Made by a program: the position numbers and the translations under genes. From the IMG/VR virus record IMGVR_UViG_3300029448_000003, positions 1-64,000 of that record: a DNA stretch of 64,000 nt; one strand, 5' to 3'. Position 1 is the stretch's first letter; every line of letters begins with the position of its first letter. This DNA is from a virus. The notes under the pieces were generated by a model. It made no database searches. It was not told the DNA's origin and saw nothing but the letters and a program-made list of their open reading frames with translations. This document shows positions 1-64,000 of this stretch, in pieces.

Positions 1-83
1 CAGGGCTTGTGCCTTTATCAAATGATGACTATGCAAAACAAGTTGATGCATTATCAACATTAAAGGAAAACAAACATGATTGA
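1..83 (+). CDS. pstS: PstS-like phosphate-binding protein, 3' end only
   Basis: These are the last codons and TGA stop of a phosphate-binding protein gene that begins before the window. The reading frame gives the same C-terminal residues as the complete pstS at 55876-56916, and bases 1-81 are identical to 56834-56914. The first difference is in the stop codon (TGA here, TAA there). The fragment is cut only by the window edge, so nothing suggests a pseudogene. It shows that pstS precedes the lysis genes in both genome copies. Confidence 0.8.
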   Translation, partial: GLVPLSNDDYAKQVDALSTLKENKHD

Positions 84-207
84 TTGGGATAAAATTAAAT
101 TTGATATGTGGAATAAAAGATTTGGTGAAGGAACAAACTTTGATTTAGATTATGGTAAGTTACTTATCATAGGTTTACTTATTTATCATATCTTCTTTCA
201 AGGCTAG
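76..207 (+). CDS. Small membrane-like protein, 43 aa
   Basis: The ORF starts inside the 3' end of pstS (ATG overlaps the stop) and codes for 43 residues. The N-terminal half is charged with aromatics (IDWDKIKFDMWNKRFGEG); the C-terminal end is a hydrophobic stretch (KLLIIGLLIYHIFF) that may insert in the membrane. The same ORF, at the same place and nearly the same sequence, is present in genome B at 56909-57040, and most differences are in third codon positions. That supports real coding. The function is not recognised; its place before the lysis cassette makes a lysis or envelope role possible. Confidence 0.6.
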   Translation: MIDWDKIKFDMWNKRFGEGTNFDLDYGKLLIIGLLIYHIFFQG

Positions 208-209
208 TT

Positions 210-482
210 ATGGCAGCTACACTTGATAAATCTAAAATGGCTTGTAATAAGCCAAAGCGAACACCTGACCATCCTACAAAATCACATGTAGTAAAAGCAT
301 GTAAGGGTGGTAAAGAAAAAATTATTCGCTTTGGTCAGCAAGGTGTAAAAGGTGCAGGTAAAAATCCTACAAGTAAAAAAGATAAAGCACGTAAGAAATC
401 CTATTATGCTCGTCATAATGCACAAGATTCTAAACCTGATATATTTAGTGCAAGATATTGGTCACATAAAGTAAAATGGTAA
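210..482 (+). CDS. Small basic phage protein, 90 aa
   Basis: This lysine- and arginine-rich protein has a central segment (RFGQQGVKGAGKN) followed by KKDKARKKSYYARH, a pattern I have seen in short uncharacterised phage proteins. No signal peptide or membrane segment is visible. It starts 2 nt after the previous stop. Genome B has a different small basic gene at this slot (57043-57315), so the locus is interchangeable between related phages. Function unknown; a nucleic-acid-binding or virion role is only a guess from its charge. Confidence 0.7.
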   Translation: MAATLDKSKMACNKPKRTPDHPTKSHVVKACKGGKEKIIRFGQQGVKGAGKNPTSKKDKARKKSYYARHNAQDSKPDIFSARYWSHKVKW

Positions 483-494
483 GGAAAAAATTTA

Positions 495-782
495 ATGGGT
501 AATGTAAAGAAAGCAAAGAAAACAATTAAGAAAGTAGTTAAAGGATTGCAAAAAGCAAGTCAGTCACATAAAAAACAAGCTAAAACTTTATCGGCATTGA
601 AACTAAGTAAAGGTAGTTCTGTCAATGCTGCAAATAATTATACAAAACCTACAATGCGTAAAAATTTATTTAATCAAATAAAAGCAGGTGGTAAAGGTGG
701 TAATCCCGGTCAATGGTCAGCTAGAAAAGCACAGCTACTAGCATCAAAATATAAAGCCAAAGGTGGGGGATATACAACATAA
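495..782 (+). CDS. Small basic phage protein with GGKGGNPGQWSARKAQ motif
   Basis: The 95-residue protein has a lysine-rich N-terminal helix-like region and a conserved C-terminal block (PTMRKNLFNQIKAGGKGG, then PGQWSARKAQLLASKYKAKG). This block recurs in many small phage proteins of unknown function. The genome B homologue is at 57312-57590 and keeps this block almost unchanged. The stop overlaps the start of the next gene by one base, which suggests translational coupling. No enzyme motif is seen. Confidence 0.75.
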   Translation: MGNVKKAKKTIKKVVKGLQKASQSHKKQAKTLSALKLSKGSSVNAANNYTKPTMRKNLFNQIKAGGKGGNPGQWSARKAQLLASKYKAKGGGYTT

Positions 783-1030
783 TGGGATTAGGAAAATCAC
801 AAAGGTCATTAAAAGCATGGACAAAACAAAAATGGCAAACCAAATCTGGAAAGCCCTCATCGAAAACTGGAGAAAGATACTTACCAAAGAAAGCAATAAA
901 GTCGTTGACATCTGCCCAGTATGCAGCAACGACAAAAGCCAAACGGCAAGGAACAAAGCAGGGCAAACAGTTTGTGAAACAACCGAGTTCGATTGCAAAA
1001 CAAACAGCTAAGTATAGGAGATATACATAA
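782..1030 (+). CDS. Small basic phage protein, 82 aa
   Basis: The highly basic protein carries the blocks SQRSLKAWTKQKWQTKSGKP, TGERYLPKKAIKSL and QYAATTKAKRQGTK, a set typical of short uncharacterised phage proteins. Genome B has the homologue at 57590-57838. Between copies, substitutions fall mainly on third codon positions of this frame, so this frame is coding and the overlapping +1 frame is a shadow. It overlaps both neighbours by one base, forming a coupled string of small genes before the holin. Function unknown. Confidence 0.75.
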   Translation: MGLGKSQRSLKAWTKQKWQTKSGKPSSKTGERYLPKKAIKSLTSAQYAATTKAKRQGTKQGKQFVKQPSSIAKQTAKYRRYT

Positions 1031-1431
1031 TGTTTGGATTAAGTTCAATACTAGGACCAGTAACAAATCTTGCAGGTACGTGGTTACAGGGTAAGATGGA
1101 TAAAGCTAAAGCCGAAACAGAAGTAAAGGTTGCTCGTGCTAAAGCAGAAGCTAAAGTCTACGAGACAGAAGCTACATCTAGTATGTTAATGGAACAGAAC
1201 CTCACCAATCAAATGGCAGGTTCTTGGAAGGATGAATTTTGGACAATTATTTTTGGTGGCATTCTTGTAGCATGTTTTCTACCTTGGAGTCAGCCGTATG
1301 TAGCAGAGGGTTTTACCTTCCTAAACGAAAGTACACCACCTTGGTTTAGTACATGTTTATATATATGTATAGGTAGTAGCTTTGGATATAGGTTTGGTAA
1401 GACAGGTATGCAGTTAATGGGTAAGAAATAG
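1030..1431 (+). CDS. Holin of the 3TM (GTA-holin) type
   Basis: Residues 1-60 form a charged, alanine- and lysine-rich helical region (KAKAETEVKVARAKAEAK). It is followed by SWKDEFW, a long hydrophobic segment (about 70-88), a second hydrophobic segment near residues 104-122 (STCLYICIGSSFGYRFGK) and a short tail. The SWKDEFW...SSFGYRFGK layout is that of the 3TM holins found in gene-transfer agents and podoviruses, which permeabilise the inner membrane so the endolysin can reach the wall. The T4-type lysozyme lies 0.7 kb downstream on the same strand. Genome B has a 134-aa homologue that starts with GTG. The family call is good; the lysis role is inferred from family and context. Confidence 0.75.
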   Translation: MFGLSSILGPVTNLAGTWLQGKMDKAKAETEVKVARAKAEAKVYETEATSSMLMEQNLTNQMAGSWKDEFWTIIFGGILVACFLPWSQPYVAEGFTFLNESTPPWFSTCLYICIGSSFGYRFGKTGMQLMGKK

Positions 1432-1433
1432 TT

Positions 1434-1688
1434 ATGGCTTGTGATGTTTGTGATGGTGATTGTAAATGTGGACAAGGTGATTTAATTCCTGATAAAATGG
1501 CATATCAGATAAACAAAAGGAGAATGGCATGGGTTTTAATTATTCTTATGGGTATTACCACTATCCTAACTTTGGCATTTCCAGACAGACTCGCAGAAGC
1601 AGAAAGTATACTTATGACACAGTATATTTCAATGTGTGGACTGGTTGGAGCATATTTCGGTTTTAGTGCAATAAGTGGAAAAAAATGA
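1434..1688 (+). CDS. Small two-TM membrane protein with Cys-rich N-terminus
   Basis: The first 20 residues contain four cysteines (CDVCDGDCKCGQGD) and are followed by an arginine-rich loop. Two hydrophobic segments follow, at about 31-48 (MAWVLIILMGITTILTLA) and 61-80 (TQYISMCGLVGAYFGFSA), so the protein probably crosses the membrane twice. Genome B has the same protein at 58246-58497 with the cysteine cluster kept. In the lysis cassette it could be a second holin, an antiholin or a pinholin; the cysteine cluster is unusual for those. Its stop overlaps the next start (ATGA). Confidence 0.65.
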   Translation: MACDVCDGDCKCGQGDLIPDKMAYQINKRRMAWVLIILMGITTILTLAFPDRLAEAESILMTQYISMCGLVGAYFGFSAISGKK

Positions 1689-1855
1689 TTAAAGCAAACG
1701 GATGGAACAATCACGAAGATACATTTGAAGAAACTTTACGTAGAGAACTTTTAGAAGCTAAGAAAATAATATTTTTATTACAAGAAGATTTAAAACAAAT
1801 AACAGAAGCCTACTACAAGGCGATTAGCAAAAATAAAAAAAACAAGGTACATTGA
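1685..1855 (+). CDS. Small charged protein, 56 aa
   Basis: The ORF begins in an ATGA overlap with the previous gene. It is a mixed-charge helix-like protein (NGWNNHEDTFEETLRREL at residues 5-22) with a probable amphipathic helix and no signal peptide. Genome B carries a clear homologue at 58752-58919 (GWDNHEDTFEETLRREM), but there it lies after the membrane/coiled-coil gene rather than before it. Conservation with many synonymous changes supports coding. Function unknown; it may be a cytoplasmic partner of the lysis membrane proteins. Confidence 0.6.
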   Translation: MIKANGWNNHEDTFEETLRRELLEAKKIIFLLQEDLKQITEAYYKAISKNKKNKVH

Positions 1856-1862
1856 TGATTGT

Positions 1863-2114
1863 ATGGAAGGAATACTACAGTATTGGGAACAATTAATTTT
1901 TTTCTTGACAGCATTAGTGGTAGCTGTTAAACTACACACAGATGTTACAACACTCAAGAAAGATGTAGAAAAATTAGAATCAGATTGCCAAAAAGCAAAT
2001 GATAAAATACAAGATAACTTTGTAAGTTCTGTAAGAACTGAAAGTGCTGTAAAAGAAACCGAAAAAAAGATAGAGTCTTTATTTATATTACATAATAAAA
2101 AGAAAGAAGATTAA
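1863..2114 (+). CDS. Small membrane-anchored coiled-coil protein (spanin-like candidate)
   Basis: An N-terminal hydrophobic segment (about residues 9-24, EQLIFFLTALVVAVKL) is followed by heptad-rich sequence (TTLKKDVEKLESDCQKANDK) to the C-terminus. This topology fits an inner-membrane spanin (Rz-like) or another membrane-anchored lysis factor, and the stop overlaps the lysozyme start (ATGA). No lipoprotein partner is visible. In genome B the homologue (58504-58746) keeps the TM and coiled coil. The spanin role is inferred from topology and neighbours only. Confidence 0.65.
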   Translation: MEGILQYWEQLIFFLTALVVAVKLHTDVTTLKKDVEKLESDCQKANDKIQDNFVSSVRTESAVKETEKKIESLFILHNKKKED

Positions 2115-2569
2115 TGGAAACATTTACTGATAGACTACGAGAGGAATTAAAAATTGATGAAGGATGCAAATACGAAGTATACTTGGACCACCTTGGACTA
2201 CCTACGTTTGGTATCGGACATCTCATTACTGAAAAAGACCCTGAACATCAAATGGGGATGGGCACACCAATTGATGAAATACGAGTCAACGAAGCGTTTG
2301 AACAAGACGTATATGTAACAATTGGTGAATGTAAAATATTATTTGATGATTGGGATAAATTACCTGAAGAAGTTAGATTGATTATAGCTAATATGATGTT
2401 TAATATGGGTAGACCACGATTATCTAAATTTAAAAAAATGATACAGGCTATTCAAGATGGCAATTGGTTAGAAGCAGGAAATCAAATGAAAGATTCCAGA
2501 TGGTACAAGCAGGTAACAAACAGAGCAGACAGACTTATATCTCGCATGAAAGCAGTAGGCTTGAGTTAG
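2114..2569 (+). CDS. T4-type lysozyme (GH24 endolysin)
   Basis: The enzyme cleaves the MurNAc-GlcNAc bond of peptidoglycan at the end of infection. The N-terminal block around residues 14-37 has the T4 lysozyme triad: Glu16 in the DEG motif, Asp25 in YLDHLG and Thr31 in TFGIGH. The C-terminal half keeps the NMMFNMGRPRL and RADRLISRM motifs. Its 151 residues are close to the 164 of T4 lysozyme. No signal peptide is visible, so release should depend on the holin at 1030-1431. Genome B has a near copy at 59364-59819 with the same triad. Confidence 0.93.
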   Translation: METFTDRLREELKIDEGCKYEVYLDHLGLPTFGIGHLITEKDPEHQMGMGTPIDEIRVNEAFEQDVYVTIGECKILFDDWDKLPEEVRLIIANMMFNMGRPRLSKFKKMIQAIQDGNWLEAGNQMKDSRWYKQVTNRADRLISRMKAVGLS

Positions 2570-2655
2570 AAAAACAAAAGCATAGAGCCGAACACATAAA
2601 AAATTTAAAATTATTTTTTAAGCCAAGAAAAAGGGAGTTTATTAAACATGAGTAA
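2500..2655 (+). CDS. Small basic protein overlapping the lysozyme 3' end
   Basis: This 51-residue ORF starts at an ATG inside the lysozyme gene in another frame and continues past its stop. Genome B has the same arrangement (59750-59965). Downstream of the lysozyme stop, where no other frame constrains the DNA, both copies share EKQK-R-H-NL-LFKP in this frame, with mostly third-position changes. That is good evidence for translation. The product is basic with no membrane segment. Function unknown; the position suggests a lysis or packaging accessory. Confidence 0.5.
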   Translation: MVQAGNKQSRQTYISHESSRLELEKQKHRAEHIKNLKLFFKPRKREFIKHE

Positions 2656-2848
2656 CGTATATACAATAGAAGCTAAATCATACACAACACCAAGTGGTGT
2701 TAATAAAGGTCAAAATGTTACATACACGCAAAGACTAAAAGAAATAGATACTGAAAAAAAGAAAAAGAAAGCTATGAAAAATATAAAAACTGCGGCAAAA
2801 AAAGCCTTTGGTCATACAGATTATATAAAAACAGGTATGTTTAGGTAA
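2648..2848 (+). CDS. Small lysine-rich protein, 66 aa
   Basis: The 66-residue protein is basic and has a motif (YTQRLKEIDTEKKKKKA) similar to the C-terminal end of the 147-residue genome B protein at 58921-59364 (YAERFKEIEDEKKGKN). In B that larger protein lies before the lysozyme, so the module has been moved or truncated. A GGGAG-type ribosome site precedes the ATG. It overlaps the small terminase gene by one base. Function unknown. Confidence 0.6.
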   Translation: MSNVYTIEAKSYTTPSGVNKGQNVTYTQRLKEIDTEKKKKKAMKNIKTAAKKAFGHTDYIKTGMFR

Positions 2849-3225
2849 TGGCTAGAAAACTAACCGAACGACAGCAAAAGTTTCTTAATGCATTATTTGC
2901 AGATGCTAATGGTAGTATTAAAGATGCAAAGATTATTGCAGGTTATTCTACTTCAACTAATAACCAAGAAATAATTAAAGCATTAAAAGAAGAGATACTT
3001 GAAGCTACACAAATATTTATGGCAAGTAATGCACCTCTAGCAGCAATGGCTATGGTGGGTGGTTTGTCTGACCCAACAGAGTTAGGCATAAGAGATAAAA
3101 TGACTGCGGCAAGAGAGCTTTTAGATAGAAGTGGTCTTGTTAAAACTGAAAAGATGCAAGTCGAATCAACAGGTGGGGTAATGTTAATGCCACCTAAAAA
3201 AGCTCAAGAAGAGGAAGATAACTAA
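2848..3225 (+). CDS. Terminase small subunit (probable)
   Basis: The N-terminus (KLTERQQKFLNALF, then DAKIIAGYS) matches the helix-turn-helix start of phage small terminase subunits, which bind the packaging site and recruit the large subunit. An acidic tail follows (KKAQEEEDN). It lies 0.7 kb before the large terminase, and genome B has a homologue of exactly the same length at 60939-61316. A second HTH-like gene follows at 3625-4041, so it is uncertain which of the two is the functional small subunit or whether both act. Confidence 0.7.
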   Translation: MARKLTERQQKFLNALFADANGSIKDAKIIAGYSTSTNNQEIIKALKEEILEATQIFMASNAPLAAMAMVGGLSDPTELGIRDKMTAARELLDRSGLVKTEKMQVESTGGVMLMPPKKAQEEEDN

Positions 3226-3620
3226 TGGCACTAACCAAATTACTAAAAAAGGGAATAAAAAAAGTAGTAAAGAAAAAAACTACACCTAAAAAGAAACCCA
3301 TGTCTATTGAAGCAAGGAAAAAAGCAAAAGCAACTAAAAAGAAAACAAATCAACTATTAGCAGCATATAAACCTGCTGATTCTGCTGGAGGGGGAGCACG
3401 TAAACATTACGACAAGGACATTGTAAAAAAAGCTGCTGCTAATATAGCTCGTATAGCAAAAAAACGTGGTATAACACAAAGAGAATTTAGAAAAAATAAT
3501 GTAAATAATGTAAGTGTTAGAACTGTATATAATAATAATCCTAATATTGTAATACAAGATGGTGGTTTTAAACTATTTGATGAGCTTGAAGGTGACCCAA
3601 GGTACACAAATATTTATTAG
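3225..3620 (+). CDS. Lysine-rich protein, 131 aa, only in genome A
   Basis: The N-terminal 45 residues are dominated by lysine (KKVVKKKTTPKKKPM), followed by a helical region (KKAAANIARIAKKRGITQRE) that may be an HTH-like fold. No counterpart occurs in genome B, where the small terminase is followed directly by the next HTH gene, so this gene was gained by A or lost by B. It starts at the stop of the small terminase (overlap of one base). A DNA-binding role is possible from charge alone. Confidence 0.65.
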   Translation: MALTKLLKKGIKKVVKKKTTPKKKPMSIEARKKAKATKKKTNQLLAAYKPADSAGGGARKHYDKDIVKKAAANIARIAKKRGITQREFRKNNVNNVSVRTVYNNNPNIVIQDGGFKLFDELEGDPRYTNIY

Positions 3621-3624
3621 AAAA

Positions 3625-4041
3625 ATGACAAACAGAAAACTTGGTAGTTGGGAATTACCACAACCCATAGACATAAAAGAAGAAAATGAATGGCAGGCTA
3701 TTCCAAGAGTAGCAAAGACAGTACCTTTTGGGTATATAGTAGACCCTGAGAACGAACATATACTAAGACCAGTACCAACAGAACTTGATGCGTTAGCAAA
3801 AGCAAAAGAACATTTAAAACAATATTCGTATCGACAGGTATCTAACTGGTTATCTAAATTTACAGGGAGAAGTATATCCCATATAGGATTAATGAAAAGA
3901 GTAAAGCGTGAGCAAAAACGTAAGAACCAAGCTAGAACTCTCCGTGTCTGGGCAGAATATGCAGAAAAGGCAATCCAAGCGGCGAAAAAACTTGAAGAAG
4001 AAAGAACCGGTAGTCAAACAACAATTGCAGCCAACGGCTGA
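3625..4041 (+). CDS. HTH protein before TerL, second small-terminase candidate
   Basis: The start is placed at the ATG after the previous stop because genome B begins its homologue (61306-61731) at the equivalent residue (MT-R--G-W-LPQP). The central part (LDALAKAKEHLKQYSYRQVS followed by NWLSKFTGRSISHIGLMKRV) reads as a resolvase/terminase-type helix-turn-helix, and the tail is a basic helix. The last 134 nt overlap the start of TerL in another frame, and this overlap is unusually conserved between genomes. It probably binds DNA during packaging. Confidence 0.65.
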   Translation: MTNRKLGSWELPQPIDIKEENEWQAIPRVAKTVPFGYIVDPENEHILRPVPTELDALAKAKEHLKQYSYRQVSNWLSKFTGRSISHIGLMKRVKREQKRKNQARTLRVWAEYAEKAIQAAKKLEEERTGSQTTIAANG

Positions 4042-5461
4042 TTTAGTTGAAGCGTTACCACAAGAAGAACAGAATGTAGTCTTTCAACCAAACGAAGGAC
4101 CACAAACAGAGTTTCTTGCAGCAGGAGAAAGAGAAGTTTTATATGGTGGTTCAGCAGGAGGTGGAAAAAGTTATGCAATGTTGGCAGACCCTTTACGTTA
4201 CATGGGTCATCCATCATTTAGTGGCTTACTACTACGACATACTACAGAAGAATTAAGGGAACTAATATTTAAATCACAAGAGTTATATCCTCAAGTATGG
4301 AAGGGTATAAAGTGGTCAGAACGTAAGATGCAATGGTTAGCTCCATCAGGTGCTAGACTTTGGATGTCTTATCTTGATAGGGATGATGACGTTATGCGTT
4401 ATCAAGGTTTGGCATTTAGTTGGATAGGCTTTGACGAATTAACACAATGGGCATCTCCATTTGCATGGAATTACATGCGTTCACGTTTACGTTCTACTGC
4501 ACCTGACTTGCCAATCTTTATGAGAGCAACAACAAATCCGGGTGGTATAGGACATCAATGGGTTAAAAAAATGTTTATTGACCCAGCACCTTTTGGAAAA
4601 CCTTTTAATGCTACAGACATCGAAACAGGAAAAGAACTTACATACCCAACAGGACATGTTAAACAAGGCAAACCTTTATTCAAACGGAGATTTATTCCTG
4701 CAAGACTATCTGACAATCCATACCTCTCAGAAAGTGGTGACTATGAAGCAATGCTCCTCTCACTACCAGAACATCAAAGAAAACAATTACTTGAAGGTGA
4801 TTGGGATATTAAAGAAGGTGCTGCTTTCTCAGAGTTTAATAGGGATATACATGCTATTGAACCATACTCTATACCGAATAGTTGGATTAAGTTTAGGGCT
4901 TGTGACTATGGGTATGGGAGTTATTCAGCAGTTTTATGGTTTGCTGTTTCGCCAGCAGAACAATTAGTAGTATATAGAGAACTATATGTTTCTAAAGTTC
5001 TTGCTACTGATTTAGCAGATATGATACTAGACTTAGAAGCAGAAGATGGAAATATTAAGTATGGTGTTTTAGATTCTAGTCTTTGGCACAAAAGAGGTGA
5101 TACTGGACCTTCTCTTGCTGAACAGATGATACTTAAAGGATGTCGCTTTAGACCTTCTGATAGAAGTAAGGGTAGTAGAGTATCAGGTAAAAATGAAATA
5201 CATAGACGATTACAGGTTGATGAATTTACAAGTGAACCTAGATTAGTGTTTTTTAATACATGTAGTGAAACAATTTCACAACTACCTTCAATACCTTTAG
5301 ATAAAAAGAACCCTGAAGATGTAGACACAAAAGCAGAAGACCACTTGTATGATGCATTAAGATATGGTATAATGTCAAGACCAAGATTTAATATATTTGA
5401 TTACGACCCTAACTTTGCTAAAACTACATACAACCCATCAGACACAACATTTGGATATTAA
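3908..5461 (+). CDS. terL: Terminase large subunit
   Basis: This packaging motor ATPase and nuclease fills procapsids with DNA. Walker A is at about residues 80-88 (GGSAGGGKS), Walker B at 173-177 (IGFDE), and the coupling motif around 207-214 (ATTNPGGI). The linker has LLEGDWDI, and the RNase H-like nuclease begins at ACDYGYGS (Asp333), with the late acidic motif at DTKAEDHLYDALRY. The GTG at 3908 gives 517 residues and is conserved in genome B, but an in-frame ATG at 3959 is also possible, so the first 17 residues are uncertain. The portal follows 5 nt downstream. Confidence 0.95.
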   Translation: MSKNVRTKLELSVSGQNMQKRQSKRRKNLKKKEPVVKQQLQPTADLVEALPQEEQNVVFQPNEGPQTEFLAAGEREVLYGGSAGGGKSYAMLADPLRYMGHPSFSGLLLRHTTEELRELIFKSQELYPQVWKGIKWSERKMQWLAPSGARLWMSYLDRDDDVMRYQGLAFSWIGFDELTQWASPFAWNYMRSRLRSTAPDLPIFMRATTNPGGIGHQWVKKMFIDPAPFGKPFNATDIETGKELTYPTGHVKQGKPLFKRRFIPARLSDNPYLSESGDYEAMLLSLPEHQRKQLLEGDWDIKEGAAFSEFNRDIHAIEPYSIPNSWIKFRACDYGYGSYSAVLWFAVSPAEQLVVYRELYVSKVLATDLADMILDLEAEDGNIKYGVLDSSLWHKRGDTGPSLAEQMILKGCRFRPSDRSKGSRVSGKNEIHRRLQVDEFTSEPRLVFFNTCSETISQLPSIPLDKKNPEDVDTKAEDHLYDALRYGIMSRPRFNIFDYDPNFAKTTYNPSDTTFGY

Positions 5462-5466
5462 ATTAA

Positions 5467-7596
5467 ATGGAAGAAAACGAAAACATAAATATTGAAGATA
5501 ATGCAGCAGCTTTAGATGACATTAAAGATGTATCAGATGAAGATATAGCAACACATAGCTTAGTGCGTTTTGTTACTGAAAAATTTAAAAGAGCAGAAGA
5601 TGCTAGAGATAGTGATGAAGATAGATGGTTAAGAGCCTATAGAAACTATAGAGGTATCTATGGTGCTGACGTACAATTTTCTGAAGCAGAGAAATCTAGA
5701 GTCTTTGTAAAAATAACTAAAACAAAAACACTTGCAGCCTATAGTCAAATTGTTGATGTGTTATTTGCAGGTAATAAGTTTCCAATTAGTATTGAACCTA
5801 CAGAATTACCTGAAGGTGTATCTGAAAATGTTCATATTAATATTGAACCAAATCCAATGGAAGACCAAGAAAAACCACAGGAGCTTCCGTTAGAATTTAA
5901 AGATGGTGAATTACCTAAAGGATATAGAGCAGGTATTCAACTAGGACCTTTAGAACAAAAACTTAGTCAACAAGCAGATAGTATAAAAGAAGGAGTAGGA
6001 ACATCTCCTAAGTCTGTAACATATAGTCCTTCTTTAATTGCAGCAAAATCTATGGAAAAGAAAATAATGGACCAGCTAGAGGAGTCGCATGGTACAAAAC
6101 ATTTACGTAGTACTGCATTTGAGATGGCATTGTTTGGTACTGGTGTAATGAAAGGACCTTTTGCTGTAGATAAAGAGTATCCTAATTGGGGAGAAGATGG
6201 TGAGTATGAAGCTATTGTAAAAACTGTACCTCAAGTTTCTCATGTATCGGTATGGAATTTTTATCCTGACCCTGATGCTAGTCACATGAATGATGCACAG
6301 TATGTTGTAGAACGTCATAAACTTTCTCGTTCACAATTACGAAACTTAAAGAAGCGACCTTTCTTTAGAGATAATGTTATTGAAAGTTGTATACAACAGG
6401 GTGAGTCCTATCAACGAAAAGAATGGGAAAATGATTTAGCTGATTATACAAATGATTTAGATATAGAACGATTTGAAGTATTAGAATACTGGGGTGTTGT
6501 AGATAAAGAACTATTAGAAGTTAATGACATTCCTGTACCTAAAGAATTTAAAGATATTGACGAAGTTCATGCAAATATTTGGATAGTTAATGGTAAATTA
6601 ATTCGTGCTGTATTAAATCCATTTAAACCTTCACACATTCCATACATGGCATCTCCATATGAGTTAAACCCATATTCATTTTTTGGTATTGGTATTGCTG
6701 AAAACATGGATGACACACAAACATTAATGAATGGTTTTATGCGTATGGCAGTTGACAATGCTGTATTGTCTGGAAATCTTTTAATAGAAGTAGATGAAAC
6801 TAATTTAGTTCCGGGACAAGATTTATCTGTGTATCCGGGAAAAATATTCAGGAGACAAGGTGGTGCTCCGGGACAAGCTATCTTTGGAACAAAGTTTCCA
6901 AACGTATCAAATGAAAATATGCAGTTATTTGATAAAGCTAGACAGCTATCTGATGAAAGCACAGGCTTTCCATCCTTTGCTCATGGGCAAACAGGAGTTA
7001 CAGGAGTTGGAAGAACAGCTAGTGGTATCTCAATGTTAATGAATGCTGCAAGTGGTGGTATTAAAACAGTTATTAAGAATGTTGATGACTATTTACTACG
7101 ACCTTTAGGAGAAAATCTGTTTAGATTTAATATGCAGTTTGACTTTGACCCTAAAATTAAAGGGGATTTAGAAGTAAAAGCTAGAGGAACAGAAAGTTTA
7201 ATGGCTAATGAAGTGCGTAGTCAAAGATTAATGCAATTTTTAGGTACAGCAAGCAACCCAGCACTCGCACCATTTGCAAAGTTTCAGTATATTATTAGGG
7301 AAATTGCTAAATCAATGGACTTAGACCCTGATAAAGTTACTAATAACATAGATGAAGCTATGTTACAAGCAAAAATGATGCAGGGAATGCAACAACCACA
7401 ACCTGAACAGCAAGGAAAGCCACAAGCAGGTGCTGATGCTAACGACACAAGTGGTAGTGGTGGTGGACAAGTAGGAGTAGGTCAAGCACCTACACCAAAT
7501 GAACAAGGATTTACAGGTAATGCACAAGGAGAAACAGGTACTGTCGCACCTCAAGCCGCTGGTGGACAACAAACGACTACTGGACAGCTTCAATAA
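5467..7596 (+). CDS. Portal protein (head-tail connector)
   Basis: The portal forms the ring at the capsid vertex through which DNA passes. The position right after TerL, the size (709 aa), the N-terminal RWLRAYRNYRGIYG and FAGNKFPISIEPTE blocks, the central YPDPDA region and the helical C-terminal half fit a podovirus-type portal. Residues from about 655 are a low-complexity Gln/Gly-rich tail. Genome B has the same protein starting at 63170, cut by the window end. There is no protease or fused domain visible. Confidence 0.88.
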   Translation: MEENENINIEDNAAALDDIKDVSDEDIATHSLVRFVTEKFKRAEDARDSDEDRWLRAYRNYRGIYGADVQFSEAEKSRVFVKITKTKTLAAYSQIVDVLFAGNKFPISIEPTELPEGVSENVHINIEPNPMEDQEKPQELPLEFKDGELPKGYRAGIQLGPLEQKLSQQADSIKEGVGTSPKSVTYSPSLIAAKSMEKKIMDQLEESHGTKHLRSTAFEMALFGTGVMKGPFAVDKEYPNWGEDGEYEAIVKTVPQVSHVSVWNFYPDPDASHMNDAQYVVERHKLSRSQLRNLKKRPFFRDNVIESCIQQGESYQRKEWENDLADYTNDLDIERFEVLEYWGVVDKELLEVNDIPVPKEFKDIDEVHANIWIVNGKLIRAVLNPFKPSHIPYMASPYELNPYSFFGIGIAENMDDTQTLMNGFMRMAVDNAVLSGNLLIEVDETNLVPGQDLSVYPGKIFRRQGGAPGQAIFGTKFPNVSNENMQLFDKARQLSDESTGFPSFAHGQTGVTGVGRTASGISMLMNAASGGIKTVIKNVDDYLLRPLGENLFRFNMQFDFDPKIKGDLEVKARGTESLMANEVRSQRLMQFLGTASNPALAPFAKFQYIIREIAKSMDLDPDKVTNNIDEAMLQAKMMQGMQQPQPEQQGKPQAGADANDTSGSGGGQVGVGQAPTPNEQGFTGNAQGETGTVAPQAAGGQQTTTGQLQ

Positions 7597-7744
7597 TTAT
7601 ATAGATTTACTTATTTATCAAAAACATAAAGTTCTTGAGCAGAGTAACGAATTAAATGTTGTACATAGAGCACAAGGTTCTATTGCAACATTGCGTAGAT
7701 TAAAATTATTACGAGATGAAGTAATAGGAGCAGAGAAAAAATGA
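7499..7744 (+). CDS. Small helical protein between portal and next virion gene
   Basis: This short protein has a conserved-looking core (SFNNYIDLLIYQKHKVLEQS and GSIATLRRLKLLRDEVIGAE) that reads as two helices. The first ATG overlaps the portal by 98 nt and has no clear ribosome site, so the true start is uncertain and may be internal. The core lies mainly beyond the portal stop. The stop overlaps the ATG of the following gene (ATGA). It may be a small head or connector protein. Function not recognised. Confidence 0.55.
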   Translation: MNKDLQVMHKEKQVLSHLKPLVDNKRLLDSFNNYIDLLIYQKHKVLEQSNELNVVHRAQGSIATLRRLKLLRDEVIGAEKK

Positions 7745-9111
7745 AAGAACAAATGAAAATATTTCAAGATGGTGGATTAGAACAAGATGGTGGCACAAAA
7801 GACCCTGTGTCTGGTAACGATGTTCCTGTTGGTTCTATGCAAGAAGAAGTTAGAGATGATGTACCTGCAATGGTATCAGAAGGTGAGTTTGTATTTCCAG
7901 CTGATGTAGTTAGATACTTAGGTTTAGAACGACTTATGAAGATGAGACAAGAAGCTAAAGCAGGTTTAAAGATGATGGAGAAAATGGGACAGATGAGTAA
8001 TGATTCTTCTGAATTACCTGATGATGTTCCTTTTACCCCTGAAGATATTATGGCTGAAGATGATGATGGCAACATGGGTGAGCTTGTTATTGTTAAAGCT
8101 AAAGATGGTCAAGACATTAAGAAAACAAATGTGTCTGAAAAATATAATCAATACATGTCTGGTACTGGAATAAAACAACAAATGTTTATTAATCCTGAAA
8201 CAGGTGACGAAATATTAGTATATAATGTAGGAGGTCAACTAATACCAGACCCCGGTCCGGGATATGTACTAAAAGGAACTGAAGTAGCTGCTGATAGTGC
8301 AATACAAGAGTCAATTCAAACAACAAGTCCAGTTGCTGAAAGAGAAGAACGAGATGGTTCTACAACAATGTTTGAAGGAAAAATTGTACCACGAGGTCAT
8401 TCAATAACTTTAGGAGCAGATAATGCAGACTTTGTAACAAAACGTGGCGATGATAAATTTATTAGAAGTATTGTTAATCCAAAAACTGCTCCTGCAGGTT
8501 GGAGTACTCAAAATCAATTTGAGATGGAACAATTACAAAAGAAAAATTATTCTGTTAAAGCTCTATGGAATGGACAAGAGTGGGATGTATACTCACCTCA
8601 ACTAGATAATTCAGCTTTTGGAACTCCCGGAAGAAGGGGACTTAAACCTAAGTATAATCTAGGTCAAGCAATTAAAGCTGGTGCAGAAGCCTTTGGTAAA
8701 GGTGAAGGAATTATGGGAGTTATTAAAGGTGCTGGATTGGGTAATCAACAAAGCTATATAGATAACTTACAAAGTGCTGAAAAGGAACTAGGCAAAGTAA
8801 AACTTGATAAAAATTTAAATCTTAAAACTAGCAAAGGTACTACACGTAATAAATCTCCTCTAGAGATAGAAGCAGAAAATAAAAATACTGCTAAAGTTGG
8901 TACTACAGCAACAAGCAGTAGTAGTAGCTCTTCTGCAAATACTGATGATAGTAATAGAGAACAAGAAAAAGCTGAAGGAAGAAGCAAAGAAGAAGTAGAC
9001 CAAGCAGAGAAAGCCTTTAAAGAAGCTACATCAGGAAAAGGAAATAAATTTGATAGTATAGGTGCTCAAGCATTTATGAAGCAAGGTGGGTTAGCTTCTA
9101 AGAAAAAATAA
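7741..9111 (+). CDS. Virion-associated protein with marine phage 'SEGEFVFPADVVRYLG' module
   Basis: Residues about 38-80 (DDVPAMVSEGEFVFPADVV, then YLGLERLMKMRQEAKAGL) form a block that recurs in structural-region proteins of marine podo- and myoviruses. The middle is acidic and the C-terminal quarter is low-complexity, Ser/Lys/Glu-rich. It lies between portal and scaffold, so a head or core protein is likely. No catalytic motif is seen. The exact role is unknown. Confidence 0.7.
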   Translation: MKEQMKIFQDGGLEQDGGTKDPVSGNDVPVGSMQEEVRDDVPAMVSEGEFVFPADVVRYLGLERLMKMRQEAKAGLKMMEKMGQMSNDSSELPDDVPFTPEDIMAEDDDGNMGELVIVKAKDGQDIKKTNVSEKYNQYMSGTGIKQQMFINPETGDEILVYNVGGQLIPDPGPGYVLKGTEVAADSAIQESIQTTSPVAEREERDGSTTMFEGKIVPRGHSITLGADNADFVTKRGDDKFIRSIVNPKTAPAGWSTQNQFEMEQLQKKNYSVKALWNGQEWDVYSPQLDNSAFGTPGRRGLKPKYNLGQAIKAGAEAFGKGEGIMGVIKGAGLGNQQSYIDNLQSAEKELGKVKLDKNLNLKTSKGTTRNKSPLEIEAENKNTAKVGTTATSSSSSSSANTDDSNREQEKAEGRSKEEVDQAEKAFKEATSGKGNKFDSIGAQAFMKQGGLASKKK

Positions 9112-9183
9112 ATAACCCATATTTGTTGGCTACTCATACCCCTATGACTGGCTACTTTGACCCCAACAACAAGGAGAAGAAAC
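9112..9183 (+). promoter_or_regulatory. Scaffold gene leader with TTGTTGG/CCAACAA inverted repeat
   Basis: The 72 nt before the scaffold start contain an inverted repeat TTGTTGG...CCAACAA separated by about 35 nt and a direct repeat of GGCTACT. The strong ribosome site AAGGAGAAGAAAC lies after it, directly before the ATG. The leader could fold and affect scaffold translation, but this is inferred from base pairing alone. Confidence 0.3.
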
Positions 9184-10056
9184 ATGGCAGAACAACAGGA
9201 AGCTATGACAAAAGAAGTAAAAATAGAAAAGAAAGCATTTATGGCAAAGCCATATAGCAGAGAAGACAAAATAAAAAAGGATGAAGAAGAATTAAAAAAG
9301 TTAAAAGCTGAACAAAAAGGTGAAACAGAAAAAGAAGAAGTAAAAGAAGAAGTTGAACCTGAAGGTGCTGAAGAAAAAACTTTTAAGAAAAGATATGGTG
9401 ATTTAAGAAAACATCAGCAACAACAGCAAAAAACTTTTGAATCTAAAATAGAAAGTCTAGAAGAACAATTAACAAAAGCTACAAAGAAAGAAATAAAATT
9501 ACCCAAGACTGAAGCAGAGATAGATGAATGGGCAAAAGAATATCCTGATGTAGCAGGCATAGTTGAAACAATAGCAATTAAAAAAGCTAGAGAACAATCA
9601 GATGTTCTTGAAGAAAAAATGAAAAAGATAAATGAGATGCAGTTAAGTGCTTCAAAAGAAAAAGCCGAAGCAGAATTATTAAAACTACATCCTGACTTTA
9701 CTGAGATTAGAGAAAGTGATGATTTCCATGATTGGGCAGAAGAGCAGCCTAGATGGGTACAAGATGCTTTATATGAAAATGATGAAGATGCAAGGTCAGC
9801 TAGTCGTGCTATCGACCTATATAAAGCAGATAAAAAAATTGAGTCAGTAAAGAAAACATCAAATAAAGATGCAGCAAAAGCTGTTAATACTCGTGGGGAA
9901 AAATCAACACCAGTAACAGACGAAAACTCAACGTATTTAAAAGAATCGGAAGTTCAAAAAATGTCAACAACTGAATATGAAAAACGTTCTGATGAAATTA
10001 TGGATGCTATCCGTTCTAAGAAATTTATATATGATTTATCTGGTTCAGCACGATAG
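9184..10056 (+). CDS. Capsid scaffolding protein (probable)
   Basis: The start was chosen at the ATG preceded by AAGGAG rather than the upstream ATG at 9157. The 290-residue product is almost all charged and helical, rich in Glu and Lys, with long coiled-coil stretches and a C-terminal DAIRSKKFIYD segment. It lies directly before the major capsid gene, the usual place of a scaffold. Scaffolds chaperone capsid assembly and leave before DNA packaging. The call rests on composition and position. Confidence 0.8.
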   Translation: MAEQQEAMTKEVKIEKKAFMAKPYSREDKIKKDEEELKKLKAEQKGETEKEEVKEEVEPEGAEEKTFKKRYGDLRKHQQQQQKTFESKIESLEEQLTKATKKEIKLPKTEAEIDEWAKEYPDVAGIVETIAIKKAREQSDVLEEKMKKINEMQLSASKEKAEAELLKLHPDFTEIRESDDFHDWAEEQPRWVQDALYENDEDARSASRAIDLYKADKKIESVKKTSNKDAAKAVNTRGEKSTPVTDENSTYLKESEVQKMSTTEYEKRSDEIMDAIRSKKFIYDLSGSAR

Positions 10057-10059
10057 TGC

Positions 10060-10087
10060 TTGACAAATAATATAAATTATGTATAAC
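10060..10087 (+). promoter_or_regulatory. Sigma70-type promoter before the major capsid gene
   Basis: TTGACA (10060-10065) and TATAAC (10082-10087) are separated by 16 nt in the 223-nt gap between scaffold and capsid genes. This gap is one of the few long gaps in the late arm. No phage RNA polymerase gene was seen in the window, so use of the host sigma70 holoenzyme is expected. The promoter would boost capsid expression over the rest of the operon. Confidence 0.65.
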
Positions 10088-10279
10088 TAAATGTAAGCAA
10101 CACTTAGGTTGTTTACAATCTTGCAAATTCCAAATAAGACAAAGACTTACTCTTTAGTATTTGCCCGATTAGTTAACTTGATTGCAACATGTTAGTTAAT
10201 CGCACCTTATATTTATAGACCTCTCTGATATGTATATGGTATTTTGCATCTGTTTAAGTAAAAGAAAAGGAGAATTATT

Positions 10280-11377
10280 ATGGCTTTTACTAGTGCAGCA
10301 GGGCATGGAAACTTACCAAATGGTAATTTCTCTCCTGTAATCTATTCCAAACAGGTACAACTTGCATTTCGTAAGGGTTCTGTGGTGGAAGCAATAACTA
10401 ACTCAGACTACTTTGGTGAAATCGCTAACTTTGGAGACACAGTTAAGGTTATCAAAGAGCCTGAAATTACTGTCAAATCTTATTCTCGTGGTTCAACTAT
10501 TACACCACAGGATATTGACGATGAAGAATTTTCTCTTGTTATCGACAAAGCAAATTATTTTGCATTTAAAGTTGATGATATTGAGGAAGCTCATTCGCAT
10601 GTGAACTTTCAATCACTTGCATCTGATAGAGCCGCATATAGGCTCAAAGACCAGTACGACCAAGAAGTATTAGGATACTTGTCAGGTTTCAAACAGTCTG
10701 CATTACATGGTGCAGCTAATGCTGTTAATACAACAGTAAATGGAGCTAAAGCAGTAGACTCATCTTCTGATGGTGCTAACTTAGTTGGTGCAGAATTATT
10801 GGCTTCAATGTCTATTGATGCTTCTGATTTTACAAATACAAGTAATGCAGCAGGTACAGCAAATAATGCAATTGGACTTGAGCCAAGAGCAGGTGGAGCT
10901 ACTGCAGCAAAAGCTGGCACAGCAGGTAATGCATTTCCATTACAAGTTGTTGCACGTATGTCTAGACTAATGGACCAACAAAATGTAGACTCAAATAACA
11001 GATGGTTAGTTTTAGACCCTGTATTTTGTGAACTACTAAAAGACGAAGACTCTAGATTACTACAAGGTGATTGGGGTGGAAGTGGCTTACAAAATGGTTT
11101 AGTTGTAAATAACTTACATGGTTTTAAGGTATATATGTCTAACAACCTACCTTCAGTTGGTACAGGCTCTTCAACAGTAGGTGGTCAGAATACATCAAAC
11201 TATGGTGTTATTGTAGCAGGTCACTCATCAGCTATAGCAACTGCTGAACAAATCAACAAGACAGAAACTTACAGAGACCCTGATAGTTTCGCTGATATTG
11301 TTCGTGGTATGCATTTGTACGGCAGAAAGATACTTCGACCTGAAGCTATCGTAACTGCTGCTTATTGTTTAGCGTAA
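10280..11377 (+). CDS. Major capsid protein
   Basis: The protein (365 aa) has the hallmarks of podovirus capsid proteins of the HK97 fold. The N-terminus starts with an arm, followed by AFRKGSVVEAITNSDYFGEI, then TPQDIDDEEFSLVIDKANYF and FKVDDIEEAHSH. A Gly/Ala/Ser-rich insertion spans about residues 145-225. The ATG follows a good ribosome site (AAAGGAGAATTATT). It lies after the scaffold and has its own promoter candidate. It forms the icosahedral shell. Confidence 0.9.
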   Translation: MAFTSAAGHGNLPNGNFSPVIYSKQVQLAFRKGSVVEAITNSDYFGEIANFGDTVKVIKEPEITVKSYSRGSTITPQDIDDEEFSLVIDKANYFAFKVDDIEEAHSHVNFQSLASDRAAYRLKDQYDQEVLGYLSGFKQSALHGAANAVNTTVNGAKAVDSSSDGANLVGAELLASMSIDASDFTNTSNAAGTANNAIGLEPRAGGATAAKAGTAGNAFPLQVVARMSRLMDQQNVDSNNRWLVLDPVFCELLKDEDSRLLQGDWGGSGLQNGLVVNNLHGFKVYMSNNLPSVGTGSSTVGGQNTSNYGVIVAGHSSAIATAEQINKTETYRDPDSFADIVRGMHLYGRKILRPEAIVTAAYCLA

Positions 11378-11389
11378 GGAGAATAGATT

Positions 11390-11869
11390 ATGGGAACAAT
11401 ATCAACTCTATTACTACCAGCACATGGAAGTTCTTTAAGAGGAAGAAATCCATATATGGTACAAAAAACTATTGACCTTACTGCACAAGCAATTTCTTGT
11501 ACAGCAGGTGACGTAGTTGAGTGTATAACTATTCCTGCTAATACAAGACTGTTACATGCAGGTTTTCAAGTTGTATCAAGTGCAACTATGAATACAGGTG
11601 TTAACGCTACAGCAAGTCTTGGTGCTGCAGATGCTGACGAATTTGTAGCAACATTTGACATTGATGGTGCTTCAGATGGAGCTTATGCTCCTTCAGCAAC
11701 TCCAGCAGGGGATGTTACGCTTGCAACAGCAGATACACTAGATTTAACTTTTGCGGGAGATGGTGCGACCTTCACAGCAGGTAAAATCAGAGTATATGCT
11801 ATAATGATGGATGTTAGCGACCAAGGAGATTGTTCTCCTAGTGAAGTTGACAGAGATACATTAGCGTAA
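11390..11869 (+). CDS. Probable capsid decoration or head protein
   Basis: The protein follows the capsid gene by 12 nt, with a ribosome site AAGGAG. It is rich in Ala, Thr, Asp and Gly with a beta-strand pattern (ECITIPANTRLLHAGFQVVS; KIRVYAIMMDVSDQGD), typical of small head-decorating proteins. A rho-independent terminator follows directly, so capsid and this gene form one transcription unit. The decoration role is inferred from position and composition. Confidence 0.65.
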   Translation: MGTISTLLLPAHGSSLRGRNPYMVQKTIDLTAQAISCTAGDVVECITIPANTRLLHAGFQVVSSATMNTGVNATASLGAADADEFVATFDIDGASDGAYAPSATPAGDVTLATADTLDLTFAGDGATFTAGKIRVYAIMMDVSDQGDCSPSEVDRDTLA

Positions 11870-11882
11870 CTCATACAATCTA

Positions 11883-11913
11883 AGGGGGCAGGGTAAAACT
11901 TGCCCTCTTTTTT
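11883..11913 (+). terminator. Rho-independent terminator after the capsid unit
   Basis: The sequence AGGGGGCA, a 10-nt loop and TGCCCTCT form an 8-bp GC-rich stem (one G-T pair in the DNA reading) followed by six Ts. It lies 13 nt after the stop of the decoration-like gene and before the next start. In this compact genome it is the clearest terminator seen and should act as a partial stop after the highly expressed capsid genes. Confidence 0.85.
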
Positions 11914-11929
11914 AAAAGGAATTTAACGT

Positions 11930-12286
11930 ATGACATATGAATCAAAAAGAAGAATTAATGCATTTTTAGATATTCCAACAGGAAGTGCAGGTGTATTATA
12001 TACATGTCCTACAAATAGAACAGCAGTAGTAAAAGAAATTATTGTAAGTAATGTAGATGTTAGTAATGCAAGTGCAAACCTAACAATACAGATTGTTGAT
12101 ACGTCAACAGGAAATACATTTAATTTAGTAAGTACAAAACCTGTTGCTGAAAATACATATTTAAGAATAGATAGTGCCAACATTATATTAGAGTCAGGAG
12201 ATATATTAAAGGCATTGGCAAGTGCTGCAGACGATTTAGAAGCATCAGCATTTATTGAAGAATATCCTGACCCAATGAGGAGTTAA
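11930..12286 (+). CDS. Small beta-rich virion protein
   Basis: The 118-residue protein has alternating hydrophobic strands (TAVVKEIIVSNVDVS; NLTIQIVDTSTGNT) and no signal or membrane segment. It resembles the 123-residue protein at 16247-16618 in general pattern (N-terminal strand, TCPTNRTAVVKEI versus DTVATDKILKINTI), so both may be small beta-sandwich fibre or baseplate parts. Exact function unknown. Confidence 0.6.
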   Translation: MTYESKRRINAFLDIPTGSAGVLYTCPTNRTAVVKEIIVSNVDVSNASANLTIQIVDTSTGNTFNLVSTKPVAENTYLRIDSANIILESGDILKALASAADDLEASAFIEEYPDPMRS

Positions 12287-12290
12287 AAAA

Positions 12291-12740
12291 ATGGCTGTCG
12301 TTACATGTATGGTTAATTCATTTAAAGGTGAAATACTAAAAGAAGGACATCAATTAGAATCAGATACTTTAAAAATGGCATTAATAAAGTCTGGTGAGTC
12401 TCGTACTTATGACCATGTTATTGAAAATTATTCAGAGCTTATAGCATCAACAACTGATGAAGTAGCAAATGGTAATGGTTACACTACAGGTGGTGCAACT
12501 CTACAAAATGTTTCAGTATCTGTTGATGATACTAATGATGTAGCATTTGTAGATTTTGATGATATATCATTTACAAATGCTACAATATCAGCATCAGGTG
12601 CTTTTATTTATAATACATCCAATTCAAATAAAGCGATTGCTATTATTAGTTTTGGGGGAACAGTTGCATCTACTGCAGGTACATTTACTGTACAACTTCC
12701 TGCCGCAGCTCATAATACAGCAATTATTCGTATAGCATAG
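12291..12740 (+). CDS. Virion protein of the 'NGNGYTTGG' type
   Basis: The start VVTCMVNSFKGEILKEGHQL, followed by LKMALIKSG and TTDEVANGNGYTTGGATLQN, is a pattern recognised from tail or fibre-linked proteins of many phages. A beta-rich C-terminal half follows. It sits just before the large fibre gene. It may link a fibre to the tail or form part of the tail tip. No catalytic residues are seen. Confidence 0.65.
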   Translation: MAVVTCMVNSFKGEILKEGHQLESDTLKMALIKSGESRTYDHVIENYSELIASTTDEVANGNGYTTGGATLQNVSVSVDDTNDVAFVDFDDISFTNATISASGAFIYNTSNSNKAIAIISFGGTVASTAGTFTVQLPAAAHNTAIIRIA

Positions 12741-12750
12741 GAAATATAAT

Positions 12751-15700
12751 ATGGCTCATGTTCTATTAGATAGAGCAAAAGTAGTTGCTACTAGTATGAG
12801 TGGCAATACGTCTAACTATACCCTAACCAATACTCCAGAAACAGGTTTTGTAGATTTTACTGGTGTGGGTGATGGTAACACTACATATTATGCAGCAATA
12901 GATAATGCAGGTAATTTTGAAATAGGCATAGGTACATTTGCTACATCAGGAGAAGTGTTAACACGAACTGACGGAAATGTTATTAAAAGTACAAATAGTA
13001 ATAACAGAGTTAGTTGGCCCTCTAATTCTACACCTACAGTTTTTATTACGCAACCTGCCGATAAAGCAGTATTTACAGATGCTAATGGTGATGCAACTTT
13101 AAAAACTTCTGATGGTGCAATATTAAATTTACAGACATCTGACACTACTATAAATAGTGGAGATATACTTGGAGCTATAAATTTTCAAGCTCCAGATGAA
13201 AGTAGTGGTGGAGATGCTATAGAAATTGCTGCTGTTATTGAAGCTAAAGCTACAAATAGTTTTAAATCAGATGTAATTGAAACAGACTTAATTTTTAAAG
13301 TAGCTAATGATGCAGCGGCTACCGAAAGAATGAGACTAACTAAGTCTGGTGCACTTAAATTGAGTAGCACTACCAACGAAGATAATCTTGTTATTCAAAC
13401 AACTTTTGGCAGTGAAACTAATTCTACTCCAGATTTAAGCCTATATAATAATTCAACCATAGCTGGAACTGATAACGCACTTGGTGTATTAAAATATCAA
13501 GCTAATACTGCAAATCATTCACACCACACATTTGCAGATGTAGTAGGAATGGCATTTTCAACTACACAAAATGCTTTAGAAGGTGGCATTAGATTTAGAT
13601 TTGCCGAAGGTAGTAGCCATTCATGGGGTGCTAATGAATACCTGAGTTTTAGACCTGAAAAAATTCAATACTATAATGGAACTTCTACAACCACTCTTGC
13701 TTTTACAACTCCTACAGCAGGAGATGTTACCCTTACACTTCCTAATACAACTGGTACAATAGCACTTACAAGTGATGGTGTAGCAGCTGATGATATTTCA
13801 ACAGGTGATGCGGCTGTCACGATAGGAACATCTTCTGGAGATATAACACTTGATACAGATGGTGATATTATACTTGATGCAAATAATGCTTCTGCTGATG
13901 GTGGTGGAATATTTTTTAAAGATAATAATAATATATTCGGACATTTTGTTTCAGATGATTTTTATGGAAATAGTTATCTTACTACTGATTTTGAACTAAG
14001 AAGTACAAATACTGGAACTCTTGCAGGACCAATACTTAACTTGTGGCGAAATAGTAATAGTCCTGCCGTTAACGATGATATTGGTCAAGTTAATTTTATT
14101 GGTGAGGATTCTGCTAGTAATAAACAAGCATATGCAGGTATTACTGGTGAAATTATAAATCCAACACACGGAAATGAAGAAGCTCAAATATATTTTATAA
14201 TTGCAAATGGAGACAATTCTGTAACAAATGGGTACACAACTACATATAAATTTGGTGCATCACGTTTATTATTAGATGGTACAACTCAATTACAGTTTGG
14301 TGATAATGGAACATACATACATCAATCGGCAGATGGTGTTTTAGATTTAGTTGCAGATACCGAACTTGAACTTAATGGTGGAATAGTAGATATTAATTCA
14401 TCTGTTGGTGATATTAATATTGGTGCTGTAGGTGGAAATACTATAATTTCTGGTGATACAGGTGCAATGACTTTGACTAATAGTGGAACTGGAAATATTA
14501 CTATTGATTCAAGTGGTAATGATACAGATATTATTTTCAAAGGTACAGATAATAATGCTGATATTACAATGCTTACTCTTGATGGTAGTGCAGCAGGAAA
14601 TGCAACATTTAATTCTAATTTAGGAGTAGGTACATCACCATCTTCTTTATGGGTAGGTCAAGTTTCTGCTAATGTAAATGCTATTGATGTATCAGGTAAA
14701 TCTGGGTTTTATGCGTATACTGGTAGTAGTGGAACTGATGGTGAAACTACAATTTCTACTAATGCTTACTTTGCTACCAATGGATGGAAAGCTAAACAAA
14801 CTGGAGAAGCTAGTGCATATTCAGCAAAACAAGATGGAACTCATACTTTTTATGGAACTAAAGGCACAAGTTCTACTATTAATACAAATATAACATTTAA
14901 TGAATTATTTAAAATAACTTCTGATGGTGCAGAAATTTATGGTAATACTGCTGGTGGGTACTTACAATTAAACTGTGAAAATAACAGTCATGGAGTAAAG
15001 CTCCAATCTCCAGACCATAGTGCAGCTCAGTCATACACTTTAAAACTTCCTGATAATCAAGTTGCAGTTAATAAAATATTAAAAGTAAAAAGTATTAGTG
15101 GTTCTGGTGCAACTGCTATAGGTCAGTTAGAATTTGCTGATGATGCTAGTGGTGGTGGTGGTAGTTCTGCTGCTGATGATATTACTACTGGTGATGCAGA
15201 AGTTACAATTGCAACATCATTTGGTCATATAATAATTGATAACCAAGCAAGTGACCAAGATATTATCTTTTATGGTACTGATGGTGGTTCTCATATAACT
15301 GCATTAAGACTTGATATGTCTGATAATGGTAAAGCAATATTTAGTGATGATATACAAGTTGGTAAAGATGTATTTTTAGAAAGTCTTGGCACAGGTACTA
15401 AACCAAAATTAGACCTTTATTGGAAAAAGTTAAGCACAACTCAATCTATTGGGCAAATTAACTTTAGGGCTTACAGAACTCCCGGTATTAATAGAACTTT
15501 TGCAACTATAGATGCATATTCTCCTAACAATTCAAATGGTTCAGAGTTAGGTTCTTTAAAGTTTGGACTTACAATAGGCAACACAACATCAACTCGTGCT
15601 GAACTTACTGCTACATCAGCTTCAGGAGGTATATTTAGACTTCACCAAGGTTTTGACCTTGCATTTAGAGGTCAATCAGGCAGTGCAGGATATACTACAT

Positions 15701-16227
15701 TAACTGTTACAAACCCCACACAAAACAATACTATAACATTACCAGATGCTACAGGTACAGTGGCATTAACATCAGACATTACTGGTGGGGGTGGTGTAAC
15801 TGTACAAGACGAAGGAGGTGCTTTATCTACAACAGGTACTACTCTTAATTTTGTAGGAGCAGGAGTTGTTGCTTCTGGAACTGGTGCTACTAAAACTATA
15901 ACAATAGCAGGTGGTGGTAGTGGTGTAACAGTGCAAGATGAAGGAAGTTCTTTGTCTACAGCAGGTACTACTCTTGACTTTGTAGGTGCAGGAGTTGTTG
16001 CTTCTGGAACTGGTGCTACTAAAACTATAACAATAGCAGGTGGTGGCAGTGGAATAACTGTTCAAGATGAAGGTAGTGCATTATCAACAGCAGGTACTAC
16101 TCTTAACTTTGTAGGTGCAGGTGTAACTGCAAGTGGTACTGGTGCTACTAAAACTGTAACCATTTCTGGTGGAGGTGGTGGAATAACCACAGGTAAAGCT
16201 ATTGCAATGGCAATGGTATTCGGATAA
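12751..16227 (+). CDS. Large tail fibre protein, 1158 aa
   Basis: Residues 1-110 match an N-terminal module shared by marine phage fibres (GDGNTTYYAAIDNAG-F, then GEVLTRTDGNV and VFITQPADKAV). The rest is a long beta-rich, Asp/Gly/Thr/Ser-rich shaft with repeated phrases such as TLPNTTGTIALTSDG and AADDISTGDA. Three 43-residue tandem repeats sit near the C-terminus, followed by Gly-rich sequence and a hydrophobic end (KAIAMAMVFG). No S74 autoprocessing motif is seen here. It probably binds the host surface; the receptor is unknown. Confidence 0.8.
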   Translation: MAHVLLDRAKVVATSMSGNTSNYTLTNTPETGFVDFTGVGDGNTTYYAAIDNAGNFEIGIGTFATSGEVLTRTDGNVIKSTNSNNRVSWPSNSTPTVFITQPADKAVFTDANGDATLKTSDGAILNLQTSDTTINSGDILGAINFQAPDESSGGDAIEIAAVIEAKATNSFKSDVIETDLIFKVANDAAATERMRLTKSGALKLSSTTNEDNLVIQTTFGSETNSTPDLSLYNNSTIAGTDNALGVLKYQANTANHSHHTFADVVGMAFSTTQNALEGGIRFRFAEGSSHSWGANEYLSFRPEKIQYYNGTSTTTLAFTTPTAGDVTLTLPNTTGTIALTSDGVAADDISTGDAAVTIGTSSGDITLDTDGDIILDANNASADGGGIFFKDNNNIFGHFVSDDFYGNSYLTTDFELRSTNTGTLAGPILNLWRNSNSPAVNDDIGQVNFIGEDSASNKQAYAGITGEIINPTHGNEEAQIYFIIANGDNSVTNGYTTTYKFGASRLLLDGTTQLQFGDNGTYIHQSADGVLDLVADTELELNGGIVDINSSVGDINIGAVGGNTIISGDTGAMTLTNSGTGNITIDSSGNDTDIIFKGTDNNADITMLTLDGSAAGNATFNSNLGVGTSPSSLWVGQVSANVNAIDVSGKSGFYAYTGSSGTDGETTISTNAYFATNGWKAKQTGEASAYSAKQDGTHTFYGTKGTSSTINTNITFNELFKITSDGAEIYGNTAGGYLQLNCENNSHGVKLQSPDHSAAQSYTLKLPDNQVAVNKILKVKSISGSGATAIGQLEFADDASGGGGSSAADDITTGDAEVTIATSFGHIIIDNQASDQDIIFYGTDGGSHITALRLDMSDNGKAIFSDDIQVGKDVFLESLGTGTKPKLDLYWKKLSTTQSIGQINFRAYRTPGINRTFATIDAYSPNNSNGSELGSLKFGLTIGNTTSTRAELTATSASGGIFRLHQGFDLAFRGQSGSAGYTTLTVTNPTQNNTITLPDATGTVALTSDITGGGGVTVQDEGGALSTTGTTLNFVGAGVVASGTGATKTITIAGGGSGVTVQDEGSSLSTAGTTLDFVGAGVVASGTGATKTITIAGGGSGITVQDEGSALSTAGTTLNFVGAGVTASGTGATKTVTISGGGGGITTGKAIAMAMVFG
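15793..16179 (+). repeat. Three tandem 129-bp repeats in the fibre gene
   Basis: Units starting at 15793, 15922 and 16051 each code for 43 residues with the core TVQDEG--LST-GTTL-FVGAG and GTGATKT-TI-GGG. Units 1 and 2 are the most alike, and unit 3 has diverged in its second half. Such in-frame repeats can expand or contract by recombination and change fibre length. Confidence 0.9.
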
Positions 16228-16246
16228 AAGAAAGAGAGAATAAAAT

Positions 16247-16618
16247 ATGGCAAACCCAAATATAGTCAACGTAACTTCAATACTAGGTAAAACAGATTAT
16301 GATACTGATGTTGCAACTAGTGAGACAACTTTAGTAGATACAGTTGCTACAGATAAAATATTAAAAATTAATACTATTATTGCAGCTAATATTGATGGTA
16401 CAAACGATGCAGATATTACAGTTTTTGTTGCGTTAGCTAATGGCTCAGTTGCATATCATTTAGCAAAAACAGTTACAGTTCCAGCAGATTCATCTCTTGT
16501 TATCATATCAAAAGATACATCATTTTATTTAGAAGAAGGTTTAAGAATCCGTGCTAATGCTAGTGCAGCTGGTGATATTAGTTTAATGTGTTCTTACGAA
16601 GAAATGGATGATGCTTAG
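16247..16618 (+). CDS. Small beta-rich virion protein, 123 aa
   Basis: The protein starts NPNIVNVTSILGKTDYDTDV and continues with strand-like segments (TDKILKINTIIAANIDGTND; LAKTVTVPADSSLVIISKD). The pattern is that of small structural proteins between fibre genes. A purine-rich ribosome site (AAAGAGAG) precedes it and its stop is directly followed by the GTG of the next gene. Function not recognised. Confidence 0.6.
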   Translation: MANPNIVNVTSILGKTDYDTDVATSETTLVDTVATDKILKINTIIAANIDGTNDADITVFVALANGSVAYHLAKTVTVPADSSLVIISKDTSFYLEEGLRIRANASAAGDISLMCSYEEMDDA

Positions 16619-16620
16619 TA

Positions 16621-17481
16621 GTGGCTTTTAATTATTTTAATAACAATAGTATTATTGGCAAAAAAAGTAGTTCAAGACAAATTGAAGATTTAGATACTGC
16701 GAGAAACTTTCAAGATGAAATATTTTTAAAATCACAAGGTTCTACATCTAACGTAGGTATCAATACTTTATCTGTCAATAAAGACATGATATTTACTACA
16801 GGTAATATTGTAGTTCCTGCTGGATATAATCCTCACACCAGTGGTAGTGCGTTAACTGTAAGCAAATCAGGCTATGGTGGTAATGGTAATAGTTATCGTT
16901 GGAATGATTGGGGTGATGACTATTTTGATAGATGGGGTGATTTCTATATTTTTAATCCTGCAACAAATATTGGGTCTTCTATATATTTTTCAACTGATGA
17001 TGGACCAGACGGAACATTTTACACTGAAACTCAAACTCATCATAGTAAAACTTTTCAAATAATTCATGGATGGGCTACACAAGGAATATTTAAATTAGAT
17101 GTTGCATGCACAAGCGATGAAACCTTTTCATTTGCAGTAGGTCACTATGGAAATTTAGGCTCTGACAGTGCTACTCAACAAACTAATAGAACATATAGTG
17201 CAAGTTGGGGGACCTTACATTATACTTTTACTAGTCAAGGTAACGTCAGAGAGTATTTTTATGTACACGCAATACCAAAATTAATAACTGATAACAATGC
17301 CCTTAACCCTAACACAAGTGGTGCGTTTTTTGACCATTACGGAAATGACAACTTAGCTGTTTATGCTGGACCTTTTACTCATGGATTTACTTTTTATTAT
17401 ATAAAAGGAAGTAATAGTTCAACTGGTGCAAATTATACTTGGGTTGCAAATGATATAGCTCCCAGTGCAACATATTTTTAA
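16621..17481 (+). CDS. Fibre-region protein, 286 aa, GTG start
   Basis: The start is a GTG 2 nt after the previous stop; there is no better ATG upstream. The N-terminal region is polar with several Asn and Ser; the middle is rich in Trp, Tyr, Gly and Asp (NDWGDDYFDRWGDFYIFNP), and the rest is beta-rich. It resembles a receptor-binding or head-fibre domain in composition but no family is recognised. It lies in the fibre cluster. Confidence 0.6.
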   Translation: MAFNYFNNNSIIGKKSSSRQIEDLDTARNFQDEIFLKSQGSTSNVGINTLSVNKDMIFTTGNIVVPAGYNPHTSGSALTVSKSGYGGNGNSYRWNDWGDDYFDRWGDFYIFNPATNIGSSIYFSTDDGPDGTFYTETQTHHSKTFQIIHGWATQGIFKLDVACTSDETFSFAVGHYGNLGSDSATQQTNRTYSASWGTLHYTFTSQGNVREYFYVHAIPKLITDNNALNPNTSGAFFDHYGNDNLAVYAGPFTHGFTFYYIKGSNSSTGANYTWVANDIAPSATYF

Positions 17482-17496
17482 ATAGAGAAAAAAAAA

Positions 17497-18648
17497 ATGA
17501 AAAGAAATAGTGGGTTTATTGGGGAAATACAAAATACTACAACAACAGTAGCTAAAGGTATTCACGATTTGCATGACGTTCATATTAAAAGAGTATCAAC
17601 TAAATGGCCCAGAATGAAAAGGTTTATTTCTCTTACTCCTTCTGTAACAACTGTTACAGAGGGAAACTCTATGACATTTACACTTGCTACAGAACATGTT
17701 GAACCTGATACTACTTTATATTATACAATAGCTACTGTTTCTGGTACTACTATGGTAGATGCTGATTTTGTCGGTACAGTAGCTGGTTCATTTAATACAG
17801 CTAATTTGTTAAATCAAATAATTTTAAATACTGTTCTTACAGTTGGCTTAGTTGCAGAAGTAAGTCCGGGGGATTCAGAAAGTAATGTATTTAAATTGCA
17901 GATAAGAACAGGAAGCACATCTGGACCTATAGTTATTGAGTCTAGTGATATAACTGTAACTGATGCAGTATCATTTGGTACTGACGTTGAAAGTTCATTT
18001 TATGAAATATCAAATAGATATGTTAACCCACCTTCTAGTGCCGATTACACTGGTGCATATGACGTTGGACAGGTTCAGGTATCTTCTAGTGGCAGTAAAA
18101 GACTTTATATTGCTTTGAAATGTACTACAGCAACAACATACTATAATGACATTTGTATAGCTGCAATACAGGTATTAAATTCTTCTGATGTAGTACAACA
18201 AACTTGGAATTTTTCAGGTGGTAATCCAAGCAACTCGTGGCAAACAACTACATCAGCAATTAATGGCAGTAGTAGTTTGTTCAGTAGTTATGTTAGTCCA
18301 ACTCAAGCAGCGGCTTATACTTATAGTACTTTAACAAGTACTAATAACTCAGCTAGAATCGGTTTTACATCTAGCACAGGTAGTTCTAGTACAGGTTGTG
18401 CAGATGGAATACTTGCTACCAATACTAATTATCCAGTAGGAAATGGTACAGTAGCTCAATATACTAGCACTAATTATATTTATCGTGAAGTAAGTGGAGC
18501 AGGTAGATATTCTCATTCAGTTGCAAGAAGTCCTTCTTACACCTTTTCAACAGGCGATAAAATAAAAGTTGTACACAACATGTGTACACCTTCTAGCATG
18601 AACTCATCTATTAATGTAAATGATTCAATATGGATAGGTATTAATTAA
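17497..18648 (+). CDS. Fibre-like protein with Ig/Calx-beta-type domain
   Basis: After a basic N-terminal 45 residues, the segment SVTTVTEGNSMTFTLATEHV followed by TTLYYTIATVSGT and ADF matches the strand pattern of Calx-beta or Ig-like phage domains. The C-terminal 200 residues are Ser/Thr/Tyr-rich and may be a receptor-binding domain. The ATG follows an A-rich sequence with weak ribosome site. The next gene starts after a single base. Confidence 0.65.
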   Translation: MKRNSGFIGEIQNTTTTVAKGIHDLHDVHIKRVSTKWPRMKRFISLTPSVTTVTEGNSMTFTLATEHVEPDTTLYYTIATVSGTTMVDADFVGTVAGSFNTANLLNQIILNTVLTVGLVAEVSPGDSESNVFKLQIRTGSTSGPIVIESSDITVTDAVSFGTDVESSFYEISNRYVNPPSSADYTGAYDVGQVQVSSSGSKRLYIALKCTTATTYYNDICIAAIQVLNSSDVVQQTWNFSGGNPSNSWQTTTSAINGSSSLFSSYVSPTQAAAYTYSTLTSTNNSARIGFTSSTGSSSTGCADGILATNTNYPVGNGTVAQYTSTNYIYREVSGAGRYSHSVARSPSYTFSTGDKIKVVHNMCTPSSMNSSINVNDSIWIGIN

Positions 18649-18649
18649 T

Positions 18650-18916
18650 ATGTCACAAGATTTTAAATATAATTATTATTATTCTTATGAAAAACAATAT
18701 CCTGTAACATGGGATAAAATACCAAATAGAATAAGGTTATCGGATGGTAACACAAAAACAGACAAAGAAAGTTTTACAGAAGAAGAATTAAAAGATGCTG
18801 GATACGTGTTTACTGATGTGTACCCAAACTATAATGATGAAACGCATCTTTGTAGTTGGAACGGCACGGATTGGGTAGTTACACAATGGCATGACCCAAA
18901 TGAAGAAAAAACTTAG
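18650..18916 (+). CDS. Small aromatic protein of the fibre cluster, 88 aa
   Basis: This acidic protein is rich in Tyr and Trp. It has an RIRLSDGNTKTDKESFTEEE block and ends with CSWNGTDWVVTQWHDP, a pattern seen in small fibre-associated proteins of marine phages. It sits between fibre genes, so it may help fold or attach a fibre. No definite family. Confidence 0.6.
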   Translation: MSQDFKYNYYYSYEKQYPVTWDKIPNRIRLSDGNTKTDKESFTEEELKDAGYVFTDVYPNYNDETHLCSWNGTDWVVTQWHDPNEEKT

Positions 18917-18927
18917 AAAGTTAAAGT

Positions 18928-19980
18928 ATGTTTGGTTTTAATCCTTATTCGGCTGCTCCATTTTCTTCTGAAGGCACAATAAACGTAACAAAAATAATTG
19001 ATAATGTTACAGGTACATTTATACTAGGGTCTATATCCGTTAATGCAGGTTCTTTAATAATCCTAGACGGAGTAGAAAGTACAAGCAGTATAGGTACAGT
19101 AATACCTGTAGTCACTGAAATACTAGAAAATGTTACAGCAACAGGTGTAGTTGATAATGTTACTCTCGTTATTAGTAGCGTTGCAACAGCACAATCTCCA
19201 ATATCTATAGAAGCTACAAGTTCTATTGGAACAATTATACCAGTAGTTACAGAAGTTATTGCAGATGCAGCATTAACAATAACAACCACTGTTGAAGAAG
19301 TCATAGAATCTACAACAGAAATACTTGACAATATTACAGGAACACTTGTATTTAATACGGCAGGTATAACTGTTATTGTTACAGAGGTTATACAAAATCC
19401 TGAAGGAGTACAAGGTACAAGTAGTATAGGAACAGTAGTACCTATAATTACTGAAATACTAGAAAGTGTTACAGTAACAGGAACAGTTAATACTGCTACT
19501 CCTATTGCTAGTAGTGTTGCAACAGCACAATCTCCAACATCCATAGAAGCTATAAGTTCTGTTGGAACAGTTGTAACTACTATAACAGAAATATTAGATA
19601 GTGTTAGTGTTACAACTACAGTAGAAGAGTTTGTAGAAAATGTAACAGAAGTTGTTAGTGATGCTCCTATAACAGCAACAGGTGCAGTTAATAGTGTTAC
19701 TTTAATTATTAGTAGCACAAAAGACTTGACAAACAACACAATTCATGGTACTACTATAGTAGAAACATTAGCAGTTTCTGTTGTAGAATTTCCAACAGCA
19801 ATTACTTTAACTGCAACAGTAGAAGATGTAATTGAAGAAGCTGTTGAAATATTAAGTAATGTTACAGCTACAACTACAGTAGCTACTGATAGTAATATAA
19901 CAGCTACAGTATTTAACTTTCAAGCACATGCTGATAACTATAGTAAAAAACGTACTGTGTATATTTCAAGAGCAGCATAA
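18928..19980 (+). CDS. Val/Thr-rich repetitive structural protein, 350 aa
   Basis: The protein is built of repeated segments such as SSIGTVIPVVTEILENV and SSVATAQSPISIEA, which occur two to three times with changes, giving a beta-repeat architecture. Only the N-terminus (FGFNPYSAAPFSSEG) and the end (YSKKRTVYISRAA) are not repetitive. A long ORF on the opposite strand is a by-product of this biased composition. It may be a beta-helical tail or fibre part. Its stop overlaps the start of the next gene. Confidence 0.65.
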   Translation: MFGFNPYSAAPFSSEGTINVTKIIDNVTGTFILGSISVNAGSLIILDGVESTSSIGTVIPVVTEILENVTATGVVDNVTLVISSVATAQSPISIEATSSIGTIIPVVTEVIADAALTITTTVEEVIESTTEILDNITGTLVFNTAGITVIVTEVIQNPEGVQGTSSIGTVVPIITEILESVTVTGTVNTATPIASSVATAQSPTSIEAISSVGTVVTTITEILDSVSVTTTVEEFVENVTEVVSDAPITATGAVNSVTLIISSTKDLTNNTIHGTTIVETLAVSVVEFPTAITLTATVEDVIEEAVEILSNVTATTTVATDSNITATVFNFQAHADNYSKKRTVYISRAA

Positions 19981-20153
19981 TGTCAACAGTAAGTGAAAGA
20001 ACAATTTTAATACAAGAAGAAAATAGAAGTATTTATGTTAAGGCTGATTCTACATCAAGTCAACGAACAATTAGAATACCTGATGAAATCCGTACAATAC
20101 TAATTGAACGAACCTCTACATCAGCAGAAAGAACAATTTTAGTAAGGGAGTAA
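19980..20153 (+). CDS. 57-aa protein with repeated ERTILV-type strands
   Basis: The ORF begins in a TAATG overlap with the previous stop. It carries repeats of an ERTIL(I/V) strand (SERTILIQEE, SQRTIRIPDE and AERTILVRE), like small phage proteins made of RTVYV-type repeats. The preceding protein ends with a similar strand (KKRTVYISRAA). It may complete or cap the preceding repeat protein. Function unknown. Confidence 0.6.
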   Translation: MSTVSERTILIQEENRSIYVKADSTSSQRTIRIPDEIRTILIERTSTSAERTILVRE

Positions 20154-20155
20154 CA

Positions 20156-20512
20156 ATGTCTTTTAGATGGCCCATTAAAGACCCAGATGAACGACTTGAC
20201 TACAGTATTGATTGGTCACGTTTTTTAGGTACTGCAACAATTTCAAGTACAGTTTGGTCTGTTAAATCAAATGTTTATAATACGGAAACTGTAATAGGAG
20301 ATGGTCAAACATTAACAGCAGCATCAAGTAGTGCAACAACAGATACCATATCAAAAATAGGTACAACAACTTTAGATAGTACATCACAAATTTGTACAAT
20401 ACAAATAGAAGGTGGTGTAGCTAATAGAGAATACACTTGGTTTTGTGCAATGACAGACAGCACAGGAAGTGTGGCAAAAAGAAGTATTAAATTAGCAGTA
20501 AGGGATAAATAA
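20156..20512 (+). CDS. Phage fibre-tail adaptor-like protein
   Basis: The start FRWPIKDPDERLDYSIDWSR followed by an FLG turn, then a beta-sandwich pattern and the ending REYTWFCAMTDSTGSVAKRS, is that of the fibre-tail adaptor family. These small proteins connect fibres to the tail. It lies between fibre genes and the tail tube genes, as expected. Two nucleotides separate it from the previous stop. Confidence 0.7.
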   Translation: MSFRWPIKDPDERLDYSIDWSRFLGTATISSTVWSVKSNVYNTETVIGDGQTLTAASSSATTDTISKIGTTTLDSTSQICTIQIEGGVANREYTWFCAMTDSTGSVAKRSIKLAVRDK

Positions 20513-20513
20513 A

Positions 20514-21266
20514 ATGGCATATAATTTTTTAGGTTTAGTAAATGATGTAAATAAAAGAGTTAATGAAGTACAATTAACATCATCTAATTTTGATACAGCA
20601 AAAGGTTTTTATGATTTAGGTAAAGATGCAGTTAACTCTGCTATACGATATATTAATCAGTCGGAATATGAATGGCCCTTTAATCATGTAACACAAGAAG
20701 ATATACTTACAATAGGTACAGCACGTTATCCATTTCCTGATGATGCTAAAACAATAAACTTTAAAACATTTAGAATTAAAGAAGATAGTACATTAGGTAA
20801 TTCAACAGTTAAATTAAGAGAGCTTAGTTATAATGAATATTTAGATAGGTTTGTAGACCAAGAATATAAAAGCAATCCTACACAAGGAGTACCTCGTCAC
20901 ATTATTAATGCTCCTTCTCTAGAATATATTGTTGAACCTGTATCTAAAAAAACATATACCTTAGTATATGAATATTATAGGATTGCTGTTGAGCTTTTAA
21001 ACGCTACTGATGTTCCTAATATACCTGAAAGATTTAGGCATATTGTTATAGATGGAGCGATGCATTATGCTTATTTATTTAGAGGTAATTCGCAAGATGC
21101 TATAATAGCTAAAGAAAAATTTGATGAGGGTGTTAAACATATGCGTTCACTATTAATTAATAACTATACCTATGTTCGTTCTTATATGATACCAACAGTA
21201 GCAGGTGGTAGAGGTAGAGTAGGTTCGTCTTTAACTAACTCAGGTTCATCCTTGGATTCATTATAA
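20514..21266 (+). CDS. Tail tube / head-tail adaptor protein (gp11-like)
   Basis: The protein (250 aa) has the layout of podovirus adaptor or tail tubular A proteins: an N-terminal helix (LVNDVNKRVNEVQLTSSNF), the EWPFNHVTQED and ARYPFPDDAKTI blocks, a beta-rich middle and an IPERFRHIVIDGAMHYAY helix. It would form the ring below the portal. It is directly followed by the tube B/nozzle gene, the usual gene order. Confidence 0.8.
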   Translation: MAYNFLGLVNDVNKRVNEVQLTSSNFDTAKGFYDLGKDAVNSAIRYINQSEYEWPFNHVTQEDILTIGTARYPFPDDAKTINFKTFRIKEDSTLGNSTVKLRELSYNEYLDRFVDQEYKSNPTQGVPRHIINAPSLEYIVEPVSKKTYTLVYEYYRIAVELLNATDVPNIPERFRHIVIDGAMHYAYLFRGNSQDAIIAKEKFDEGVKHMRSLLINNYTYVRSYMIPTVAGGRGRVGSSLTNSGSSLDSL

Positions 21267-21267
21267 T

Positions 21268-23607
21268 ATGGCTGATGCATGGAAAACATATCCATTACCA
21301 TTTAAAGGTGGGTTAATTTCTAATCTTTCACCACTACAGCATGGTATGCAAAAACCTAGTAGTGCAAGAATACTCAGTAACTTTGAACCTTCAGTTCAAG
21401 GTGGGTATAGAAGAATAGAAGGCTATAGTAAATTTGATGATAACATCATTCCTTACTATGGTGAGCCTATAATTTTTGAAGAAGAAGCAGCAAGCTCGAC
21501 TGCAATTACATTAGCTAATATAGATATAGCTCCAACACAAGGTGATACATTTAAAATTGCAGGAGACAACACAATATACACAGTAGGAACTGTAACACCT
21601 ACAGATTTAGCAACAAAGAAACGAGTTACTTTTAATGTATCTCCAAACATTGCATCTACGGCTGCAACAAAAGCAGCTGTAACTTTCCAAACAGGTTCAG
21701 GTGATATAGAAGGATTACTAGCTTTTGAAGATACAGCAATTGCTTGTCGTGGAAATAATATATGGAACTCAGCAGGTGCAGCATCAGGCTGGACACGTAT
21801 TAATGTGCCCTCATATGGAACTGTAACTGCTAATGGTACTAACAATTCAAGTGCAAGTAGTATTAGTATGGCTGGATTATCAGCTAAACCACAAGCTGGT
21901 GATACATTTACTATTGCAGGTATTGCTAAAGTATATACAGTAACATCAAGTGCAACAGGAACAGGGACACAAACAATTAGTATAGACCCTAATTTAGCTG
22001 CAGCAGTAAGTAGTAACCAAGCTATTACATTCTTATCATGCAGTAGAAGTTCAATGACTAGGCATAGATTTGCTACATTTAATTTTGCAGGAACAGAAAC
22101 TGCAATAGGTGTTGATGGTGCTAATGCTCCTTTTAAGTATGATGGTTCAGTATTTACAGTTTTAAATGATGCACCTAGTGATGTTATAGGTAGTTCACAT
22201 GTTGTGAACTTTAAGAATAGAATATTTTATGGTAAAGGTTCTACATTAACTTATACAACAGATTTTGATGAAACAAATTTTACTGCAGCATCTGGTGCTG
22301 GAACTATTAATGTTGGTGGTGTTATTACCGGACTAGTAGTTTTTCGTGAGCAGTTAATTATTTTTACTGAAAGAAGTATTCTTAGATTAGTAGGTTCATC
22401 AGAATCTGATTTTAATTTACAGCCTATTACATTAGATATAGGATGTATACATGAAGATACCATACAAGAAATTGGTGGTGATATATTATTTCTAGGACCT
22501 GATGGCATTCGTTCATTAAGTGGTACAGATAAAATTGGAGACTTTGGTTTAGCTGTAGTATCAAAAGAAGTACAAGATGAGGTAATTAATTTTGTTAATA
22601 GAAATCAAACTTTTTCAAGTTTAGTTGTACGAGAAAAAAGTCAATACAGAATTTTTGGTTTTAATACAAGTATTACAGAATCATCTGCACAAGGTTTACT
22701 TGCTACACAATTACAAGAAGGTTTAGCATGGGGTGAGCTAAGAGGTATAAGAGCAAAGGAAGCATCTAGTAATTTAAATAGTGGTGCAGAACTTGCTATC
22801 TTTGGTAATACAGATGGATACATTTATAGAATGGAAAGTGGAAATAGTTTTGATAATAAAAATATAATTGCAACATTTGCTACTCCTTTTCTTCCTATTA
22901 CTGACCCAAGAGTAAGAAAGACATTATATAAAATGCATCTTTATACTGACCCTCAAGGAAGTTTTAATTCTAACTTTCAATTAAAATATGATTTTAGTAG
23001 TACTAATGTAGTACAACCCCCAACGATTATACTAAGTAATGCATCTGAATCAAATACACAGCCTATATTTGGCAATGTACAGTTTCTTCATGGTGGTTTA
23101 GTAAACAACGGAAGTAACTATGCAGCAAGTGGGAATGTATCTAAAATTGCTGTAGATAATCTTTCAAGTATATCAGGACTATTAGCAGGTGATACATTTC
23201 AAATAAGTAAATATAAATATAATGCAGATGGTACAACAACTGCTGTAGATAATGCAGATTTACATGGAACAGGTTCAGGTGCAAACTTTGTACCACAAGC
23301 ATACACACTAACAAGTTTTGGAACAGACGGAAATGGAACTAATGGCTTAATAAGTAGTAATGCTACTAATCTTGTTTTTACTCCAAACCTTGTGTCTGAC
23401 TTAGACGATAACACACATTTAACATTCACTAAAGTTGGTGATGTTCCTCAAATAACATATGGTGGGGAGTCATTACAGAGTATATTTGAAGAGCAAACTA
23501 CAGGTTCAGGATTTACTGCATCTCTACAATTTGATTCAGAATCACAAGATGCACCTTATTCATTTGATGCTGTAACATTAGAGTTTACAGAACATGCACA
23601 TTCATAA
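21268..23607 (+). CDS. Tail tubular protein B / tail nozzle-like protein
   Basis: The N-terminus (YPLPFKGGLISNLSPLQHGM, then ILSNFEPSVQGGYRRIEGYS) is the signature of podovirus tail tube B/nozzle proteins, which form the distal channel for DNA ejection. The rest is beta-propeller-like, with AVGVDGANAPF-type and FKNRIFYGKGS, VVFREQLIIFTERSI and DILFLGPDGIRSLSG blocks. The size (779 aa) is close to T7 gp12. It pairs with the preceding adaptor. Confidence 0.82.
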   Translation: MADAWKTYPLPFKGGLISNLSPLQHGMQKPSSARILSNFEPSVQGGYRRIEGYSKFDDNIIPYYGEPIIFEEEAASSTAITLANIDIAPTQGDTFKIAGDNTIYTVGTVTPTDLATKKRVTFNVSPNIASTAATKAAVTFQTGSGDIEGLLAFEDTAIACRGNNIWNSAGAASGWTRINVPSYGTVTANGTNNSSASSISMAGLSAKPQAGDTFTIAGIAKVYTVTSSATGTGTQTISIDPNLAAAVSSNQAITFLSCSRSSMTRHRFATFNFAGTETAIGVDGANAPFKYDGSVFTVLNDAPSDVIGSSHVVNFKNRIFYGKGSTLTYTTDFDETNFTAASGAGTINVGGVITGLVVFREQLIIFTERSILRLVGSSESDFNLQPITLDIGCIHEDTIQEIGGDILFLGPDGIRSLSGTDKIGDFGLAVVSKEVQDEVINFVNRNQTFSSLVVREKSQYRIFGFNTSITESSAQGLLATQLQEGLAWGELRGIRAKEASSNLNSGAELAIFGNTDGYIYRMESGNSFDNKNIIATFATPFLPITDPRVRKTLYKMHLYTDPQGSFNSNFQLKYDFSSTNVVQPPTIILSNASESNTQPIFGNVQFLHGGLVNNGSNYAASGNVSKIAVDNLSSISGLLAGDTFQISKYKYNADGTTTAVDNADLHGTGSGANFVPQAYTLTSFGTDGNGTNGLISSNATNLVFTPNLVSDLDDNTHLTFTKVGDVPQITYGGESLQSIFEEQTTGSGFTASLQFDSESQDAPYSFDAVTLEFTEHAHS

Positions 23608-23619
23608 AGGAAAGAAACT

Positions 23620-25707
23620 ATGGCAGGATACATAAGAAATGATACAACAAATAATATAGCAGATGGTAATATTATTAATGCTGCAGACTTAGATGGAGAG
23701 TTTGATGCCATTGCATCAGCCTTTACACAAGGTGGACATAACCATGATGGTACTGCACAACAAGGTGGAGCAGTATCTAAGATAGGACCAGCACAACAAA
23801 TAGAAGTTACTGCAAATACAATGCAACCAAAAACAAACAATACTACAGACTTAGGTACTCTTGGTTTAAGGTTTAACGATTTATTTATGCACGATAACAA
23901 TGTTATTAACTTAGGCAATGATAGTGATGTAACAATTGGCTATGATGAAGCAACAACAGACTCATTAAAAATAGCCGCAAAAGATGGTGCAGGATTAGCT
24001 ATTACATTAATGGCTGATAGAGGAGATGATGCAGGTGATGAATGGAAACTAAATGTAGCTGATGGTGGTGTAGTAACATTTGGTAATGATATAGCAAGTG
24101 CAGGAACATATGTGACACATTTAACTTTAACTCCAGATGCAACAGTTGCTGAGTCTAAACTAGATTTAGCAGGTGTGTTACAATTGTCAAATGGTACAGC
24201 AGCAATTCCATCATTAACAGCAACGACTGACCCTGACACTGGTTTTTTCTTTGGTGGAGGTGGTACAAATGCTTTATCTTTTGCATCAGGTGGTGTTGCA
24301 CAGTTTACTATGATAGATGGTGCTATCACTCCCTTGACAACTAGTGATATAGATTTAGGTACAAACCTTTTATACTTTAAAGATGCATTTATTGACAAGA
24401 TTACAACATCAGGTGTTATTGAACTAGGACATGCAGACCAAACTACATTGTCAGGTAGTAGTGGTGTTCTTTCTGTAGAAGGTGTAGCTGTTCTTGTAGC
24501 AGGAGCACAGACAGGTCTTACAACAGATTTTAATGTTGGTAGAAAAGTTGGTAGAGATGCAGATAACGTAGTTGATTTTGCTACAACAGACGATGAAATA
24601 CAGTTTGTTGCTGCGGGTACAAAAAGAGTAACCATAGATGCAGGTGGACTAACAGTTGATTCAGGGAGTATTGAAACAGCCACTATAGATTACATTGATG
24701 GTGATTTAGCTATGACTATAGCAGATGGTGGAGGAGTAACATTTGCTCAAGGTGTAACAATTACAGGTGACTTAACAGTTAATGGTGCTACAACAACAGT
24801 TAATACAGCTACCTTATCCGTTGAAGACCCATTAATTATACTAGCTAAAGCTAACGATTCTTCTGATACACTTGATATAGGTTTTTATGGATTGTATGAT
24901 AGCACAGGTTCACAAGATTTATATGCAGGTTTGTTTAGAGATGCTACTGATGGAAAGTTTAGATTATTTAAAGATTTACAAGATGCACCTACTACTACAG
25001 TTGATACTAGTGGAACAGGTTATGCTGTAGGTACACTTGTTGCAAATATAGAAGGTGCAACAACAGTTACAAGTACAACATTAATTGGTAAGTTAAAAAA
25101 GACAGCAAGTGATACAGAGTTTACTTTGCCTGCAGCCGATGGAAGTGCTAATCATGTTTTAACAACTGCTGGAAATGGTACTCTTTCATTTGCTGGAATA
25201 AACAACAATAGTTGGAATGGAGCAGATTTAGCTGTAGGAAATGGTGGTACAGGAGCTTCTGATGCAGCAGGTGCAAGAAATAATTTAGGGCTAGATACAG
25301 ATGATGATGTACGCTTTGATTCATTTGGTGTAGGCACAGGAGCAAGTGGTACAACAGGTGAGATTAGAGCAACCAATAATATTACTGCTTACTATTCATC
25401 TGACCAAAGGCTAAAAGAAAACATTGTAAATATACCAAATGCACTTGACAAAGTGATGGACATAAATGGTGTAGAGTTTGATTGGTCAACTGAATATATG
25501 GAAGCTCATGGTGGCGAAGATGATTTATTTAATCGTCAACATCAAGTGGGTGTTATAGCTCAAGAGGTAGAAAAGGTATTACCAGAAGTTGTAGCAGATA
25601 GACCTGATGGTTATAAAGCAGTTAGATATGAACAGTTAGTTCCACTTTTAATTGAAGCAATTAAAGAACTTAAAACAGAATTAGATGAACTAAAAAAGGG
25701 TGAGTAG
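23620..25707 (+). CDS. Tail fibre with C-terminal S74 autoprotease/chaperone domain
   Basis: The N-terminus (NIINAADLDGEFDAIASAFT, then GHNHDGT) is the usual fibre attachment module. The shaft is beta-rich. The C-terminal 102 residues form an intramolecular chaperone of peptidase S74 type, with the catalytic Ser594-Lys599 dyad in SDQRLKEN, followed by GVIAQEVEKVLPEVV and a terminal coiled coil. In this family the domain trimerises the fibre and then cuts itself off. It is the clearest autoprocessed fibre in the window. Confidence 0.88.
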   Translation: MAGYIRNDTTNNIADGNIINAADLDGEFDAIASAFTQGGHNHDGTAQQGGAVSKIGPAQQIEVTANTMQPKTNNTTDLGTLGLRFNDLFMHDNNVINLGNDSDVTIGYDEATTDSLKIAAKDGAGLAITLMADRGDDAGDEWKLNVADGGVVTFGNDIASAGTYVTHLTLTPDATVAESKLDLAGVLQLSNGTAAIPSLTATTDPDTGFFFGGGGTNALSFASGGVAQFTMIDGAITPLTTSDIDLGTNLLYFKDAFIDKITTSGVIELGHADQTTLSGSSGVLSVEGVAVLVAGAQTGLTTDFNVGRKVGRDADNVVDFATTDDEIQFVAAGTKRVTIDAGGLTVDSGSIETATIDYIDGDLAMTIADGGGVTFAQGVTITGDLTVNGATTTVNTATLSVEDPLIILAKANDSSDTLDIGFYGLYDSTGSQDLYAGLFRDATDGKFRLFKDLQDAPTTTVDTSGTGYAVGTLVANIEGATTVTSTTLIGKLKKTASDTEFTLPAADGSANHVLTTAGNGTLSFAGINNNSWNGADLAVGNGGTGASDAAGARNNLGLDTDDDVRFDSFGVGTGASGTTGEIRATNNITAYYSSDQRLKENIVNIPNALDKVMDINGVEFDWSTEYMEAHGGEDDLFNRQHQVGVIAQEVEKVLPEVVADRPDGYKAVRYEQLVPLLIEAIKELKTELDELKKGE

Positions 25708-25709
25708 AT

Positions 25710-26390
25710 ATGGCATTACCAGCTAGTGGAAATCCAATAAGCATGGGTCAAATGCGAACTGAGTTTGGCATAGTAGGTGCTATATCTATGAATCAATTAT
25801 ATAGAGGTGGTGGTGAAGTTCCTAGTACACAAACAACAACATCAACACAAAATCAAGGTGGAACAATAACAAAAGCTGCATTAGGAGGGGGTGGAACTTT
25901 AGGTCAAAATGGTTCTTATAACACAACAACTGTTGAAGCACTGCCAACAACACTTGCATCAGGCGATACAGTAGCAACTAACTCTAATATATTATCTACT
26001 ATTTCTGTAGCAAACACTGGTGGTTTTGCAGGAGGTGCTACTAATATATTCTTTTCAAACTCAAGTGGAACAAGAGTTGGAAATTATTTAGCATCACACG
26101 CATATAGTGTAAATACAAATGCAACAGTTACTTCTAATAAAAGTTTTTCTGGAACAATTGCTTCTAATCAAATAGGTGCAACACATTTAGCTTATCAAGT
26201 AAATGGTGGTGGAGCACAGTTTCAACAAGAAAATACAACTATTTCTTCTAGTTTAGCACAAGGCAGTATAACTTCTGTTCAAAACAGACAAGTATCAAGT
26301 ACATCAAACATAAATGCTACTGTTCCTACAGGGGGTGGTGGTGATACAGAATTTGAATTCTCTGATATGTACGGAGCATTTGATGTTTAA
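25710..26390 (+). CDS. Fibre-region protein with 'LPASGNPISMGQMRTEFG' N-terminus
   Basis: The first 35 residues (LPASGNPISMGQMRTEFG, then SMNQLYRGGG) form a short module repeatedly found at the start of small marine phage fibre proteins. The rest is Thr/Ser/Asn/Gly-rich and beta-like. It starts 2 nt after the S74 fibre and may be an accessory fibre or tip. No catalytic motif. Confidence 0.65.
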   Translation: MALPASGNPISMGQMRTEFGIVGAISMNQLYRGGGEVPSTQTTTSTQNQGGTITKAALGGGGTLGQNGSYNTTTVEALPTTLASGDTVATNSNILSTISVANTGGFAGGATNIFFSNSSGTRVGNYLASHAYSVNTNATVTSNKSFSGTIASNQIGATHLAYQVNGGGAQFQQENTTISSSLAQGSITSVQNRQVSSTSNINATVPTGGGGDTEFEFSDMYGAFDV

Positions 26391-26411
26391 TACAAATAAG
26401 GAAAACGCATA

Positions 26412-26645
26412 GTGGAAATAAACCCTATACTATTTTGGAATGGAATACTTACAGTTGTAATAGCTCCTGCTATATGGGTTTTTCGTGGTATGTTTGTAGA
26501 AATAAAAAGACTTGACATACTATTAAATAAAACAAGAGAAGAGTATGCAAAACGTGATGACGTTAAAGAAGATATGCATACTGTAATGGATGCTCTTCAA
26601 AGACTAGAAGACAAGTTAGATAAAATAATAATAGGAAATAAATAA
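26412..26645 (+). CDS. Small membrane-anchored coiled-coil protein, GTG start
   Basis: A hydrophobic segment at about residues 7-25 (LFWNGILTVVIAPAIWVF) is followed by a charged heptad-like region (KRLDILLNKTREEYAKRDDV). The topology resembles the spanin-like protein at 1863-2114. It could be another lysis or membrane component, although it lies with virion genes. The GTG start is the first in-frame start after the previous stop and the stop overlaps the next ATG. Confidence 0.6.
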   Translation: MEINPILFWNGILTVVIAPAIWVFRGMFVEIKRLDILLNKTREEYAKRDDVKEDMHTVMDALQRLEDKLDKIIIGNK

Positions 26646-28237
26646 TGGCACAGTTTAAAGCATTTAAACCAGAAGCAATGGAAAAGATTGCTCGTTCAAT
26701 GGGTCATCAAGGTGACATGAATACATTTCAACAGTTCCTTGTATCAAATCCAAATAAAAAAAGCATGATGGATACATATGAATTACAAGCAAAGTACATG
26801 GCATTAGGTGGTGTAGTTAGAAAAATGCAAGAAGGTGGAGACACTACCGAAGGAGATAATACTGAAGGTGGTGGTCTTATGGATGATACTATTGATAATA
26901 TTAACAACCCACAAGCTCCTAACAATACAGAGTTAAATCCTAAAAAACTTGGAGACTCAGATGATGATAGTCAAACAATGAAAAAGGGAACAGGAGATAT
27001 AGATAAAGATGTTAATATTGAAACTAAACAAGGGGACACAGAAACAGCTGCTGACGCAGGTAAAATATATGCTGAAACATATGAAGCCACACAAGTAAAA
27101 GATAAAACTCCTAAAGCAGAAACAAAAACAACAAGTGTATCTGATGAAATGCTAGTAAAGGCTGCTCAAGGAAAACTCACAGATGAAGAAAGAGCAACGT
27201 ATGAAGCGGCATTAAAGGCTGGACAAGCAGAAGTAACACGTAAGGCTACAGTTCAAGGTCAACTTGAAGAGATGAATAAAAATATAGAAGATGGTTCAAT
27301 ACCTTCTTACGCTACTGCTGCAGTAAGAGCGGCAATGAATGCAATGGCATCTCGTGGTTTAGGTGCAAGTAGCATGGCTACTGGTGCTATGATAAATGCA
27401 ATTATGGAATCATCTATTCCAATAGCTAAAGCAGATGCTGATACGTACAAAGAGTTTGGATTACAGAATGCAACCAATGCTCAGATGGCTACACTTGCTA
27501 AAGCTGCTGCTTTATCATCACTTAATATTACTAATTTAAATAATAGACAACAAGCTGTAGTAGAAAATGCAAAAACATTTTTAAAGGTTGACCTTGCTAA
27601 TTTAACTAATGCTCAACAGACAGAACTAACAAATGTTCATAACATGGTGCAGACACTTTTATCAGACCAAGCTGCAGACAACGCATCAAAACAATTTAAT
27701 GCTACTTCAGAAAACCAAGTCAATCAATTTATGGCTTCTCTTGTAAGCAACATTGAACAGTTTAATGCATCACAGTTAAACGCTATGGAAACATTTAATG
27801 TTGGTGAAGAAAATGCTATGGAAAAATTTGTAGAAGAACAAGAAAGTTTACGTGAGCAGTTTGAAACAAAGAACCAATTATTAATAGAACAATTTAATGC
27901 TACATGGAAACAACAAATAGTTACAACAGATACAGCAGCTGAAAACTATTCAAACGAATTTAACGCAAAAGCATTACTAGATATATCAAACACAGCCTAT
28001 GCTAATATGTGGTCACATATGAGTGACATGATGGAATGGGCATGGACTAGTGGTGAGAGTGGCAAAGATAGAGTACATGAAATAACGTTAGCTAACATTG
28101 ATGCTAAACTAAGAACAGAACTAAAACATCTTGACCTTGATGCAGGTGCATGGGGTGACATCGGAGAGTTTGTATCTAAGATGATGTTTAGTTCATCAAG
28201 TAATACAATGTTTAGTAAAATATTTAGTTTTTTTTAA
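26645..28237 (+). CDS. Internal virion (core) protein, 530 aa
   Basis: Residues 60-140 are acidic and low-complexity. From about 170 the protein is helical and rich in Asn, Gln and Ala with repeated NATNAQ and FNA-type phrases (QFNATSENQVNQF; NQLLIEQFNATW). The location before other large helical proteins at the end of the late arm matches podovirus internal core proteins ejected with DNA. No known enzyme domain. Confidence 0.65.
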   Translation: MAQFKAFKPEAMEKIARSMGHQGDMNTFQQFLVSNPNKKSMMDTYELQAKYMALGGVVRKMQEGGDTTEGDNTEGGGLMDDTIDNINNPQAPNNTELNPKKLGDSDDDSQTMKKGTGDIDKDVNIETKQGDTETAADAGKIYAETYEATQVKDKTPKAETKTTSVSDEMLVKAAQGKLTDEERATYEAALKAGQAEVTRKATVQGQLEEMNKNIEDGSIPSYATAAVRAAMNAMASRGLGASSMATGAMINAIMESSIPIAKADADTYKEFGLQNATNAQMATLAKAAALSSLNITNLNNRQQAVVENAKTFLKVDLANLTNAQQTELTNVHNMVQTLLSDQAADNASKQFNATSENQVNQFMASLVSNIEQFNASQLNAMETFNVGEENAMEKFVEEQESLREQFETKNQLLIEQFNATWKQQIVTTDTAAENYSNEFNAKALLDISNTAYANMWSHMSDMMEWAWTSGESGKDRVHEITLANIDAKLRTELKHLDLDAGAWGDIGEFVSKMMFSSSSNTMFSKIFSFF

Positions 28238-28250
28238 ATAGGAGAAATAT

Positions 28251-28505
28251 ATGTTTGGAAAATCAAAGGCTGCTGAGATAGCTTATCAAAAACTAGTAGC
28301 TATAAAGGCACAGCAATATACGGACTTAAATCCTTCTGATGATTTTAGTGTTGAAAACATGAGAGGATTAGGAAGTAAAAGAATAAAGACTCGTAATCAA
28401 AAAGTCAAACAAAATAAAAAACAAGATGAAATGTTACGTATGGCAAAATTAGCACAACAAATAGAACAAGGATTTAAAAATGGTAATGCAACAACAGATG
28501 GCTAA
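28251..28505 (+). CDS. Small basic helical protein, 84 aa
   Basis: This charged protein (KSKAAEIAYQKLVAIKAQQY; KKQDEMLRMAKLAQQIEQ) has no membrane segment. A good ribosome site (AGGAGAAAT) precedes the ATG. It overlaps the next gene by 26 nt. Its place among internal virion genes suggests a small core or assembly factor. No family recognised. Confidence 0.6.
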   Translation: MFGKSKAAEIAYQKLVAIKAQQYTDLNPSDDFSVENMRGLGSKRIKTRNQKVKQNKKQDEMLRMAKLAQQIEQGFKNGNATTDG

Positions 28506-28989
28506 TAAACCTGAGATAAGACCAACAGGTGCAATTCCCGGACAAGGAATGACAGCAGAAAAACATTCAAGACCTTGGTTAAATCCACCTAAATTAAATA
28601 GTGTTGAAGATACATTAGAGTTTTATCTTGAAAGAATGTTACAAGAAGAAGCAACAATGTCTATGTTGTCTATCATAAAAAGAAAAATGCCGATATCTTT
28701 ATTGGCAGAGTCAATGACTACTGGTGGTGTTATGCAGGGTATACACACTATAGATATAGCTATTCTAGTAAACCCTATTCTTATGGAGTTTATGAAGGGT
28801 ATGGCTGAGAGAGCTAACATTGAATATGTATTAGATTCAAGTATACCTAAAAAAGAAAGAACTAACTTTACTGCTCTTAGAGAAATTATGAATGAAAAAC
28901 TAGAAGCTAGTGAAGAGAAGATAGAAGAGGTTGGAGAAGAAATAAAAAGTCAAGGCTTAATGTCTAGACCAAAGGAGAATATGGAATGA
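28480..28989 (+). CDS. Helical protein of the internal virion cluster, 169 aa
   Basis: After a flexible start (RPTGAIPGQGMTAEKHSRPW), the protein has a conserved-looking core (LEFYLERMLQEEATMSMLSI, then MQGIHTIDIAILVNPILMEF) and an acidic helical tail. The first ATG is kept because AAGGA lies 9 nt upstream, while the ATG at 28498 has no ribosome site. It is probably a structural or assembly protein; function unknown. Confidence 0.65.
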   Translation: MVMQQQMANKPEIRPTGAIPGQGMTAEKHSRPWLNPPKLNSVEDTLEFYLERMLQEEATMSMLSIIKRKMPISLLAESMTTGGVMQGIHTIDIAILVNPILMEFMKGMAERANIEYVLDSSIPKKERTNFTALREIMNEKLEASEEKIEEVGEEIKSQGLMSRPKENME

Positions 28990-31250
28990 GTTTTTTAAAG
29001 TTTGCAGGTGGATTTGCTAGAGGTGCATCCCAAGAAATGGATGAGCGTGACCAAAGGTCAAAGTTAATTGCTGATAGAGCAGTACAACGTTATCTAAATA
29101 AATACGATGAGTGGGAAAAGAATTATAATACAGATGTTAAAGACTATAAAAAGGCTGATACTCAATTAAAATCTGATGCATCTTTTTTAAGTGATGAGCA
29201 AAGAGAAATGGTTCTTGCCGCAGGTCCAGATGGTGTGACTAAATTTTTGGCAGCACTTAAAAGTGATTATACTAAACAACAAAATGCATATCTTGCTAAA
29301 CCTAAAACAGTTGGAAGACCGGGAACTATAGAAAAAAGACCTGCGTTTGACTACACACCTGAAATGAAAGAAGCATTTGTTAATAGAACTTTTACACGTA
29401 CTAATGAATACCTAGAAGCAAAGAAGAATGGTAATCTAGATACACAAATGTATTTAGCAAAAGATTTAGACACACAAGCAAAACTATATGCTCAAGACTT
29501 AAATCCATTTACACCACTAGATAGAGATATTGATGTGATGACAAAGACAATGGAAGAACAATCAGGTGGCATTGGAGTTCCAGTACAATATGTACAGTCT
29601 CAAGTTAGAACACAACTTGCTAATCTTGGTGTAACAAATCCTGAAGTTATAGAGGGAACACTAGGTGGTGGATTAGGTTATAATGCTCCTATATATGAGG
29701 TTATGACTACAAAAGAAATGATACAAAATAAAATGAACTTTCTAAGTATGGTTAATACAGAGACAGACCTAGAGATAAAGAAAGAAGATTATAAATGGAT
29801 GCAAAAACTAAAGCCACTTGAATTTAGTTTACTAAATAAACAAATAAGAAATGCTAATACTCAAGAAGATATAAATCAAATAAGAATACAATCTGAAAAG
29901 ATAGAACTTGAGTATAATAAAATTTTAAAAAGTAAAGATTATGCAACAAAAATAAAGGATTTAGATTTAAGTATTAGAGAACAGCAATTTAATATTAATG
30001 AAGCACAAGAAAAAAGAGCCGTATCTGAATTTAATTCCACTGAAATAGATAGAATATATAATACAGCGTTAGCTACATCAGCTGCATTAACAGTGGAGAT
30101 AGAGCAACTTGCCACAAACCCTAATTCAAACATGGAAGCAATTAAAGAAAAAAGATTACAACTTGCTAACGCTAGAGAAATAATTAAGTCGGTAACAGTA
30201 ACTAAATTATTTGTAGATAATTATGGACAAGATGCTCTTCAAAACGAAACAGATTTAAATGAATATCTTAGTACTCAAGTAGAAGAAAAATTACAAGAAA
30301 GTTTTCACAATACTGCCGAATCAGAAATTACAAACATGGATGGAGCTACTCCTGTAACAACTACAACAGCAAATCCATACTTTATGGTGCGAGATGCAAA
30401 TGGTGAAATGAGAAATGTTTACAAGAATGAAGATACACGGGAATACCAAGAGATAAGAAACAACATAGTAAAAGAAGTTGAGTATGAATTTTTAGCTAGA
30501 TTTGCTAACATATCTGAAGATGGTAAAACAGTAGAGATTAAAGAAGAACATCAATTTAATGAATCGTTAGTAGCAAAAGTACAACAAGTTGCTAGAAAGT
30601 TTATTGGTGAAGGAAATCTTATAGATTTAAATGAGTTTAAAGATAGTCTTATTACATCTAAGATAGATGACTTAGGACCTATTGTTAAACAAATGATTTT
30701 TAATAATGAAAATAAAACAGAAGTAGTAGAAGAGCTAGATACATTTACAAATAATCATAGCGATAGTATAAGGGTATATGATATTTTAAAAATAGATGTA
30801 GAAAGAGAAAGAGAAAAAGGTCAGTTCGGACCTTCAGAAATAATAACTCAGGCAGAGAAAAAAGATGAAGATACTACTATTGCTCAAACTGTACCAAAAA
30901 ACACTAACCTAATAGATAAAGATGAGTTAACTGCATTTCAAAATGATGTAAGAAATCTTTTTGCAGAAAATAACATTGCTACAGCCGTAAGTAGAATTAG
31001 AACAGCGTTAGCTACAGGTTCAGATGGTACTCTTGGTGTTTCTCCGTTGGCTAGATTATATGGGTATTTTGCAGATAATAAAGAAGAGCAAGAGATGAGG
31101 GCTAAAAATAAAGTAGCCTTTGATTGGTGGAACTCTAACAAATCTTCATCACATTTTTTAGATGAAGCTACAAAGGAAGAGTTTGAAGATGCTATCAACG
31201 ACCCAATTAATTACTACTATAATAAGATAGCTACAAAAGAGCAAGAATAA
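28986..31250 (+). CDS. Internal virion protein, 754 aa
   Basis: The large helical, charged protein begins SFLKFAGGFARGASQEMDER, a start type common for podovirus internal core proteins. Long heptad-like stretches run from about 280 to 420. No lysozyme or peptidase motif is seen. With its neighbours (530 and 1107 aa) it probably forms the ejectable core that helps DNA cross the envelope. ATGA overlap with the previous gene. Confidence 0.7.
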   Translation: MSFLKFAGGFARGASQEMDERDQRSKLIADRAVQRYLNKYDEWEKNYNTDVKDYKKADTQLKSDASFLSDEQREMVLAAGPDGVTKFLAALKSDYTKQQNAYLAKPKTVGRPGTIEKRPAFDYTPEMKEAFVNRTFTRTNEYLEAKKNGNLDTQMYLAKDLDTQAKLYAQDLNPFTPLDRDIDVMTKTMEEQSGGIGVPVQYVQSQVRTQLANLGVTNPEVIEGTLGGGLGYNAPIYEVMTTKEMIQNKMNFLSMVNTETDLEIKKEDYKWMQKLKPLEFSLLNKQIRNANTQEDINQIRIQSEKIELEYNKILKSKDYATKIKDLDLSIREQQFNINEAQEKRAVSEFNSTEIDRIYNTALATSAALTVEIEQLATNPNSNMEAIKEKRLQLANAREIIKSVTVTKLFVDNYGQDALQNETDLNEYLSTQVEEKLQESFHNTAESEITNMDGATPVTTTTANPYFMVRDANGEMRNVYKNEDTREYQEIRNNIVKEVEYEFLARFANISEDGKTVEIKEEHQFNESLVAKVQQVARKFIGEGNLIDLNEFKDSLITSKIDDLGPIVKQMIFNNENKTEVVEELDTFTNNHSDSIRVYDILKIDVEREREKGQFGPSEIITQAEKKDEDTTIAQTVPKNTNLIDKDELTAFQNDVRNLFAENNIATAVSRIRTALATGSDGTLGVSPLARLYGYFADNKEEQEMRAKNKVAFDWWNSNKSSSHFLDEATKEEFEDAINDPINYYYNKIATKEQE

Positions 31251-31251
31251 T

Positions 31252-34200
31252 ATGGGAGCATTGTTAGATAAATATCTAGGAAAAACTACAGAGTCACAGA
31301 CACCTCTTATTAATTCATATAAGATGAAACAGTCATCTAATCTTTACAGTGATAAGCCTATATCAAGTATAGGAGAATGGGCAAATGACGATGAGCGTAT
31401 GGGTAGGTTGTCTACCTATATGACATCTCGCTTTGGAGAGAATGGTGACAAAAGAGAGAATGAATCAAACGAAGACTATGTTAAAAGATTTCTAACACAT
31501 ATGCGTAAGATGGAGTTTAATAGTATAGGTATTATGGGTCAGATAGACTACTTACGTGGAGCAGATGAAGAAAAGCGTAGACGTTTTGGTTCTCTTATGG
31601 ATGACTATAACAGCCTTCCCGGAATGGGGAAACAAGGTGGTGATACTGTAGCTAAAACTACTTGGGATGTTACAAAAGCAATAGCACTTGACCCTATTAA
31701 TCTTTTAGGTTTTGGATTTGCAAAACTTGGAACTGCTTTAGTAGGAAGAGTAGCTGCTAAAGAAGGATTAAAAAGATTTATACCTAAGAATGCTATGAGT
31801 AAATCCATGTTTAAAAAACTTCCTGCCATTAAGGGTGCAACCGGTGGTGCAACTATTGGTGCTATTGATAGTGCAATGTATAATTTAGGTGGGCAAGAGA
31901 TAACAAGAAAATCCTATGCAACAGACATATATACAGGTGAACAAAAAACACCAGAGTCTGAGATTGATATGGCATCTGTAGCATTTGATACTGTACTAGG
32001 TGCAGGTATAGGTGGTGCTTTTGGTGCAGGTATTGGTACTTTAGTAGGGAAACAAGCTAGGAAAAGTAAATACAAATCTATCTTACAGCAACGTGCTAAC
32101 AGAGCAATGGATGATGCAGACAATGAAGCTACGGATGCAATCAAAGGACCTATCACAGATGCAGAAAGAAACTGGCTAAATGGTTTAGAAAAGTATGACC
32201 CTAAAAAAGGTAAGGATATACTACAGCAACAGATTAAAGTAGGTAAGAATGCTTATGTAGATGCAAGAGTATTACTAGATGTAAGTAGAAAGATGGTTAA
32301 GGTTGTTGAAAATGTTACAAGAGAGCAAGCTGCTATTGGTGCTCCTATTACTCTTATAACACGAACAGCTAACAATCAGAAGGTAAGTGATACAGTTTTT
32401 AATATTATTAATAATGTTGATACTATAGATAAAGATGTATTACAAAAAGCCTTACGTAAAAGTAAGGTAAAAGAAAAGAATTTCTTAGAGTTCCTTGCAA
32501 GTAATGAAGAGTTTGCACATGCTCAAAAGAAATCTCTTAGTGATGCAGCTAAAGAGATGGCAGGGTATAGTAATCTAGGTAAGTTGAAAAAACAATTACT
32601 AGAGATAGACCCAAGTATTAAGAAAAGAATGGAAGAATTATTTGGTGAAACAGATGATGTAACAAGTAATATAGGTTCATTTTATAAAATGTTTCAACGT
32701 CTTGATAGAGAACGTAGAGCATTGATGGTGACACAGGTAGCTACAACTGCACGTAACGTTGCTACAGGTTTAGCTGTAATTACTTTTGAAACACTTGCCA
32801 ATACATTAGAGTCTACCATAATGCATGGTGGTAAAGCATTTAAATCTTTATTAACAGAGGGTGGTTCAAGTAAAGGATTTCAAAAGGGATTAGAAAATTG
32901 GACAAAGGATAGCTTTGGTCTTATAGAATTATTAGCTAGACAAAATAAATCAGGTGAAATGTCTCAGCTAATGTTGAAAGATAACCCTCGTCTTAACAGT
33001 ATACTGTTTCGTCAGCTTCAAGAGGTTGGAGCAGATGAAGTTCAAACACTATCTTCTTTTAGTAAGATGATGAACATTTTAAATATAACACAAGATGCTG
33101 TATTTAGAAGAGCTTTCTTTTCATATGACATGGATAAGAAACTACGTAGGGCAGGTTATTCTTTTGAAGATATGGCTACTGAAGGTAAAGGTTTAACAGT
33201 TAAAGAAATGCGTGGTAGTATGGAGTATGCATTAAAGAATACTTTTGCTATGATGCCAAGAAGTGGACCAGCCTATCACTTTGTAAAGTTTGTTGAATCA
33301 TTTCCAATGGTCCCAGTAATTGGTACAGGTGAATTTCCTTTCGCAAGATTTATGGCAAACGCAATGGCATTTCAATTAAAGTATAGTCCATTGAATGGTG
33401 CTTATGGATTGTATCAAGGTTCAGTAGCAACTGTAATGAAAGGATTGGGAAAAGAAGTTAGTCCTGCACAATGGTTAGAAGTTAGGGATAGACTATCAAA
33501 AGGTATGGTAGGTACAGCAGCTCTTATGTCAGCCATTCATTATAGAGAAAAGAATCAAGACACAGAGTGGTATAATATAAAGGCATCAGATGGTAGAACA
33601 ATTGACATGCGACCATTCTTTCCTGCCGCACCATACTTTATTGTAGCAGATATGATTGTCAAAGAGGGCAATGGTGAGCTTGATAAGATGTCAGGTAGAG
33701 ATTTTATTGATGGGTTTACTGGTGCTCAGTTTAGAGCAGGAGCTGCATCATATACTGTGGATAAGTTTTATGAGATAATGGGTTCAGAAGAAGGACTAGA
33801 AGGTGTAAGTGGTGAGAGATTAGGAGAGCTTGTTGGTGGATATGTTGGTGAGTTAACTGGTGGTTATCTAACTCCTCTTCGTGTTACTAAAGATATAGTT
33901 GCTGCCTTTGATGAAGAAGAAGCTATTGTTAGAGACTCGTCTATGGTAGAGGGACAAGGATGGAAAGAACGTGGTGTTCATGCCTTTCTAAATAAAATAC
34001 AAAAGGGTGTTCCTTTTTGGTCACAATCAATGCCTGAGTTTGAATCTCCTGTAAGAGGAGATAAGGCAATGACACAATCTCCTATACTTGGACAGATGTT
34101 AGGTCTACGATTTAGAGAACGTGCTAACCCAGCTGAATCTGAACTAGTAAGACTAGGGTATAAAACCTTTGAGATTCAACCTTCAACAGGTGATAAAGCT

Positions 34201-34575
34201 GCAGATATGTATGTTAAACGTGAGCTAGGTCCTCTTGTAGAAACATATATTGGTAACTTAATTGAGTCAGACCAATATAAAAATGCATCAGAGCCAAAGA
34301 AACTTGCTCTTGCTAAAAACTATTTGAAAGAGTTACGTTCTATTGCAAAAGAGTTTGGAGCATTCAATGCTAAACAAGATGCTCAAATAGAAGGGAAAGC
34401 CTTTACTCCATTTGATAGAACACAATGGCTAAGACTTCCCCGTAATGCACGTAAACTAGCTAATCAATGGTTTAAGAAAAAGAACAATGGTAAAACTGTA
34501 GAAGAGCTAGGTCAATATAGAAAGGGAGCTTATATAGGAAGACTCCTTGCTAGGAAACCACAGCTATCAAAGTAG
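31252..34575 (+). CDS. Large internal virion / DNA ejection protein, 1107 aa
   Basis: This is the last gene of the late arm and the second largest. Residues 50-95 (MTSRFGENGDKRENESNEDY) and the Gly-rich hydrophobic segments at about 193-210 and 245-266 (LGAGIGGAFGAGIGTLVG) could insert into membranes. The size and place match the gp16-like ejection proteins of podoviruses, but no transglycosylase motif is visible. It meets the leftward arm head-on; the two stops are 6 nt apart. Confidence 0.7.
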   Translation: MGALLDKYLGKTTESQTPLINSYKMKQSSNLYSDKPISSIGEWANDDERMGRLSTYMTSRFGENGDKRENESNEDYVKRFLTHMRKMEFNSIGIMGQIDYLRGADEEKRRRFGSLMDDYNSLPGMGKQGGDTVAKTTWDVTKAIALDPINLLGFGFAKLGTALVGRVAAKEGLKRFIPKNAMSKSMFKKLPAIKGATGGATIGAIDSAMYNLGGQEITRKSYATDIYTGEQKTPESEIDMASVAFDTVLGAGIGGAFGAGIGTLVGKQARKSKYKSILQQRANRAMDDADNEATDAIKGPITDAERNWLNGLEKYDPKKGKDILQQQIKVGKNAYVDARVLLDVSRKMVKVVENVTREQAAIGAPITLITRTANNQKVSDTVFNIINNVDTIDKDVLQKALRKSKVKEKNFLEFLASNEEFAHAQKKSLSDAAKEMAGYSNLGKLKKQLLEIDPSIKKRMEELFGETDDVTSNIGSFYKMFQRLDRERRALMVTQVATTARNVATGLAVITFETLANTLESTIMHGGKAFKSLLTEGGSSKGFQKGLENWTKDSFGLIELLARQNKSGEMSQLMLKDNPRLNSILFRQLQEVGADEVQTLSSFSKMMNILNITQDAVFRRAFFSYDMDKKLRRAGYSFEDMATEGKGLTVKEMRGSMEYALKNTFAMMPRSGPAYHFVKFVESFPMVPVIGTGEFPFARFMANAMAFQLKYSPLNGAYGLYQGSVATVMKGLGKEVSPAQWLEVRDRLSKGMVGTAALMSAIHYREKNQDTEWYNIKASDGRTIDMRPFFPAAPYFIVADMIVKEGNGELDKMSGRDFIDGFTGAQFRAGAASYTVDKFYEIMGSEEGLEGVSGERLGELVGGYVGELTGGYLTPLRVTKDIVAAFDEEEAIVRDSSMVEGQGWKERGVHAFLNKIQKGVPFWSQSMPEFESPVRGDKAMTQSPILGQMLGLRFRERANPAESELVRLGYKTFEIQPSTGDKAADMYVKRELGPLVETYIGNLIESDQYKNASEPKKLALAKNYLKELRSIAKEFGAFNAKQDAQIEGKAFTPFDRTQWLRLPRNARKLANQWFKKKNNGKTVEELGQYRKGAYIGRLLARKPQLSK

Positions 34576-34588
34576 GTAGTACTACCTA
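34573..34588. terminator. 16-bp perfect palindrome spanning the two convergent stops
   Basis: TAGGTAGTACTACCTA contains the TAG stop of the rightward gene (34573-34575) and, on the other strand, the TAG stop of the leftward gene (34582-34584). Such a site can fold in RNA from both strands. It lacks a T-run, so a role as bidirectional terminator is only tentative. Confidence 0.35.
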
Positions 34589-34956
34589 TTATCTCCACTA
34601 CCACCTAACACACCTCTTTTCTTTCTAGACTGTAATTTTTCTAAATTGTTTTCCATTATCTTACCCAAATCAGAATCTAAGTAATCAGCTAACATAGCAC
34701 AGTACCATAACACATCACCTATTTCATTTGGTAAATCAGTTTTCCAATTAGAAGATGGTATATTATCCCTAATAATTTTCTTTATTTTATTGGCAATCTC
34801 GCCAGACTCCCCCACCAAACCTAACGATAAATATTCTAAGGCTTTATCTCTTGGAAATATTGCAGTCTCTTTTGCTTTTGATTGATACGTACTTGCCATA
34901 ATAGTGCTTTTGTTTTTATTTTCCATAAATTTATTTACTTCTTCCTCTAGTTTCAT
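34582..34956 (-). CDS. mazG: MazG-like nucleotide pyrophosphohydrolase
   Basis: The enzyme hydrolyses NTPs or (p)ppGpp-type nucleotides to monophosphates. The four-helix signature is visible: LGLVGESGEIANKIKKI gives the ExxE part and LPNEIGDVLWYCAMLADYL gives the ExxD part. The start is set at the ATG preceded by AAAAAGG; an upstream ATG at 34998 would overlap the previous gene more. It is the last gene of the leftward arm. Phage MazG proteins often lie with nucleotide metabolism genes such as RNR, as here. Confidence 0.85.
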   Translation of the reverse strand: MKLEEEVNKFMENKNKSTIMASTYQSKAKETAIFPRDKALEYLSLGLVGESGEIANKIKKIIRDNIPSSNWKTDLPNEIGDVLWYCAMLADYLDSDLGKIMENNLEKLQSRKKRGVLGGSGDNR

Positions 34957-35143
34957 AGTGTTTAACCTTTTTGAGTTGGGCATAAAATGCCGAATCAAAT
35001 CCTCGTTGCCATTCTCTATGTTGCATAGTGTTTAAATGGTAAGGTGTTCTTGTATAGCCACGATAGAATGCACCTCTACCCTTGTTAAATTGGATAGGTA
35101 AAGGTGCATCGTATTTAGACAGTCCGTACTTACGCTTTGCCAT
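34931..35143 (-). CDS. Small basic protein, RMF-like pattern
   Basis: The 70-residue protein is basic and aromatic. The segment GRGAFYRGYTRTPYHLNTMQ followed by EWQRGFDSAFYAQLKK resembles the ribosome modulation factor/CrpP-type pattern (G-A-G..P....W..GF..A). That similarity is weak and I do not assign the function. It overlaps both neighbours by a few bases in the leftward operon. Confidence 0.6.
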   Translation of the reverse strand: MAKRKYGLSKYDAPLPIQFNKGRGAFYRGYTRTPYHLNTMQHREWQRGFDSAFYAQLKKVKHYETRGRSK

Positions 35144-35387
35144 CTTTTTTCTCTTCGGCTTTAGGTTCAGCAGGTGGTTGAAAGTATCGTTGAATACAGC
35201 CTATCTTATCATGGTAGTCTGCTATCTTACCCAACTCTACTTCAATGGCTTCTTGAATATCTTGGTGATTGTCAGCGACACCACCTATGCCAGCAGGATT
35301 AGTAAGCAATACTTCTACGTTAGCTACGTGTTTGTTTAGCATACCTGTGTAGTATGCTAATTGTGCGTTAAGCAATAATTTTCTCAT
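35130..35387 (-). CDS. Small phage protein with 'NPAGIGG' motif, 85 aa
   Basis: The protein is helical with a conserved-looking loop (LLTNPAGIGGVADNHQDIQE) followed by AIEVELGKIADYHDKIGCI and an acidic/basic low-complexity tail. The NPxGIG...I..E..K motif is found in many small phage proteins of unknown role. It overlaps both neighbours, which suggests translational coupling. Confidence 0.7.
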   Translation of the reverse strand: MRKLLLNAQLAYYTGMLNKHVANVEVLLTNPAGIGGVADNHQDIQEAIEVELGKIADYHDKIGCIQRYFQPPAEPKAEEKKDGKA

Positions 35388-35808
35388 TTGTTTTTCCTTT
35401 CTCTGAAAATGCTTTTATTACGTCTGATGAAAACAATTGTTTTATATTTAGTAGATACATCTTAGATGCTAGATGGTCTCCACCACGAACTGTTTTCTTA
35501 TAATCTAAATTGTTAATAATAGATTTTAGATTATCTGTTTTAAAGACAAGAGTTGCAAATGTATCTTCACCAATGCATAGGTTATGAAACCAATAGTCTG
35601 CTTCCGTACTACTGATGCCACTTGGTTTTCCATAAGACTCATACTCAATTGCAATATTGCCAGTCTTTTGCCATATATCTCTTTCACTTTTTACCTCAAT
35701 CTTTTTATCTTGTAACATATCTAATATTAATTTTTCCCGTACTTGTCCATACTGTAAATCAATATCAAACTTTTTTCTATCCTCTGTTTTGGGTTGCGTT
35801 GTATTCAT
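35368..35808 (-). CDS. PD-(D/E)XK superfamily nuclease-like protein
   Basis: Residues 34-40 (DKKIEVK) and 43-70 (RDIWQKTGNIAIEYESYGKP, then SGISSTEADYW) fit the core of small PD-(D/E)XK proteins, with Glu38-x-Lys40 and Glu56 as likely active-site residues. Such proteins in phages may cut host or phage DNA or process branched DNA. It follows the RNR gene with a ribosome site AAAGGAG. The substrate is unknown. Confidence 0.65.
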   Translation of the reverse strand: MNTTQPKTEDRKKFDIDLQYGQVREKLILDMLQDKKIEVKSERDIWQKTGNIAIEYESYGKPSGISSTEADYWFHNLCIGEDTFATLVFKTDNLKSIINNLDYKKTVRGGDHLASKMYLLNIKQLFSSDVIKAFSEKGKTNEKIIA

Positions 35809-35809
35809 A

Positions 35810-37732
35810 TTAACTCCTTTCTAAATCAACGACTTCACATACACCTGCAGTACAAGCTAGTTCCTTGTGACCTGTAGTGTTATCGTCTTTTTCGTAGTTA
35901 GATAGTTTAGACCAATCAATATCACTTGTTGGCATTGCTTTAAGAAACTTCGTGTACTCTTCTTTTGAAATTTCTTGGTATGGTGCTTGTGCATATGTAT
36001 GGTCACTGTGTGGTAAAAAACTAATGCCTGAAATATCATCAAAGTTTTTATACACCCAAGCTCCTACATCTAACCATTCATTATCTCTTACAGTTATTGT
36101 AACAGATGGTTTATGCTCACACCAATGCTCTTGATATACCTTCCATATTTCTAAATGTTCTATGGCTGATAATTCATTTCTTGTAATTGCACCCTTTGGT
36201 GCTTTCATTGGAAAGCTGAAGACAGTTGTACTGTCAGGCTTTGTAATGTCAGGTTCGTTTGGAATACCTTCGTCTTTCATTAACTGTGTTAGTGGGTCTT
36301 TGTTATCAGCACGAACAGTACGTATGTAGTATTTACTATGTCGAGGATGAATACCACTTGCACTATCCACAAGCTGCGAAACTGTTCCACTAGGTTTAAC
36401 ACAAGTAATAGCTGTTGATTGGTTAATGCCAAACTTTTCTGCCCATATTTTATTTGTTTCGACTGCTGTTTGTTTTAACTCTTCTAAAAGTTTTGGTACA
36501 GTTTTAAGATTATACATGCTAACATTATCCATTATACCGGTAAGTGAAACACCTAACAAACGTTCTTCTACTGTGTTGTGTTGCCATATCTTACGTAGGT
36601 ATTTGAAATCTGTTAATGTAGATTGATACGTACCCAGTATTGTAGCTATCTTTATTTTATCCTTTATCATTTCAATTGTATCATCACTACGAACAACTAC
36701 TTCAGTAAGGTTACAGAATTGGCTAGGTCTTAGTATGATTTCGGAACAAGGGTTACACCCAAACTCATGGGCTGTATCTCGTCTACCTGATTTACCAGCT
36801 TGTTTCAATGCTGAACTTCTATTGAAGATACCTCGTTCCCCTGATTTACTTTCAACTAAAGATAACCATTCACGCATAAATGTCTCCATCTGTGGCTTAC
36901 TTTTGTAGGCTACACTATTATTAGACAATGCTCTATGTCCATCTGTCTCCCACCATTGACCAGCTTTTGCGTGTCTCATTTGGTCATCATTTAAATTTGA
37001 AAGACTGATGAGGGCAGAACGTCTTACCCCACCAACGACCACTACCTCACCAATCTTACACATTATGTCATGGCATTCAATAGGATAAAGCCTTCTCCCC
37101 CTTGCATTCTTAAATACCCTAACACAAAACTTATATAAATCTATTAATGGTGCAGGTCCAGATGCCCTACCACCAAACGTTTTTAACCTTGCACCTGCAG
37201 GTCTAACAGCTTCTACATCTAACGTAGGTATCTGACCTACAGATAACATAGCAAGTAACTCTCGTAATGCTCTTGCCCAACCTGAACGTGAGTCTGCAAC
37301 TTTAATTACTGTATTACTCTTTTCAAAATGTTCATTAATTGCAGGTATCTTATCTACATTATAGCGTTCAACACTAAAACCTACACCTGTTCCACACATA
37401 AGAATATACATTGCTTCGTCAAAAGCACGTAGGTCATCTACTACCAAGTAGGAACAATTATAACCTGCAACATTACACTTATCCAATGCTTTACCTGAAG
37501 TCATTAAGGCTCTCATGCTTGGCATAACTTTTAGTGTCTTAATATAATTAGCAATCTTGGGAGTAATATAACTAAGACTATTACTTGTACGAAACAATTT
37601 AGGATACTTGTTAATCATATTGTCAACGTATCTATTGACAGTTTCATCCCAAGTTTCTCTTCTGTTTTCTTCCTCAAGCCACCTTGTGTAGCGTGATGTA
37701 GCTATAAAATTTTGATAATTATCCATCGTCAT
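35810..37732 (-). CDS. nrdJ: Class II (adenosylcobalamin-dependent) ribonucleotide reductase
   Basis: The enzyme reduces ribonucleoside triphosphates to deoxyribonucleotides for phage DNA synthesis. Aligned on the L. leichmannii type, the redox cysteines are Cys93 (in YNCSYL) and Cys340. The thiyl radical cysteine is Cys329 with Asn327 and Glu331 in the CNPCSEI loop, and the C-terminal shuttle pair is Cys627/Cys632 (CTAGVC). The length (640) is shorter than the 739 of the bacterial model. No class I small subunit or class III activase is present. Dependence on host-supplied B12 is implied by the class. Confidence 0.92.
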   Translation of the reverse strand: MTMDNYQNFIATSRYTRWLEEENRRETWDETVNRYVDNMINKYPKLFRTSNSLSYITPKIANYIKTLKVMPSMRALMTSGKALDKCNVAGYNCSYLVVDDLRAFDEAMYILMCGTGVGFSVERYNVDKIPAINEHFEKSNTVIKVADSRSGWARALRELLAMLSVGQIPTLDVEAVRPAGARLKTFGGRASGPAPLIDLYKFCVRVFKNARGRRLYPIECHDIMCKIGEVVVVGGVRRSALISLSNLNDDQMRHAKAGQWWETDGHRALSNNSVAYKSKPQMETFMREWLSLVESKSGERGIFNRSSALKQAGKSGRRDTAHEFGCNPCSEIILRPSQFCNLTEVVVRSDDTIEMIKDKIKIATILGTYQSTLTDFKYLRKIWQHNTVEERLLGVSLTGIMDNVSMYNLKTVPKLLEELKQTAVETNKIWAEKFGINQSTAITCVKPSGTVSQLVDSASGIHPRHSKYYIRTVRADNKDPLTQLMKDEGIPNEPDITKPDSTTVFSFPMKAPKGAITRNELSAIEHLEIWKVYQEHWCEHKPSVTITVRDNEWLDVGAWVYKNFDDISGISFLPHSDHTYAQAPYQEISKEEYTKFLKAMPTSDIDWSKLSNYEKDDNTTGHKELACTAGVCEVVDLERS

Positions 37733-37904
37733 ACTCTCCCTTTTGTTGTGTTATTCTTAATGTTTTAACTTGCATTCCATTAATATCGTGTATATATTCT
37801 CGTAATGCATCTTCAATTTCCTCTCTTACATCGCCATCAGATGGTACAGCATACTCATCCGGGTCAACTAAAATATCTATCCACACTTTAACTTGTATTG
37901 CCAT
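37719..37904 (-). CDS. Small acidic protein, 61 aa
   Basis: The 61-residue protein (VKVWIDILVDPDEYAVPSDG; REEIEDALREYIHDINGM) looks like a compact alpha/beta fold. It overlaps the RNR start by 14 nt and the DUF3310 gene by 17 nt. Phages often carry such small proteins of unknown role near nucleotide metabolism genes. No motif of known function. Confidence 0.6.
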   Translation of the reverse strand: MAIQVKVWIDILVDPDEYAVPSDGDVREEIEDALREYIHDINGMQVKTLRITQQKGEYDDG

Positions 37905-38211
37905 CTTGCTTCTCTATCTCTTGTTCCAATCTAGCTAAGTACCATTTAGCTTTACCTAAATCTTCTAGCTTCTTTCCTTTATAACCATATCTCCATACAT
38001 ACTTTTGTACATTTCCTTTTAAGTAACCACAAAATTCTATATCAGACATGGATGCTTGTATTGCATCTATGCATTCAATGCCGTGTTTATTATAATGTGG
38101 TGGGCTATTAACCATGTCTTCATCTTTTGAAGAAAAGAAATCAATTCCTGTTGTTCTTGTAAACAAGCCATCTACTTTTTTAGTTTTATTCATTATCTTT
38201 TTGTACGACAT
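37888..38211 (-). CDS. DUF3310 protein (T7 gp1.7-like nucleotide kinase family)
   Basis: The domain SPPHYNKHGIECIDAIQASM ... CGYLKGNVQKYVWRYGYKGK ... EDLGKAKWYLARL is the DUF3310 signature; T7 gp1.7 of this family is a nucleoside monophosphate kinase. The start is placed at the ATG preceded by GGGAGTGCATAAT rather than the upstream ATG at 38247. It lies one gene from RNR, in keeping with dNTP supply. The kinase activity itself is not shown by the sequence. Confidence 0.85.
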   Translation of the reverse strand: MSYKKIMNKTKKVDGLFTRTTGIDFFSSKDEDMVNSPPHYNKHGIECIDAIQASMSDIEFCGYLKGNVQKYVWRYGYKGKKLEDLGKAKWYLARLEQEIEKQDGNTS

Positions 38212-38212
38212 A

Positions 38213-38569
38213 TTATGCACTCCCTTCTGTTTCTGTTTTAAAATCAATCTTTATTAGATTACCCTCTTTACTTACAACTGTCAACTCTTTTTTAGTATCT
38301 TTGTTTTTTATAGTATCTATGCTTCCATATTCATGTGCTAAATCGTGTACTTCTGCAGCTAAATCTGGATACATCTCTAAAAAAGGTATCATACTTGCCA
38401 TCATACAGCAAAGATTATATACTTGTTTATTATCTGTTGCTCTTAGAGGATTGCTATTAGATGAAAGTATATTAATATTTACTCCACCAGTCCAGCGGTT
38501 TTTGTTTGTAATATCTGGGCGAACTTGTATAAGAAAGTCCTGCGGTTTAATGTGTTTTATATACTCCAT
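38213..38569 (-). CDS. Unknown protein, 118 aa
   Basis: The protein is mixed alpha/beta with a central hydrophobic helix (NKQVYNLCCMMASMIPFLEM) and an acidic end. The helix is flanked by charged residues and is probably not a membrane segment. It sits between endonuclease I and DUF3310 in the leftward operon, with an AAAGGAG site before its ATG. No family recognised. Confidence 0.65.
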   Translation of the reverse strand: MEYIKHIKPQDFLIQVRPDITNKNRWTGGVNINILSSNSNPLRATDNKQVYNLCCMMASMIPFLEMYPDLAAEVHDLAHEYGSIDTIKNKDTKKELTVVSKEGNLIKIDFKTETEGSA

Positions 38570-38570
38570 A

Positions 38571-39026
38571 CTAACTCCTTTTTATTTTCTTACCTTTAAA
38601 TACAATAAAGGTATCTGTTATGGGCTTACCCTTTTTCTTAATCCAAGATTGTGGTATAACTCTATCAGCATAAGGAATGCCATACTTAATACACCACTCA
38701 CCATATGTAGACTTTGCATTCTTTCGTAACTTTTTGTTACTATTTGTAAACACAAATCTTATGTCTAACTTTGGGTGTTGTTTCTTTATACACATATGTT
38801 TACGTCTATCCATTACTGTAAACAAACCTTTGGTTTCAATAATAATTCCATTATGTAGTATAAAGTCTGGGGTATAGGTGCGATAAGACAAGTCTTCCCA
38901 CTCAATTTTAATAGTTTCATATCCATATGAAATCTTTAAATCGTTTAGGTGGGATGCAACTTGGTCTTCTAAACCACTCCTATACCCATTCTTACGTGCT
39001 AAATAACGAGCACTATATCTAGACAT
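38571..39026 (-). CDS. T7-type endonuclease I (Holliday junction resolvase)
   Basis: The enzyme cuts branched DNA and helps debranch replicating DNA before packaging. The active-site residues are in place: Glu20 (SGLEDQ), Asp54 (TPDF), Glu64 and Lys66 (IIETKG), almost identical in spacing to T7 gp3 (Glu20, Asp55, Glu65, Lys67). The 151-residue length matches T7 gp3 (149). It overlaps the upstream Cas4-like nuclease gene by 8 nt. Confidence 0.92.
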   Translation of the reverse strand: MSRYSARYLARKNGYRSGLEDQVASHLNDLKISYGYETIKIEWEDLSYRTYTPDFILHNGIIIETKGLFTVMDRRKHMCIKKQHPKLDIRFVFTNSNKKLRKNAKSTYGEWCIKYGIPYADRVIPQSWIKKKGKPITDTFIVFKGKKIKRS

Positions 39027-39879
39027 TTTTATATTCTTCTTTTAAATATACATAAGATACAATCTTTGGCTCTTTTGCTTGCGACATAACGGCAGGCTTT
39101 TCTTCTAAACCTTCCCAACATGCATGACGAAAATCGCAGAACGTGCAACTCTTACCTAATACTTTATTCCCAGTAAGTTTACCTCTGAATGTTTCATCTA
39201 CAGCATCAAAGCATCTTTCAAATTTATTCTTATCAAGACGTTCAAACTTATCTTTTAATACAGTATATTCTTTTTTAATGTCAAGTTCTTTTGCAGAAAC
39301 ATATTTAAACTCTGCATTATTTTTATTGATAACCCACCAGCCACCAACATTTTTCTTGGATGCTTTAGCATACCCAGCTAACTGTCCTACGTAACCAAAG
39401 CTATCTCCATCTTTTACTGTTTCAAAGTCTCTAAACTTATTTGTGTAAGACCACGTAGATGCAGATTTAATATCGTCTACATGGTCATCTATTACAAGGT
39501 CATACGTTCCTTTTATCTTATTACCTTTGACGTTAAGGGATACTTCCTTACTATCGGTATATGATACACCAGCTTCAGTTAGTACACCCTTAAAAACAGC
39601 TTCAACAATATCACCCAGCATCATAAGCATTACACGATTAGCTGATGGTCTTATTGCAGTCTCTGGTCTATTCTTTTGAAACCATAGTTGACAGTAAGGT
39701 CTGCCGATATTTGACATACGTAATCGAAACTTCTCTTCTCTAGGAGAGAATTGTTTCTTTAATGCATCACGTATGTGAGACACAACCTGTTCGATTGTGT
39801 CATCACTCATACCGACAAGACCCCTTGTCGCTTTATCAAGGTAACTGTATACCTGTAATTCAGCTTTAGATGAAGCCAT
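39019..39879 (-). CDS. Cas4/RecB-like PD-(D/E)XK exonuclease with probable Fe-S cluster
   Basis: The nuclease core shows Asp127 (GTYDLVI) and Asp136-x-Lys138 (DDIKSA), followed by a QLAGYAKA helix (motif near Gln166-Tyr170). Four cysteines (Cys63, Cys245, Cys248, Cys254) are placed as in Cas4/AddB nucleases, one before and three after the core, which suggests a 4Fe-4S cluster. It probably acts as a DNA exonuclease in recombination or host DNA breakdown. No Cas genes are near. It overlaps the SSB-like gene by one base. Confidence 0.82.
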   Translation of the reverse strand: MASSKAELQVYSYLDKATRGLVGMSDDTIEQVVSHIRDALKKQFSPREEKFRLRMSNIGRPYCQLWFQKNRPETAIRPSANRVMLMMLGDIVEAVFKGVLTEAGVSYTDSKEVSLNVKGNKIKGTYDLVIDDHVDDIKSASTWSYTNKFRDFETVKDGDSFGYVGQLAGYAKASKKNVGGWWVINKNNAEFKYVSAKELDIKKEYTVLKDKFERLDKNKFERCFDAVDETFRGKLTGNKVLGKSCTFCDFRHACWEGLEEKPAVMSQAKEPKIVSYVYLKEEYKNV

Positions 39880-40781
39880 TAAAATGGAATTTCATCATCT
39901 AATGTTTTGTCTACCTTAACAAAGTCTTCAACTAATTGTGAGTCCTCATTAGATAGTTCGGCAGGTTTAGCTTTATCTTTCCACGCACCAAAAACATATA
40001 TATTATAATTCTCAATCCATTGCATAAAGTCACCAAACCTTTCTTGCACTTCATCTGTTACCTCATTTACATCTTTACCCAATGTACCTGATGGTAAGTA
40101 GAACGTACCAATATTTCCTTTGCGTTCAGTAGAACCTAAAGCAATTTCATATTGGACAGGAAGATGTTTCAAACTTCCTACTTTACTAATAGGCTCACCC
40201 ATAATCTTAAAGGCATCCCTATTATCAATCTCCCAAATAAATGGAAGGTCAACTACATCCTCAAGTTCTGAACCATCTTCTCCTAAAACATTTTTAGCAG
40301 TAAGAGTACCTATAAAAACACGTACACGTTTAATACTCTTTAGTAGTTTCTTAGTACTATCAGGTAAAGCGTTATAGTCTTTAATCCAACCTGCAGGTTT
40401 ACCACAATTAAATCCACCTGCATTATCTTTAAGGTCAGTATTTAAATTGTCAGCCATTACAGTCTTAACATAGAAAGCTCTACCACTTGAGTTATCAAAC
40501 TTCTTGTACATAAATCTTTGTACGTAAGGTCTAATCGTTACCTCTTCTGAATAGAATGTAGCATCATTAGCAATGTCCTCTATTTTATAAGAGCCACCAT
40601 TTACTATGGCAGCTTGGGTTTTCTTACCCTTTACTTCTACTTCACCCATAATTGGTGAGTGTTGTAGTTTAAGTCTAGCTAATTGTAGTGTAGCTTTCTT
40701 AGTAGTTAAATCGGCATTCATACCCATAGCTTGAGCCATGCCATTAAAGTTATTTATATCAATTGTATTTACATTATTCAT
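39879..40781 (-). CDS. Probable single-stranded DNA-binding protein
   Basis: No standard SSB fold is recognisable by eye, but the C-terminus ends VDKTLDDEIPF, the acidic hydrophobic-tipped tail by which SSBs recruit replication proteins. The middle is beta-rich and the protein lies between polymerase and nuclease genes. A functional analogue of T7 gp2.5 or another phage SSB is therefore likely. The inference rests on tail and context. An AAAGGAG site precedes the ATG. Confidence 0.65.
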   Translation of the reverse strand: MNNVNTIDINNFNGMAQAMGMNADLTTKKATLQLARLKLQHSPIMGEVEVKGKKTQAAIVNGGSYKIEDIANDATFYSEEVTIRPYVQRFMYKKFDNSSGRAFYVKTVMADNLNTDLKDNAGGFNCGKPAGWIKDYNALPDSTKKLLKSIKRVRVFIGTLTAKNVLGEDGSELEDVVDLPFIWEIDNRDAFKIMGEPISKVGSLKHLPVQYEIALGSTERKGNIGTFYLPSGTLGKDVNEVTDEVQERFGDFMQWIENYNIYVFGAWKDKAKPAELSNEDSQLVEDFVKVDKTLDDEIPF

Positions 40782-40813
40782 AAATTATACTCCTTTCGTG
40801 AGTTGTTAATATA

Positions 40814-42835
40814 TTAAGCAACGTCTTTGGTGTCAAGCCAATTGTCACCAATCTTTGCTTCAAGTAATAATGGTACATTAAAACATACTTTAAAATGTTT
40901 GTCAACAAGTTTTTTTAATTTACCATTAATATTTTTAATGACCCCCAACACAACATTGATTTCAGTTGGATGTACATCAATAACAATACTATCATGTACT
41001 GTATTCACTATACATGATTGATATTGTTGTAATTCCCTATCCATTTCTAACAGAGTTATTGGTACAATATCTGCTGTAGCAAAACTTTGAACCGGGAAAT
41101 TCTTTATCTGCGTAAAATAACTAACTGTACCATTAGACCTACGTTCTACATTTGGAAATGAAAACTGTCTGCCTGATGGTGTTGTAATCTTACGTTCTTC
41201 TATAGCTTCTTTAGCCAATCTGGCATGCCAAAGTGCGATTCCTTTATACTTTTTCGTGAACTGTTTATAATACGTTGCTTCAGCAACTGACCTCCCAAAC
41301 CCCGTAGCTCCGTAGAGTGGTGCAAAGGTGTGGGCTTTAGCTTCTTGCCTACTAATCTTTTGACCACCCTCAGTAATAACTTTGGCAGTGTAGTTATGTA
41401 CGTCAAATCCATTATCTATCTCCTTCATTGCTGTTTCATCTTGTGCTAAATATGCAGCAGTTCTAAACTCTAACTGTGCAAAGTCTGCTTCTAATATCTT
41501 GCCACCTTCCCAACGTGAAATAAATACACGCTTTACAGGAAACGTACCACCTCTTGGCATGTTCTGCATGTTAGGGTCTGCTCCACTAAATCTACCTGTA
41601 GCTGTTCGATGTTGTAATAATCGTACATGTAGTTTATTATCTGATTTTATGTTGGTCTTTATCCCATCAACAAAAGACGATAGGTAACTATCCAATGCTG
41701 ACAACCTAATAACCTTAGATAAAAACTCATGTGCTTTGTCCATACCTTTTTGTTTAGCTACACTAGATAGAAAAGCAAGGTTGCTTTTGCTTGTGCTCCA
41801 CCCATGTGCTGAAATCCATTTAGAAGTAGGTGCAGTAAACTTCATACCTGCAATCTCCTTCGTAGGAATAAACAAGTATCCTTGAGCATTACAGCTAATA
41901 CACCTTGACTCTTTAGCAAAAGGAGAACCATCCTTTTTAATCTTTCGTATCTTACCACTACCATAACAAGTCTTACATTGTACGGCATTTGTTTTATATA
42001 AAACTGTAGAGTGTTCTCTGATGCTACGTTTGTATTCTGTATCTCCCATGTAAGGACTAAATATAATGGGCCATTCCTGCTTGTTCATAGGCTTACGACT
42101 ATAGATTAACCATGATAGTTGTTCAGGACTATTTAAATTAATAGGAGTGTCACCCATAAAATCTTTAACTTCCTTCTGTAAAAACTTTTCTATGTCCATC
42201 TTCTCTTGAGTAAATTCTTTTCTTACTATTTCAAGTGCATCATTATTTACTGCAAAACCACGTTGATATATATGTGCCAAACAGATAGCAACACGATTGG
42301 TTAGTAGTACACTACTGACAAGACCTCTTAGTTCTCTCTTCTTTAATCGTTCACATATCTTTGTGGCAAGTTCTTCGGTAGCATGTAGGTCACTCTTTAA
42401 ATATGAAACCAATTCATCATGTGGTATCTCATCTACACCTACTCCTTTCTTTAGATATTCTTTCATTGTGTCTTGCTTCTTAGTATTTAATTGGTATCGT
42501 TCAGCACATGCTTCCAATGAGAGAGGTTCTTTCTGTCCACATTGTAGTATGTATTCACCTAACATGGTATCAAATACATTGCCATCATATTTAAAACCAC
42601 ACTCCCATAACCACAATAAATCGTGAACAATATTGTGTCCAATCATACATGTAGTCTTATCAAGTATAGGTTGCAAGGCATCCCAGTTATCATACTCATC
42701 TGACATAATCATTGTGTTACCTTGCTCGTCAATACAACCAACCATAACAAGTTTATTTGTAGGTTCAAATGGGTCTAAGTGTAGCTTGTCATTGCGTTTA
42801 GTAACAGTATTCTCTACATCTAACACCAATCTCAT
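40814..42835 (-). CDS. A-family DNA polymerase with 3'-5' exonuclease and DnaJ-type zinc finger
   Basis: This is the replicative polymerase. The N-terminal proofreading domain has Asp6/Glu8 (LDVENT), Asp72 (HNIVHD) and Tyr145-x3-Asp149. Polymerase motif A is Asp451 (DFAQLEFR), motif B is Arg496, Lys500, Phe504, Tyr508, and motif C is His614-Asp615 (VHDS). Between exonuclease and polymerase, residues 287-294 (CKTCYGSG) and 312-319 (CISCNAQG) form a two-pair zinc motif like the central domain of DnaJ, the feature known from phage HMO-2011. The T7 thioredoxin loop is not seen. The stop overlaps nothing; the start overlaps the helicase stop (ATGA-like). Confidence 0.95.
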   Translation of the reverse strand: MRLVLDVENTVTKRNDKLHLDPFEPTNKLVMVGCIDEQGNTMIMSDEYDNWDALQPILDKTTCMIGHNIVHDLLWLWECGFKYDGNVFDTMLGEYILQCGQKEPLSLEACAERYQLNTKKQDTMKEYLKKGVGVDEIPHDELVSYLKSDLHATEELATKICERLKKRELRGLVSSVLLTNRVAICLAHIYQRGFAVNNDALEIVRKEFTQEKMDIEKFLQKEVKDFMGDTPINLNSPEQLSWLIYSRKPMNKQEWPIIFSPYMGDTEYKRSIREHSTVLYKTNAVQCKTCYGSGKIRKIKKDGSPFAKESRCISCNAQGYLFIPTKEIAGMKFTAPTSKWISAHGWSTSKSNLAFLSSVAKQKGMDKAHEFLSKVIRLSALDSYLSSFVDGIKTNIKSDNKLHVRLLQHRTATGRFSGADPNMQNMPRGGTFPVKRVFISRWEGGKILEADFAQLEFRTAAYLAQDETAMKEIDNGFDVHNYTAKVITEGGQKISRQEAKAHTFAPLYGATGFGRSVAEATYYKQFTKKYKGIALWHARLAKEAIEERKITTPSGRQFSFPNVERRSNGTVSYFTQIKNFPVQSFATADIVPITLLEMDRELQQYQSCIVNTVHDSIVIDVHPTEINVVLGVIKNINGKLKKLVDKHFKVCFNVPLLLEAKIGDNWLDTKDVA

Positions 42836-44055
42836 ACAGTATACCTCGCTAGTCTATAGTCAAGTTCACAATGTACACTACCATGCCAACCTGATAATTT
42901 ATTTTTAACTATATTAAGATGTCTTTGTGCATCCTCTTCATCTTGTCCTTCTACTTGTGGGTTCTTTGCTATAAGAACCATTAGGTCTGCTTCAGCAGCC
43001 TTACCAGTTCTACTACCTTCCATCATACTCTGATTAAGTACCACCTTGCCCTCTGCTTCAGCACTTAACTGTGACATATATAATACTGCACATTCATATT
43101 GCTTTGCAATCTGTCTTGCATGTATAGCACAGGCTTTAAGTGCTTCGTCTGGTCTAGTAAACCCTTTGAACGTAGCAAACTTATCACCCATATCTAATAC
43201 AACAATATCAGGCTTAACAGATTTAACTGCTGACTCAACCCAATTCATGTCACTCATTGTGACATCTTTAATACGTATCTTGTCCTTAACCTTTTGATAG
43301 ATTGAGTGTGCTTTGGTTGGGTCTTGTTTTACTTGAGGTAAGGTAAGACCTGTTGCAGCTGTAAGGTAACGAGCAGCTACTCTGTGATAGCTTTCTTCAT
43401 TACATAATACAATACAGTTTGCACCTTGTTCTGCAAACCCACCCGGACCTGCTATCAATGATGCATGAAAAGATGTTTTACCTGTGTTAGGTCTAGCACC
43501 TATCTCTATTAGATGTCCTGCATTAATACCTTCTACTCGTCTACACAATGAGGGTATATTAAATGTCCACCTTGCTTCCAAATCATTCTTTGCAAGAAGA
43601 GTTTCAATTGTAATATCATCCCATTCAATATTCATGTTGGGAGTAAAGTCATCTGCATATTGCTCCAAGAGATTACGCAAAGGCTCAAGTGAACTCTTTG
43701 CACCATTAACATAATCAAACCCTAAGTTTGCTATGTCTTCTCCAATAACTTGTTGGAATAACTTTGACAACACTTCTTGTGCTACATCACTACCCATAGG
43801 TTTCTCTTTCTTTATTTGCATAAAGAGAGAACCATATGCATTCTTCTGTGCCGTACTCATTGAGGGATTACTTGCTATAAATAATGCTTCAACCTCATCA
43901 GGCGATACAGTACGGCTATATCTATCCATCGCCTTATCTAATGTTTGTTTTATCTTTTGTACATCCTTACTAAATAATCTGTTAGGACATCTTGAACCTC
44001 TATGCTCATCATAGAATGATTTGTCCATAAGACTTCTTACTAATGATAGTTCCAT
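42832..44055 (-). CDS. DnaB-like replicative helicase
   Basis: The RecA-type motor unwinds DNA ahead of the polymerase. Walker A is at about residues 186-195 (GARPNTGKTS) and Walker B at 283-288 (DIVVLD), with the later SQLSAEAEGK and EGSRTGKAAEADL segments typical of DnaB/T7 gp4 helicase cores. Residues 1-140 form a helical N-terminal domain. The primase is a separate gene upstream that overlaps the helicase start by 16 nt, unlike the fused T7 gp4. Confidence 0.9.
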   Translation of the reverse strand: MELSLVRSLMDKSFYDEHRGSRCPNRLFSKDVQKIKQTLDKAMDRYSRTVSPDEVEALFIASNPSMSTAQKNAYGSLFMQIKKEKPMGSDVAQEVLSKLFQQVIGEDIANLGFDYVNGAKSSLEPLRNLLEQYADDFTPNMNIEWDDITIETLLAKNDLEARWTFNIPSLCRRVEGINAGHLIEIGARPNTGKTSFHASLIAGPGGFAEQGANCIVLCNEESYHRVAARYLTAATGLTLPQVKQDPTKAHSIYQKVKDKIRIKDVTMSDMNWVESAVKSVKPDIVVLDMGDKFATFKGFTRPDEALKACAIHARQIAKQYECAVLYMSQLSAEAEGKVVLNQSMMEGSRTGKAAEADLMVLIAKNPQVEGQDEEDAQRHLNIVKNKLSGWHGSVHCELDYRLARYTV

Positions 44056-44831
44056 ACCATCTCCTTTAAGTTGTTAATATCGGTTTCTTTTCTATACTTT
44101 AAGTCATCAGTTATACGCAAAACTTTTACTTTGTCAACCCATCCTCTTAATTCTTTTGCAATTTGCAAATTCTTTTTAAGAGCATCGGGGTCAAGTGCCA
44201 CGATAACTTTTTTATAATGACTTAAAAAATCTTTGTGTTCGTGTAGTAGGCTTGTACCCAATAGGGCTACACCTGCCATACCATACTCTGAAACAACACA
44301 TGCACTTATACAATCTTCTACTACAACACATGTATCATTACGTTCATTCGTTAGGGAATTGTAAACTCCTGATACAAAAGGTACTTTACTTTTACCATAA
44401 CGTTTCCATTTAGGAAGTCTGCTTCCTATGCTTCTACCAACGGCATCTATTACCATGCCCTCGTCATTAAATATTTTAAAGACTGCTCTATTTTCCCGGA
44501 CATCATGCATACAATAGTTTTCATATATATATTTATATTCATTATTATGTAACACACCATGTTTAAAATCCACAATGTATTCAGGAAAACTAAATGTCGT
44601 TCCTTCGACTTGCCTTTTATTAAATGCAGAACGTATCTGTTCTATTGACATGTTCACTTTAACTGAACCACCTACAGAACAACCAGCTTTGTAACAGTTG
44701 TACAATACTTGTCCCATATTTGTGGACACAGTAAATGTATGCTTACCACCACATGATGGACAGTCCATACGTTTTGTGCTGTCATAAGATAGCTCGTCTG
44801 CAATTTCGTTTACATATTTCTGTATATCCAT
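44040..44831 (-). CDS. DNA primase (zinc ribbon plus TOPRIM)
   Basis: The primase makes RNA primers for lagging-strand synthesis. A zinc-binding motif is formed by Cys24-x2-Cys27 (with His31) and Cys46/Cys51. The TOPRIM core has Glu172 (CVVVEDCISA) and the Asp214-x-Asp216 pair (VALDPDALKK). The middle part contains the WKRYGKSKVPF motif common in T7-like primases. The 263-residue protein matches the primase half of T7 gp4 in length. The gene overlaps the helicase. Confidence 0.9.
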   Translation of the reverse strand: MDIQKYVNEIADELSYDSTKRMDCPSCGGKHTFTVSTNMGQVLYNCYKAGCSVGGSVKVNMSIEQIRSAFNKRQVEGTTFSFPEYIVDFKHGVLHNNEYKYIYENYCMHDVRENRAVFKIFNDEGMVIDAVGRSIGSRLPKWKRYGKSKVPFVSGVYNSLTNERNDTCVVVEDCISACVVSEYGMAGVALLGTSLLHEHKDFLSHYKKVIVALDPDALKKNLQIAKELRGWVDKVKVLRITDDLKYRKETDINNLKEMVWNYH

Positions 44832-44852
44832 GTTTCACACCTTATCATATTT

Positions 44853-45212
44853 TTAGGAATAAAGCAAGTACCTTACTTTTAAAGTACTCCTAATTCCAGT
44901 GCATTCATTTATAATTCTACGACAAACTTTAGAAAATCTGTACTTGGAGTAGGGAATGTATGTGCCTTTATGTGGTCTTATTTGTGGTGCAATATACTCT
45001 TGGAATCCAAAGTCTTTCTTCTGTTTATCTAACAGAATCAATATGTTATTGTCCCAAGTTAAGTCAACATCACACCACTTCAATAAAAAGATTTCTTTAT
45101 ATTGTTGCCGCAATTCATAGGCAAGTTGAATTATTATTCCTATGTTCCTATATTCAAATTTACTGTATGAGTGTGACAAAAATGCAACGATTTCTTTTTT
45201 GTTCCACTTCAT
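44853..45212 (-). CDS. Unknown protein with weak tyrosine-recombinase-like pattern
   Basis: The segment IGIIIQLAYELRQQYKEIFL followed by LKWCDVDL and strands resembles the start of a tyrosine recombinase catalytic domain (AYE..QR..D...L.W.D.D). However, the catalytic arginine is not where expected, the length (119 aa) is too short, and no His-x-x-Arg or nucleophile Tyr motif is visible. It may be a decayed or repurposed integrase piece, or an unrelated protein. Neighbouring genes are unknown small proteins. Confidence 0.55.
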   Translation of the reverse strand: MKWNKKEIVAFLSHSYSKFEYRNIGIIIQLAYELRQQYKEIFLLKWCDVDLTWDNNILILLDKQKKDFGFQEYIAPQIRPHKGTYIPYSKYRFSKVCRRIINECTGIRSTLKVRYLLYS

Positions 45213-45487
45213 CTTTTTCTCCTCTTCATTGGTTTAAAGTTACCCTCTTGCCAATCAACTCTCATACTCTGCCACTTCTCATTAGTCCAATGAGGTAGCA
45301 GATTAAAGTTTGCAATAGACATTTTATGTACATCTCTGTACACATTACCTGCTTCACGTATCCAAACCCATTTACGTTTGGTTAGTACCCAAGTCTTTCT
45401 GTATCCACTACGTGGAAGTTTGCCTTGCCAATACACTTCATATAGCTCGGCATCCTGCCACCTCTTTGCCTTTGGTTTAGTCCACAT
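45209..45487 (-). CDS. Trp- and basic-rich small protein, 92 aa
   Basis: The protein has ten tryptophans and many Lys/Arg (KAKRWQDAELYEVYWQGKLP; KTWVLTKRKWVWIREAGNVY). The high Trp content and charge suggest a compact nucleic-acid- or protein-binding fold. It overlaps the following small gene by 4 nt. No family recognised. Confidence 0.6.
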   Translation of the reverse strand: MWTKPKAKRWQDAELYEVYWQGKLPRSGYRKTWVLTKRKWVWIREAGNVYRDVHKMSIANFNLLPHWTNEKWQSMRVDWQEGNFKPMKRRKR

Positions 45488-45765
45488 TAAAAATGTCCCA
45501 TGTCATTTTTCCAAGCAAGTTCGTCTGACTCTAGTACATAAGCATCATACCACTTAGACCCATGTCCATCATCACTCTTTTGTGGTACAAACTTTAGTGA
45601 GCTATGTAGATGACACAATAGTTCATCTAACATGGACACTTCTGACAGTCGTATATCATGGCATTCTGACACGTACTCTAGTGCTTCCTTCAATTTGTTG
45701 TGTAGTGTGAGGAACTTTAATCTTTGTTCCCCTGTAATTAATATATCTTCATTTACTTCTGGCAT
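45487..45765 (-). CDS. Unknown acidic protein, 92 aa
   Basis: The protein is acidic and mostly helical (GEQRLKFLTLHNKLKEALEY; SEVSMLDELLCHLHSSLKFV). It overlaps the upstream gene by 17 nt and the downstream one by a base, consistent with coupled translation in the leftward operon. No motif of known function is visible. Confidence 0.6.
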   Translation of the reverse strand: MPEVNEDILITGEQRLKFLTLHNKLKEALEYVSECHDIRLSEVSMLDELLCHLHSSLKFVPQKSDDGHGSKWYDAYVLESDELAWKNDMGHF

Positions 45766-46027
45766 AATCGTACTCCTTTATGTAGTTAAATGTTATGTTT
45801 GCACTAGGATATTGTGACTGTGTAAAGTCCAGTGCATAGTTAATAGGGTCAACTTCAACACCATGTTTTTTGAGATGCTCATTTAGAAATCGCATCCTTG
45901 TAGGCTGCCCATCTACGGACATACCTACTTCATACTCAAACATTGTGCTGTCAGTAACTTCAATAGACTTTACTCTTGGTTCATTCTTACCTTTAGTAGT
46001 CCACGTTTCATAAAATTCATTTCTCAT
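45749..46027 (-). CDS. Unknown protein, 92 aa
   Basis: The protein is mixed alpha/beta (RVKSIEVTDSTMFEYEVGMS; PTRMRFLNEHLKKHGVEVDP). No membrane segment or known motif. It starts at the last base of the upstream stop and overlaps the next gene by 17 nt. Role unknown. Confidence 0.6.
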   Translation of the reverse strand: MRNEFYETWTTKGKNEPRVKSIEVTDSTMFEYEVGMSVDGQPTRMRFLNEHLKKHGVEVDPINYALDFTQSQYPSANITFNYIKEYDYARSK

Positions 46028-46431
46028 TATGCACTCTCCATTTCTATAAATTCTGTTAAGGGTTTTGTGTAGTCCCTTTCAAAGCCTACACCTGCGACTT
46101 TCCACTTACTGTGGTAAGAGGGTAATACATTTTTTGTATTGAACGTAAACAGTTCCACTACATCATTAACAGATGTAGACCTATGCTTACCCACTCTAAT
46201 ACCTATAATCTTTTTAGGGTCATAGTTACTCCCCCAGTATTGGCTTATCGTGTTTGTAGTTTTATAAACATCTTCAAGTATCTCATGCACTACAGACAGA
46301 TTATTAATTGTAGGATACCTAAGTGCTCGTGGCACTCTAATGGTTGCTACCCAATAGTATCGTAGGTTATTAGCTTCAGCAAACATATCAACTGCGTGAT
46401 ACACTCTTGCTTCATAAAAAATAGTTGTCAT
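46027..46431 (-). CDS. Unknown protein, 134 aa
   Basis: The product is moderately basic with strand-like segments (TIFYEARVYHAVDMFAEANN; KKIIGIRVGKHRSTSVNDVV; KVAGVGFERDYTKPLTEF). A GAGGAG site precedes its start. No family recognised. It is part of a run of small unknown genes between primase and methyltransferase. Confidence 0.6.
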   Translation of the reverse strand: MTTIFYEARVYHAVDMFAEANNLRYYWVATIRVPRALRYPTINNLSVVHEILEDVYKTTNTISQYWGSNYDPKKIIGIRVGKHRSTSVNDVVELFTFNTKNVLPSYHSKWKVAGVGFERDYTKPLTEFIEMESA

Positions 46432-46435
46432 ATTG

Positions 46436-46588
46436 TTACTCCTCTAGTTGTTCATTGTATAAGTAAAGACCAAAATCATAGCCTTGTTTGTATGCATCAG
46501 ATAATTTACCATTTTTTCTTTTACCTTTTAGTAAACCATCTGTAACCCCATCTTTAAAATCTTGTAGGTTTATTACTGTATCATTCAT
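46436..46588 (-). CDS. Small protein, 50 aa
   Basis: The ORF fills the gap between its neighbours, overlaps the upstream stop by 8 nt and ends 4 nt before the next ATG. The product (NLQDFKDGVTDGLLKGKRKN, then LSDAYKQGYDFGLYLYNEQ) has regularly spaced glycines like a small helical G-x-x-x-G protein. No homologue is recognised. The coding call rests on operon packing and codon use. Confidence 0.5.
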   Translation of the reverse strand: MNDTVINLQDFKDGVTDGLLKGKRKNGKLSDAYKQGYDFGLYLYNEQLEE

Positions 46589-46769
46589 TGTTTATTAACT
46601 CCTCTGCCGTTTGTAATAAAACTTCTCTAAATGCACCATCTATTGTTGGGTTCTCTTCAGGATAGTGTTTTAAATTGTATAGGTACATATTTGTAACTCT
46701 TTCTATAAAATCAGATAATTTTAATTCATTTATGTCGTAAATATATCCATAAGGTTTGTTACTAATCAT
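46581..46769 (-). CDS. Unknown acidic protein, 62 aa
   Basis: The start is taken at the internal ATG that overlaps the SleB stop by 8 nt and is preceded by GGGATATTAATT; an upstream ATG at 46802 would overlap SleB more deeply. The protein is helical and acidic (NELKLSDFIERVTNMYLYNL). No known motif. Confidence 0.55.
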   Translation of the reverse strand: MISNKPYGYIYDINELKLSDFIERVTNMYLYNLKHYPEENPTIDGAFREVLLQTAEELINNE

Positions 46770-47193
46770 AATTAATATCCCATCTGTAAAATATGTGGTC
46801 ATCTATTCTTGCTATGTATGTCTTGGTGCTTGCCCAAGATGGTGTAACATAGTATGCATGGTAGTGTGTAGCACCCTCAACAAAGTCATCAAGGTTGCCA
46901 TGATATACTCCATGTGCCACGAGCATTGACTGCTCCCATGCATCCATATCTCTAGGTGCATCACTCTTGCCATCACAGTACCAGCTAAACTGACATCTGT
47001 TTTTAACAGGGTAGTCAGGCTTCCAACTGTAGGTAGGTCCTTGCTCCACCACTTCACATACTGTGTTAGGGTATCGCTCATCATACACTCTGTTCATCAC
47101 GACCTGTGCTACTGCTACCTGCCCTATTAAGGATTGGTTCTTAGCTTCGTGATACACATTGAGTGCTAAACATAATAATGTTTCAGCTATCAT
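46762..47193 (-). CDS. SleB/CwlJ-type cell wall hydrolase
   Basis: The peptidoglycan hydrolase has the SleB layout: NVYHEAKNQS with the likely catalytic Glu16, the GQVAVAQVVMNRVYDERYPN helix, a CQFSWYCDG block and ATHYHAYYVTPSW. No signal peptide is seen, so export would need a holin or another route. It lies in the early arm, away from the lysozyme of the late arm, so its timing may differ. The family is clear; the role in infection is open. Confidence 0.88.
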   Translation of the reverse strand: MIAETLLCLALNVYHEAKNQSLIGQVAVAQVVMNRVYDERYPNTVCEVVEQGPTYSWKPDYPVKNRCQFSWYCDGKSDAPRDMDAWEQSMLVAHGVYHGNLDDFVEGATHYHAYYVTPSWASTKTYIARIDDHIFYRWDINYD

Positions 47194-47213
47194 ATTCTTC
47201 TCCTTTCGTTATG

Positions 47214-47630
47214 TTATATATAAACTCTTGGGTGTGGTTCGGATTCACTATTATGGACAAGTTCCATAACAATATTACCCATCCAACTAGGGTCTAAGTC
47301 TTTCCATCTGTTAAGATGTCTGTTATTTACTTTAAAATAATCATCTTCATATGGGTTATATCTAACCCTATTCCAACCAAAGTTTTCTATAGGTGGGTAT
47401 GAGATAAACGGAGATGCCAACATACCTACTGCAAATGCATGTACATTTTTCTTTCCTTGTTCTCGCACTCTCTTCTGTCCACCCTTTCGCACCACAAACT
47501 TTGCTTCAGACAGAACAACATGGTTGTCATGCCCAATAACTTTATTTGTTTTAGTGCTTTGAATACTCCAAAGTTTTTTGTGTAAGTTCCAGTATACACG
47601 AACTCTAAGTGTAAGATATTTCATATCCAT
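47214..47630 (-). CDS. Phage protein of unknown function with 'FVVRKGGQKRV' motif
   Basis: The protein begins as a beta domain (LTLRVRVYWNLHKKLWSIQS), then has NHVVLSEAKFVVRKGGQKRV and KKNVHAFAVGML, a pattern met in other phage proteins of unknown function. The C-terminal half contains RVRYNPYEDDYFKV. It lies 3 nt after the methyltransferase. No catalytic motif. Confidence 0.65.
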   Translation of the reverse strand: MDMKYLTLRVRVYWNLHKKLWSIQSTKTNKVIGHDNHVVLSEAKFVVRKGGQKRVREQGKKNVHAFAVGMLASPFISYPPIENFGWNRVRYNPYEDDYFKVNNRHLNRWKDLDPSWMGNIVMELVHNSESEPHPRVYI

Positions 47631-47632
47631 AA

Positions 47633-48805
47633 TTATTTTACTCCTTCAAATATGTGGGCAATCACATCTACTGTCCACCCATTGCCTAACATCTTATAAC
47701 GTTGGGTGTTGGAGATGGTATCCCACTCTTGTTTTTTATCATTATATTTTCCAAACTGTGTGTAATTATCAGGCACAGTTTGTAGTCTTTCACACTCCAA
47801 TGGTGTTAGCTTTCTATATAATTCTTTCTGTACTACAACATTGTCCTTGTGGACAGTTGTCAAACAGTTTGACTTATCGCTATCACTTACTTCTAACTGT
47901 CGTGTAAATGGTAGTTCAAGTTGGTCATCCTTTCGTACTCCATTCTTATCAAGCCTACGATTAACAAGCCTACCAATGGCTACCTTTGGTTGTCTATGCC
48001 CACCCTGCATAGTCGTGAGTGTAGGACTCTTCCCATTAGGTGAGTATACTCGCTTGATAATGTCGTACCCCTTGATGTTGGTAGCATTACCTACTTGTAT
48101 GGGTTTCTTTACATAGGTAGGTATCTGTCCTTTGTACATAGATGCAGTAAGACAGTTAGCCTTTGGGTCATCAACAGACTTTACCATATCACCTCTACGT
48201 CTACCACACCATTCATTCTCAAGATAGTTTGGTATCTTGTGGAAAGGTAGGTTTTCAAGTATGTCACTAATAACAATGCCCTTGTCCTCTATCTGTGGTA
48301 TAGGTATCTGCTCGTACTCCTTTGATTCATTTAAGAATCCAAACCAATATAGCCTATGTCTATTCTGTGCTGATGCATCAGCAGAGTTAATCATCTGTGG
48401 TTCAAAGCCAATGAACTCTGATATAACATCTTGAGATTCTTTTTTCATGCGAACATTCTCCAAGAGAATATACTTTGGTTGTAGCATATCTCGTATACGT
48501 ATGAACTCAAAGAATAGTTTACTGCGTGGGTCATCAAAGTTTAACTGTTTGCCTGCAAAACTAAAACCTTGACATGGCGAACCACCCATAAGCAAGTCAC
48601 ACTCTATATCCCATTTACTTGCCGTACTAGAAGTAAACTTTGTAACGTCACCTAGTTGTACTGTGTTTGGATAGTTTTTCTGTGCCACTTGCATTGGATA
48701 GTTTTCTATCTCGCAAGCATAATAATTCCTATAGTCAATGCCCACTCTATTGAGTGCAATCTGACCACAAGACATACCATCAAATAAACTGACTACATCT
48801 TTCAT
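47633..48805 (-). CDS. dcm: DNA (cytosine-5) methyltransferase
   Basis: The enzyme transfers a methyl group to C5 of cytosine in a specific DNA site. Motif I is SLFDGMSCG, motif IV GGSPCQGFSF with catalytic Cys78, motif VI LENVR (Glu116), and motif VIII QNRHRLYW. The C-terminal motifs IX and X (PLECERLQTVPDNYT; MLGNGWTVDVIAHI) are present, so the protein looks complete. No cognate restriction gene is adjacent, so protection against host enzymes or modification of phage DNA is more likely than a restriction system. Confidence 0.93.
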   Translation of the reverse strand: MKDVVSLFDGMSCGQIALNRVGIDYRNYYACEIENYPMQVAQKNYPNTVQLGDVTKFTSSTASKWDIECDLLMGGSPCQGFSFAGKQLNFDDPRSKLFFEFIRIRDMLQPKYILLENVRMKKESQDVISEFIGFEPQMINSADASAQNRHRLYWFGFLNESKEYEQIPIPQIEDKGIVISDILENLPFHKIPNYLENEWCGRRRGDMVKSVDDPKANCLTASMYKGQIPTYVKKPIQVGNATNIKGYDIIKRVYSPNGKSPTLTTMQGGHRQPKVAIGRLVNRRLDKNGVRKDDQLELPFTRQLEVSDSDKSNCLTTVHKDNVVVQKELYRKLTPLECERLQTVPDNYTQFGKYNDKKQEWDTISNTQRYKMLGNGWTVDVIAHIFEGVK

Positions 48806-49369
48806 TTACTTCTCCTCTATGTAAACACGTAAGTGTGTTGACTGTTGTATGTTCTGCCCATGTGCCGTAGCACCAGTGCCTTTGTACTCGTCTTTAACAT
48901 GCTGACCTAACACCCTCATTTTGTATCTGCTTCTGTTGAAATATTTTCTTGCATCATCAACAAACCTTTGACCATCACAGTCATTAGGTATCTCGCTGAA
49001 TACATAACGTGGTGCTGTCACTTCTCTGTAAGACTTTTCCTCAAGCCTTTTGTGTAAGTCTTGATTACGTTCTTTGAGATTTTCATATACATCTATACTA
49101 ACAGAGTTGTTACAATGCTTTTTATACTGTTCAATTTCTTGGGTTAACTCAGCTACCTTACCCTCTTGTGTATCTCTTCGCACCTCTTCATTTAGTTGTG
49201 TGTTGTATTTTATAAATGCTCTGACAAAATGTACAAAGTCCATGTCCTCTAATGCATAATCCTTTTCTTGTGACTTGGATTCATAAAGAATATTATCTAA
49301 TTCTTTTATGTCTGATGGTACAAAACCATCAACTGTTTCAAGTATTTTTACTATCTGTTTTATCTTCAT
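48806..49369 (-). CDS. Coiled-coil protein, 187 aa
   Basis: Residues about 60-115 form a charged coiled coil (NEEVRRDTQEGKVAELTQEI). The C-terminal half has a beta-like region (RYVFSEIPNDCDGQRFVDDA; TAHGQNIQQSTHLRVYIEEK). It overlaps the upstream zinc-binding gene by 4 nt and is followed by the methyltransferase start with no spacer. Function unknown. Confidence 0.6.
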   Translation of the reverse strand: MKIKQIVKILETVDGFVPSDIKELDNILYESKSQEKDYALEDMDFVHFVRAFIKYNTQLNEEVRRDTQEGKVAELTQEIEQYKKHCNNSVSIDVYENLKERNQDLHKRLEEKSYREVTAPRYVFSEIPNDCDGQRFVDDARKYFNRSRYKMRVLGQHVKDEYKGTGATAHGQNIQQSTHLRVYIEEK

Positions 49370-49524
49370 TGCATTTCTCCTATAATATTATTGTAATAAT
49401 ATGATACGTCATCATAACTTTCATCTTCAGATGCACCAGCACAATCCAAACACACTATACCCTCGTCAGTTTCGTGGCTAACCCAATCATTTTTAGTGGG
49501 TTCATTACATATAATACAATGCAT
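49366..49524 (-). CDS. Small zinc-finger-like protein, 52 aa
   Basis: Two CxxC pairs (CIICNE and CLDCAG) about 25 residues apart should bind zinc; the rest is acidic (EDESYDDVSYYYNNIIGEMQ). The start is taken at the ATG preceded by AGAGGAGTGCATAAT rather than an upstream in-frame ATG. Its start overlaps the previous stop. Role unknown; such small zinc proteins often act in transcription or protein binding. Confidence 0.65.
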   Translation of the reverse strand: MHCIICNEPTKNDWVSHETDEGIVCLDCAGASEDESYDDVSYYYNNIIGEMQ

Positions 49525-49525
49525 A

Positions 49526-49675
49526 TTATGCACTCCTCTTTTTGTTGTTGTGTAATTGTTTAAGCAAATCATTTACAAACCATAGCTTTGTATTGTCTAC
49601 ATTTTTTCTTTGGTTACGTCTTTCCATTTGCCTTATAGTTTTATCAGCTTTCAGCTTTCTCTTCTCTTTCGACAT
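49526..49675 (-). CDS. Small basic protein, 49 aa
   Basis: This ORF is not long but packs exactly between neighbours: it overlaps the upstream small gene by 32 nt, and its TAA overlaps the spacing of the next ATG. The product is basic (SKEKRKLKADKTIRQMERRN) with a helical end (NTKLWFVNDLLKQLHNNKK). No homologue is recognised. Confidence 0.5.
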   Translation of the reverse strand: MSKEKRKLKADKTIRQMERRNQRKNVDNTKLWFVNDLLKQLHNNKKRSA

Positions 49676-49781
49676 CTTTCTTTTCCTTTTTTCTATTATA
49701 TTTTTTCTTGTCCTTCACAACCCTATGCTTGTACTGCTCAAGTTGCAGAGATTTAGCAATAGGGTTGCGAGGTTTTTGCAT
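49644..49781 (-). CDS. Small basic phage protein with 'RNPIAKSLQ' start, 45 aa
   Basis: The start (QKPRNPIAKSLQLEQYKHRV) followed by VKDKKKYNRKKEKK fits a type of short basic protein met in many tailed phages (RNPVAK...K.RVV..KK.Y.RK). It starts 5 nt after the upstream stop. Its role is unknown; high charge suggests nucleic-acid contact. Confidence 0.6.
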   Translation of the reverse strand: MQKPRNPIAKSLQLEQYKHRVVKDKKKYNRKKEKKDVEREEKAES

Positions 49782-49786
49782 GACAC

Positions 49787-50008
49787 CTAGCCTGCAAAGT
49801 GCCTTAACTTTGGGTTGGACACCTTTCTTTCAAAGGCTACAGTAAATTTCCCAAAGTGAAATTGTCTAAAGGTGTCACCTACATTGGTAGTAAACCAACC
49901 CCTAGATGTATGTTTACGTTTACGAGCAAAACCTTTTTGCCCTAATAAGTTAAAACGAAAACCTTTAGTGCCATCATTCAATGACTTTGTTGCTAAAATT
50001 AAAAACAT
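49787..50008 (-). CDS. Small basic protein in the hairpin-rich region, 73 aa
   Basis: The product is basic and aromatic (LGQKGFARKRKHTSRGWFTT, then RQFHFGKFTVAFERKV). The gene holds several short stem-loops, for example at 49795-49812, 49845-49863 and 49926-49940, and marks the downstream end of the hairpin-rich stretch. A TGTCC-N6-GGACA palindrome sits 22 nt before its ATG, with AGAAAGG as ribosome site. Function unknown. Confidence 0.6.
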   Translation of the reverse strand: MFLILATKSLNDGTKGFRFNLLGQKGFARKRKHTSRGWFTTNVGDTFRQFHFGKFTVAFERKVSNPKLRHFAG

Positions 50009-50029
50009 AATGTTTTTCCTTTCTATAAG

Positions 50030-50045
50030 TGTCCTATATGGGACA
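50030..50045. promoter_or_regulatory. TGTCC-N6-GGACA palindrome, copy 1
   Basis: TGTCCTATATGGGACA lies in the 39-nt gap between two leftward genes, just before the ribosome site of the 73-aa gene. It is identical to copy 2 over at least 22 nt including flanks. It could be an operator for a dimeric regulator, or a hairpin in the leader RNA. Confidence 0.6.
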
Positions 50046-50047
50046 GT

Positions 50048-50296
50048 TTATTGTGTAACATTATTGTTACTCAATTTCTTTTTCAGTAACTTCATTGCAG
50101 TTACTAATAGTTTGTGACTATCTTCTCCACCATATCCACCATAGCTTGTGTTACCATGCCATATGTAATGTGTTGTTTCATCACCCCAATGCTCATAATT
50201 ACCTATGTAACCCTTAGAATACTCGTCACCTAGTAATTCCATTACTATTTCAAGTGCTTGTTTGTTTGTATCTTCCACAATAAAACGTTTCAGCAT
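50048..50296 (-). CDS. Unknown acidic protein, 82 aa
   Basis: The protein begins as a helix (FIVEDTNKQALEIVMELLGD), has an aromatic, Gly-rich middle (YIWHGNTSYGGYGGEDSHKL) and a basic end. The coding DNA contains stem-loops such as 50055-50070, 50086-50104 and 50231-50247 (TAGTAAT, loop TCC, ATTACTA). A long leader hairpin precedes the ribosome site AGAAAGG. Function unknown. Confidence 0.6.
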   Translation of the reverse strand: MLKRFIVEDTNKQALEIVMELLGDEYSKGYIGNYEHWGDETTHYIWHGNTSYGGYGGEDSHKLLVTAMKLLKKKLSNNNVTQ

Positions 50297-50315
50297 TTTG
50301 TTTTCCTTTCTGTTA

Positions 50316-50362
50316 ATAGTTATATGTTACTTTTATATACATTTCAAGTAACATCTAACTAT
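50316..50362 (-). promoter_or_regulatory. Leader hairpin 1 (17-bp stem, 13-nt loop)
   Basis: Arms 50316-50332 and 50346-50362 pair over 17 bp with one mismatch. The loop, read in the mRNA sense, is GAAATGTATATAA, identical to that of leader hairpin 2, while the stems differ in sequence. The hairpin ends 19 nt before the ATG of the 82-aa gene, leaving the ribosome site free. An RNA element for mRNA stability or translation is plausible. Confidence 0.6.
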
Positions 50363-50371
50363 ATTTTATTT

Positions 50372-51013
50372 TTAGTGTTGCAAATATGCAACATCTTTTA
50401 CGTTACTATCCCAACACATACGGCAATCAAGGCACTTGTTGCCTTGCTTTGAGCTAGGACACATTTTGTCTACAACTAAATCCTCGCTAGTCACGACTGT
50501 ACTACTGTGCTTGTGGAACTTATGTGGTAAACCATTAATCATGGTTGCACTAATTCTAACCACAAGATTGCTAGGAAAATCCCCAAACAATTTCTTGTAC
50601 TCTTGCACTATGCTCACCTCTCGTGTGGGCAGCCAATGCCTAACACTAGGTGTATGTTTAGCAATCGTAACAATCATAGTTAAGTGTTCAATGCTTTGCA
50701 AGTCACCACTATCGTGCCACCTAAAGACCTTAGTCTTTGCACAATAGTGCAAGATAAGAAATACCATAGCATCAACCCATTTAGGGTTGTTCATTAGCTT
50801 GTCCATTCTCCTATCCAATGCTTCTTGTACATTGGGGAATGTGTACCTACCTTTGAGTGCATAGCAATCAGCACAAGTAGACATCAAAACTTTACGAAGT
50901 TTACTGCCTACTTTGCATTTAAATGCACTCAATGAATAGCCAAAAGATGGCATCTTAGATGGCTTGGATAAGCCACCTACCTCACTCCATGCTTCTTTAA
51001 CTGTGTTAAACAT
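50372..51013 (-). CDS. GP88-type phage protein
   Basis: The protein matches the phage 'gene product 88' family pattern: SKMPSFGYSLSAFKCKVGSK, then CADCYALKGRYTF, FRWHDSGDLQS, WLPTREVS and a Cys-rich end (CPSSKQGNKCLDCRMCWD). The cysteines suggest metal binding, but the family function is unknown to me. The start is set at the ATG preceded by GGAGAG rather than the one at 51043. Its DNA also carries several short stem-loops (for example CAAGGCA, loop CTTGT, TGCCTTG). Confidence 0.75.
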   Translation of the reverse strand: MFNTVKEAWSEVGGLSKPSKMPSFGYSLSAFKCKVGSKLRKVLMSTCADCYALKGRYTFPNVQEALDRRMDKLMNNPKWVDAMVFLILHYCAKTKVFRWHDSGDLQSIEHLTMIVTIAKHTPSVRHWLPTREVSIVQEYKKLFGDFPSNLVVRISATMINGLPHKFHKHSSTVVTSEDLVVDKMCPSSKQGNKCLDCRMCWDSNVKDVAYLQH

Positions 51014-51018
51014 TATAC

Positions 51019-51213
51019 TTACTCTCCAAAAGTTTCGTTCCATTCGTGTGCAGGAATGCCACTCTTAATGAACTCACGTTCATCCTCCGACAAGTTCGGC
51101 ATAGCATTCTGTATGAGTTCTCCCCCATACCACGCATCAATCTGTGATTGAGTAACGTCAATATCCATTGTGTTTGTTTCACCACTAAATGGTGATGTCT
51201 TTGTTATTATCAT
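51019..51213 (-). CDS. Small phage protein with 'TSPFSGETNTMDI' motif, 64 aa
   Basis: The start (TKTSPFSGETNTMDIDVTQS) followed by QIDAWYGGELIQNAMPNLSE and DEREFIKSGI is a pattern common to short proteins of many tailed phages; function unknown. The ribosome site AAAGGAG is displayed in the loop of a 7-bp hairpin that ends just before the ATG. A TGTCC-N6-GGACA palindrome lies upstream. The gene itself has stem-loops (for example ATGAAC, loop TCAC, GTTCAT). Confidence 0.7.
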   Translation of the reverse strand: MIITKTSPFSGETNTMDIDVTQSQIDAWYGGELIQNAMPNLSEDEREFIKSGIPAHEWNETFGE

Positions 51214-51214
51214 A

Positions 51215-51233
51215 TTTAACTCCTTTAGTTAAA
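51215..51233 (-). promoter_or_regulatory. Start-site hairpin with ribosome site in the loop
   Basis: TTTAACT (51215-51221) and AGTTAAA (51227-51233) pair over 7 bp. In the mRNA sense the loop is AAAGG and the ribosome-binding sequence AAAGGAG begins in it; the ATG follows the stem after two bases. The ribosome site is thus presented in a hairpin, which may tune or time translation of the 64-aa gene. Confidence 0.55.
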
Positions 51234-51239
51234 TGTTAG

Positions 51240-51255
51240 TGTCCTATATGGGACA
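51240..51255. promoter_or_regulatory. TGTCC-N6-GGACA palindrome, copy 2
   Basis: TGTCCTATATGGGACA is the same 16-mer as copy 1, again between two leftward genes and before a start codon. The flanks AG before and GTTTA after are also shared with copy 1. Possible operator or RNA hairpin. Confidence 0.6.
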
Positions 51256-51257
51256 GT

Positions 51258-51566
51258 TTAAGTTAGCTTTATTAATAAGAGTGCTAACTCTTCAGTTGGT
51301 AGGTATCCCTTTACCCCACCTTCAAAAGTGCCATCATCTACATAGTTATAATCACTATCTAGAATTGCGACCTCTACTCGTTCTGCGTAGTCACCATACC
51401 TACCACCTATACTATCATAAGGTGCATTCTTATCGTTCTGAACGATAGATATGTAACGATTACCTTTAATAGGTAATACGATTTGATTTGCAGTTTCATC
51501 TCCAAAGTTTTTCTGAAACTTTTTGTTAATTAAATCAGCGAAAGTATAATCCATTTTCATTTTCAA
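51258..51566 (-). CDS. Unknown protein, 102 aa
   Basis: The protein looks like a small beta-rich domain (ETANQIVLPIKGNRYISIVQ; YAERVEVAILDSDYNYVDDG) with a C-terminal helix (PTEELALLLIKLT). Two ATG codons two residues apart can start it, after the site AAGGAG. Leader hairpin 2 ends 10 nt before the start. Stem-loops inside the gene include 51431-51447, 51459-51477 and 51504-51522. Function unknown. Confidence 0.6.
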   Translation of the reverse strand: MKMKMDYTFADLINKKFQKNFGDETANQIVLPIKGNRYISIVQNDKNAPYDSIGGRYGDYAERVEVAILDSDYNYVDDGTFEGGVKGYLPTEELALLLIKLT

Positions 51567-51576
51567 ACTCCTTATA

Positions 51577-51640
51577 AGTTACATATAAATAAATAAAACA
51601 CTTTTATATACATTTCAAGTGTTTTATTTATTATGTAACT
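51577..51640 (-). promoter_or_regulatory. Leader hairpin 2 (24-bp stem with bulge)
   Basis: Arms 51577-51603 and 51617-51640 pair over 24 bp with a 3-nt bulge. The mRNA-sense loop GAAATGTATATAA is identical to leader hairpin 1, but the stem sequence is different, so pairing rather than sequence seems to be kept. It fills the gap between the two genes and ends directly before the ribosome site of the 102-aa gene. There is no T-run of the kind expected for a terminator. Confidence 0.65.
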
Positions 51641-51642
51641 AA

Positions 51643-51831
51643 TTACTTCTTACACAACGGAATGGCAAGAACACAAACCATACCAAACACTATTAACATA
51701 GTGCCAATTATGGTCAATATCATAGGCTGTACGTTTACATTCCATGCTACATCTATGGATAAACATACAAGTGAAATAGTACCAAGTACTATTGTAAAAT
51801 TACAGATAAAGTTATGTATAATGTTATACAT
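51643..51831 (-). CDS. Small membrane protein, 62 aa, two TM segments
   Basis: Two hydrophobic segments (about 9-29, CNFTIVLGTISLVCLSIDVA, and 36-58, PMILTIIGTMLIVFGMVCVL) are separated by a short polar turn. It is the only clear membrane protein of the promoter-proximal early genes. It could act at the host membrane early in infection, for example in exclusion, but nothing in the sequence shows this. Stem-loops in the DNA include 51688-51703, 51775-51793 (8 bp) and 51814-51831. Confidence 0.6.
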   Translation of the reverse strand: MYNIIHNFICNFTIVLGTISLVCLSIDVAWNVNVQPMILTIIGTMLIVFGMVCVLAIPLCKK

Positions 51832-52112
51832 TATAAAGTCTCCAAAAAGTTTGTAAGAATGTTAATACATTCTTCTGTTTCAGTTGGTTGTGTAAACAAC
51901 CCTTTGCTCCCATGACTATACAAAGCCATAGGCTTCATGTCAACGTTCATCTCTTCCTTCTCATATTCCGAAGGAAAGCTAGATGTTACACTAGATGGGT
52001 AATCTAGATTAAAGTTACGATTGCCCTTCTTGGAACAAGAAGTCTTACCCCATCTACGATTGTAAAACAATCTAGGGTCAGGTGGACACTTAGTTACAGA
52101 TACATGAGTCAT
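51831..52112 (-). CDS. Unknown early protein, 93 aa
   Basis: The N-terminal 40 residues are basic with aromatics (VTKCPPDPRLFYNRRWGKTS), and the rest is acidic (ECINILTNFLETL at the end). It begins 27 nt after the first gene of the arm. Its coding DNA has at least five short perfect stem-loops (51855-51874, 51886-51901, 51991-52007, 52026-52042, 52058-52072). Function unknown. Confidence 0.6.
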   Translation of the reverse strand: MTHVSVTKCPPDPRLFYNRRWGKTSCSKKGNRNFNLDYPSSVTSSFPSEYEKEEMNVDMKPMALYSHGSKGLFTQPTETEECINILTNFLETL

Positions 52113-52139
52113 ATAAAATCTCCTTTTGAGAAAGTAGCG

Positions 52140-52772
52140 TTAAGCTACTTCCTCAGATGTTAACATTTTGATTTGCTCTATAAGAGCATTGATAAGTTCC
52201 TTGTGAGGAACTTGGTGAGTATCAGCTTGAACTAGCATTTCCAATGCTATGTCATCTGCTGATAGTTTCTTCTTAGAAACTTGAAACTGTCCAATATGGG
52301 ACACTTCAGATGATTTATCATCTGTTGTTTCAGTTGTTTTAGATGCTTTAGCATCTGTCTTAGGCTTGTCAGCTTTAGCTGATTCCGTGTCTACTTGCTC
52401 TTGGCTTGGCAAGGTATCTTTGTAATGTTTTCTCATTGCATTTTGCAATGAACCAATATTAGTTCCTTTGAAACCAACCTTCTTAATGAAGGTAGACACA
52501 GTTTCACTGTGTTCAATAAGCCATTCAGATTCAGACGTTCTACGTCTGTCAATAGGTGGAAAGTTGTATTTATCCTTTATCGTTTTACTTAAAACGGATA
52601 CATTTTCAACAGCCTTAATCTGTTTGATTAAGTTTCCAATTCTGTAGTCCAATCCACCATCCTTAATGGATTTAGCAAAACTTCTTTGTTCTGTTTTGAC
52701 GGCTTTCGTCAGAGCTTGTCCTTCATTCTGAAGGGAAGAGATTTGTGATTTGTTGTTTTCGATTTTTGTCAT
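52140..52772 (-). CDS. First gene of the leftward arm, 210 aa, hairpin-rich coding DNA
   Basis: The protein is charged and mostly helical. Residues 1-60 form an Asn/Gln/Lys-rich helix, the middle has WLIEHSETVSTFIKKVGFKG, about 125-160 is a low-complexity Lys/Thr/Asp/Ser linker, and the end is acidic helical. The place as first early gene suggests a regulator, or a host-takeover or DNA-binding factor, but no family is recognised. The DNA is exceptional: at least 14 perfect stem-loops of 6-8 bp in 633 nt, roughly one per 45 nt, some encoding the similar peptides DDKSS, DAKAS and SAKAD through TAAA loops. Confidence 0.65.
   Translation of the reverse strand: MTKIENNKSQISSLQNEGQALTKAVKTEQRSFAKSIKDGGLDYRIGNLIKQIKAVENVSVLSKTIKDKYNFPPIDRRRTSESEWLIEHSETVSTFIKKVGFKGTNIGSLQNAMRKHYKDTLPSQEQVDTESAKADKPKTDAKASKTTETTDDKSSEVSHIGQFQVSKKKLSADDIALEMLVQADTHQVPHKELINALIEQIKMLTSEEVA
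52288..52303. promoter_or_regulatory. TGTCC-N6-GGACA palindrome, copy 3 (inside a gene)
   Basis: TGTCCAATATGGGACA lies inside the first early gene, in opposite orientation to the others judged by the AGTGTCC...GGACAGTTT flanks. The match of flanks shows it belongs to the same family. Its location in coding DNA speaks for an RNA or regulator-binding element that tolerates translation. Confidence 0.5.
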
Positions 52773-52779
52773 GTTAATT

Positions 52780-52839
52780 ACTCCATATATTTTTAAACAC
52801 TTCTCATAAACATTCGAAGTGCTTTAAAAATATTGGAGT
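52780..52839 (-). promoter_or_regulatory. Leader hairpin 3 before the first early gene
   Basis: Arms 52780-52803 and 52816-52839 pair over 24 positions with few mismatches. The mRNA-sense loop GAATGTTTATGA resembles the loop of hairpins 1 and 2. The ribosome site GGAGT is at the foot of the stem, 7-11 nt before the ATG, so folding could restrict access. If the promoter at 52838-52866 is used, the mRNA would begin within the stem and carry a 5'-terminal hairpin. Confidence 0.6.
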
Positions 52840-52866
52840 TATAATGCTGTTGGTTTTTGGTGTCCC
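52838..52866 (-). promoter_or_regulatory. Probable leftward early promoter
   Basis: On the minus strand GGGACA is followed after 17 nt by TATAAC. The -35-like box is half of palindrome copy 4, so a protein bound there would block the promoter. It is the only good promoter candidate before the leftward arm. The -35 matches TTGACA at four of six positions. Confidence 0.45.
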
Positions 52867-52876
52867 ATATCGGACA
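52861..52876. promoter_or_regulatory. TGTCC-N6-GGACA palindrome, copy 4 (operator candidate)
   Basis: TGTCCCATATCGGACA overlaps the -35 box of the leftward early promoter candidate. With copies 1-3 it defines the consensus TGTCC-YATATS-GGACA with flanks GTG... and ...GTTT. The place over a promoter is that of an operator; no repressor gene is identified. Confidence 0.6.
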
Positions 52877-52962
52877 GTTTTGTACTCCAACGTAGTTGGG
52901 AACGTCATTTCCTCATAATCATCACTATGTGATGGCATAGGTGACGGCAACTGTGCTTCTTT

Positions 52963-53031
52963 GCGTGTGTCCGGGCATAATGCCTGCCCAAGCGAGAGGG
53001 TAGGGCGAGGGACACCCCCCTGTGGGGGGGT
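52963..53031. other. GC-rich block with strong hairpin in the divergent control region
   Basis: Within 69 nt about 70% of bases are G or C, by my count, in a genome that is otherwise AT-rich. It ends with ACCCCCC (53014-53020), loop TGTG and GGGGGGT (53025-53031), a very stable stem without a T-run. It lies between the divergent promoters. It may be a replication origin, a recognition site for a phage protein, or a foreign insertion; nothing decides among these. Confidence 0.5.
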
Positions 53032-53115
53032 ATTGTGTATGAATATATACACAGATTAGGAATAAGGTTGGTAACCACTTACAGAATAAGCGTATACTGT
53101 TGCAAAAGTATCACA

Positions 53116-53141
53116 CCTTTGTACATATTTTTACACAAAGG
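53116..53141 (+). promoter_or_regulatory. Inverted repeat directly upstream of the rightward promoter
   Basis: CCTTTGT (53116-53122) and ACAAAGG (53135-53141) form a 7-bp inverted repeat with a 12-nt spacer that ends 3 nt before the -35 box. It may be a binding site for an activator or repressor. Evidence is symmetry and position only. Confidence 0.4.
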
Positions 53142-53144
53142 GGG

Positions 53145-53173
53145 TTGACATAAATATAAAAGTTTGGTATAAT
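53145..53173 (+). promoter_or_regulatory. Consensus sigma70 promoter (TTGACA-N17-TATAAT), rightward
   Basis: TTGACA (53145-53150) and TATAAT (53168-53173) are exact consensus boxes with the ideal 17-nt spacing. The promoter reads right into the lysine-rich gene cluster and pstS. Its leader has two more inverted repeats (GTTACACT...AGTGTAAC and AGAAGTAT...ATACTTCT). It should be recognised by the host polymerase and be very strong. Confidence 0.85.
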
Positions 53174-53296
53174 TACTACATTAAAGTGTTACACTAAATA
53201 AATAAAGAAACAGTTAGAAGTGTAACATATAAGAAGTATTAGATTTTCTTTTTAACTCATTAATATGATACTTCTGTACTAAAATAATTCTTGACA

Positions 53297-53506
53297 ATGA
53301 CTAAAAAATCCGTAAAACTAAACTATGACGATAATATTCTTCATAAAACTTATAACTCTGTGCTAAAACATGGAGACCTACGTGCTGTACATATACCACA
53401 TTCATCTGTACATTACATTAGAGCACTCATAGAACGTGATACAGGAGTGCGTTATTCTCTATCTCATGTAGAGAATGCCATGAAAGCCGAAGGCTGGACA
53501 GAATAA
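53297..53506 (+). CDS. Small protein, first gene right of the control region, 69 aa
   Basis: The ATG is preferred over the TTG six bases upstream; no ribosome site is evident before either. The product is alpha-helical with basic and His residues (HGDLRAVHIPHSSVHYIRAL; SLSHVENAMKAEGW), which could be a small DNA-binding fold. It is the first gene after the consensus promoter, 124 nt downstream of the -10 box. Function unknown. Confidence 0.6.
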   Translation: MTKKSVKLNYDDNILHKTYNSVLKHGDLRAVHIPHSSVHYIRALIERDTGVRYSLSHVENAMKAEGWTE

Positions 53507-53520
53507 GGGAGACCCAAACG

Positions 53521-54201
53521 ATGGCATTTATAAAATTACTAACAAAGGCTGCAAAAAAAGGTGTTAAATCAGCCACTAAAAAAGAAGCAGCTAAAGTAGC
53601 AAATAGATTACAGAAAACTACAAGCTCTGTCGCAGCATCAAAAGGTGTTAAAAGTATGCAAAAGACACTTACGATGGCATTTATAAATAAACAACCACCT
53701 GCTGTAAGAAAAGAACTTATGAAAAGAAGAAAAAAGTTTCTTGCTGATAGAGCAGCTGCAGCAGAAAGCAGAAAAAAAGTTATAGCTAATGCTAAAGCCA
53801 CTGGTAAAAAACTACCTAAATTAAAAGGCAGAGGTATGTCCTTTGAATCTGTTCCAACTAAAAGAGACAAAAGAATAGAAGGTTCAGGTTCACAATCATC
53901 TAGACCTCCGGGTTCTAAGGGTAAAGCTAGTGTAAAATCTGACTCACCTAGAGGAAGTGTAGCAGGTCTGTCAATGGCTGATGCAAGAAAAGCACAGGCT
54001 CGTAAAAATAAACCGGGTAACATTAAAAGTAAAACAGTAGCGACAGCACGAAAATACGATGACTTAATGGTTGGAGTAAAGCGAAGAGCAGTTGCTGCAT
54101 TACGTGCAGGTGACAGAGACAAAGCAAGAAAGATACTTTCAGGCACTGGAATATCAGTTAGTGATTTTATATCCGTAATAAGGCAAAGGGGGAAAATGTA
54201 A
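53521..54201 (+). CDS. Lysine- and arginine-rich protein, 226 aa
   Basis: The protein is strongly basic throughout (KLLTKAAKKGVKSATKKEAA; RKELMKRRKKFLADRAAAAE; SRPPGSKGKASVKSD), with a helical C-terminus (RKILSGTGISVSDFISVIRQ). The composition suggests DNA binding or condensation, possibly inside virions. Two in-frame MAFI starts exist (residues 1 and 52); the first has the better ribosome site (AGGGAGA). No family recognised. It overlaps the next gene by one base. Confidence 0.65.
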   Translation: MAFIKLLTKAAKKGVKSATKKEAAKVANRLQKTTSSVAASKGVKSMQKTLTMAFINKQPPAVRKELMKRRKKFLADRAAAAESRKKVIANAKATGKKLPKLKGRGMSFESVPTKRDKRIEGSGSQSSRPPGSKGKASVKSDSPRGSVAGLSMADARKAQARKNKPGNIKSKTVATARKYDDLMVGVKRRAVAALRAGDRDKARKILSGTGISVSDFISVIRQRGKM

Positions 54202-54608
54202 TGCCACATAAAAAAGGACACACAAAAATAACAAAAAGCGACATGATGAATAAAAAAATTTTAGATAAGATGAATCCTGATATGATTATGAAATATCTTG
54301 TAAAGTTTGGACTCATAGACCCTAAAAAAGATTTTAAGTATGGTGGAAGTGTACAGAAAAAAGCACCTGTTAAATCCGTAACCTACAAAAGGGGTGGAGT
54401 AGTAAAAGCTAAAGATGGTATTTTAATTAATAAACAAACCGATAAAAAAATTGATAGGGGTTTAAAACTTGCGGCACTAAAGAAAAATAGTGACTTAGCA
54501 AAAAGTTCATTAAAAAAACTTCAGTCTAAAAATTTAGTGAAGAATAAAAAGTTATCATCAAATAAAAGTATGCCAATAAAAAAAGGAAGAATGGGCAGAA
54601 AAAAATAA
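54201..54608 (+). CDS. Lysine-rich protein, 135 aa
   Basis: The protein has a short ordered-looking part (ILDKMNPDMIMKYLVKFGLI, then DPKKDFKYGGSVQKK), followed by Lys/Ser/Asn-rich low complexity. It is coupled to both neighbours (one-base overlaps). Together with the next two genes it forms a cluster of lysine-rich proteins. Function unknown. Confidence 0.6.
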   Translation: MPHKKGHTKITKSDMMNKKILDKMNPDMIMKYLVKFGLIDPKKDFKYGGSVQKKAPVKSVTYKRGGVVKAKDGILINKQTDKKIDRGLKLAALKKNSDLAKSSLKKLQSKNLVKNKKLSSNKSMPIKKGRMGRKK

Positions 54609-54754
54609 TGAGACTGACTGTTACTCGTATAACTCCTTTAACAAAAACAAAAGCGAGACAGCTATGGCTTATCAATAAAAATAAAAAGAAGAAAAAAAAG
54701 CCAGCGAATAAAAAAGCTGTAAATAAAAAAAAGATACGTAATGTAGGTAGTTAA
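54608..54754 (+). CDS. Small lysine-rich protein, 48 aa
   Basis: The ORF starts in a TAATG overlap with the preceding stop and ends directly before the next ATG. Residues 24-42 are mostly Lys and Asn (NKNKKKKKKPANKKAVNKKK). The tight packing and frame-consistent start support it as a gene, but the low complexity leaves doubt. Function unknown. Confidence 0.5.
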   Translation: MRLTVTRITPLTKTKARQLWLINKNKKKKKKPANKKAVNKKKIRNVGS

Positions 54755-54931
54755 ATGTTAAAACGAAAACCAAAAAAAGCAAAGAAAAAAACTGTCAATG
54801 AAATAATGGATATATTAAACAATCCAAATAAATATTCAAAGGCAGTTTACCAATCGGCTATTCGTTCTTTTGGAACTATGCAAAGAAAAACTTTTGCCAA
54901 CAAAGGAAAATTAATTAGGAAAAAGAAGTAA
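54755..54931 (+). CDS. Small lysine-rich protein, 58 aa
   Basis: The ATG follows the preceding stop with no spacer. The product has lysine-rich ends and a helical middle (VNEIMDILNNPNKYSKAVYQ). It is the fourth basic protein in a row behind the consensus promoter. No homologue is recognised. Confidence 0.5.
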   Translation: MLKRKPKKAKKKTVNEIMDILNNPNKYSKAVYQSAIRSFGTMQRKTFANKGKLIRKKK

Positions 54932-54975
54932 CTACAGGAGACTGGTTAAACTAAATATAGAAAGACACCCCAACC

Positions 54976-55467
54976 ATGATTGACCCCATTACAGCATTGA
55001 CAGCTGCTAGTTCTGCTTACAGTCTTATTAAAAAAGGTTTTGCCGCAGGTCGTGAGATTGAATCTATGACAGGCGATTTAGCAAAATGGATGGGTGCTAT
55101 TTCAGACATTAAGCATGTCGAAAAGCAAGCTAAGAACCCACCACTATTTAAAAAACTCTTTAGTGGTTCTTCTGTAGAACAGGAAGCTATGGATGCTTTT
55201 GCTGCAAAGAAAAAAGCAGAAGCAATGGAAGAAGAGTTACGTAACTGGATTAACTTAACACATGGACCTAATGCATGGTCTGACCTTTTAAAGATGCAGG
55301 CTAAGATTAGGAAGGATAGACAAGAGCAAATATATGCTCAACAGGAAGCTAGAAAAAAAGTTATGAATGTTATAGGTATTGTATTGGCTTCTATCGTATT
55401 AGCCGTGGCTGTTTCTATTTTATTCTATGTTATAGTGACAGGAGTACAAGCAGACCCTAAAGTGTGA
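54976..55467 (+). CDS. C-terminally anchored membrane protein, 163 aa
   Basis: The first 50 residues (DPITALTAASSAYSLIKKGF; MTGDLAKWMGAISDIKHVEK) are a helical block met in other marine phage proteins. A charged helical stretch follows, and a single TM segment spans about residues 129-153 (VMNVIGIVLASIVLAVAVSI). A tail-anchored topology is likely. It could be part of the virion interior or act at the membrane; function unknown. Confidence 0.65.
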   Translation: MIDPITALTAASSAYSLIKKGFAAGREIESMTGDLAKWMGAISDIKHVEKQAKNPPLFKKLFSGSSVEQEAMDAFAAKKKAEAMEEELRNWINLTHGPNAWSDLLKMQAKIRKDRQEQIYAQQEARKKVMNVIGIVLASIVLAVAVSILFYVIVTGVQADPKV

Positions 55468-55471
55468 TAAA

Positions 55472-55654
55472 ATGTTATGGATGCTATTTGTAATACTAAA
55501 CGGAACGGATATACAAGAGAATGTCTACTTCAATGATTTGGATACGTGCCTTGAATATGCACAAAAAATGCAACAACAAGATTTACACCAGCGACAAGCA
55601 GGTGATAAAATTTACCTCAAGGTTTATTGCATACCTAAAAATGCAACTGATTAG
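55472..55654 (+). CDS. Small protein with two cysteines, 60 aa, paralogue of next gene
   Basis: A short hydrophobic start (LWMLFVILNG) is followed by NVYFNDLDTCLEYAQKMQQQ and a KVYCIP end. The layout (short hydrophobic start, aromatic strand, CxxYA helix, YC-P end) is the same as in the next gene, so the two seem to be distant paralogues. The cysteines could form a disulphide if exported. Located directly before pstS. Confidence 0.55.
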   Translation: MLWMLFVILNGTDIQENVYFNDLDTCLEYAQKMQQQDLHQRQAGDKIYLKVYCIPKNATD

Positions 55655-55669
55655 AGGAAAGAAAATAAT

Positions 55670-55879
55670 ATGTGGATTCCAGTAATAACAATACTATGGG
55701 CATTAGGTGAAAATGCTACGTGGGTAAATTTTCCAATGGTAAATTTTCCATTTACAACACAAGATAGATGTCAAGAATATGTAGCAAGGGTTAGAAGTAG
55801 TATAACTAAAGACCCTCAATATTTAGAAGGGTATAGTGTATGTGTAGAGATACCTAGTAAAAAAGGAGAAGCAACATGA
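55670..55879 (+). CDS. Small probably exported protein, 69 aa
   Basis: The hydrophobic start (WIPVITILWALGENATWVNF) is followed by NFPFTTQDRCQEYVARVRSS and a YSVCVEIP end, with cysteines placed as in the 60-aa neighbour. An AGAGGAAAGAAAAT ribosome region precedes the ATG. Its stop overlaps the pstS start (ATGA), so it is translated with PstS. Function unknown. Confidence 0.55.
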   Translation: MWIPVITILWALGENATWVNFPMVNFPFTTQDRCQEYVARVRSSITKDPQYLEGYSVCVEIPSKKGEAT

Positions 55880-56916
55880 ATAAAATGATTTATACATTTA
55901 GTATATTTTTAACTTTAGTAGGCACTATATCTAGTGCTGTCGCAAGAGAACAAATAAGGATAGTCGGTTCTAGTACTGTTTATCCATTTTCAACAATCGT
56001 TGCAGAGAAATTTGCACAACAAGGAAATCCAGCTCCTATTGTAGAATCAACAGGTTCAGGTGGTGGAATGAAATTATTTTGTGCTGGTGTAGGTTTAGAA
56101 CATCCAGATATTACAAACGCATCAAGAGCAATTAAAGATAAAGAAGCTACAACTTGTAAGAAAAATGGTGTTGCATTTACAGAGTTTGTTGTAGGTAATG
56201 ATGGACTTGCATTTGCAAATTCAAACGAAGGACAAAAATTTAGTATTTCTATTGCACATATAGCAGCGGCACTTGCAAAAGAACTCCCTAAAGATGGGTC
56301 TATGCAAGATAATTTTTTGATGACTTGGGATGAAGTAGATGCTTATGTGCATAAACAAATGGGTCATCCGATTTTAAATTTACCAAATCAAAAGATTGCA
56401 ATTATGATACCACCACCAACCTCTGGAACAAGAGATGCAATGGGTTCTTTGTTTATGAAGAATGGTTGGAAGAAACTAGGGTTATATTCTGGTGACACGA
56501 AAGGTGGATATAAAGTATTAAGAGAAGATGGTGTTGCAATAGAGATGGGCGAAAACGATAATTTAATAGTAGAAAAATTAGTTGCAGATTCAAATTTATT
56601 TGGTGTTTTTGGTTATTCCTTTTTTGACCAAAATAGAGATAAAGTCCAATCCTCTATAATTGATAATATAGAATTAACTTTTGATAATATTGCATCATAT
56701 CAATATCCGGGTGCTAGACCATTATTCTTTTATGTAAAGAATGACCATATTTATGCAATACCAAACATGTTAAGTTATGTTGAAGAATTTGTGTCAGAGA
56801 GGGCTATGAGTATTAATGGATATTTATTTCCAGCAGGGCTTGTGCCTTTATCAAATGATGACTATGCAAAACAAGTTGATGCATTATCAACATTAAAGGA
56901 AAACAAACATGATTAA
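55876..56916 (+). CDS. pstS: Phosphate-binding protein PstS (auxiliary metabolic gene)
   Basis: PstS binds phosphate in the periplasm for the host PstCAB transporter. A signal peptide covers about residues 1-23 (cleavage near SSAVA-RE). The ligand-binding loops are present: GSSTVYPF (residues 31-38), STGSGGGMKLFC and TSGTRDAMG. The length (346) is normal for PstS. Other Pst genes are absent, so it must work with the host transporter. It follows two small exported-looking proteins and precedes the lysis genes of the next genome copy. Marine phages are known to carry pstS. Confidence 0.93.
   Translation: MNKMIYTFSIFLTLVGTISSAVAREQIRIVGSSTVYPFSTIVAEKFAQQGNPAPIVESTGSGGGMKLFCAGVGLEHPDITNASRAIKDKEATTCKKNGVAFTEFVVGNDGLAFANSNEGQKFSISIAHIAAALAKELPKDGSMQDNFLMTWDEVDAYVHKQMGHPILNLPNQKIAIMIPPPTSGTRDAMGSLFMKNGWKKLGLYSGDTKGGYKVLREDGVAIEMGENDNLIVEKLVADSNLFGVFGYSFFDQNRDKVQSSIIDNIELTFDNIASYQYPGARPLFFYVKNDHIYAIPNMLSYVEEFVSERAMSINGYLFPAGLVPLSNDDYAKQVDALSTLKENKHD
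56834..56914 (+). repeat. 81-bp direct repeat of window start; genome A/B junction
   Basis: These 81 bases at the 3' end of pstS are identical to positions 1-81. Downstream the two regions stay related but diverge. The repeat spacing (56,833 bp) equals one phage genome. The identity may extend to the left of the window, so its real length is unknown. Confidence 0.9.
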
Positions 56917-57040
56917 TTGGGATAAAATTAAATTTGATATGTGGAATAAAAGATTTGGCGAAGGAACTAATTTTGATTTAGACTATGGTAAGTTACTTAT
57001 TATAGGTCTATTAGTGTATCACATCTTTTTTCAAGGTTAG
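56909..57040 (+). CDS. Small membrane-like protein, 43 aa (genome B)
   Basis: This is the genome B counterpart of the ORF at 76-207, with the same start inside pstS and the same hydrophobic end (KLLIIGLLVYHIFF). Nearly all base changes are synonymous, which supports translation in both copies. Function unknown. Confidence 0.6.
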   Translation: MINWDKIKFDMWNKRFGEGTNFDLDYGKLLIIGLLVYHIFFQG

Positions 57041-57042
57041 CT

Positions 57043-57315
57043 ATGGTTTTAAAAAGACATCAAAATCCTTCTGGTGGTTTAAACGCTGCAGGTCGAGCAC
57101 ACTTTAAAAAGAAAGACGGCAGTAATCTTAAACCACCTGTAAAAGCAGGAGTTAATCCTAGAAGAGTTTCTTTTGCTGCACGATTTGCAGGTATGAAAGG
57201 ACCTATGAAAAAACCTAATGGTGAACCTACACGTAAGGCATTAGCGTTAAAAGCATGGGGTTTTCGTAATGAGCAATCAGCGAGAAATTTCGCAAACAGG
57301 CACAAAAAAACATGA
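57043..57315 (+). CDS. Small basic phage protein with 'NPSGGLNAAGR' motif (genome B)
   Basis: The 90-residue protein has the blocks NPSGGLNAAGRAHFKKKDG, NLKPPVKAGVNPRRVSFAAR and GPMKKPNGEPTRKALALKAW. This set is known from short proteins of many phages (NPKGGLNAKGR...LKPPV...). Genome A has an unrelated basic gene in this slot (210-482). Function unknown. It overlaps the next gene by 4 nt. Confidence 0.75.
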   Translation: MVLKRHQNPSGGLNAAGRAHFKKKDGSNLKPPVKAGVNPRRVSFAARFAGMKGPMKKPNGEPTRKALALKAWGFRNEQSARNFANRHKKT

Positions 57316-57590
57316 CAAACGCAAAAAAAGTAATTAAAAAAGTAGTTAAGGGATTAAAAAAAGCTAGTAAATCTCATGCAGGTCAAGCTAAATCATTAGC
57401 GTCTTTAAAATTAAATAAAGGTGGTAGTACTGTAAATAAAGCAGGTAACTATACAAAACCTACTATGCGTAAGAGTTTATTTAATTCTATTAAAGCAGGT
57501 GGTAAGGGTGGTAATCCGGGACAATGGTCTGGAAGAAAAGCTCAAATGTTAGCCAAACAATATAAAGCTAAAGGTGGGGGATACCGATAG
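57312..57590 (+). CDS. Small basic protein with GGKGGNPGQWSGRKAQ motif (genome B)
   Basis: The homologue of 495-782, with the same C-terminal block (KPTMRKSLFNSIKAGGKGGN) and lysine-rich N-terminal part. One residue block is one amino acid longer in the middle. The stop overlaps the GTG of the next gene. Function unknown. Confidence 0.75.
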   Translation: MTNAKKVIKKVVKGLKKASKSHAGQAKSLASLKLNKGGSTVNKAGNYTKPTMRKSLFNSIKAGGKGGNPGQWSGRKAQMLAKQYKAKGGGYR

Positions 57591-57838
57591 TGGCATTAGC
57601 TAAACCACAAAGGTCTTTAAAAGCATGGGGAAAACAGAAGTGGCGAACAAAATCAGGGAAGCCATCCAAGCAAACAGGAGAAAGATACTTGCCTACAGCG
57701 GCAATAAAAGCTCTAACACCTGCCCAGTATGCGGCAACGACAAAAGCAAAACGGCAAGGAACAAAAAAGGGCAAACAAGCTGTGAAGCAACCGAAGTCAG
57801 TTGCAAGACAAACAGCAAAATATAGGAGATTTACATAG
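57590..57838 (+). CDS. Small basic phage protein, 82 aa (genome B)
   Basis: The homologue of 782-1030, of identical length, with the TGERYLPTAAIKALTPAQYA block. It starts with GTG instead of ATG, in the same overlap position. Base changes against genome A fall mainly in third positions of this frame. Function unknown. Confidence 0.75.
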   Translation: MALAKPQRSLKAWGKQKWRTKSGKPSKQTGERYLPTAAIKALTPAQYAATTKAKRQGTKKGKQAVKQPKSVARQTAKYRRFT

Positions 57839-58242
57839 TGCTTGGACTAAGTTCATTATTAGGACCTATTGCTAATATAGCAGGAACGTATATACAAGGA
57901 AAAGTAGACAAGGCAAAAGCCGAAACAGAAGTAAAAGTTGCTCGTGCAAAAGCTGAAGCAAAAGTTTATGAAACAGAAGCAACCTCAAGTATGTTGAATG
58001 AGCAAAGCCTTACTCAACAAATGGCAGGAAGTTGGAAAGATGAATTTTGGACTTTAATCTTTGGAGGGATATTAGTATGTTGTTTTTTACCTTGGACACA
58101 AGAGTATGTTAAAGAGGGGTTTCTTTTCCTCGAAGAAAATACTCCTAATTGGTTTTCTACTTGCCTATATATTTGTATTGGCAGTAGTTTTGGATATAGG
58201 TTCGGTAAGACAGGTCTTCAATTAATAAATAAGAAGGGGTAA
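57838..58242 (+). CDS. Holin of the 3TM type (genome B)
   Basis: The 134-residue homologue of 1030-1431, with the same charged N-terminal helix, SWKDEFW motif and SSFGYRFGK segment. It starts with GTG at the stop of the previous gene. Expected role is to open the inner membrane for the lysozyme at 59364-59819. Confidence 0.75.
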   Translation: MLGLSSLLGPIANIAGTYIQGKVDKAKAETEVKVARAKAEAKVYETEATSSMLNEQSLTQQMAGSWKDEFWTLIFGGILVCCFLPWTQEYVKEGFLFLEENTPNWFSTCLYICIGSSFGYRFGKTGLQLINKKG

Positions 58243-58245
58243 TCT

Positions 58246-58497
58246 ATGTCTTGTGAGTGTGGAAATGAAAATTGTAAATGTGATGGTGACTTAGTTCCAG
58301 ATAAATTAGCATACCAAGTAAACAAAAGGAGAATGGCATGGGTTTTAATTATTCTTATGGGTATTACTACTATCCTAACTTTGGCTTACCCAAACAGACT
58401 AGCCGAAGCAGAAAGTATACTTATGACACAATATATTTCGATGTGTGGACTGGTTGGAGCATATTTCGGATTTAGTGCATTGAGTGGTAAAAAATAA
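58246..58497 (+). CDS. Small two-TM protein with Cys-rich N-terminus (genome B)
   Basis: The homologue of 1434-1688. The cysteines of the N-terminus (CECGNENCKCDGD) are kept in number though not in exact spacing, and the two hydrophobic segments are nearly identical. Long runs of the DNA are unchanged from genome A (for example around 58322-58369). Possible holin or antiholin. Confidence 0.65.
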   Translation: MSCECGNENCKCDGDLVPDKLAYQVNKRRMAWVLIILMGITTILTLAYPNRLAEAESILMTQYISMCGLVGAYFGFSALSGKK

Positions 58498-58503
58498 TGG
58501 CTT

Positions 58504-58746
58504 ATGGAAGGTATCTTACAATATTGGGAACAGTTAATTTTTTTCTTGACAGCACTTGTAGTAGCTGTTAAACTACACACAGATGTTACAACACTCAAGA
58601 AAGATGTAGAAAAACTAGAAGCCGATTGCCAAAAGGCAAACGATAAGATACAGGATAACTTTGTAAGTTCGGTAAGAACTGAAAGTGCCGTAAAAGAAAC
58701 AGAGAAAAAAATTGAATCTCTATTTCAGTTACATAACAAAGATTAA
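58504..58746 (+). CDS. Membrane-anchored coiled-coil protein (genome B)
   Basis: The homologue of 1863-2114 with the same TM segment and coiled coil; only the last residues differ (LFQLHNKD). In B it comes before, not after, the small charged gene, so the order of the two genes is swapped. Spanin-like by topology. Confidence 0.65.
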   Translation: MEGILQYWEQLIFFLTALVVAVKLHTDVTTLKKDVEKLEADCQKANDKIQDNFVSSVRTESAVKETEKKIESLFQLHNKD

Positions 58747-58751
58747 AGTTT

Positions 58752-58919
58752 ATGAAAAATGGTTGGGATAACCACGAAGATACTTTTGAAGAAACATTAC
58801 GTAGAGAAATGTTAAAATGGAAAAAGTTATATTTTCTTCTACAAGATGATATGAAAGAATTAACAAAAGCATATTACAAAGTTCTCAAAGAGAATGAACA
58901 ATTAAAAAGGAAACACTAA
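58752..58919 (+). CDS. Small charged protein, 55 aa (genome B)
   Basis: The homologue of 1685-1855 (GWDNHEDTFEETLRREM, then a helical basic end). It is located between the membrane/coiled-coil gene and the 147-aa gene here. It starts 5 nt after the previous stop. Function unknown. Confidence 0.6.
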   Translation: MKNGWDNHEDTFEETLRREMLKWKKLYFLLQDDMKELTKAYYKVLKENEQLKRKH

Positions 58920-58920
58920 T

Positions 58921-59364
58921 ATGGGCATAGCAAGTAAACTAGCAAGAGCAATAGCAAAAAAAATACCTAAGAAAAAAGTAGATTCAAAAGGTAATACTAA
59001 AAGCATATTTAGAGGGCAGAGTACTAATCAAGCAAAGACACAAAAACCTACAGAAAAACAAAGAAGATACAGAGTTGGACAAGCAAAGGGATTTCTTGCT
59101 GGTGCAGGTACTGTGTTAACTGTTGGTTCAGCCGTGGCTCTGTATAAAAAAGATGCAACTTTTAGATCACGTTTAGATGCAGCACAGAAAGCAGGGAAAG
59201 CTACAGTTAATTATAAAGGAAGTACCTATAAAGTACCAAAAAATAAAATACCTCTACCTGTTTCAAAACCCAAAACAACACCTAGTAAGCTTAAAAAGGG
59301 TAGCAGGATTAGTTATGCTGAAAGATTTAAAGAAATAGAAGATGAAAAAAAAGGAAAGAATTAA
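58921..59364 (+). CDS. Basic protein with one hydrophobic segment, 147 aa (genome B only)
   Basis: The N-terminal part is Lys-rich (ARAIAKKIPKKKVDSKGNTK), a hydrophobic stretch lies at about 62-76 (FLAGAGTVLTVGSAVALY), and the end (ISYAERFKEIEDEKKGKN) resembles the 66-aa genome A protein at 2648-2848. It is placed between lysis genes, before the lysozyme, and overlaps its start by one base. It could be a membrane-linked lysis or virion accessory. Confidence 0.6.
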   Translation: MGIASKLARAIAKKIPKKKVDSKGNTKSIFRGQSTNQAKTQKPTEKQRRYRVGQAKGFLAGAGTVLTVGSAVALYKKDATFRSRLDAAQKAGKATVNYKGSTYKVPKNKIPLPVSKPKTTPSKLKKGSRISYAERFKEIEDEKKGKN

Positions 59365-59819
59365 TGGAAACACTTACAGATAGATTAAGAGAAGAGTTAA
59401 AAACAGATGAAGGTTGTAAGTATGAAGTATATTTAGATCACTTAGGTTTACCCACATTTGGTATCGGACATTTAATTACTGACAAAGACCCAGAACACCA
59501 AATGGGAATGGGAACACCTGTCGATGAAATAAGAGTTAATGAAGCATTTGAACAAGATGTGCATGTAACATTAGATGAATGTAGAAAGCTATTTAATGAT
59601 TGGGATAATTTACCTGAAGAAGTAAAACTAATTACAGCTAACATGATGTTTAATATGGGTAGACCTAGATTATCAGGTTTTAAAAAAATGATACAGGCTA
59701 TTAGCGATGGTGATTGGTTAGAAGCAGCAATTCAAATGAAAGATTCTAGATGGTACAAGCAAGTAACAAACAGAGCCGACAGGCTAATAAGCAGAATGAA
59801 AGCTGTAAATTTACAGTAA
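59364..59819 (+). CDS. T4-type lysozyme (GH24 endolysin, genome B)
   Basis: The genome B endolysin has the same length (151) and catalytic residues Glu16, Asp25 and Thr31 as the copy at 2114-2569. Differences are scattered conservative changes. It cleaves peptidoglycan once the holin opens the membrane. Confidence 0.93.
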   Translation: METLTDRLREELKTDEGCKYEVYLDHLGLPTFGIGHLITDKDPEHQMGMGTPVDEIRVNEAFEQDVHVTLDECRKLFNDWDNLPEEVKLITANMMFNMGRPRLSGFKKMIQAISDGDWLEAAIQMKDSRWYKQVTNRADRLISRMKAVNLQ

Positions 59820-59965
59820 GCGAAATTGAAAAACAAAAAAATAGAGAACGGCATAAGCATAATTTGCGTAAATTATTTAAGCCTATTAGTAGACAATTTA
59901 AAGGGAGTAGCACATGGCAGAAATGCCCTATAACAACAACCAAGAGCCAACAGGTGAACAACTAG
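59750..59965 (+). CDS. Small basic protein overlapping lysozyme 3' end (genome B)
   Basis: The homologue of 2500-2655: same ATG inside the lysozyme gene, same EKQK-R--H--NL-KLFKP core beyond the lysozyme stop. Its C-terminal end runs 52 nt into the next gene and is not shared with A. Function unknown. Confidence 0.45.
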   Translation: MVQASNKQSRQANKQNESCKFTVSEIEKQKNRERHKHNLRKLFKPISRQFKGSSTWQKCPITTTKSQQVNN

Positions 59966-60942
59966 GTATTCCGACACCACCTAGACCTCCTATGGGTACG
60001 GCTACACCAGATGCTGTAGCACCAACACCTGTAGCAACACCTATGCCAGATCAAATGCAAACAGTATCAACACCTAGAGAACAAACAGCCGTTGCAACAC
60101 GAGATTGGCAAGCAGAAATTAATGACTTAAAAAGCCGTATGGAAGAGCAAAAAGCACAGTATATAATGCAGATTGAAATGCTAAAAGCTCAATTACAAGC
60201 TCAACAGAAACCAGCACCTGTTCAAGATGTAGAAGCTGTTCAAGAAGTTGTAACACCAATGCCAACACAACCTGTACAGCCACCACGACAAGGACCTACT
60301 GCTGATCCTAGACCGGCTGTAACACCAATGCCAGCAAAGCCTATCATGCCAATGCTACCAACACTACCTGTACAGCCTAATCCTAGAACTACTGGACAGC
60401 TAGAACTTCTTAAAAAGAAACTTGCTGAACAAAGAAAAACATTTGGAACTATGACACCAGAGCAAAGACGTAATTTTTCTGCTAATCAGAGTATACAAAA
60501 AATAATGTCTAACACTATGCTAGACCCAGTAGAACAAAGAAAAAGAGTACGGCAGGTTAAACTAGATTTAGCACATGCAAGACAAATAGAGCAAATGAGA
60601 AAACAAAATGTGCCACCTACAGTTATTATGGATAGATCATTTAGATACAACCTACAAAAAGCTAGACGTAATGCCGTACCCAATGAGCAAATAAGATTAA
60701 TGATTATGCAACATCAACACAGAAAAAAAATGTTTAGGGCACAAAAAGCAGGTGTGTCACGTAAAGAACTAATGAATATGCAAGCTAGTTTTCAAGTAGA
60801 TGTGCTAAACTATAAAAACCGATTAGCGATGGCAACTAAAAAAATGGATGCACGTACACGTAACAGAGATAGGTATAGGTCAATGTATGAGAGATGGAAA
60901 CAGCAAAGAGCACAGGCAAATAGACCAAGGAATGTAAGATGA
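59914..60942 (+). CDS. Pro/Gln-rich protein with basic helical C-terminus, 342 aa (genome B only)
   Basis: Residues 8-50 and 95-155 are rich in Pro, Thr and Gln with repeated TPMP-type motifs (PTPVATPMPDQ; VTPMPTQPVQP; VTPMPAKPIMPM). A coiled coil lies between them (NDLKSRMEEQKAQYIMQIEM). The C-terminal half is helical and very basic (RKQNVPPTVIMDRSF; RKKMFRAQKAGVSRKELMNM). No counterpart exists in A at this place. It may be a virion or DNA-packaging accessory; function unknown. Confidence 0.6.
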   Translation: MAEMPYNNNQEPTGEQLGIPTPPRPPMGTATPDAVAPTPVATPMPDQMQTVSTPREQTAVATRDWQAEINDLKSRMEEQKAQYIMQIEMLKAQLQAQQKPAPVQDVEAVQEVVTPMPTQPVQPPRQGPTADPRPAVTPMPAKPIMPMLPTLPVQPNPRTTGQLELLKKKLAEQRKTFGTMTPEQRRNFSANQSIQKIMSNTMLDPVEQRKRVRQVKLDLAHARQIEQMRKQNVPPTVIMDRSFRYNLQKARRNAVPNEQIRLMIMQHQHRKKMFRAQKAGVSRKELMNMQASFQVDVLNYKNRLAMATKKMDARTRNRDRYRSMYERWKQQRAQANRPRNVR

Positions 60943-61316
60943 GTAGACAACTAACAGAAAGACAACAAAAATTTATGGATGCCTTATTTAATGATGCTAA
61001 TGGTAATATTACAAATGCTAAAATAATTGCAGGGTATTCTACAAAAACAAATAATCAAGAAATTATTAAGACTTTAAAAGATGAAATAATGGAAGCAACA
61101 CAACTGTATATGGCAAGTAATGCTCCACGAGCTGCTGTAGCAATAGCTGATAGTTTAGATAACCCAACAGAGTTAGGTATTAAAGACAAGATGATTGCTG
61201 CAAAAGAACTGTTAGATAGAACAGGTTTAATAAAAACAGAAAAGGTACAAGTAGAAGCATCAGGTGGTGTAATGCTTATGCCGACTAAGAAACCAATAGA
61301 GGATAATGACGAGTAG
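60939..61316 (+). CDS. Terminase small subunit, probable (genome B)
   Basis: The homologue of 2848-3225, with the same length (125) and start (QLTERQQKFMDALF, AKIIAGYS). It overlaps the preceding gene by 4 nt and the next by 11 nt. Expected to bind the packaging site. Confidence 0.7.
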   Translation: MSRQLTERQQKFMDALFNDANGNITNAKIIAGYSTKTNNQEIIKTLKDEIMEATQLYMASNAPRAAVAIADSLDNPTELGIKDKMIAAKELLDRTGLIKTEKVQVEASGGVMLMPTKKPIEDNDE

Positions 61317-61731
61317 AAGTATAGGTAAATGGGATTTACCACAACCACTAGACATGAAAGAACAAAATGAATGGATTGCGATACCAAGAATTGCAAGAAC
61401 TGTTCCTTTTGGTTATGAAATAGACCCTGAAAATGAATACATTCTTAGACCCATACCTCGTGAGTTAGATGCTTTAGAAAAAGCAAAAGAACACTTAAAA
61501 CAGTATTCATATAGACAGGTCGCAAATTGGTTAAGTACTTTTACTGAAAGGTACATTTCCCACATAGGATTAATGAAAAGAGTAAGACGTGAGCAAAAAC
61601 GTAAGAACAAAGCTAGAACTCTCCGTGTCTGGTCAGAATATGCAGAAAAGGCAATACAAACAGCGAAAGAAGAAGCAAAAAGACTTGAAAACCAAAGAAC
61701 AGGTAGTCAGCAAAGTATTAGCTACGGATAG
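61306..61731 (+). CDS. HTH protein before TerL (genome B)
   Basis: The homologue of 3625-4041, in B directly after the small terminase with no inserted gene. It keeps the HTH (YSYRQVANWLSTFTERYISH) and the basic tail. It overlaps TerL by 143 nt in another frame. Confidence 0.65.
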   Translation: MTSRSIGKWDLPQPLDMKEQNEWIAIPRIARTVPFGYEIDPENEYILRPIPRELDALEKAKEHLKQYSYRQVANWLSTFTERYISHIGLMKRVRREQKRKNKARTLRVWSEYAEKAIQTAKEEAKRLENQRTGSQQSISYG

Positions 61732-63160
61732 TAGTATAGATTATATAGAACCTGTACAAGAAGCAGAGCAAAATGTAGTATTTAAACCTAATGATGGACC
61801 TCAAACAGAGTTTCTTGCTGCAAGCGAAAGAGAAGTTTTATATGGTGGTTCAGCAGGTGGTGGCAAGTCGTTTGCTATGTTAGCTGACCCTCTTAGGTAT
61901 ATGGGTCATTCTTCATTTAGTGGCTTACTATTACGACACACAACAGAAGAGTTAAGAGAACTTATATTTAAGTCACAAGAATTATATCCTAAAGTTTGGA
62001 AGGGTATAAAGTGGTATGAAAGAAAAATGCAATGGGTTGCACCGTCAGGTGCAAGATTGTGGATGTCATACCTTGATAGAGATGAAGATGTGATGCGATA
62101 CCAAGGTTTAGCTTTTAGTTGGATAGGTTTTGACGAATTAACACAATGGGCAACCCCTTTTGCATGGAACTATATGCGTTCACGTTTACGTTCTGTAGCA
62201 TCGGATTTACCTATCTTTATGAGGGCTACAACAAACCCCGGTGGTATAGGACATCAATGGGTTAAGAAAATGTTTATTGACCCTGCACCTTATGGAAAAG
62301 AGTTTGATGCAACAGATATTGAAACAGGAGAAGTCCTTAAATACCCAGCAGGACATAGAAAGGCTGGAAAATCTTTATTCAAACGGAGATTTATTCCTGC
62401 AAGACTATCTGACAATCCATACCTCTCAGAAAGTGGTGACTATGAAGCAATGCTCTTATCCCTTCCTGAACAACAGCGTAAACAGCTTTTGGATGGCGAT
62501 TGGGATATTAAAGAAGGTGCTGCTTTTACCGAGTTTAACAGGGATATACACGTTGTTGAACCTTTTGCTATACCTAATAGTTGGATTAAGTTCCGTGCTT
62601 GTGATTACGGCTACGGAAGTTATTCAGGGGTTCTTTGGTTTGCTGTATCGCCTTCTGAACAGTTGGTGGTATATCGTGAACTTTACGTATCAAAAGTTCT
62701 TGCAACGGACTTAGCAGATAGGATACTAGAGTTAGAAGCTGAAGATGGTAATCTTAAATATGGCATACTAGATTCTAGTTTATGGCACAAAAGAGGTGAC
62801 ACAGGACCTTCTCTAGCAGAACAAATGACTATGAGAGGTTGTCGATTTAGACCATCAGATAGAAGTAAAGGTTCTCGTGTATCAGGTAAAAATGAAGTAC
62901 ACAGACGATTACAAATAGACGATTTTACAAAGGAATCAAGGTTAGTGTTTTTTAACACCTGTACAGAAATAATTGCACAGTTACCTTCTATTCCGTTAGA
63001 TAAAAAAAATCCAGAGGATGTAGATACAAAAGCAGAAGATCACTTGTATGATGCTTTAAGATATGGTATAATGTCAAGACCAAGGTTTAATATATTTGAT
63101 TATGACCCACATATACCAAAAGCAACATTTAAACCTGCAGATTCTACGTTTGGATATTAA
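61589..63160 (+). CDS. terL: Terminase large subunit (genome B)
   Basis: This 523-residue homologue of 3908-5461 keeps Walker A (GGSAGGGKS), Walker B (IGFDE), the LLDGDWDI linker and the nuclease motifs (ACDYGYGS; EDHLYDALRY). Differences concentrate in residues 20-60. The GTG start inside the preceding gene is the same as in A. An 83-nt block (62373-62455) is identical to A. Confidence 0.95.
   Translation: MSKNVRTKLELSVSGQNMQKRQYKQRKKKQKDLKTKEQVVSKVLATDSSIDYIEPVQEAEQNVVFKPNDGPQTEFLAASEREVLYGGSAGGGKSFAMLADPLRYMGHSSFSGLLLRHTTEELRELIFKSQELYPKVWKGIKWYERKMQWVAPSGARLWMSYLDRDEDVMRYQGLAFSWIGFDELTQWATPFAWNYMRSRLRSVASDLPIFMRATTNPGGIGHQWVKKMFIDPAPYGKEFDATDIETGEVLKYPAGHRKAGKSLFKRRFIPARLSDNPYLSESGDYEAMLLSLPEQQRKQLLDGDWDIKEGAAFTEFNRDIHVVEPFAIPNSWIKFRACDYGYGSYSGVLWFAVSPSEQLVVYRELYVSKVLATDLADRILELEAEDGNLKYGILDSSLWHKRGDTGPSLAEQMTMRGCRFRPSDRSKGSRVSGKNEVHRRLQIDDFTKESRLVFFNTCTEIIAQLPSIPLDKKNPEDVDTKAEDHLYDALRYGIMSRPRFNIFDYDPHIPKATFKPADSTFGY
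62373..62455 (+). repeat. 83-bp block identical to 4674-4756 inside terL
   Basis: In otherwise diverged terL genes this block has no difference, synonymous sites included. It encodes part of the ATPase-nuclease linker (RRFIPARLSDNPYLSESGDY). Recent exchange between the two genomes or a DNA-level constraint could explain it. Confidence 0.85.
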
Positions 63161-63169
63161 AGGAAAGTT

Positions 63170-64000
63170 ATGGCAGAAGAAGAAAATACAGAAAATGTAG
63201 TTGAAGACCAGTCTATGCATTTAGAAGATGTTAGCTCTATTGATAAAGAAGAACCTTCTTCAGCTAGTATTGCTATTTTTGTAAAAGATAAGTATAAGAA
63301 AGCAGAAGATGCTAGACGAACAGATGAGCAAAGATGGTTACGTTCATATAGAAATTATAGAGGTTTGTATGGTCCAGATGTTCAGTTTTCAGAAGCAGAA
63401 AAATCTAGAGTATTTATCAAGATAACTAAAACTAAAACTTTGGCTGCGTATAGTCAAATTGTTGACGTTTTATTTGCAGGTAATAAATTTCCTATTAGCG
63501 TTGAGCCAACAGAATTACCTGATGGTGTATCTGAAGATGTACATATAGATATAGAAAAACCAAACAAAGAAGATGAGCAACAACAACCTGAATTAGAGTT
63601 TTCAGGAGATGGTACACCTTTACCTAAAGGGTATCGTTCAGGAGTACAACTAGGTCCTATCGAAGAAAAAATAGCTAAGATGGAAAACGTTACTGTGCAA
63701 GAAGGTCCGGGAACTAAGCCAAAGACAGTAACCTATAGCCCTGCTATGATTGCAGCTAAAAAGATGGAAAAGAAGATCATGGATCAACTTGAAGAATCTA
63801 GTGCTTCTAAACATCTACGTAGCACAGCTTTTGAGATGGCATTGTTTGGCACAGGTGTAATGAAAGGTCCTTTTGCTCTAGATAAAGAATACCCTAATTG
63901 GGAAGAAAATGGTGAATACAATCCTGTATTTAAAACAATACCACAGGTATCTAACGTATCTGTTTGGAATTTTTATCCTGATCCAGATTCAAATAACATG
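63170..64000 (+). CDS. Portal protein, 5' part (genome B, cut by window end)
   Basis: The ATG follows AAAGGAAAGTT, 9 nt after the TerL stop. The 277 visible codons match the portal at 5467-7596: RWLRSYRNYRGLYGPDVQFS, FAGNKFPISVEPTELP, FEMALFGTGVMKGPFA and NFYPDPDS. The N-terminal 35 residues are different. The gene is open to the window edge. Confidence 0.88.
   Translation, partial: MAEEENTENVVEDQSMHLEDVSSIDKEEPSSASIAIFVKDKYKKAEDARRTDEQRWLRSYRNYRGLYGPDVQFSEAEKSRVFIKITKTKTLAAYSQIVDVLFAGNKFPISVEPTELPDGVSEDVHIDIEKPNKEDEQQQPELEFSGDGTPLPKGYRSGVQLGPIEEKIAKMENVTVQEGPGTKPKTVTYSPAMIAAKKMEKKIMDQLEESSASKHLRSTAFEMALFGTGVMKGPFALDKEYPNWEENGEYNPVFKTIPQVSNVSVWNFYPDPDSNNM

Follow-up and report, generated by a model that had tools for sequence, protein, structure and literature searches.

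The window analyzed here is a 64,000-nucleotide stretch of viral DNA (positions 1 to 64,000 of IMG/VR record IMGVR_UViG_3300029448_000003). Its minus strand carries an open reading frame at 40814 to 42835 that encodes a protein of 673 residues, with the ATG start codon at 42835; the plus-strand frame over the same positions contains many stops and is not open. Residues 1 to 170 (42326 to 42835, minus strand) form a 3'-5' exonuclease domain (DNA_pol_A_exo1, PF01612; E 5.3e-11, Pfam match to residues 25 to 164), in which D72, Y145 and D149 are invariant and D6 and E8 nearly so among 77 sequences; we take these to be the catalytic residues. Residues 343 to 667 (40835 to 41809, minus strand) match DNA_pol_A (PF00476, E 2.8e-51), which covers the second half of the thumb, the palm and the fingers. 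A match to the Pfam model DnaJ_CXXCXGXG lies at residues 282 to 321 and scores 20.7 bits, which is under the cut-off of 32.7.

The named relatives nearest to this protein over its full length are the polymerases of Roseobacter phage CRP-345 (62.7% identity) and Puniceispirillum phage HMO-2011 (62.1%). The polymerases of HMO-2011, the Roseobacter CRP phages and Pelagibacter phage HTVC033P have the same domains and a two-knuckle, DnaJ-like hairpin, and HMO-2011-type phage polymerases are 34 to 63% identical to the window's over 99 to 100% of its length. The features that define the HMO-2011 type are all found here: a family A polymerase with a 3'-5' exonuclease (from Pfam and from a structural match to Bst Pol I), at least 25% identity over 80% of the length (62.1% over 100% with HMO-2011), and two CXXCXGXG-like motifs between two Pfam domains, the second of which is without its first Gly. 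The protein is therefore a proofreading family A polymerase of the HMO-2011 type and one more member of a published architecture, which bears out the sequence-only reading of a family A DNA polymerase with a DnaJ-type zinc finger. The finger-bearing polymerase is already known as a hallmark of HMO-2011-type marine phages, which are dominant and broadly distributed in the oceans according to the accessible text of PMC9038755. In the portions available to us, PMC9038755, PMC6918029 and PMC8528129 describe HMO-2011-type polymerases with a partial DnaJ central domain and two CXXCXGXG motifs, and the first of these places that domain in all reported members. However, the available text of PMC9038755 and PMC8528129 gives the motif as a selection criterion for HMO-2011-type polymerases, so the published statement that all have it is partly circular. 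The Poorviridae were considered and dropped, since the part of PMC11654794 available mentions a separate DnaJ gene and no finger in the polymerase.

The polymerase belongs to a block of replication genes on the minus strand. Its start overlaps by 4 bases the gene for a DnaB-like replicative helicase (42832 to 44055; PF03796, E 1.7e-13; phrog_19, E 2.1e-40), which is preceded by the gene for a DNA primase (44040 to 44831; phrog_47, E 7.5e-19) with a Toprim domain and a probable zinc site, the Toprim and zinc-ribbon matches being below the Pfam cut-offs. HMO-2011 has the same primase-helicase-polymerase order, and its replication genes are syntenic with those of the window. The helicase precedes the polymerase in 6/6 HMO-type records viewed, and the primase precedes both in 5/6; the stretch viewed of CRP-2 contains no primase. 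Downstream of the polymerase are a 300-residue protein without a family match, a PD-(D/E)XK (Cas4-like) exonuclease and an endonuclease. The window also encodes a ribonucleotide reductase of the B12-dependent type (35810 to 37732, minus strand) and a C-5 cytosine DNA methylase (47633 to 48805, minus strand, as for the replication genes; E 4.3e-46).

The two knuckles of the finger are exactly where they had been reported from the sequence. The first, CKTCYGSG (CxxCxGxG), occupies residues 287 to 294 (41954 to 41977, minus strand) and provides C287 and C290; the second, CISCNAQG (CxxCxxxG), occupies residues 312 to 319 (41879 to 41902, minus strand) and provides C312 and C315. In 100,000 shuffles of the polymerase, two CXXC pairs 10 to 60 residues apart occurred 277 times and the full double motif never. 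In a non-redundant set of 98 sequences, C287, C290, C315 and G319 are present in 98/98, G292 in 97 and G294 in 94, and position 312 is Cys in 97 and His in 1. The window's polymerase has Ala at position 317, where 75/98 sequences have Gly, the first Gly of the second motif.

Sequences for this comparison came from searches of viral contigs with the whole protein and of viral and genome contigs with polymerase-half queries, which lie downstream of the finger. In the whole-protein search the matching words lie off the finger cysteines, yet ranking used the full length. Six loci below 33% identity (L083, L084, L085, L087, L088 and L255) and seven duplicates of reference records (L081, L082, L086, L089 and L091 to L093) were dropped, leaving 329 of 342 loci, which were aligned with 7 references (the window's polymerase and six phages) in 336 rows. 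Thirteen rows, all from polymerase-half queries, are truncated by the end of the contig, either inside the finger or before it is reached. The remaining 323 comprise the 7 references, 80 whole-protein loci, 234 polymerase-half loci and 2 loci in the record that contains the window (L090 and L094, which are the same gene). Because several of the 329 loci were paired from the same contig, frequencies are given for the non-redundant set, which was collapsed below 80% identity from 313 rows filled at seven chosen positions. Each search contributed its best loci, 80 at most, so distant relatives are under-sampled. Two further alignments contain all 76 listed loci plus the window (A3) and 59 of 90 loci plus the window (A5).

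At the ligand positions, 322 of the 323 sequences that reach the finger are CCCC and one is CCHC. The whole-protein loci divide into 79 CCCC and 1 CCHC (n = 80), and the rows from polymerase-half queries are CCCC in 234/234. The sole CCHC row is locus L059 (3540 to 5546), an otherwise ordinary HMO-type polymerase on a single metagenome contig, in which the second knuckle is HxxC with a CAC codon. Since four ligand residues are retained in 323/323, a chance origin of the motif is excluded, and since one zinc ligand has been swapped for another and nothing else, the metal site is well supported. The pattern is that of a zinc finger, with four conserved ligands and substitutions only to ligand residues, and we infer from it that the finger binds one zinc. 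Loss of the cysteines in relatives, which had been named as the observation that would count against the finger, was looked for and not found in these 323 sequences, which suggests that the module is not dispensable.

The finger appears to be confined to this polymerase group at the sensitivity of tblastn. Among 50,697 phage records, 2,952 have a polymerase match, and the finger segment gave polymerase matches in only 12 HMO-type records (11 phages). In a first search, the other 22 of 34 records matched at E 0.3 to 9 through hypothetical proteins, proteins annotated as DnaJ or antitermination Q; in a second, only the 12 HMO-type records matched. The tblastn searches of the 50,697 records revealed this finger in no further polymerase. 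A palm search from StenR_269 returned a single locus.

In the predicted structure, strands at residues 280 to 286 and 320 to 328 form a stalk bearing the zinc hairpin (stalk and hairpin, residues 280 to 328; 41852 to 41998, minus strand). Compared with solved structures, the finger profile best matches residues 26 to 64 of E. coli DnaJ (1exk), which hold motifs 2 and 3 and one zinc site (E 3.9e-4), and all 60 finger segments scanned (60/60) match the Pfam DnaJ central-domain model at E ≤0.1. Together with the sub-threshold Pfam match, this agrees with the earlier description of a partial DnaJ central domain. Weaker profile matches are to RtpA (anti-TRAP; E 0.038, over 16 residues only), other DnaJ proteins (0.04 to 0.08), lambda-type Q (0.19) and UvrA (0.35). 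RtpA, Q and UvrA likewise have CXXC hairpins, at E-values ranging from weak to chance level, but are otherwise unrelated proteins. Pfam matches to GRXCR and Anti-TRAP were rejected, as they have little beyond the cysteine spacing in common with the finger.

The likeness to DnaJ raises the question of whether the finger serves to bring in the DnaK chaperone system of the host or as a redox switch. The 1exk match and the 60/60 agreement with the central-domain model favor such a role, and the accessible text of PMC9038755 mentions the part of DnaJ in lambda replication. However, DnaJ has four CXXCXGXG motifs and two zinc sites, whereas the polymerase has only two CXXC pairs, and DnaJ/Hsp40 proteins carry a J domain, which is absent from the Pfam matches to the polymerase up to E 1; the proteins are otherwise different. 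The finger is therefore half of a DnaJ zinc domain and not a DnaJ. In addition, the natural Cys-to-His replacement in one relative favors a simple role in metal binding over thiol switching. We consider recruitment of the chaperone system or redox switching very improbable.

The position of the finger in the polymerase fold was determined from alignments and from an AlphaFold2 model, which was built from 77 sequences with no template and without zinc, DNA or a partner, and which has a mean pLDDT of 91.7. The model has a normal Pol I fold, matching Bst Pol I at Z 33.4 (540 residues aligned, rmsd 3.0), Pol theta at Z 33.1 and the Klenow fragment at Z 32.3. The finger lies in an insert of approximately residues 248 to 345 (41801 to 42094, minus strand) at the tip of the thumb, in what we take to be the H1/H2 loop by the usual helix names. 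The N-terminal boundary is uncertain by about 5 residues, and local alignment to E. coli Pol I continues to residue 252 (Pol I 601). The stretch corresponding to residues 247 to 345 spans 95 to 126 residues in the 98 non-redundant sequences. In the model, a helix at residues 237 to 245 is followed by the insert and then by a helix at residues 350 to 362. The sequence-only reading had placed the finger between the exonuclease and polymerase domains; this holds for the Pfam matches only, and by alignment and model the finger is inside the thumb.

Based on pairwise alignment, this is not the junction that T7 DNA polymerase uses. Residues 186 to 247 of the window's polymerase align with E. coli Pol I 537 to 593, with gaps of 4 and 1, while T7 residues 215 to 262 align with Pol I 528 to 575 and T7 residues 334 to 380 with Pol I 578 to 625. 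By these alignments, the thioredoxin-binding loop of T7 is inserted at Pol I 575/578, and the zinc insert comes one helix later, following the helix that matches Pol I ~578 to 593 and preceding the STSEEV helix near 608 (the ~608 boundary was read from a MAFFT alignment and the model, not from pairwise alignment). A T7-type insert at Pol I 575/578 is absent from the window's polymerase, which has at most one extra residue there in the pairwise alignment. A MAFFT placement of the T7 insert over the zinc finger was rejected, because T7 334 to 380 aligns directly to Pol I 578 to 625. The suggestion that the finger stands in place of the T7 thioredoxin loop thus finds no support in its literal form, since the insertion junctions differ. 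Like the HMO-type enzymes, the T7 gene 5 polymerase is a family A phage replicase with a thumb-tip insert, but its insert is without two CXXC pairs, whereas the HMO-type insert has four zinc ligands. As both inserts are on the thumb tip, a similar job is possible.

Other phage polymerases have an insert at the same thumb junction as the window's, as judged by landmark residues. In MEP402, QDWS535, ctOsX528 and ICP2, 69 to 74 residues lie between the landmarks, compared with 118 in the window's polymerase, and the insert is without paired cysteines (no Cys in three, one in ICP2). In a palm-only tree made by a quick method, the finger-free outgroups cannot be placed, having branches of 4.5 to 10 changes per column, and two of these outgroups branch within the finger group. 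Within the finger group, the finger loop is ~12 residues longer in 25/98 sequences, which make up all but one of the 26 rows of a single group (SH-aLRT 97); the exception, with a short loop, is L270. Three related phage polymerase genes are annotated in two parts, divided around the first palm motif (L083, 2992 to 5103; L088, 2983 to 4898; L087, 2989 to 5113), and an annotated ORF lies between the split polymerase genes in MEP402 (77 residues) and in ctOsX528 (68 residues).

In most sequences the finger is the most basic of five segments compared. Residues 278 to 332 have a net charge of +3 to +14 (median +9) and are positive in 98/98 sequences, whereas the median charge is -9.5 for the exonuclease, -1 for thumb residues 171 to 277, +5 for thumb residues 333 to 430, and -1 for the palm and fingers. 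In this five-segment comparison, from which 8 segments are missing in incomplete sequences, residues 278 to 332 have the highest charge per residue in 95/98 and the highest net charge in 85/98. Lys or Arg is present at positions 252 and 281 in 98/98, at 300 in 92/98 and at 298 in 87/98.

Our preferred interpretation, to which we give an even chance of being correct, is that the basic hairpin, stapled by zinc, carries the thumb tip out across the primer-template and so increases both affinity for DNA and processivity. The insert of about 100 residues would lengthen the thumb tip with a beta-stalk carrying one DnaJ-like zinc hairpin and a basic loop between the knuckles. The zinc would only staple the hairpin, and the hairpin, placed behind the active site, would reach across the duplex of primer and template and keep the enzyme on the DNA. 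The canonical Pol I fold around the insert and the position of the insert at the thumb-tip loop, from the model and the alignment, are consistent with this, as are the retained ligands, the charge of residues 278 to 332 and the absence of a thioredoxin-type insert. Comparable effects are on record for other family A enzymes: thumb truncation of E. coli Pol I lowers processivity and fidelity (Minnick 1996, as cited in the accessible text of PMC10061031), and according to the part of PMC9962433 available, residues of Pol theta thumb insert 1 that touch the minor groove matter for processive synthesis. That insert has 31 residues, and a zinc site is not mentioned in the same text. On the other hand, the finger shares its positive charge with thumb residues 333 to 430; binding of an acidic tail would also suit a basic surface; and insofar as the resemblance to DnaJ is informative, it favors binding to protein. 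What sequence and structure prediction establish is the architecture, the site of the insert, the four conserved ligands and the basic charge. In the literature covered, which is mostly open-access, we found no experiment on an HMO-2011-type polymerase and no account of how such a replicase stays on DNA, in keeping with the earlier remark that the function of the finger is not established.

Zinc hairpins often merely stabilize a fold, and the insert might be a structural spacer in which zinc stabilizes an enlarged thumb tip that has no dedicated partner. The variation in insert length, from 95 to 126 residues, and the longer loop in a quarter of the set (25/98) fit this explanation, but the invariant or nearly invariant basic residues at 252, 281, 298 and 300 and the universal positive charge exceed what a spacer needs, and we regard it as improbable.

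The gene next to the polymerase bears on a different explanation. The 300-residue product of 39879 to 40781 (minus strand) has no informative family or sequence match. Its predicted structure (pLDDT 87.4), compared with 990 chains, is most similar to the RB69/T4 gp32 core (Z 8.2, rmsd 3.9 to 4.1, 172/170 residues aligned); the next row is a phiC31 integrase-RDF fusion (Z 7.7), and apart from further gp32 entries the rest are at Z ≤3.5. A Foldseek search of the PDB with this model gave no hits at E 0.001, the first row being an unrelated channel. In a viral model library, 43 models match at E ≤0.001, most of them unnamed or uncharacterized, and one carries the name single-stranded DNA-binding protein and another that of a recombination directionality factor. 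The protein matches 8 of the 12 HMO-type records, in all 8 of which it is "hypothetical" in GenBank; the other 4 are unmatched. A figure legend in the accessible part of PMC6918029 lists "SSB" and does not give the phage group. On this moderate evidence, the product may be a gp32-type single-strand DNA-binding protein (SSB) with an acidic tail and a possible partner of the finger. Its tail ends in DDEIPF, which to our eye resembles the tip of bacterial SSB.

As the main alternative, the finger could be chiefly a protein dock, its basic loop binding the acidic tail at the C terminus of the phage's SSB, probably the product of this next gene, or of another replisome protein, in the manner of the basic patches of the T7 thioredoxin-binding domain. 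The adjoining candidate gp32-type gene favors this, as does the charge of the last 20 residues, which is net negative in 286/286 loci with a complete ORF (-11 to -1, median -6); of these, 117 match the window's protein directly, with charges of -11 to -3. There are also precedents in the available portions of PMC7699545, in which the thumb insert of T7 polymerase is the binding site for the SSB tail, and of PMC10061031, in which C. perfringens PolA is predicted to bind SSB via the thumb tip. However, the tail sequences vary widely (LAS, DVA, EVPF, YRV and others), while the finger loop is fairly constant, and only 18/286 loci have EIPF-like ends, of which 17 belong to the 117 that match directly. 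The other 169 loci were found with same-place proteins of other HMO-type phages, and in many rows of the alignment of this protein type (A4; 56 of 60 loci plus the window) such proteins share just 13 to 21% identity with that of the window. The SSB identity itself is a moderate fold match that neither the Foldseek search nor sequence comparison extends. A finger that is mainly a dock seems to us possible but doubtful. Under the preferred reading, in which the hairpin grips DNA, an acidic tail of the neighboring protein could additionally dock on the same hairpin surface.

More speculatively, the thumb tip of phage family A polymerases may be a modular slot that has accepted at least three unrelated modules: the T7 loop and, at the next junction, either the cysteine-pair-free insert of the MEP402/ICP2 type or the HMO-2011-type zinc hairpin. 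The hairpin would then serve as an intrinsic processivity clamp, independent of any host factor, and also as a dock for the acidic tail of the adjoining gp32-like SSB. We hold this combined proposal to be rather unlikely as it stands. If a host-independent clamp is confirmed, the finger is a candidate graft for the engineering of family A polymerases, and with the thumb-tip placement, what had been a DnaJ domain without an assigned role becomes a specific and cheaply testable question. In the main texts of the mostly open-access literature covered, we found no report of the thumb-tip placement, of a ligand survey not selected on the finger, of the Cys-to-His variant or of the gp32-like neighbor.

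The record from which the window is taken is 110,914 bases long and appears to consist of two HMO-2011-type genomes that have diverged and lie head to tail. Stretches repeated between the two are 77 to 93% identical (window positions 1 to 6276 and 56834 to 63988), and the genomes join at an exact repeat of 81 bases, with copies beginning at window bases 1 and 56834. The record contains a second polymerase gene (100230 to 102269), whose product is 71% identical to the first and has both CXXC pairs. The likelier reading of the record is that assembly fused two phages occurring together into a chimera; a tandem of natural origin is less probable. In the window, a plus-strand gene at 55876 to 56916 encodes a periplasmic binding protein (PBP_like_2, E 7.7e-35), possibly phosphate-binding, and two large plus-strand ORFs contain internal direct repeats (15783 to 16187 and 19059 to 19716).
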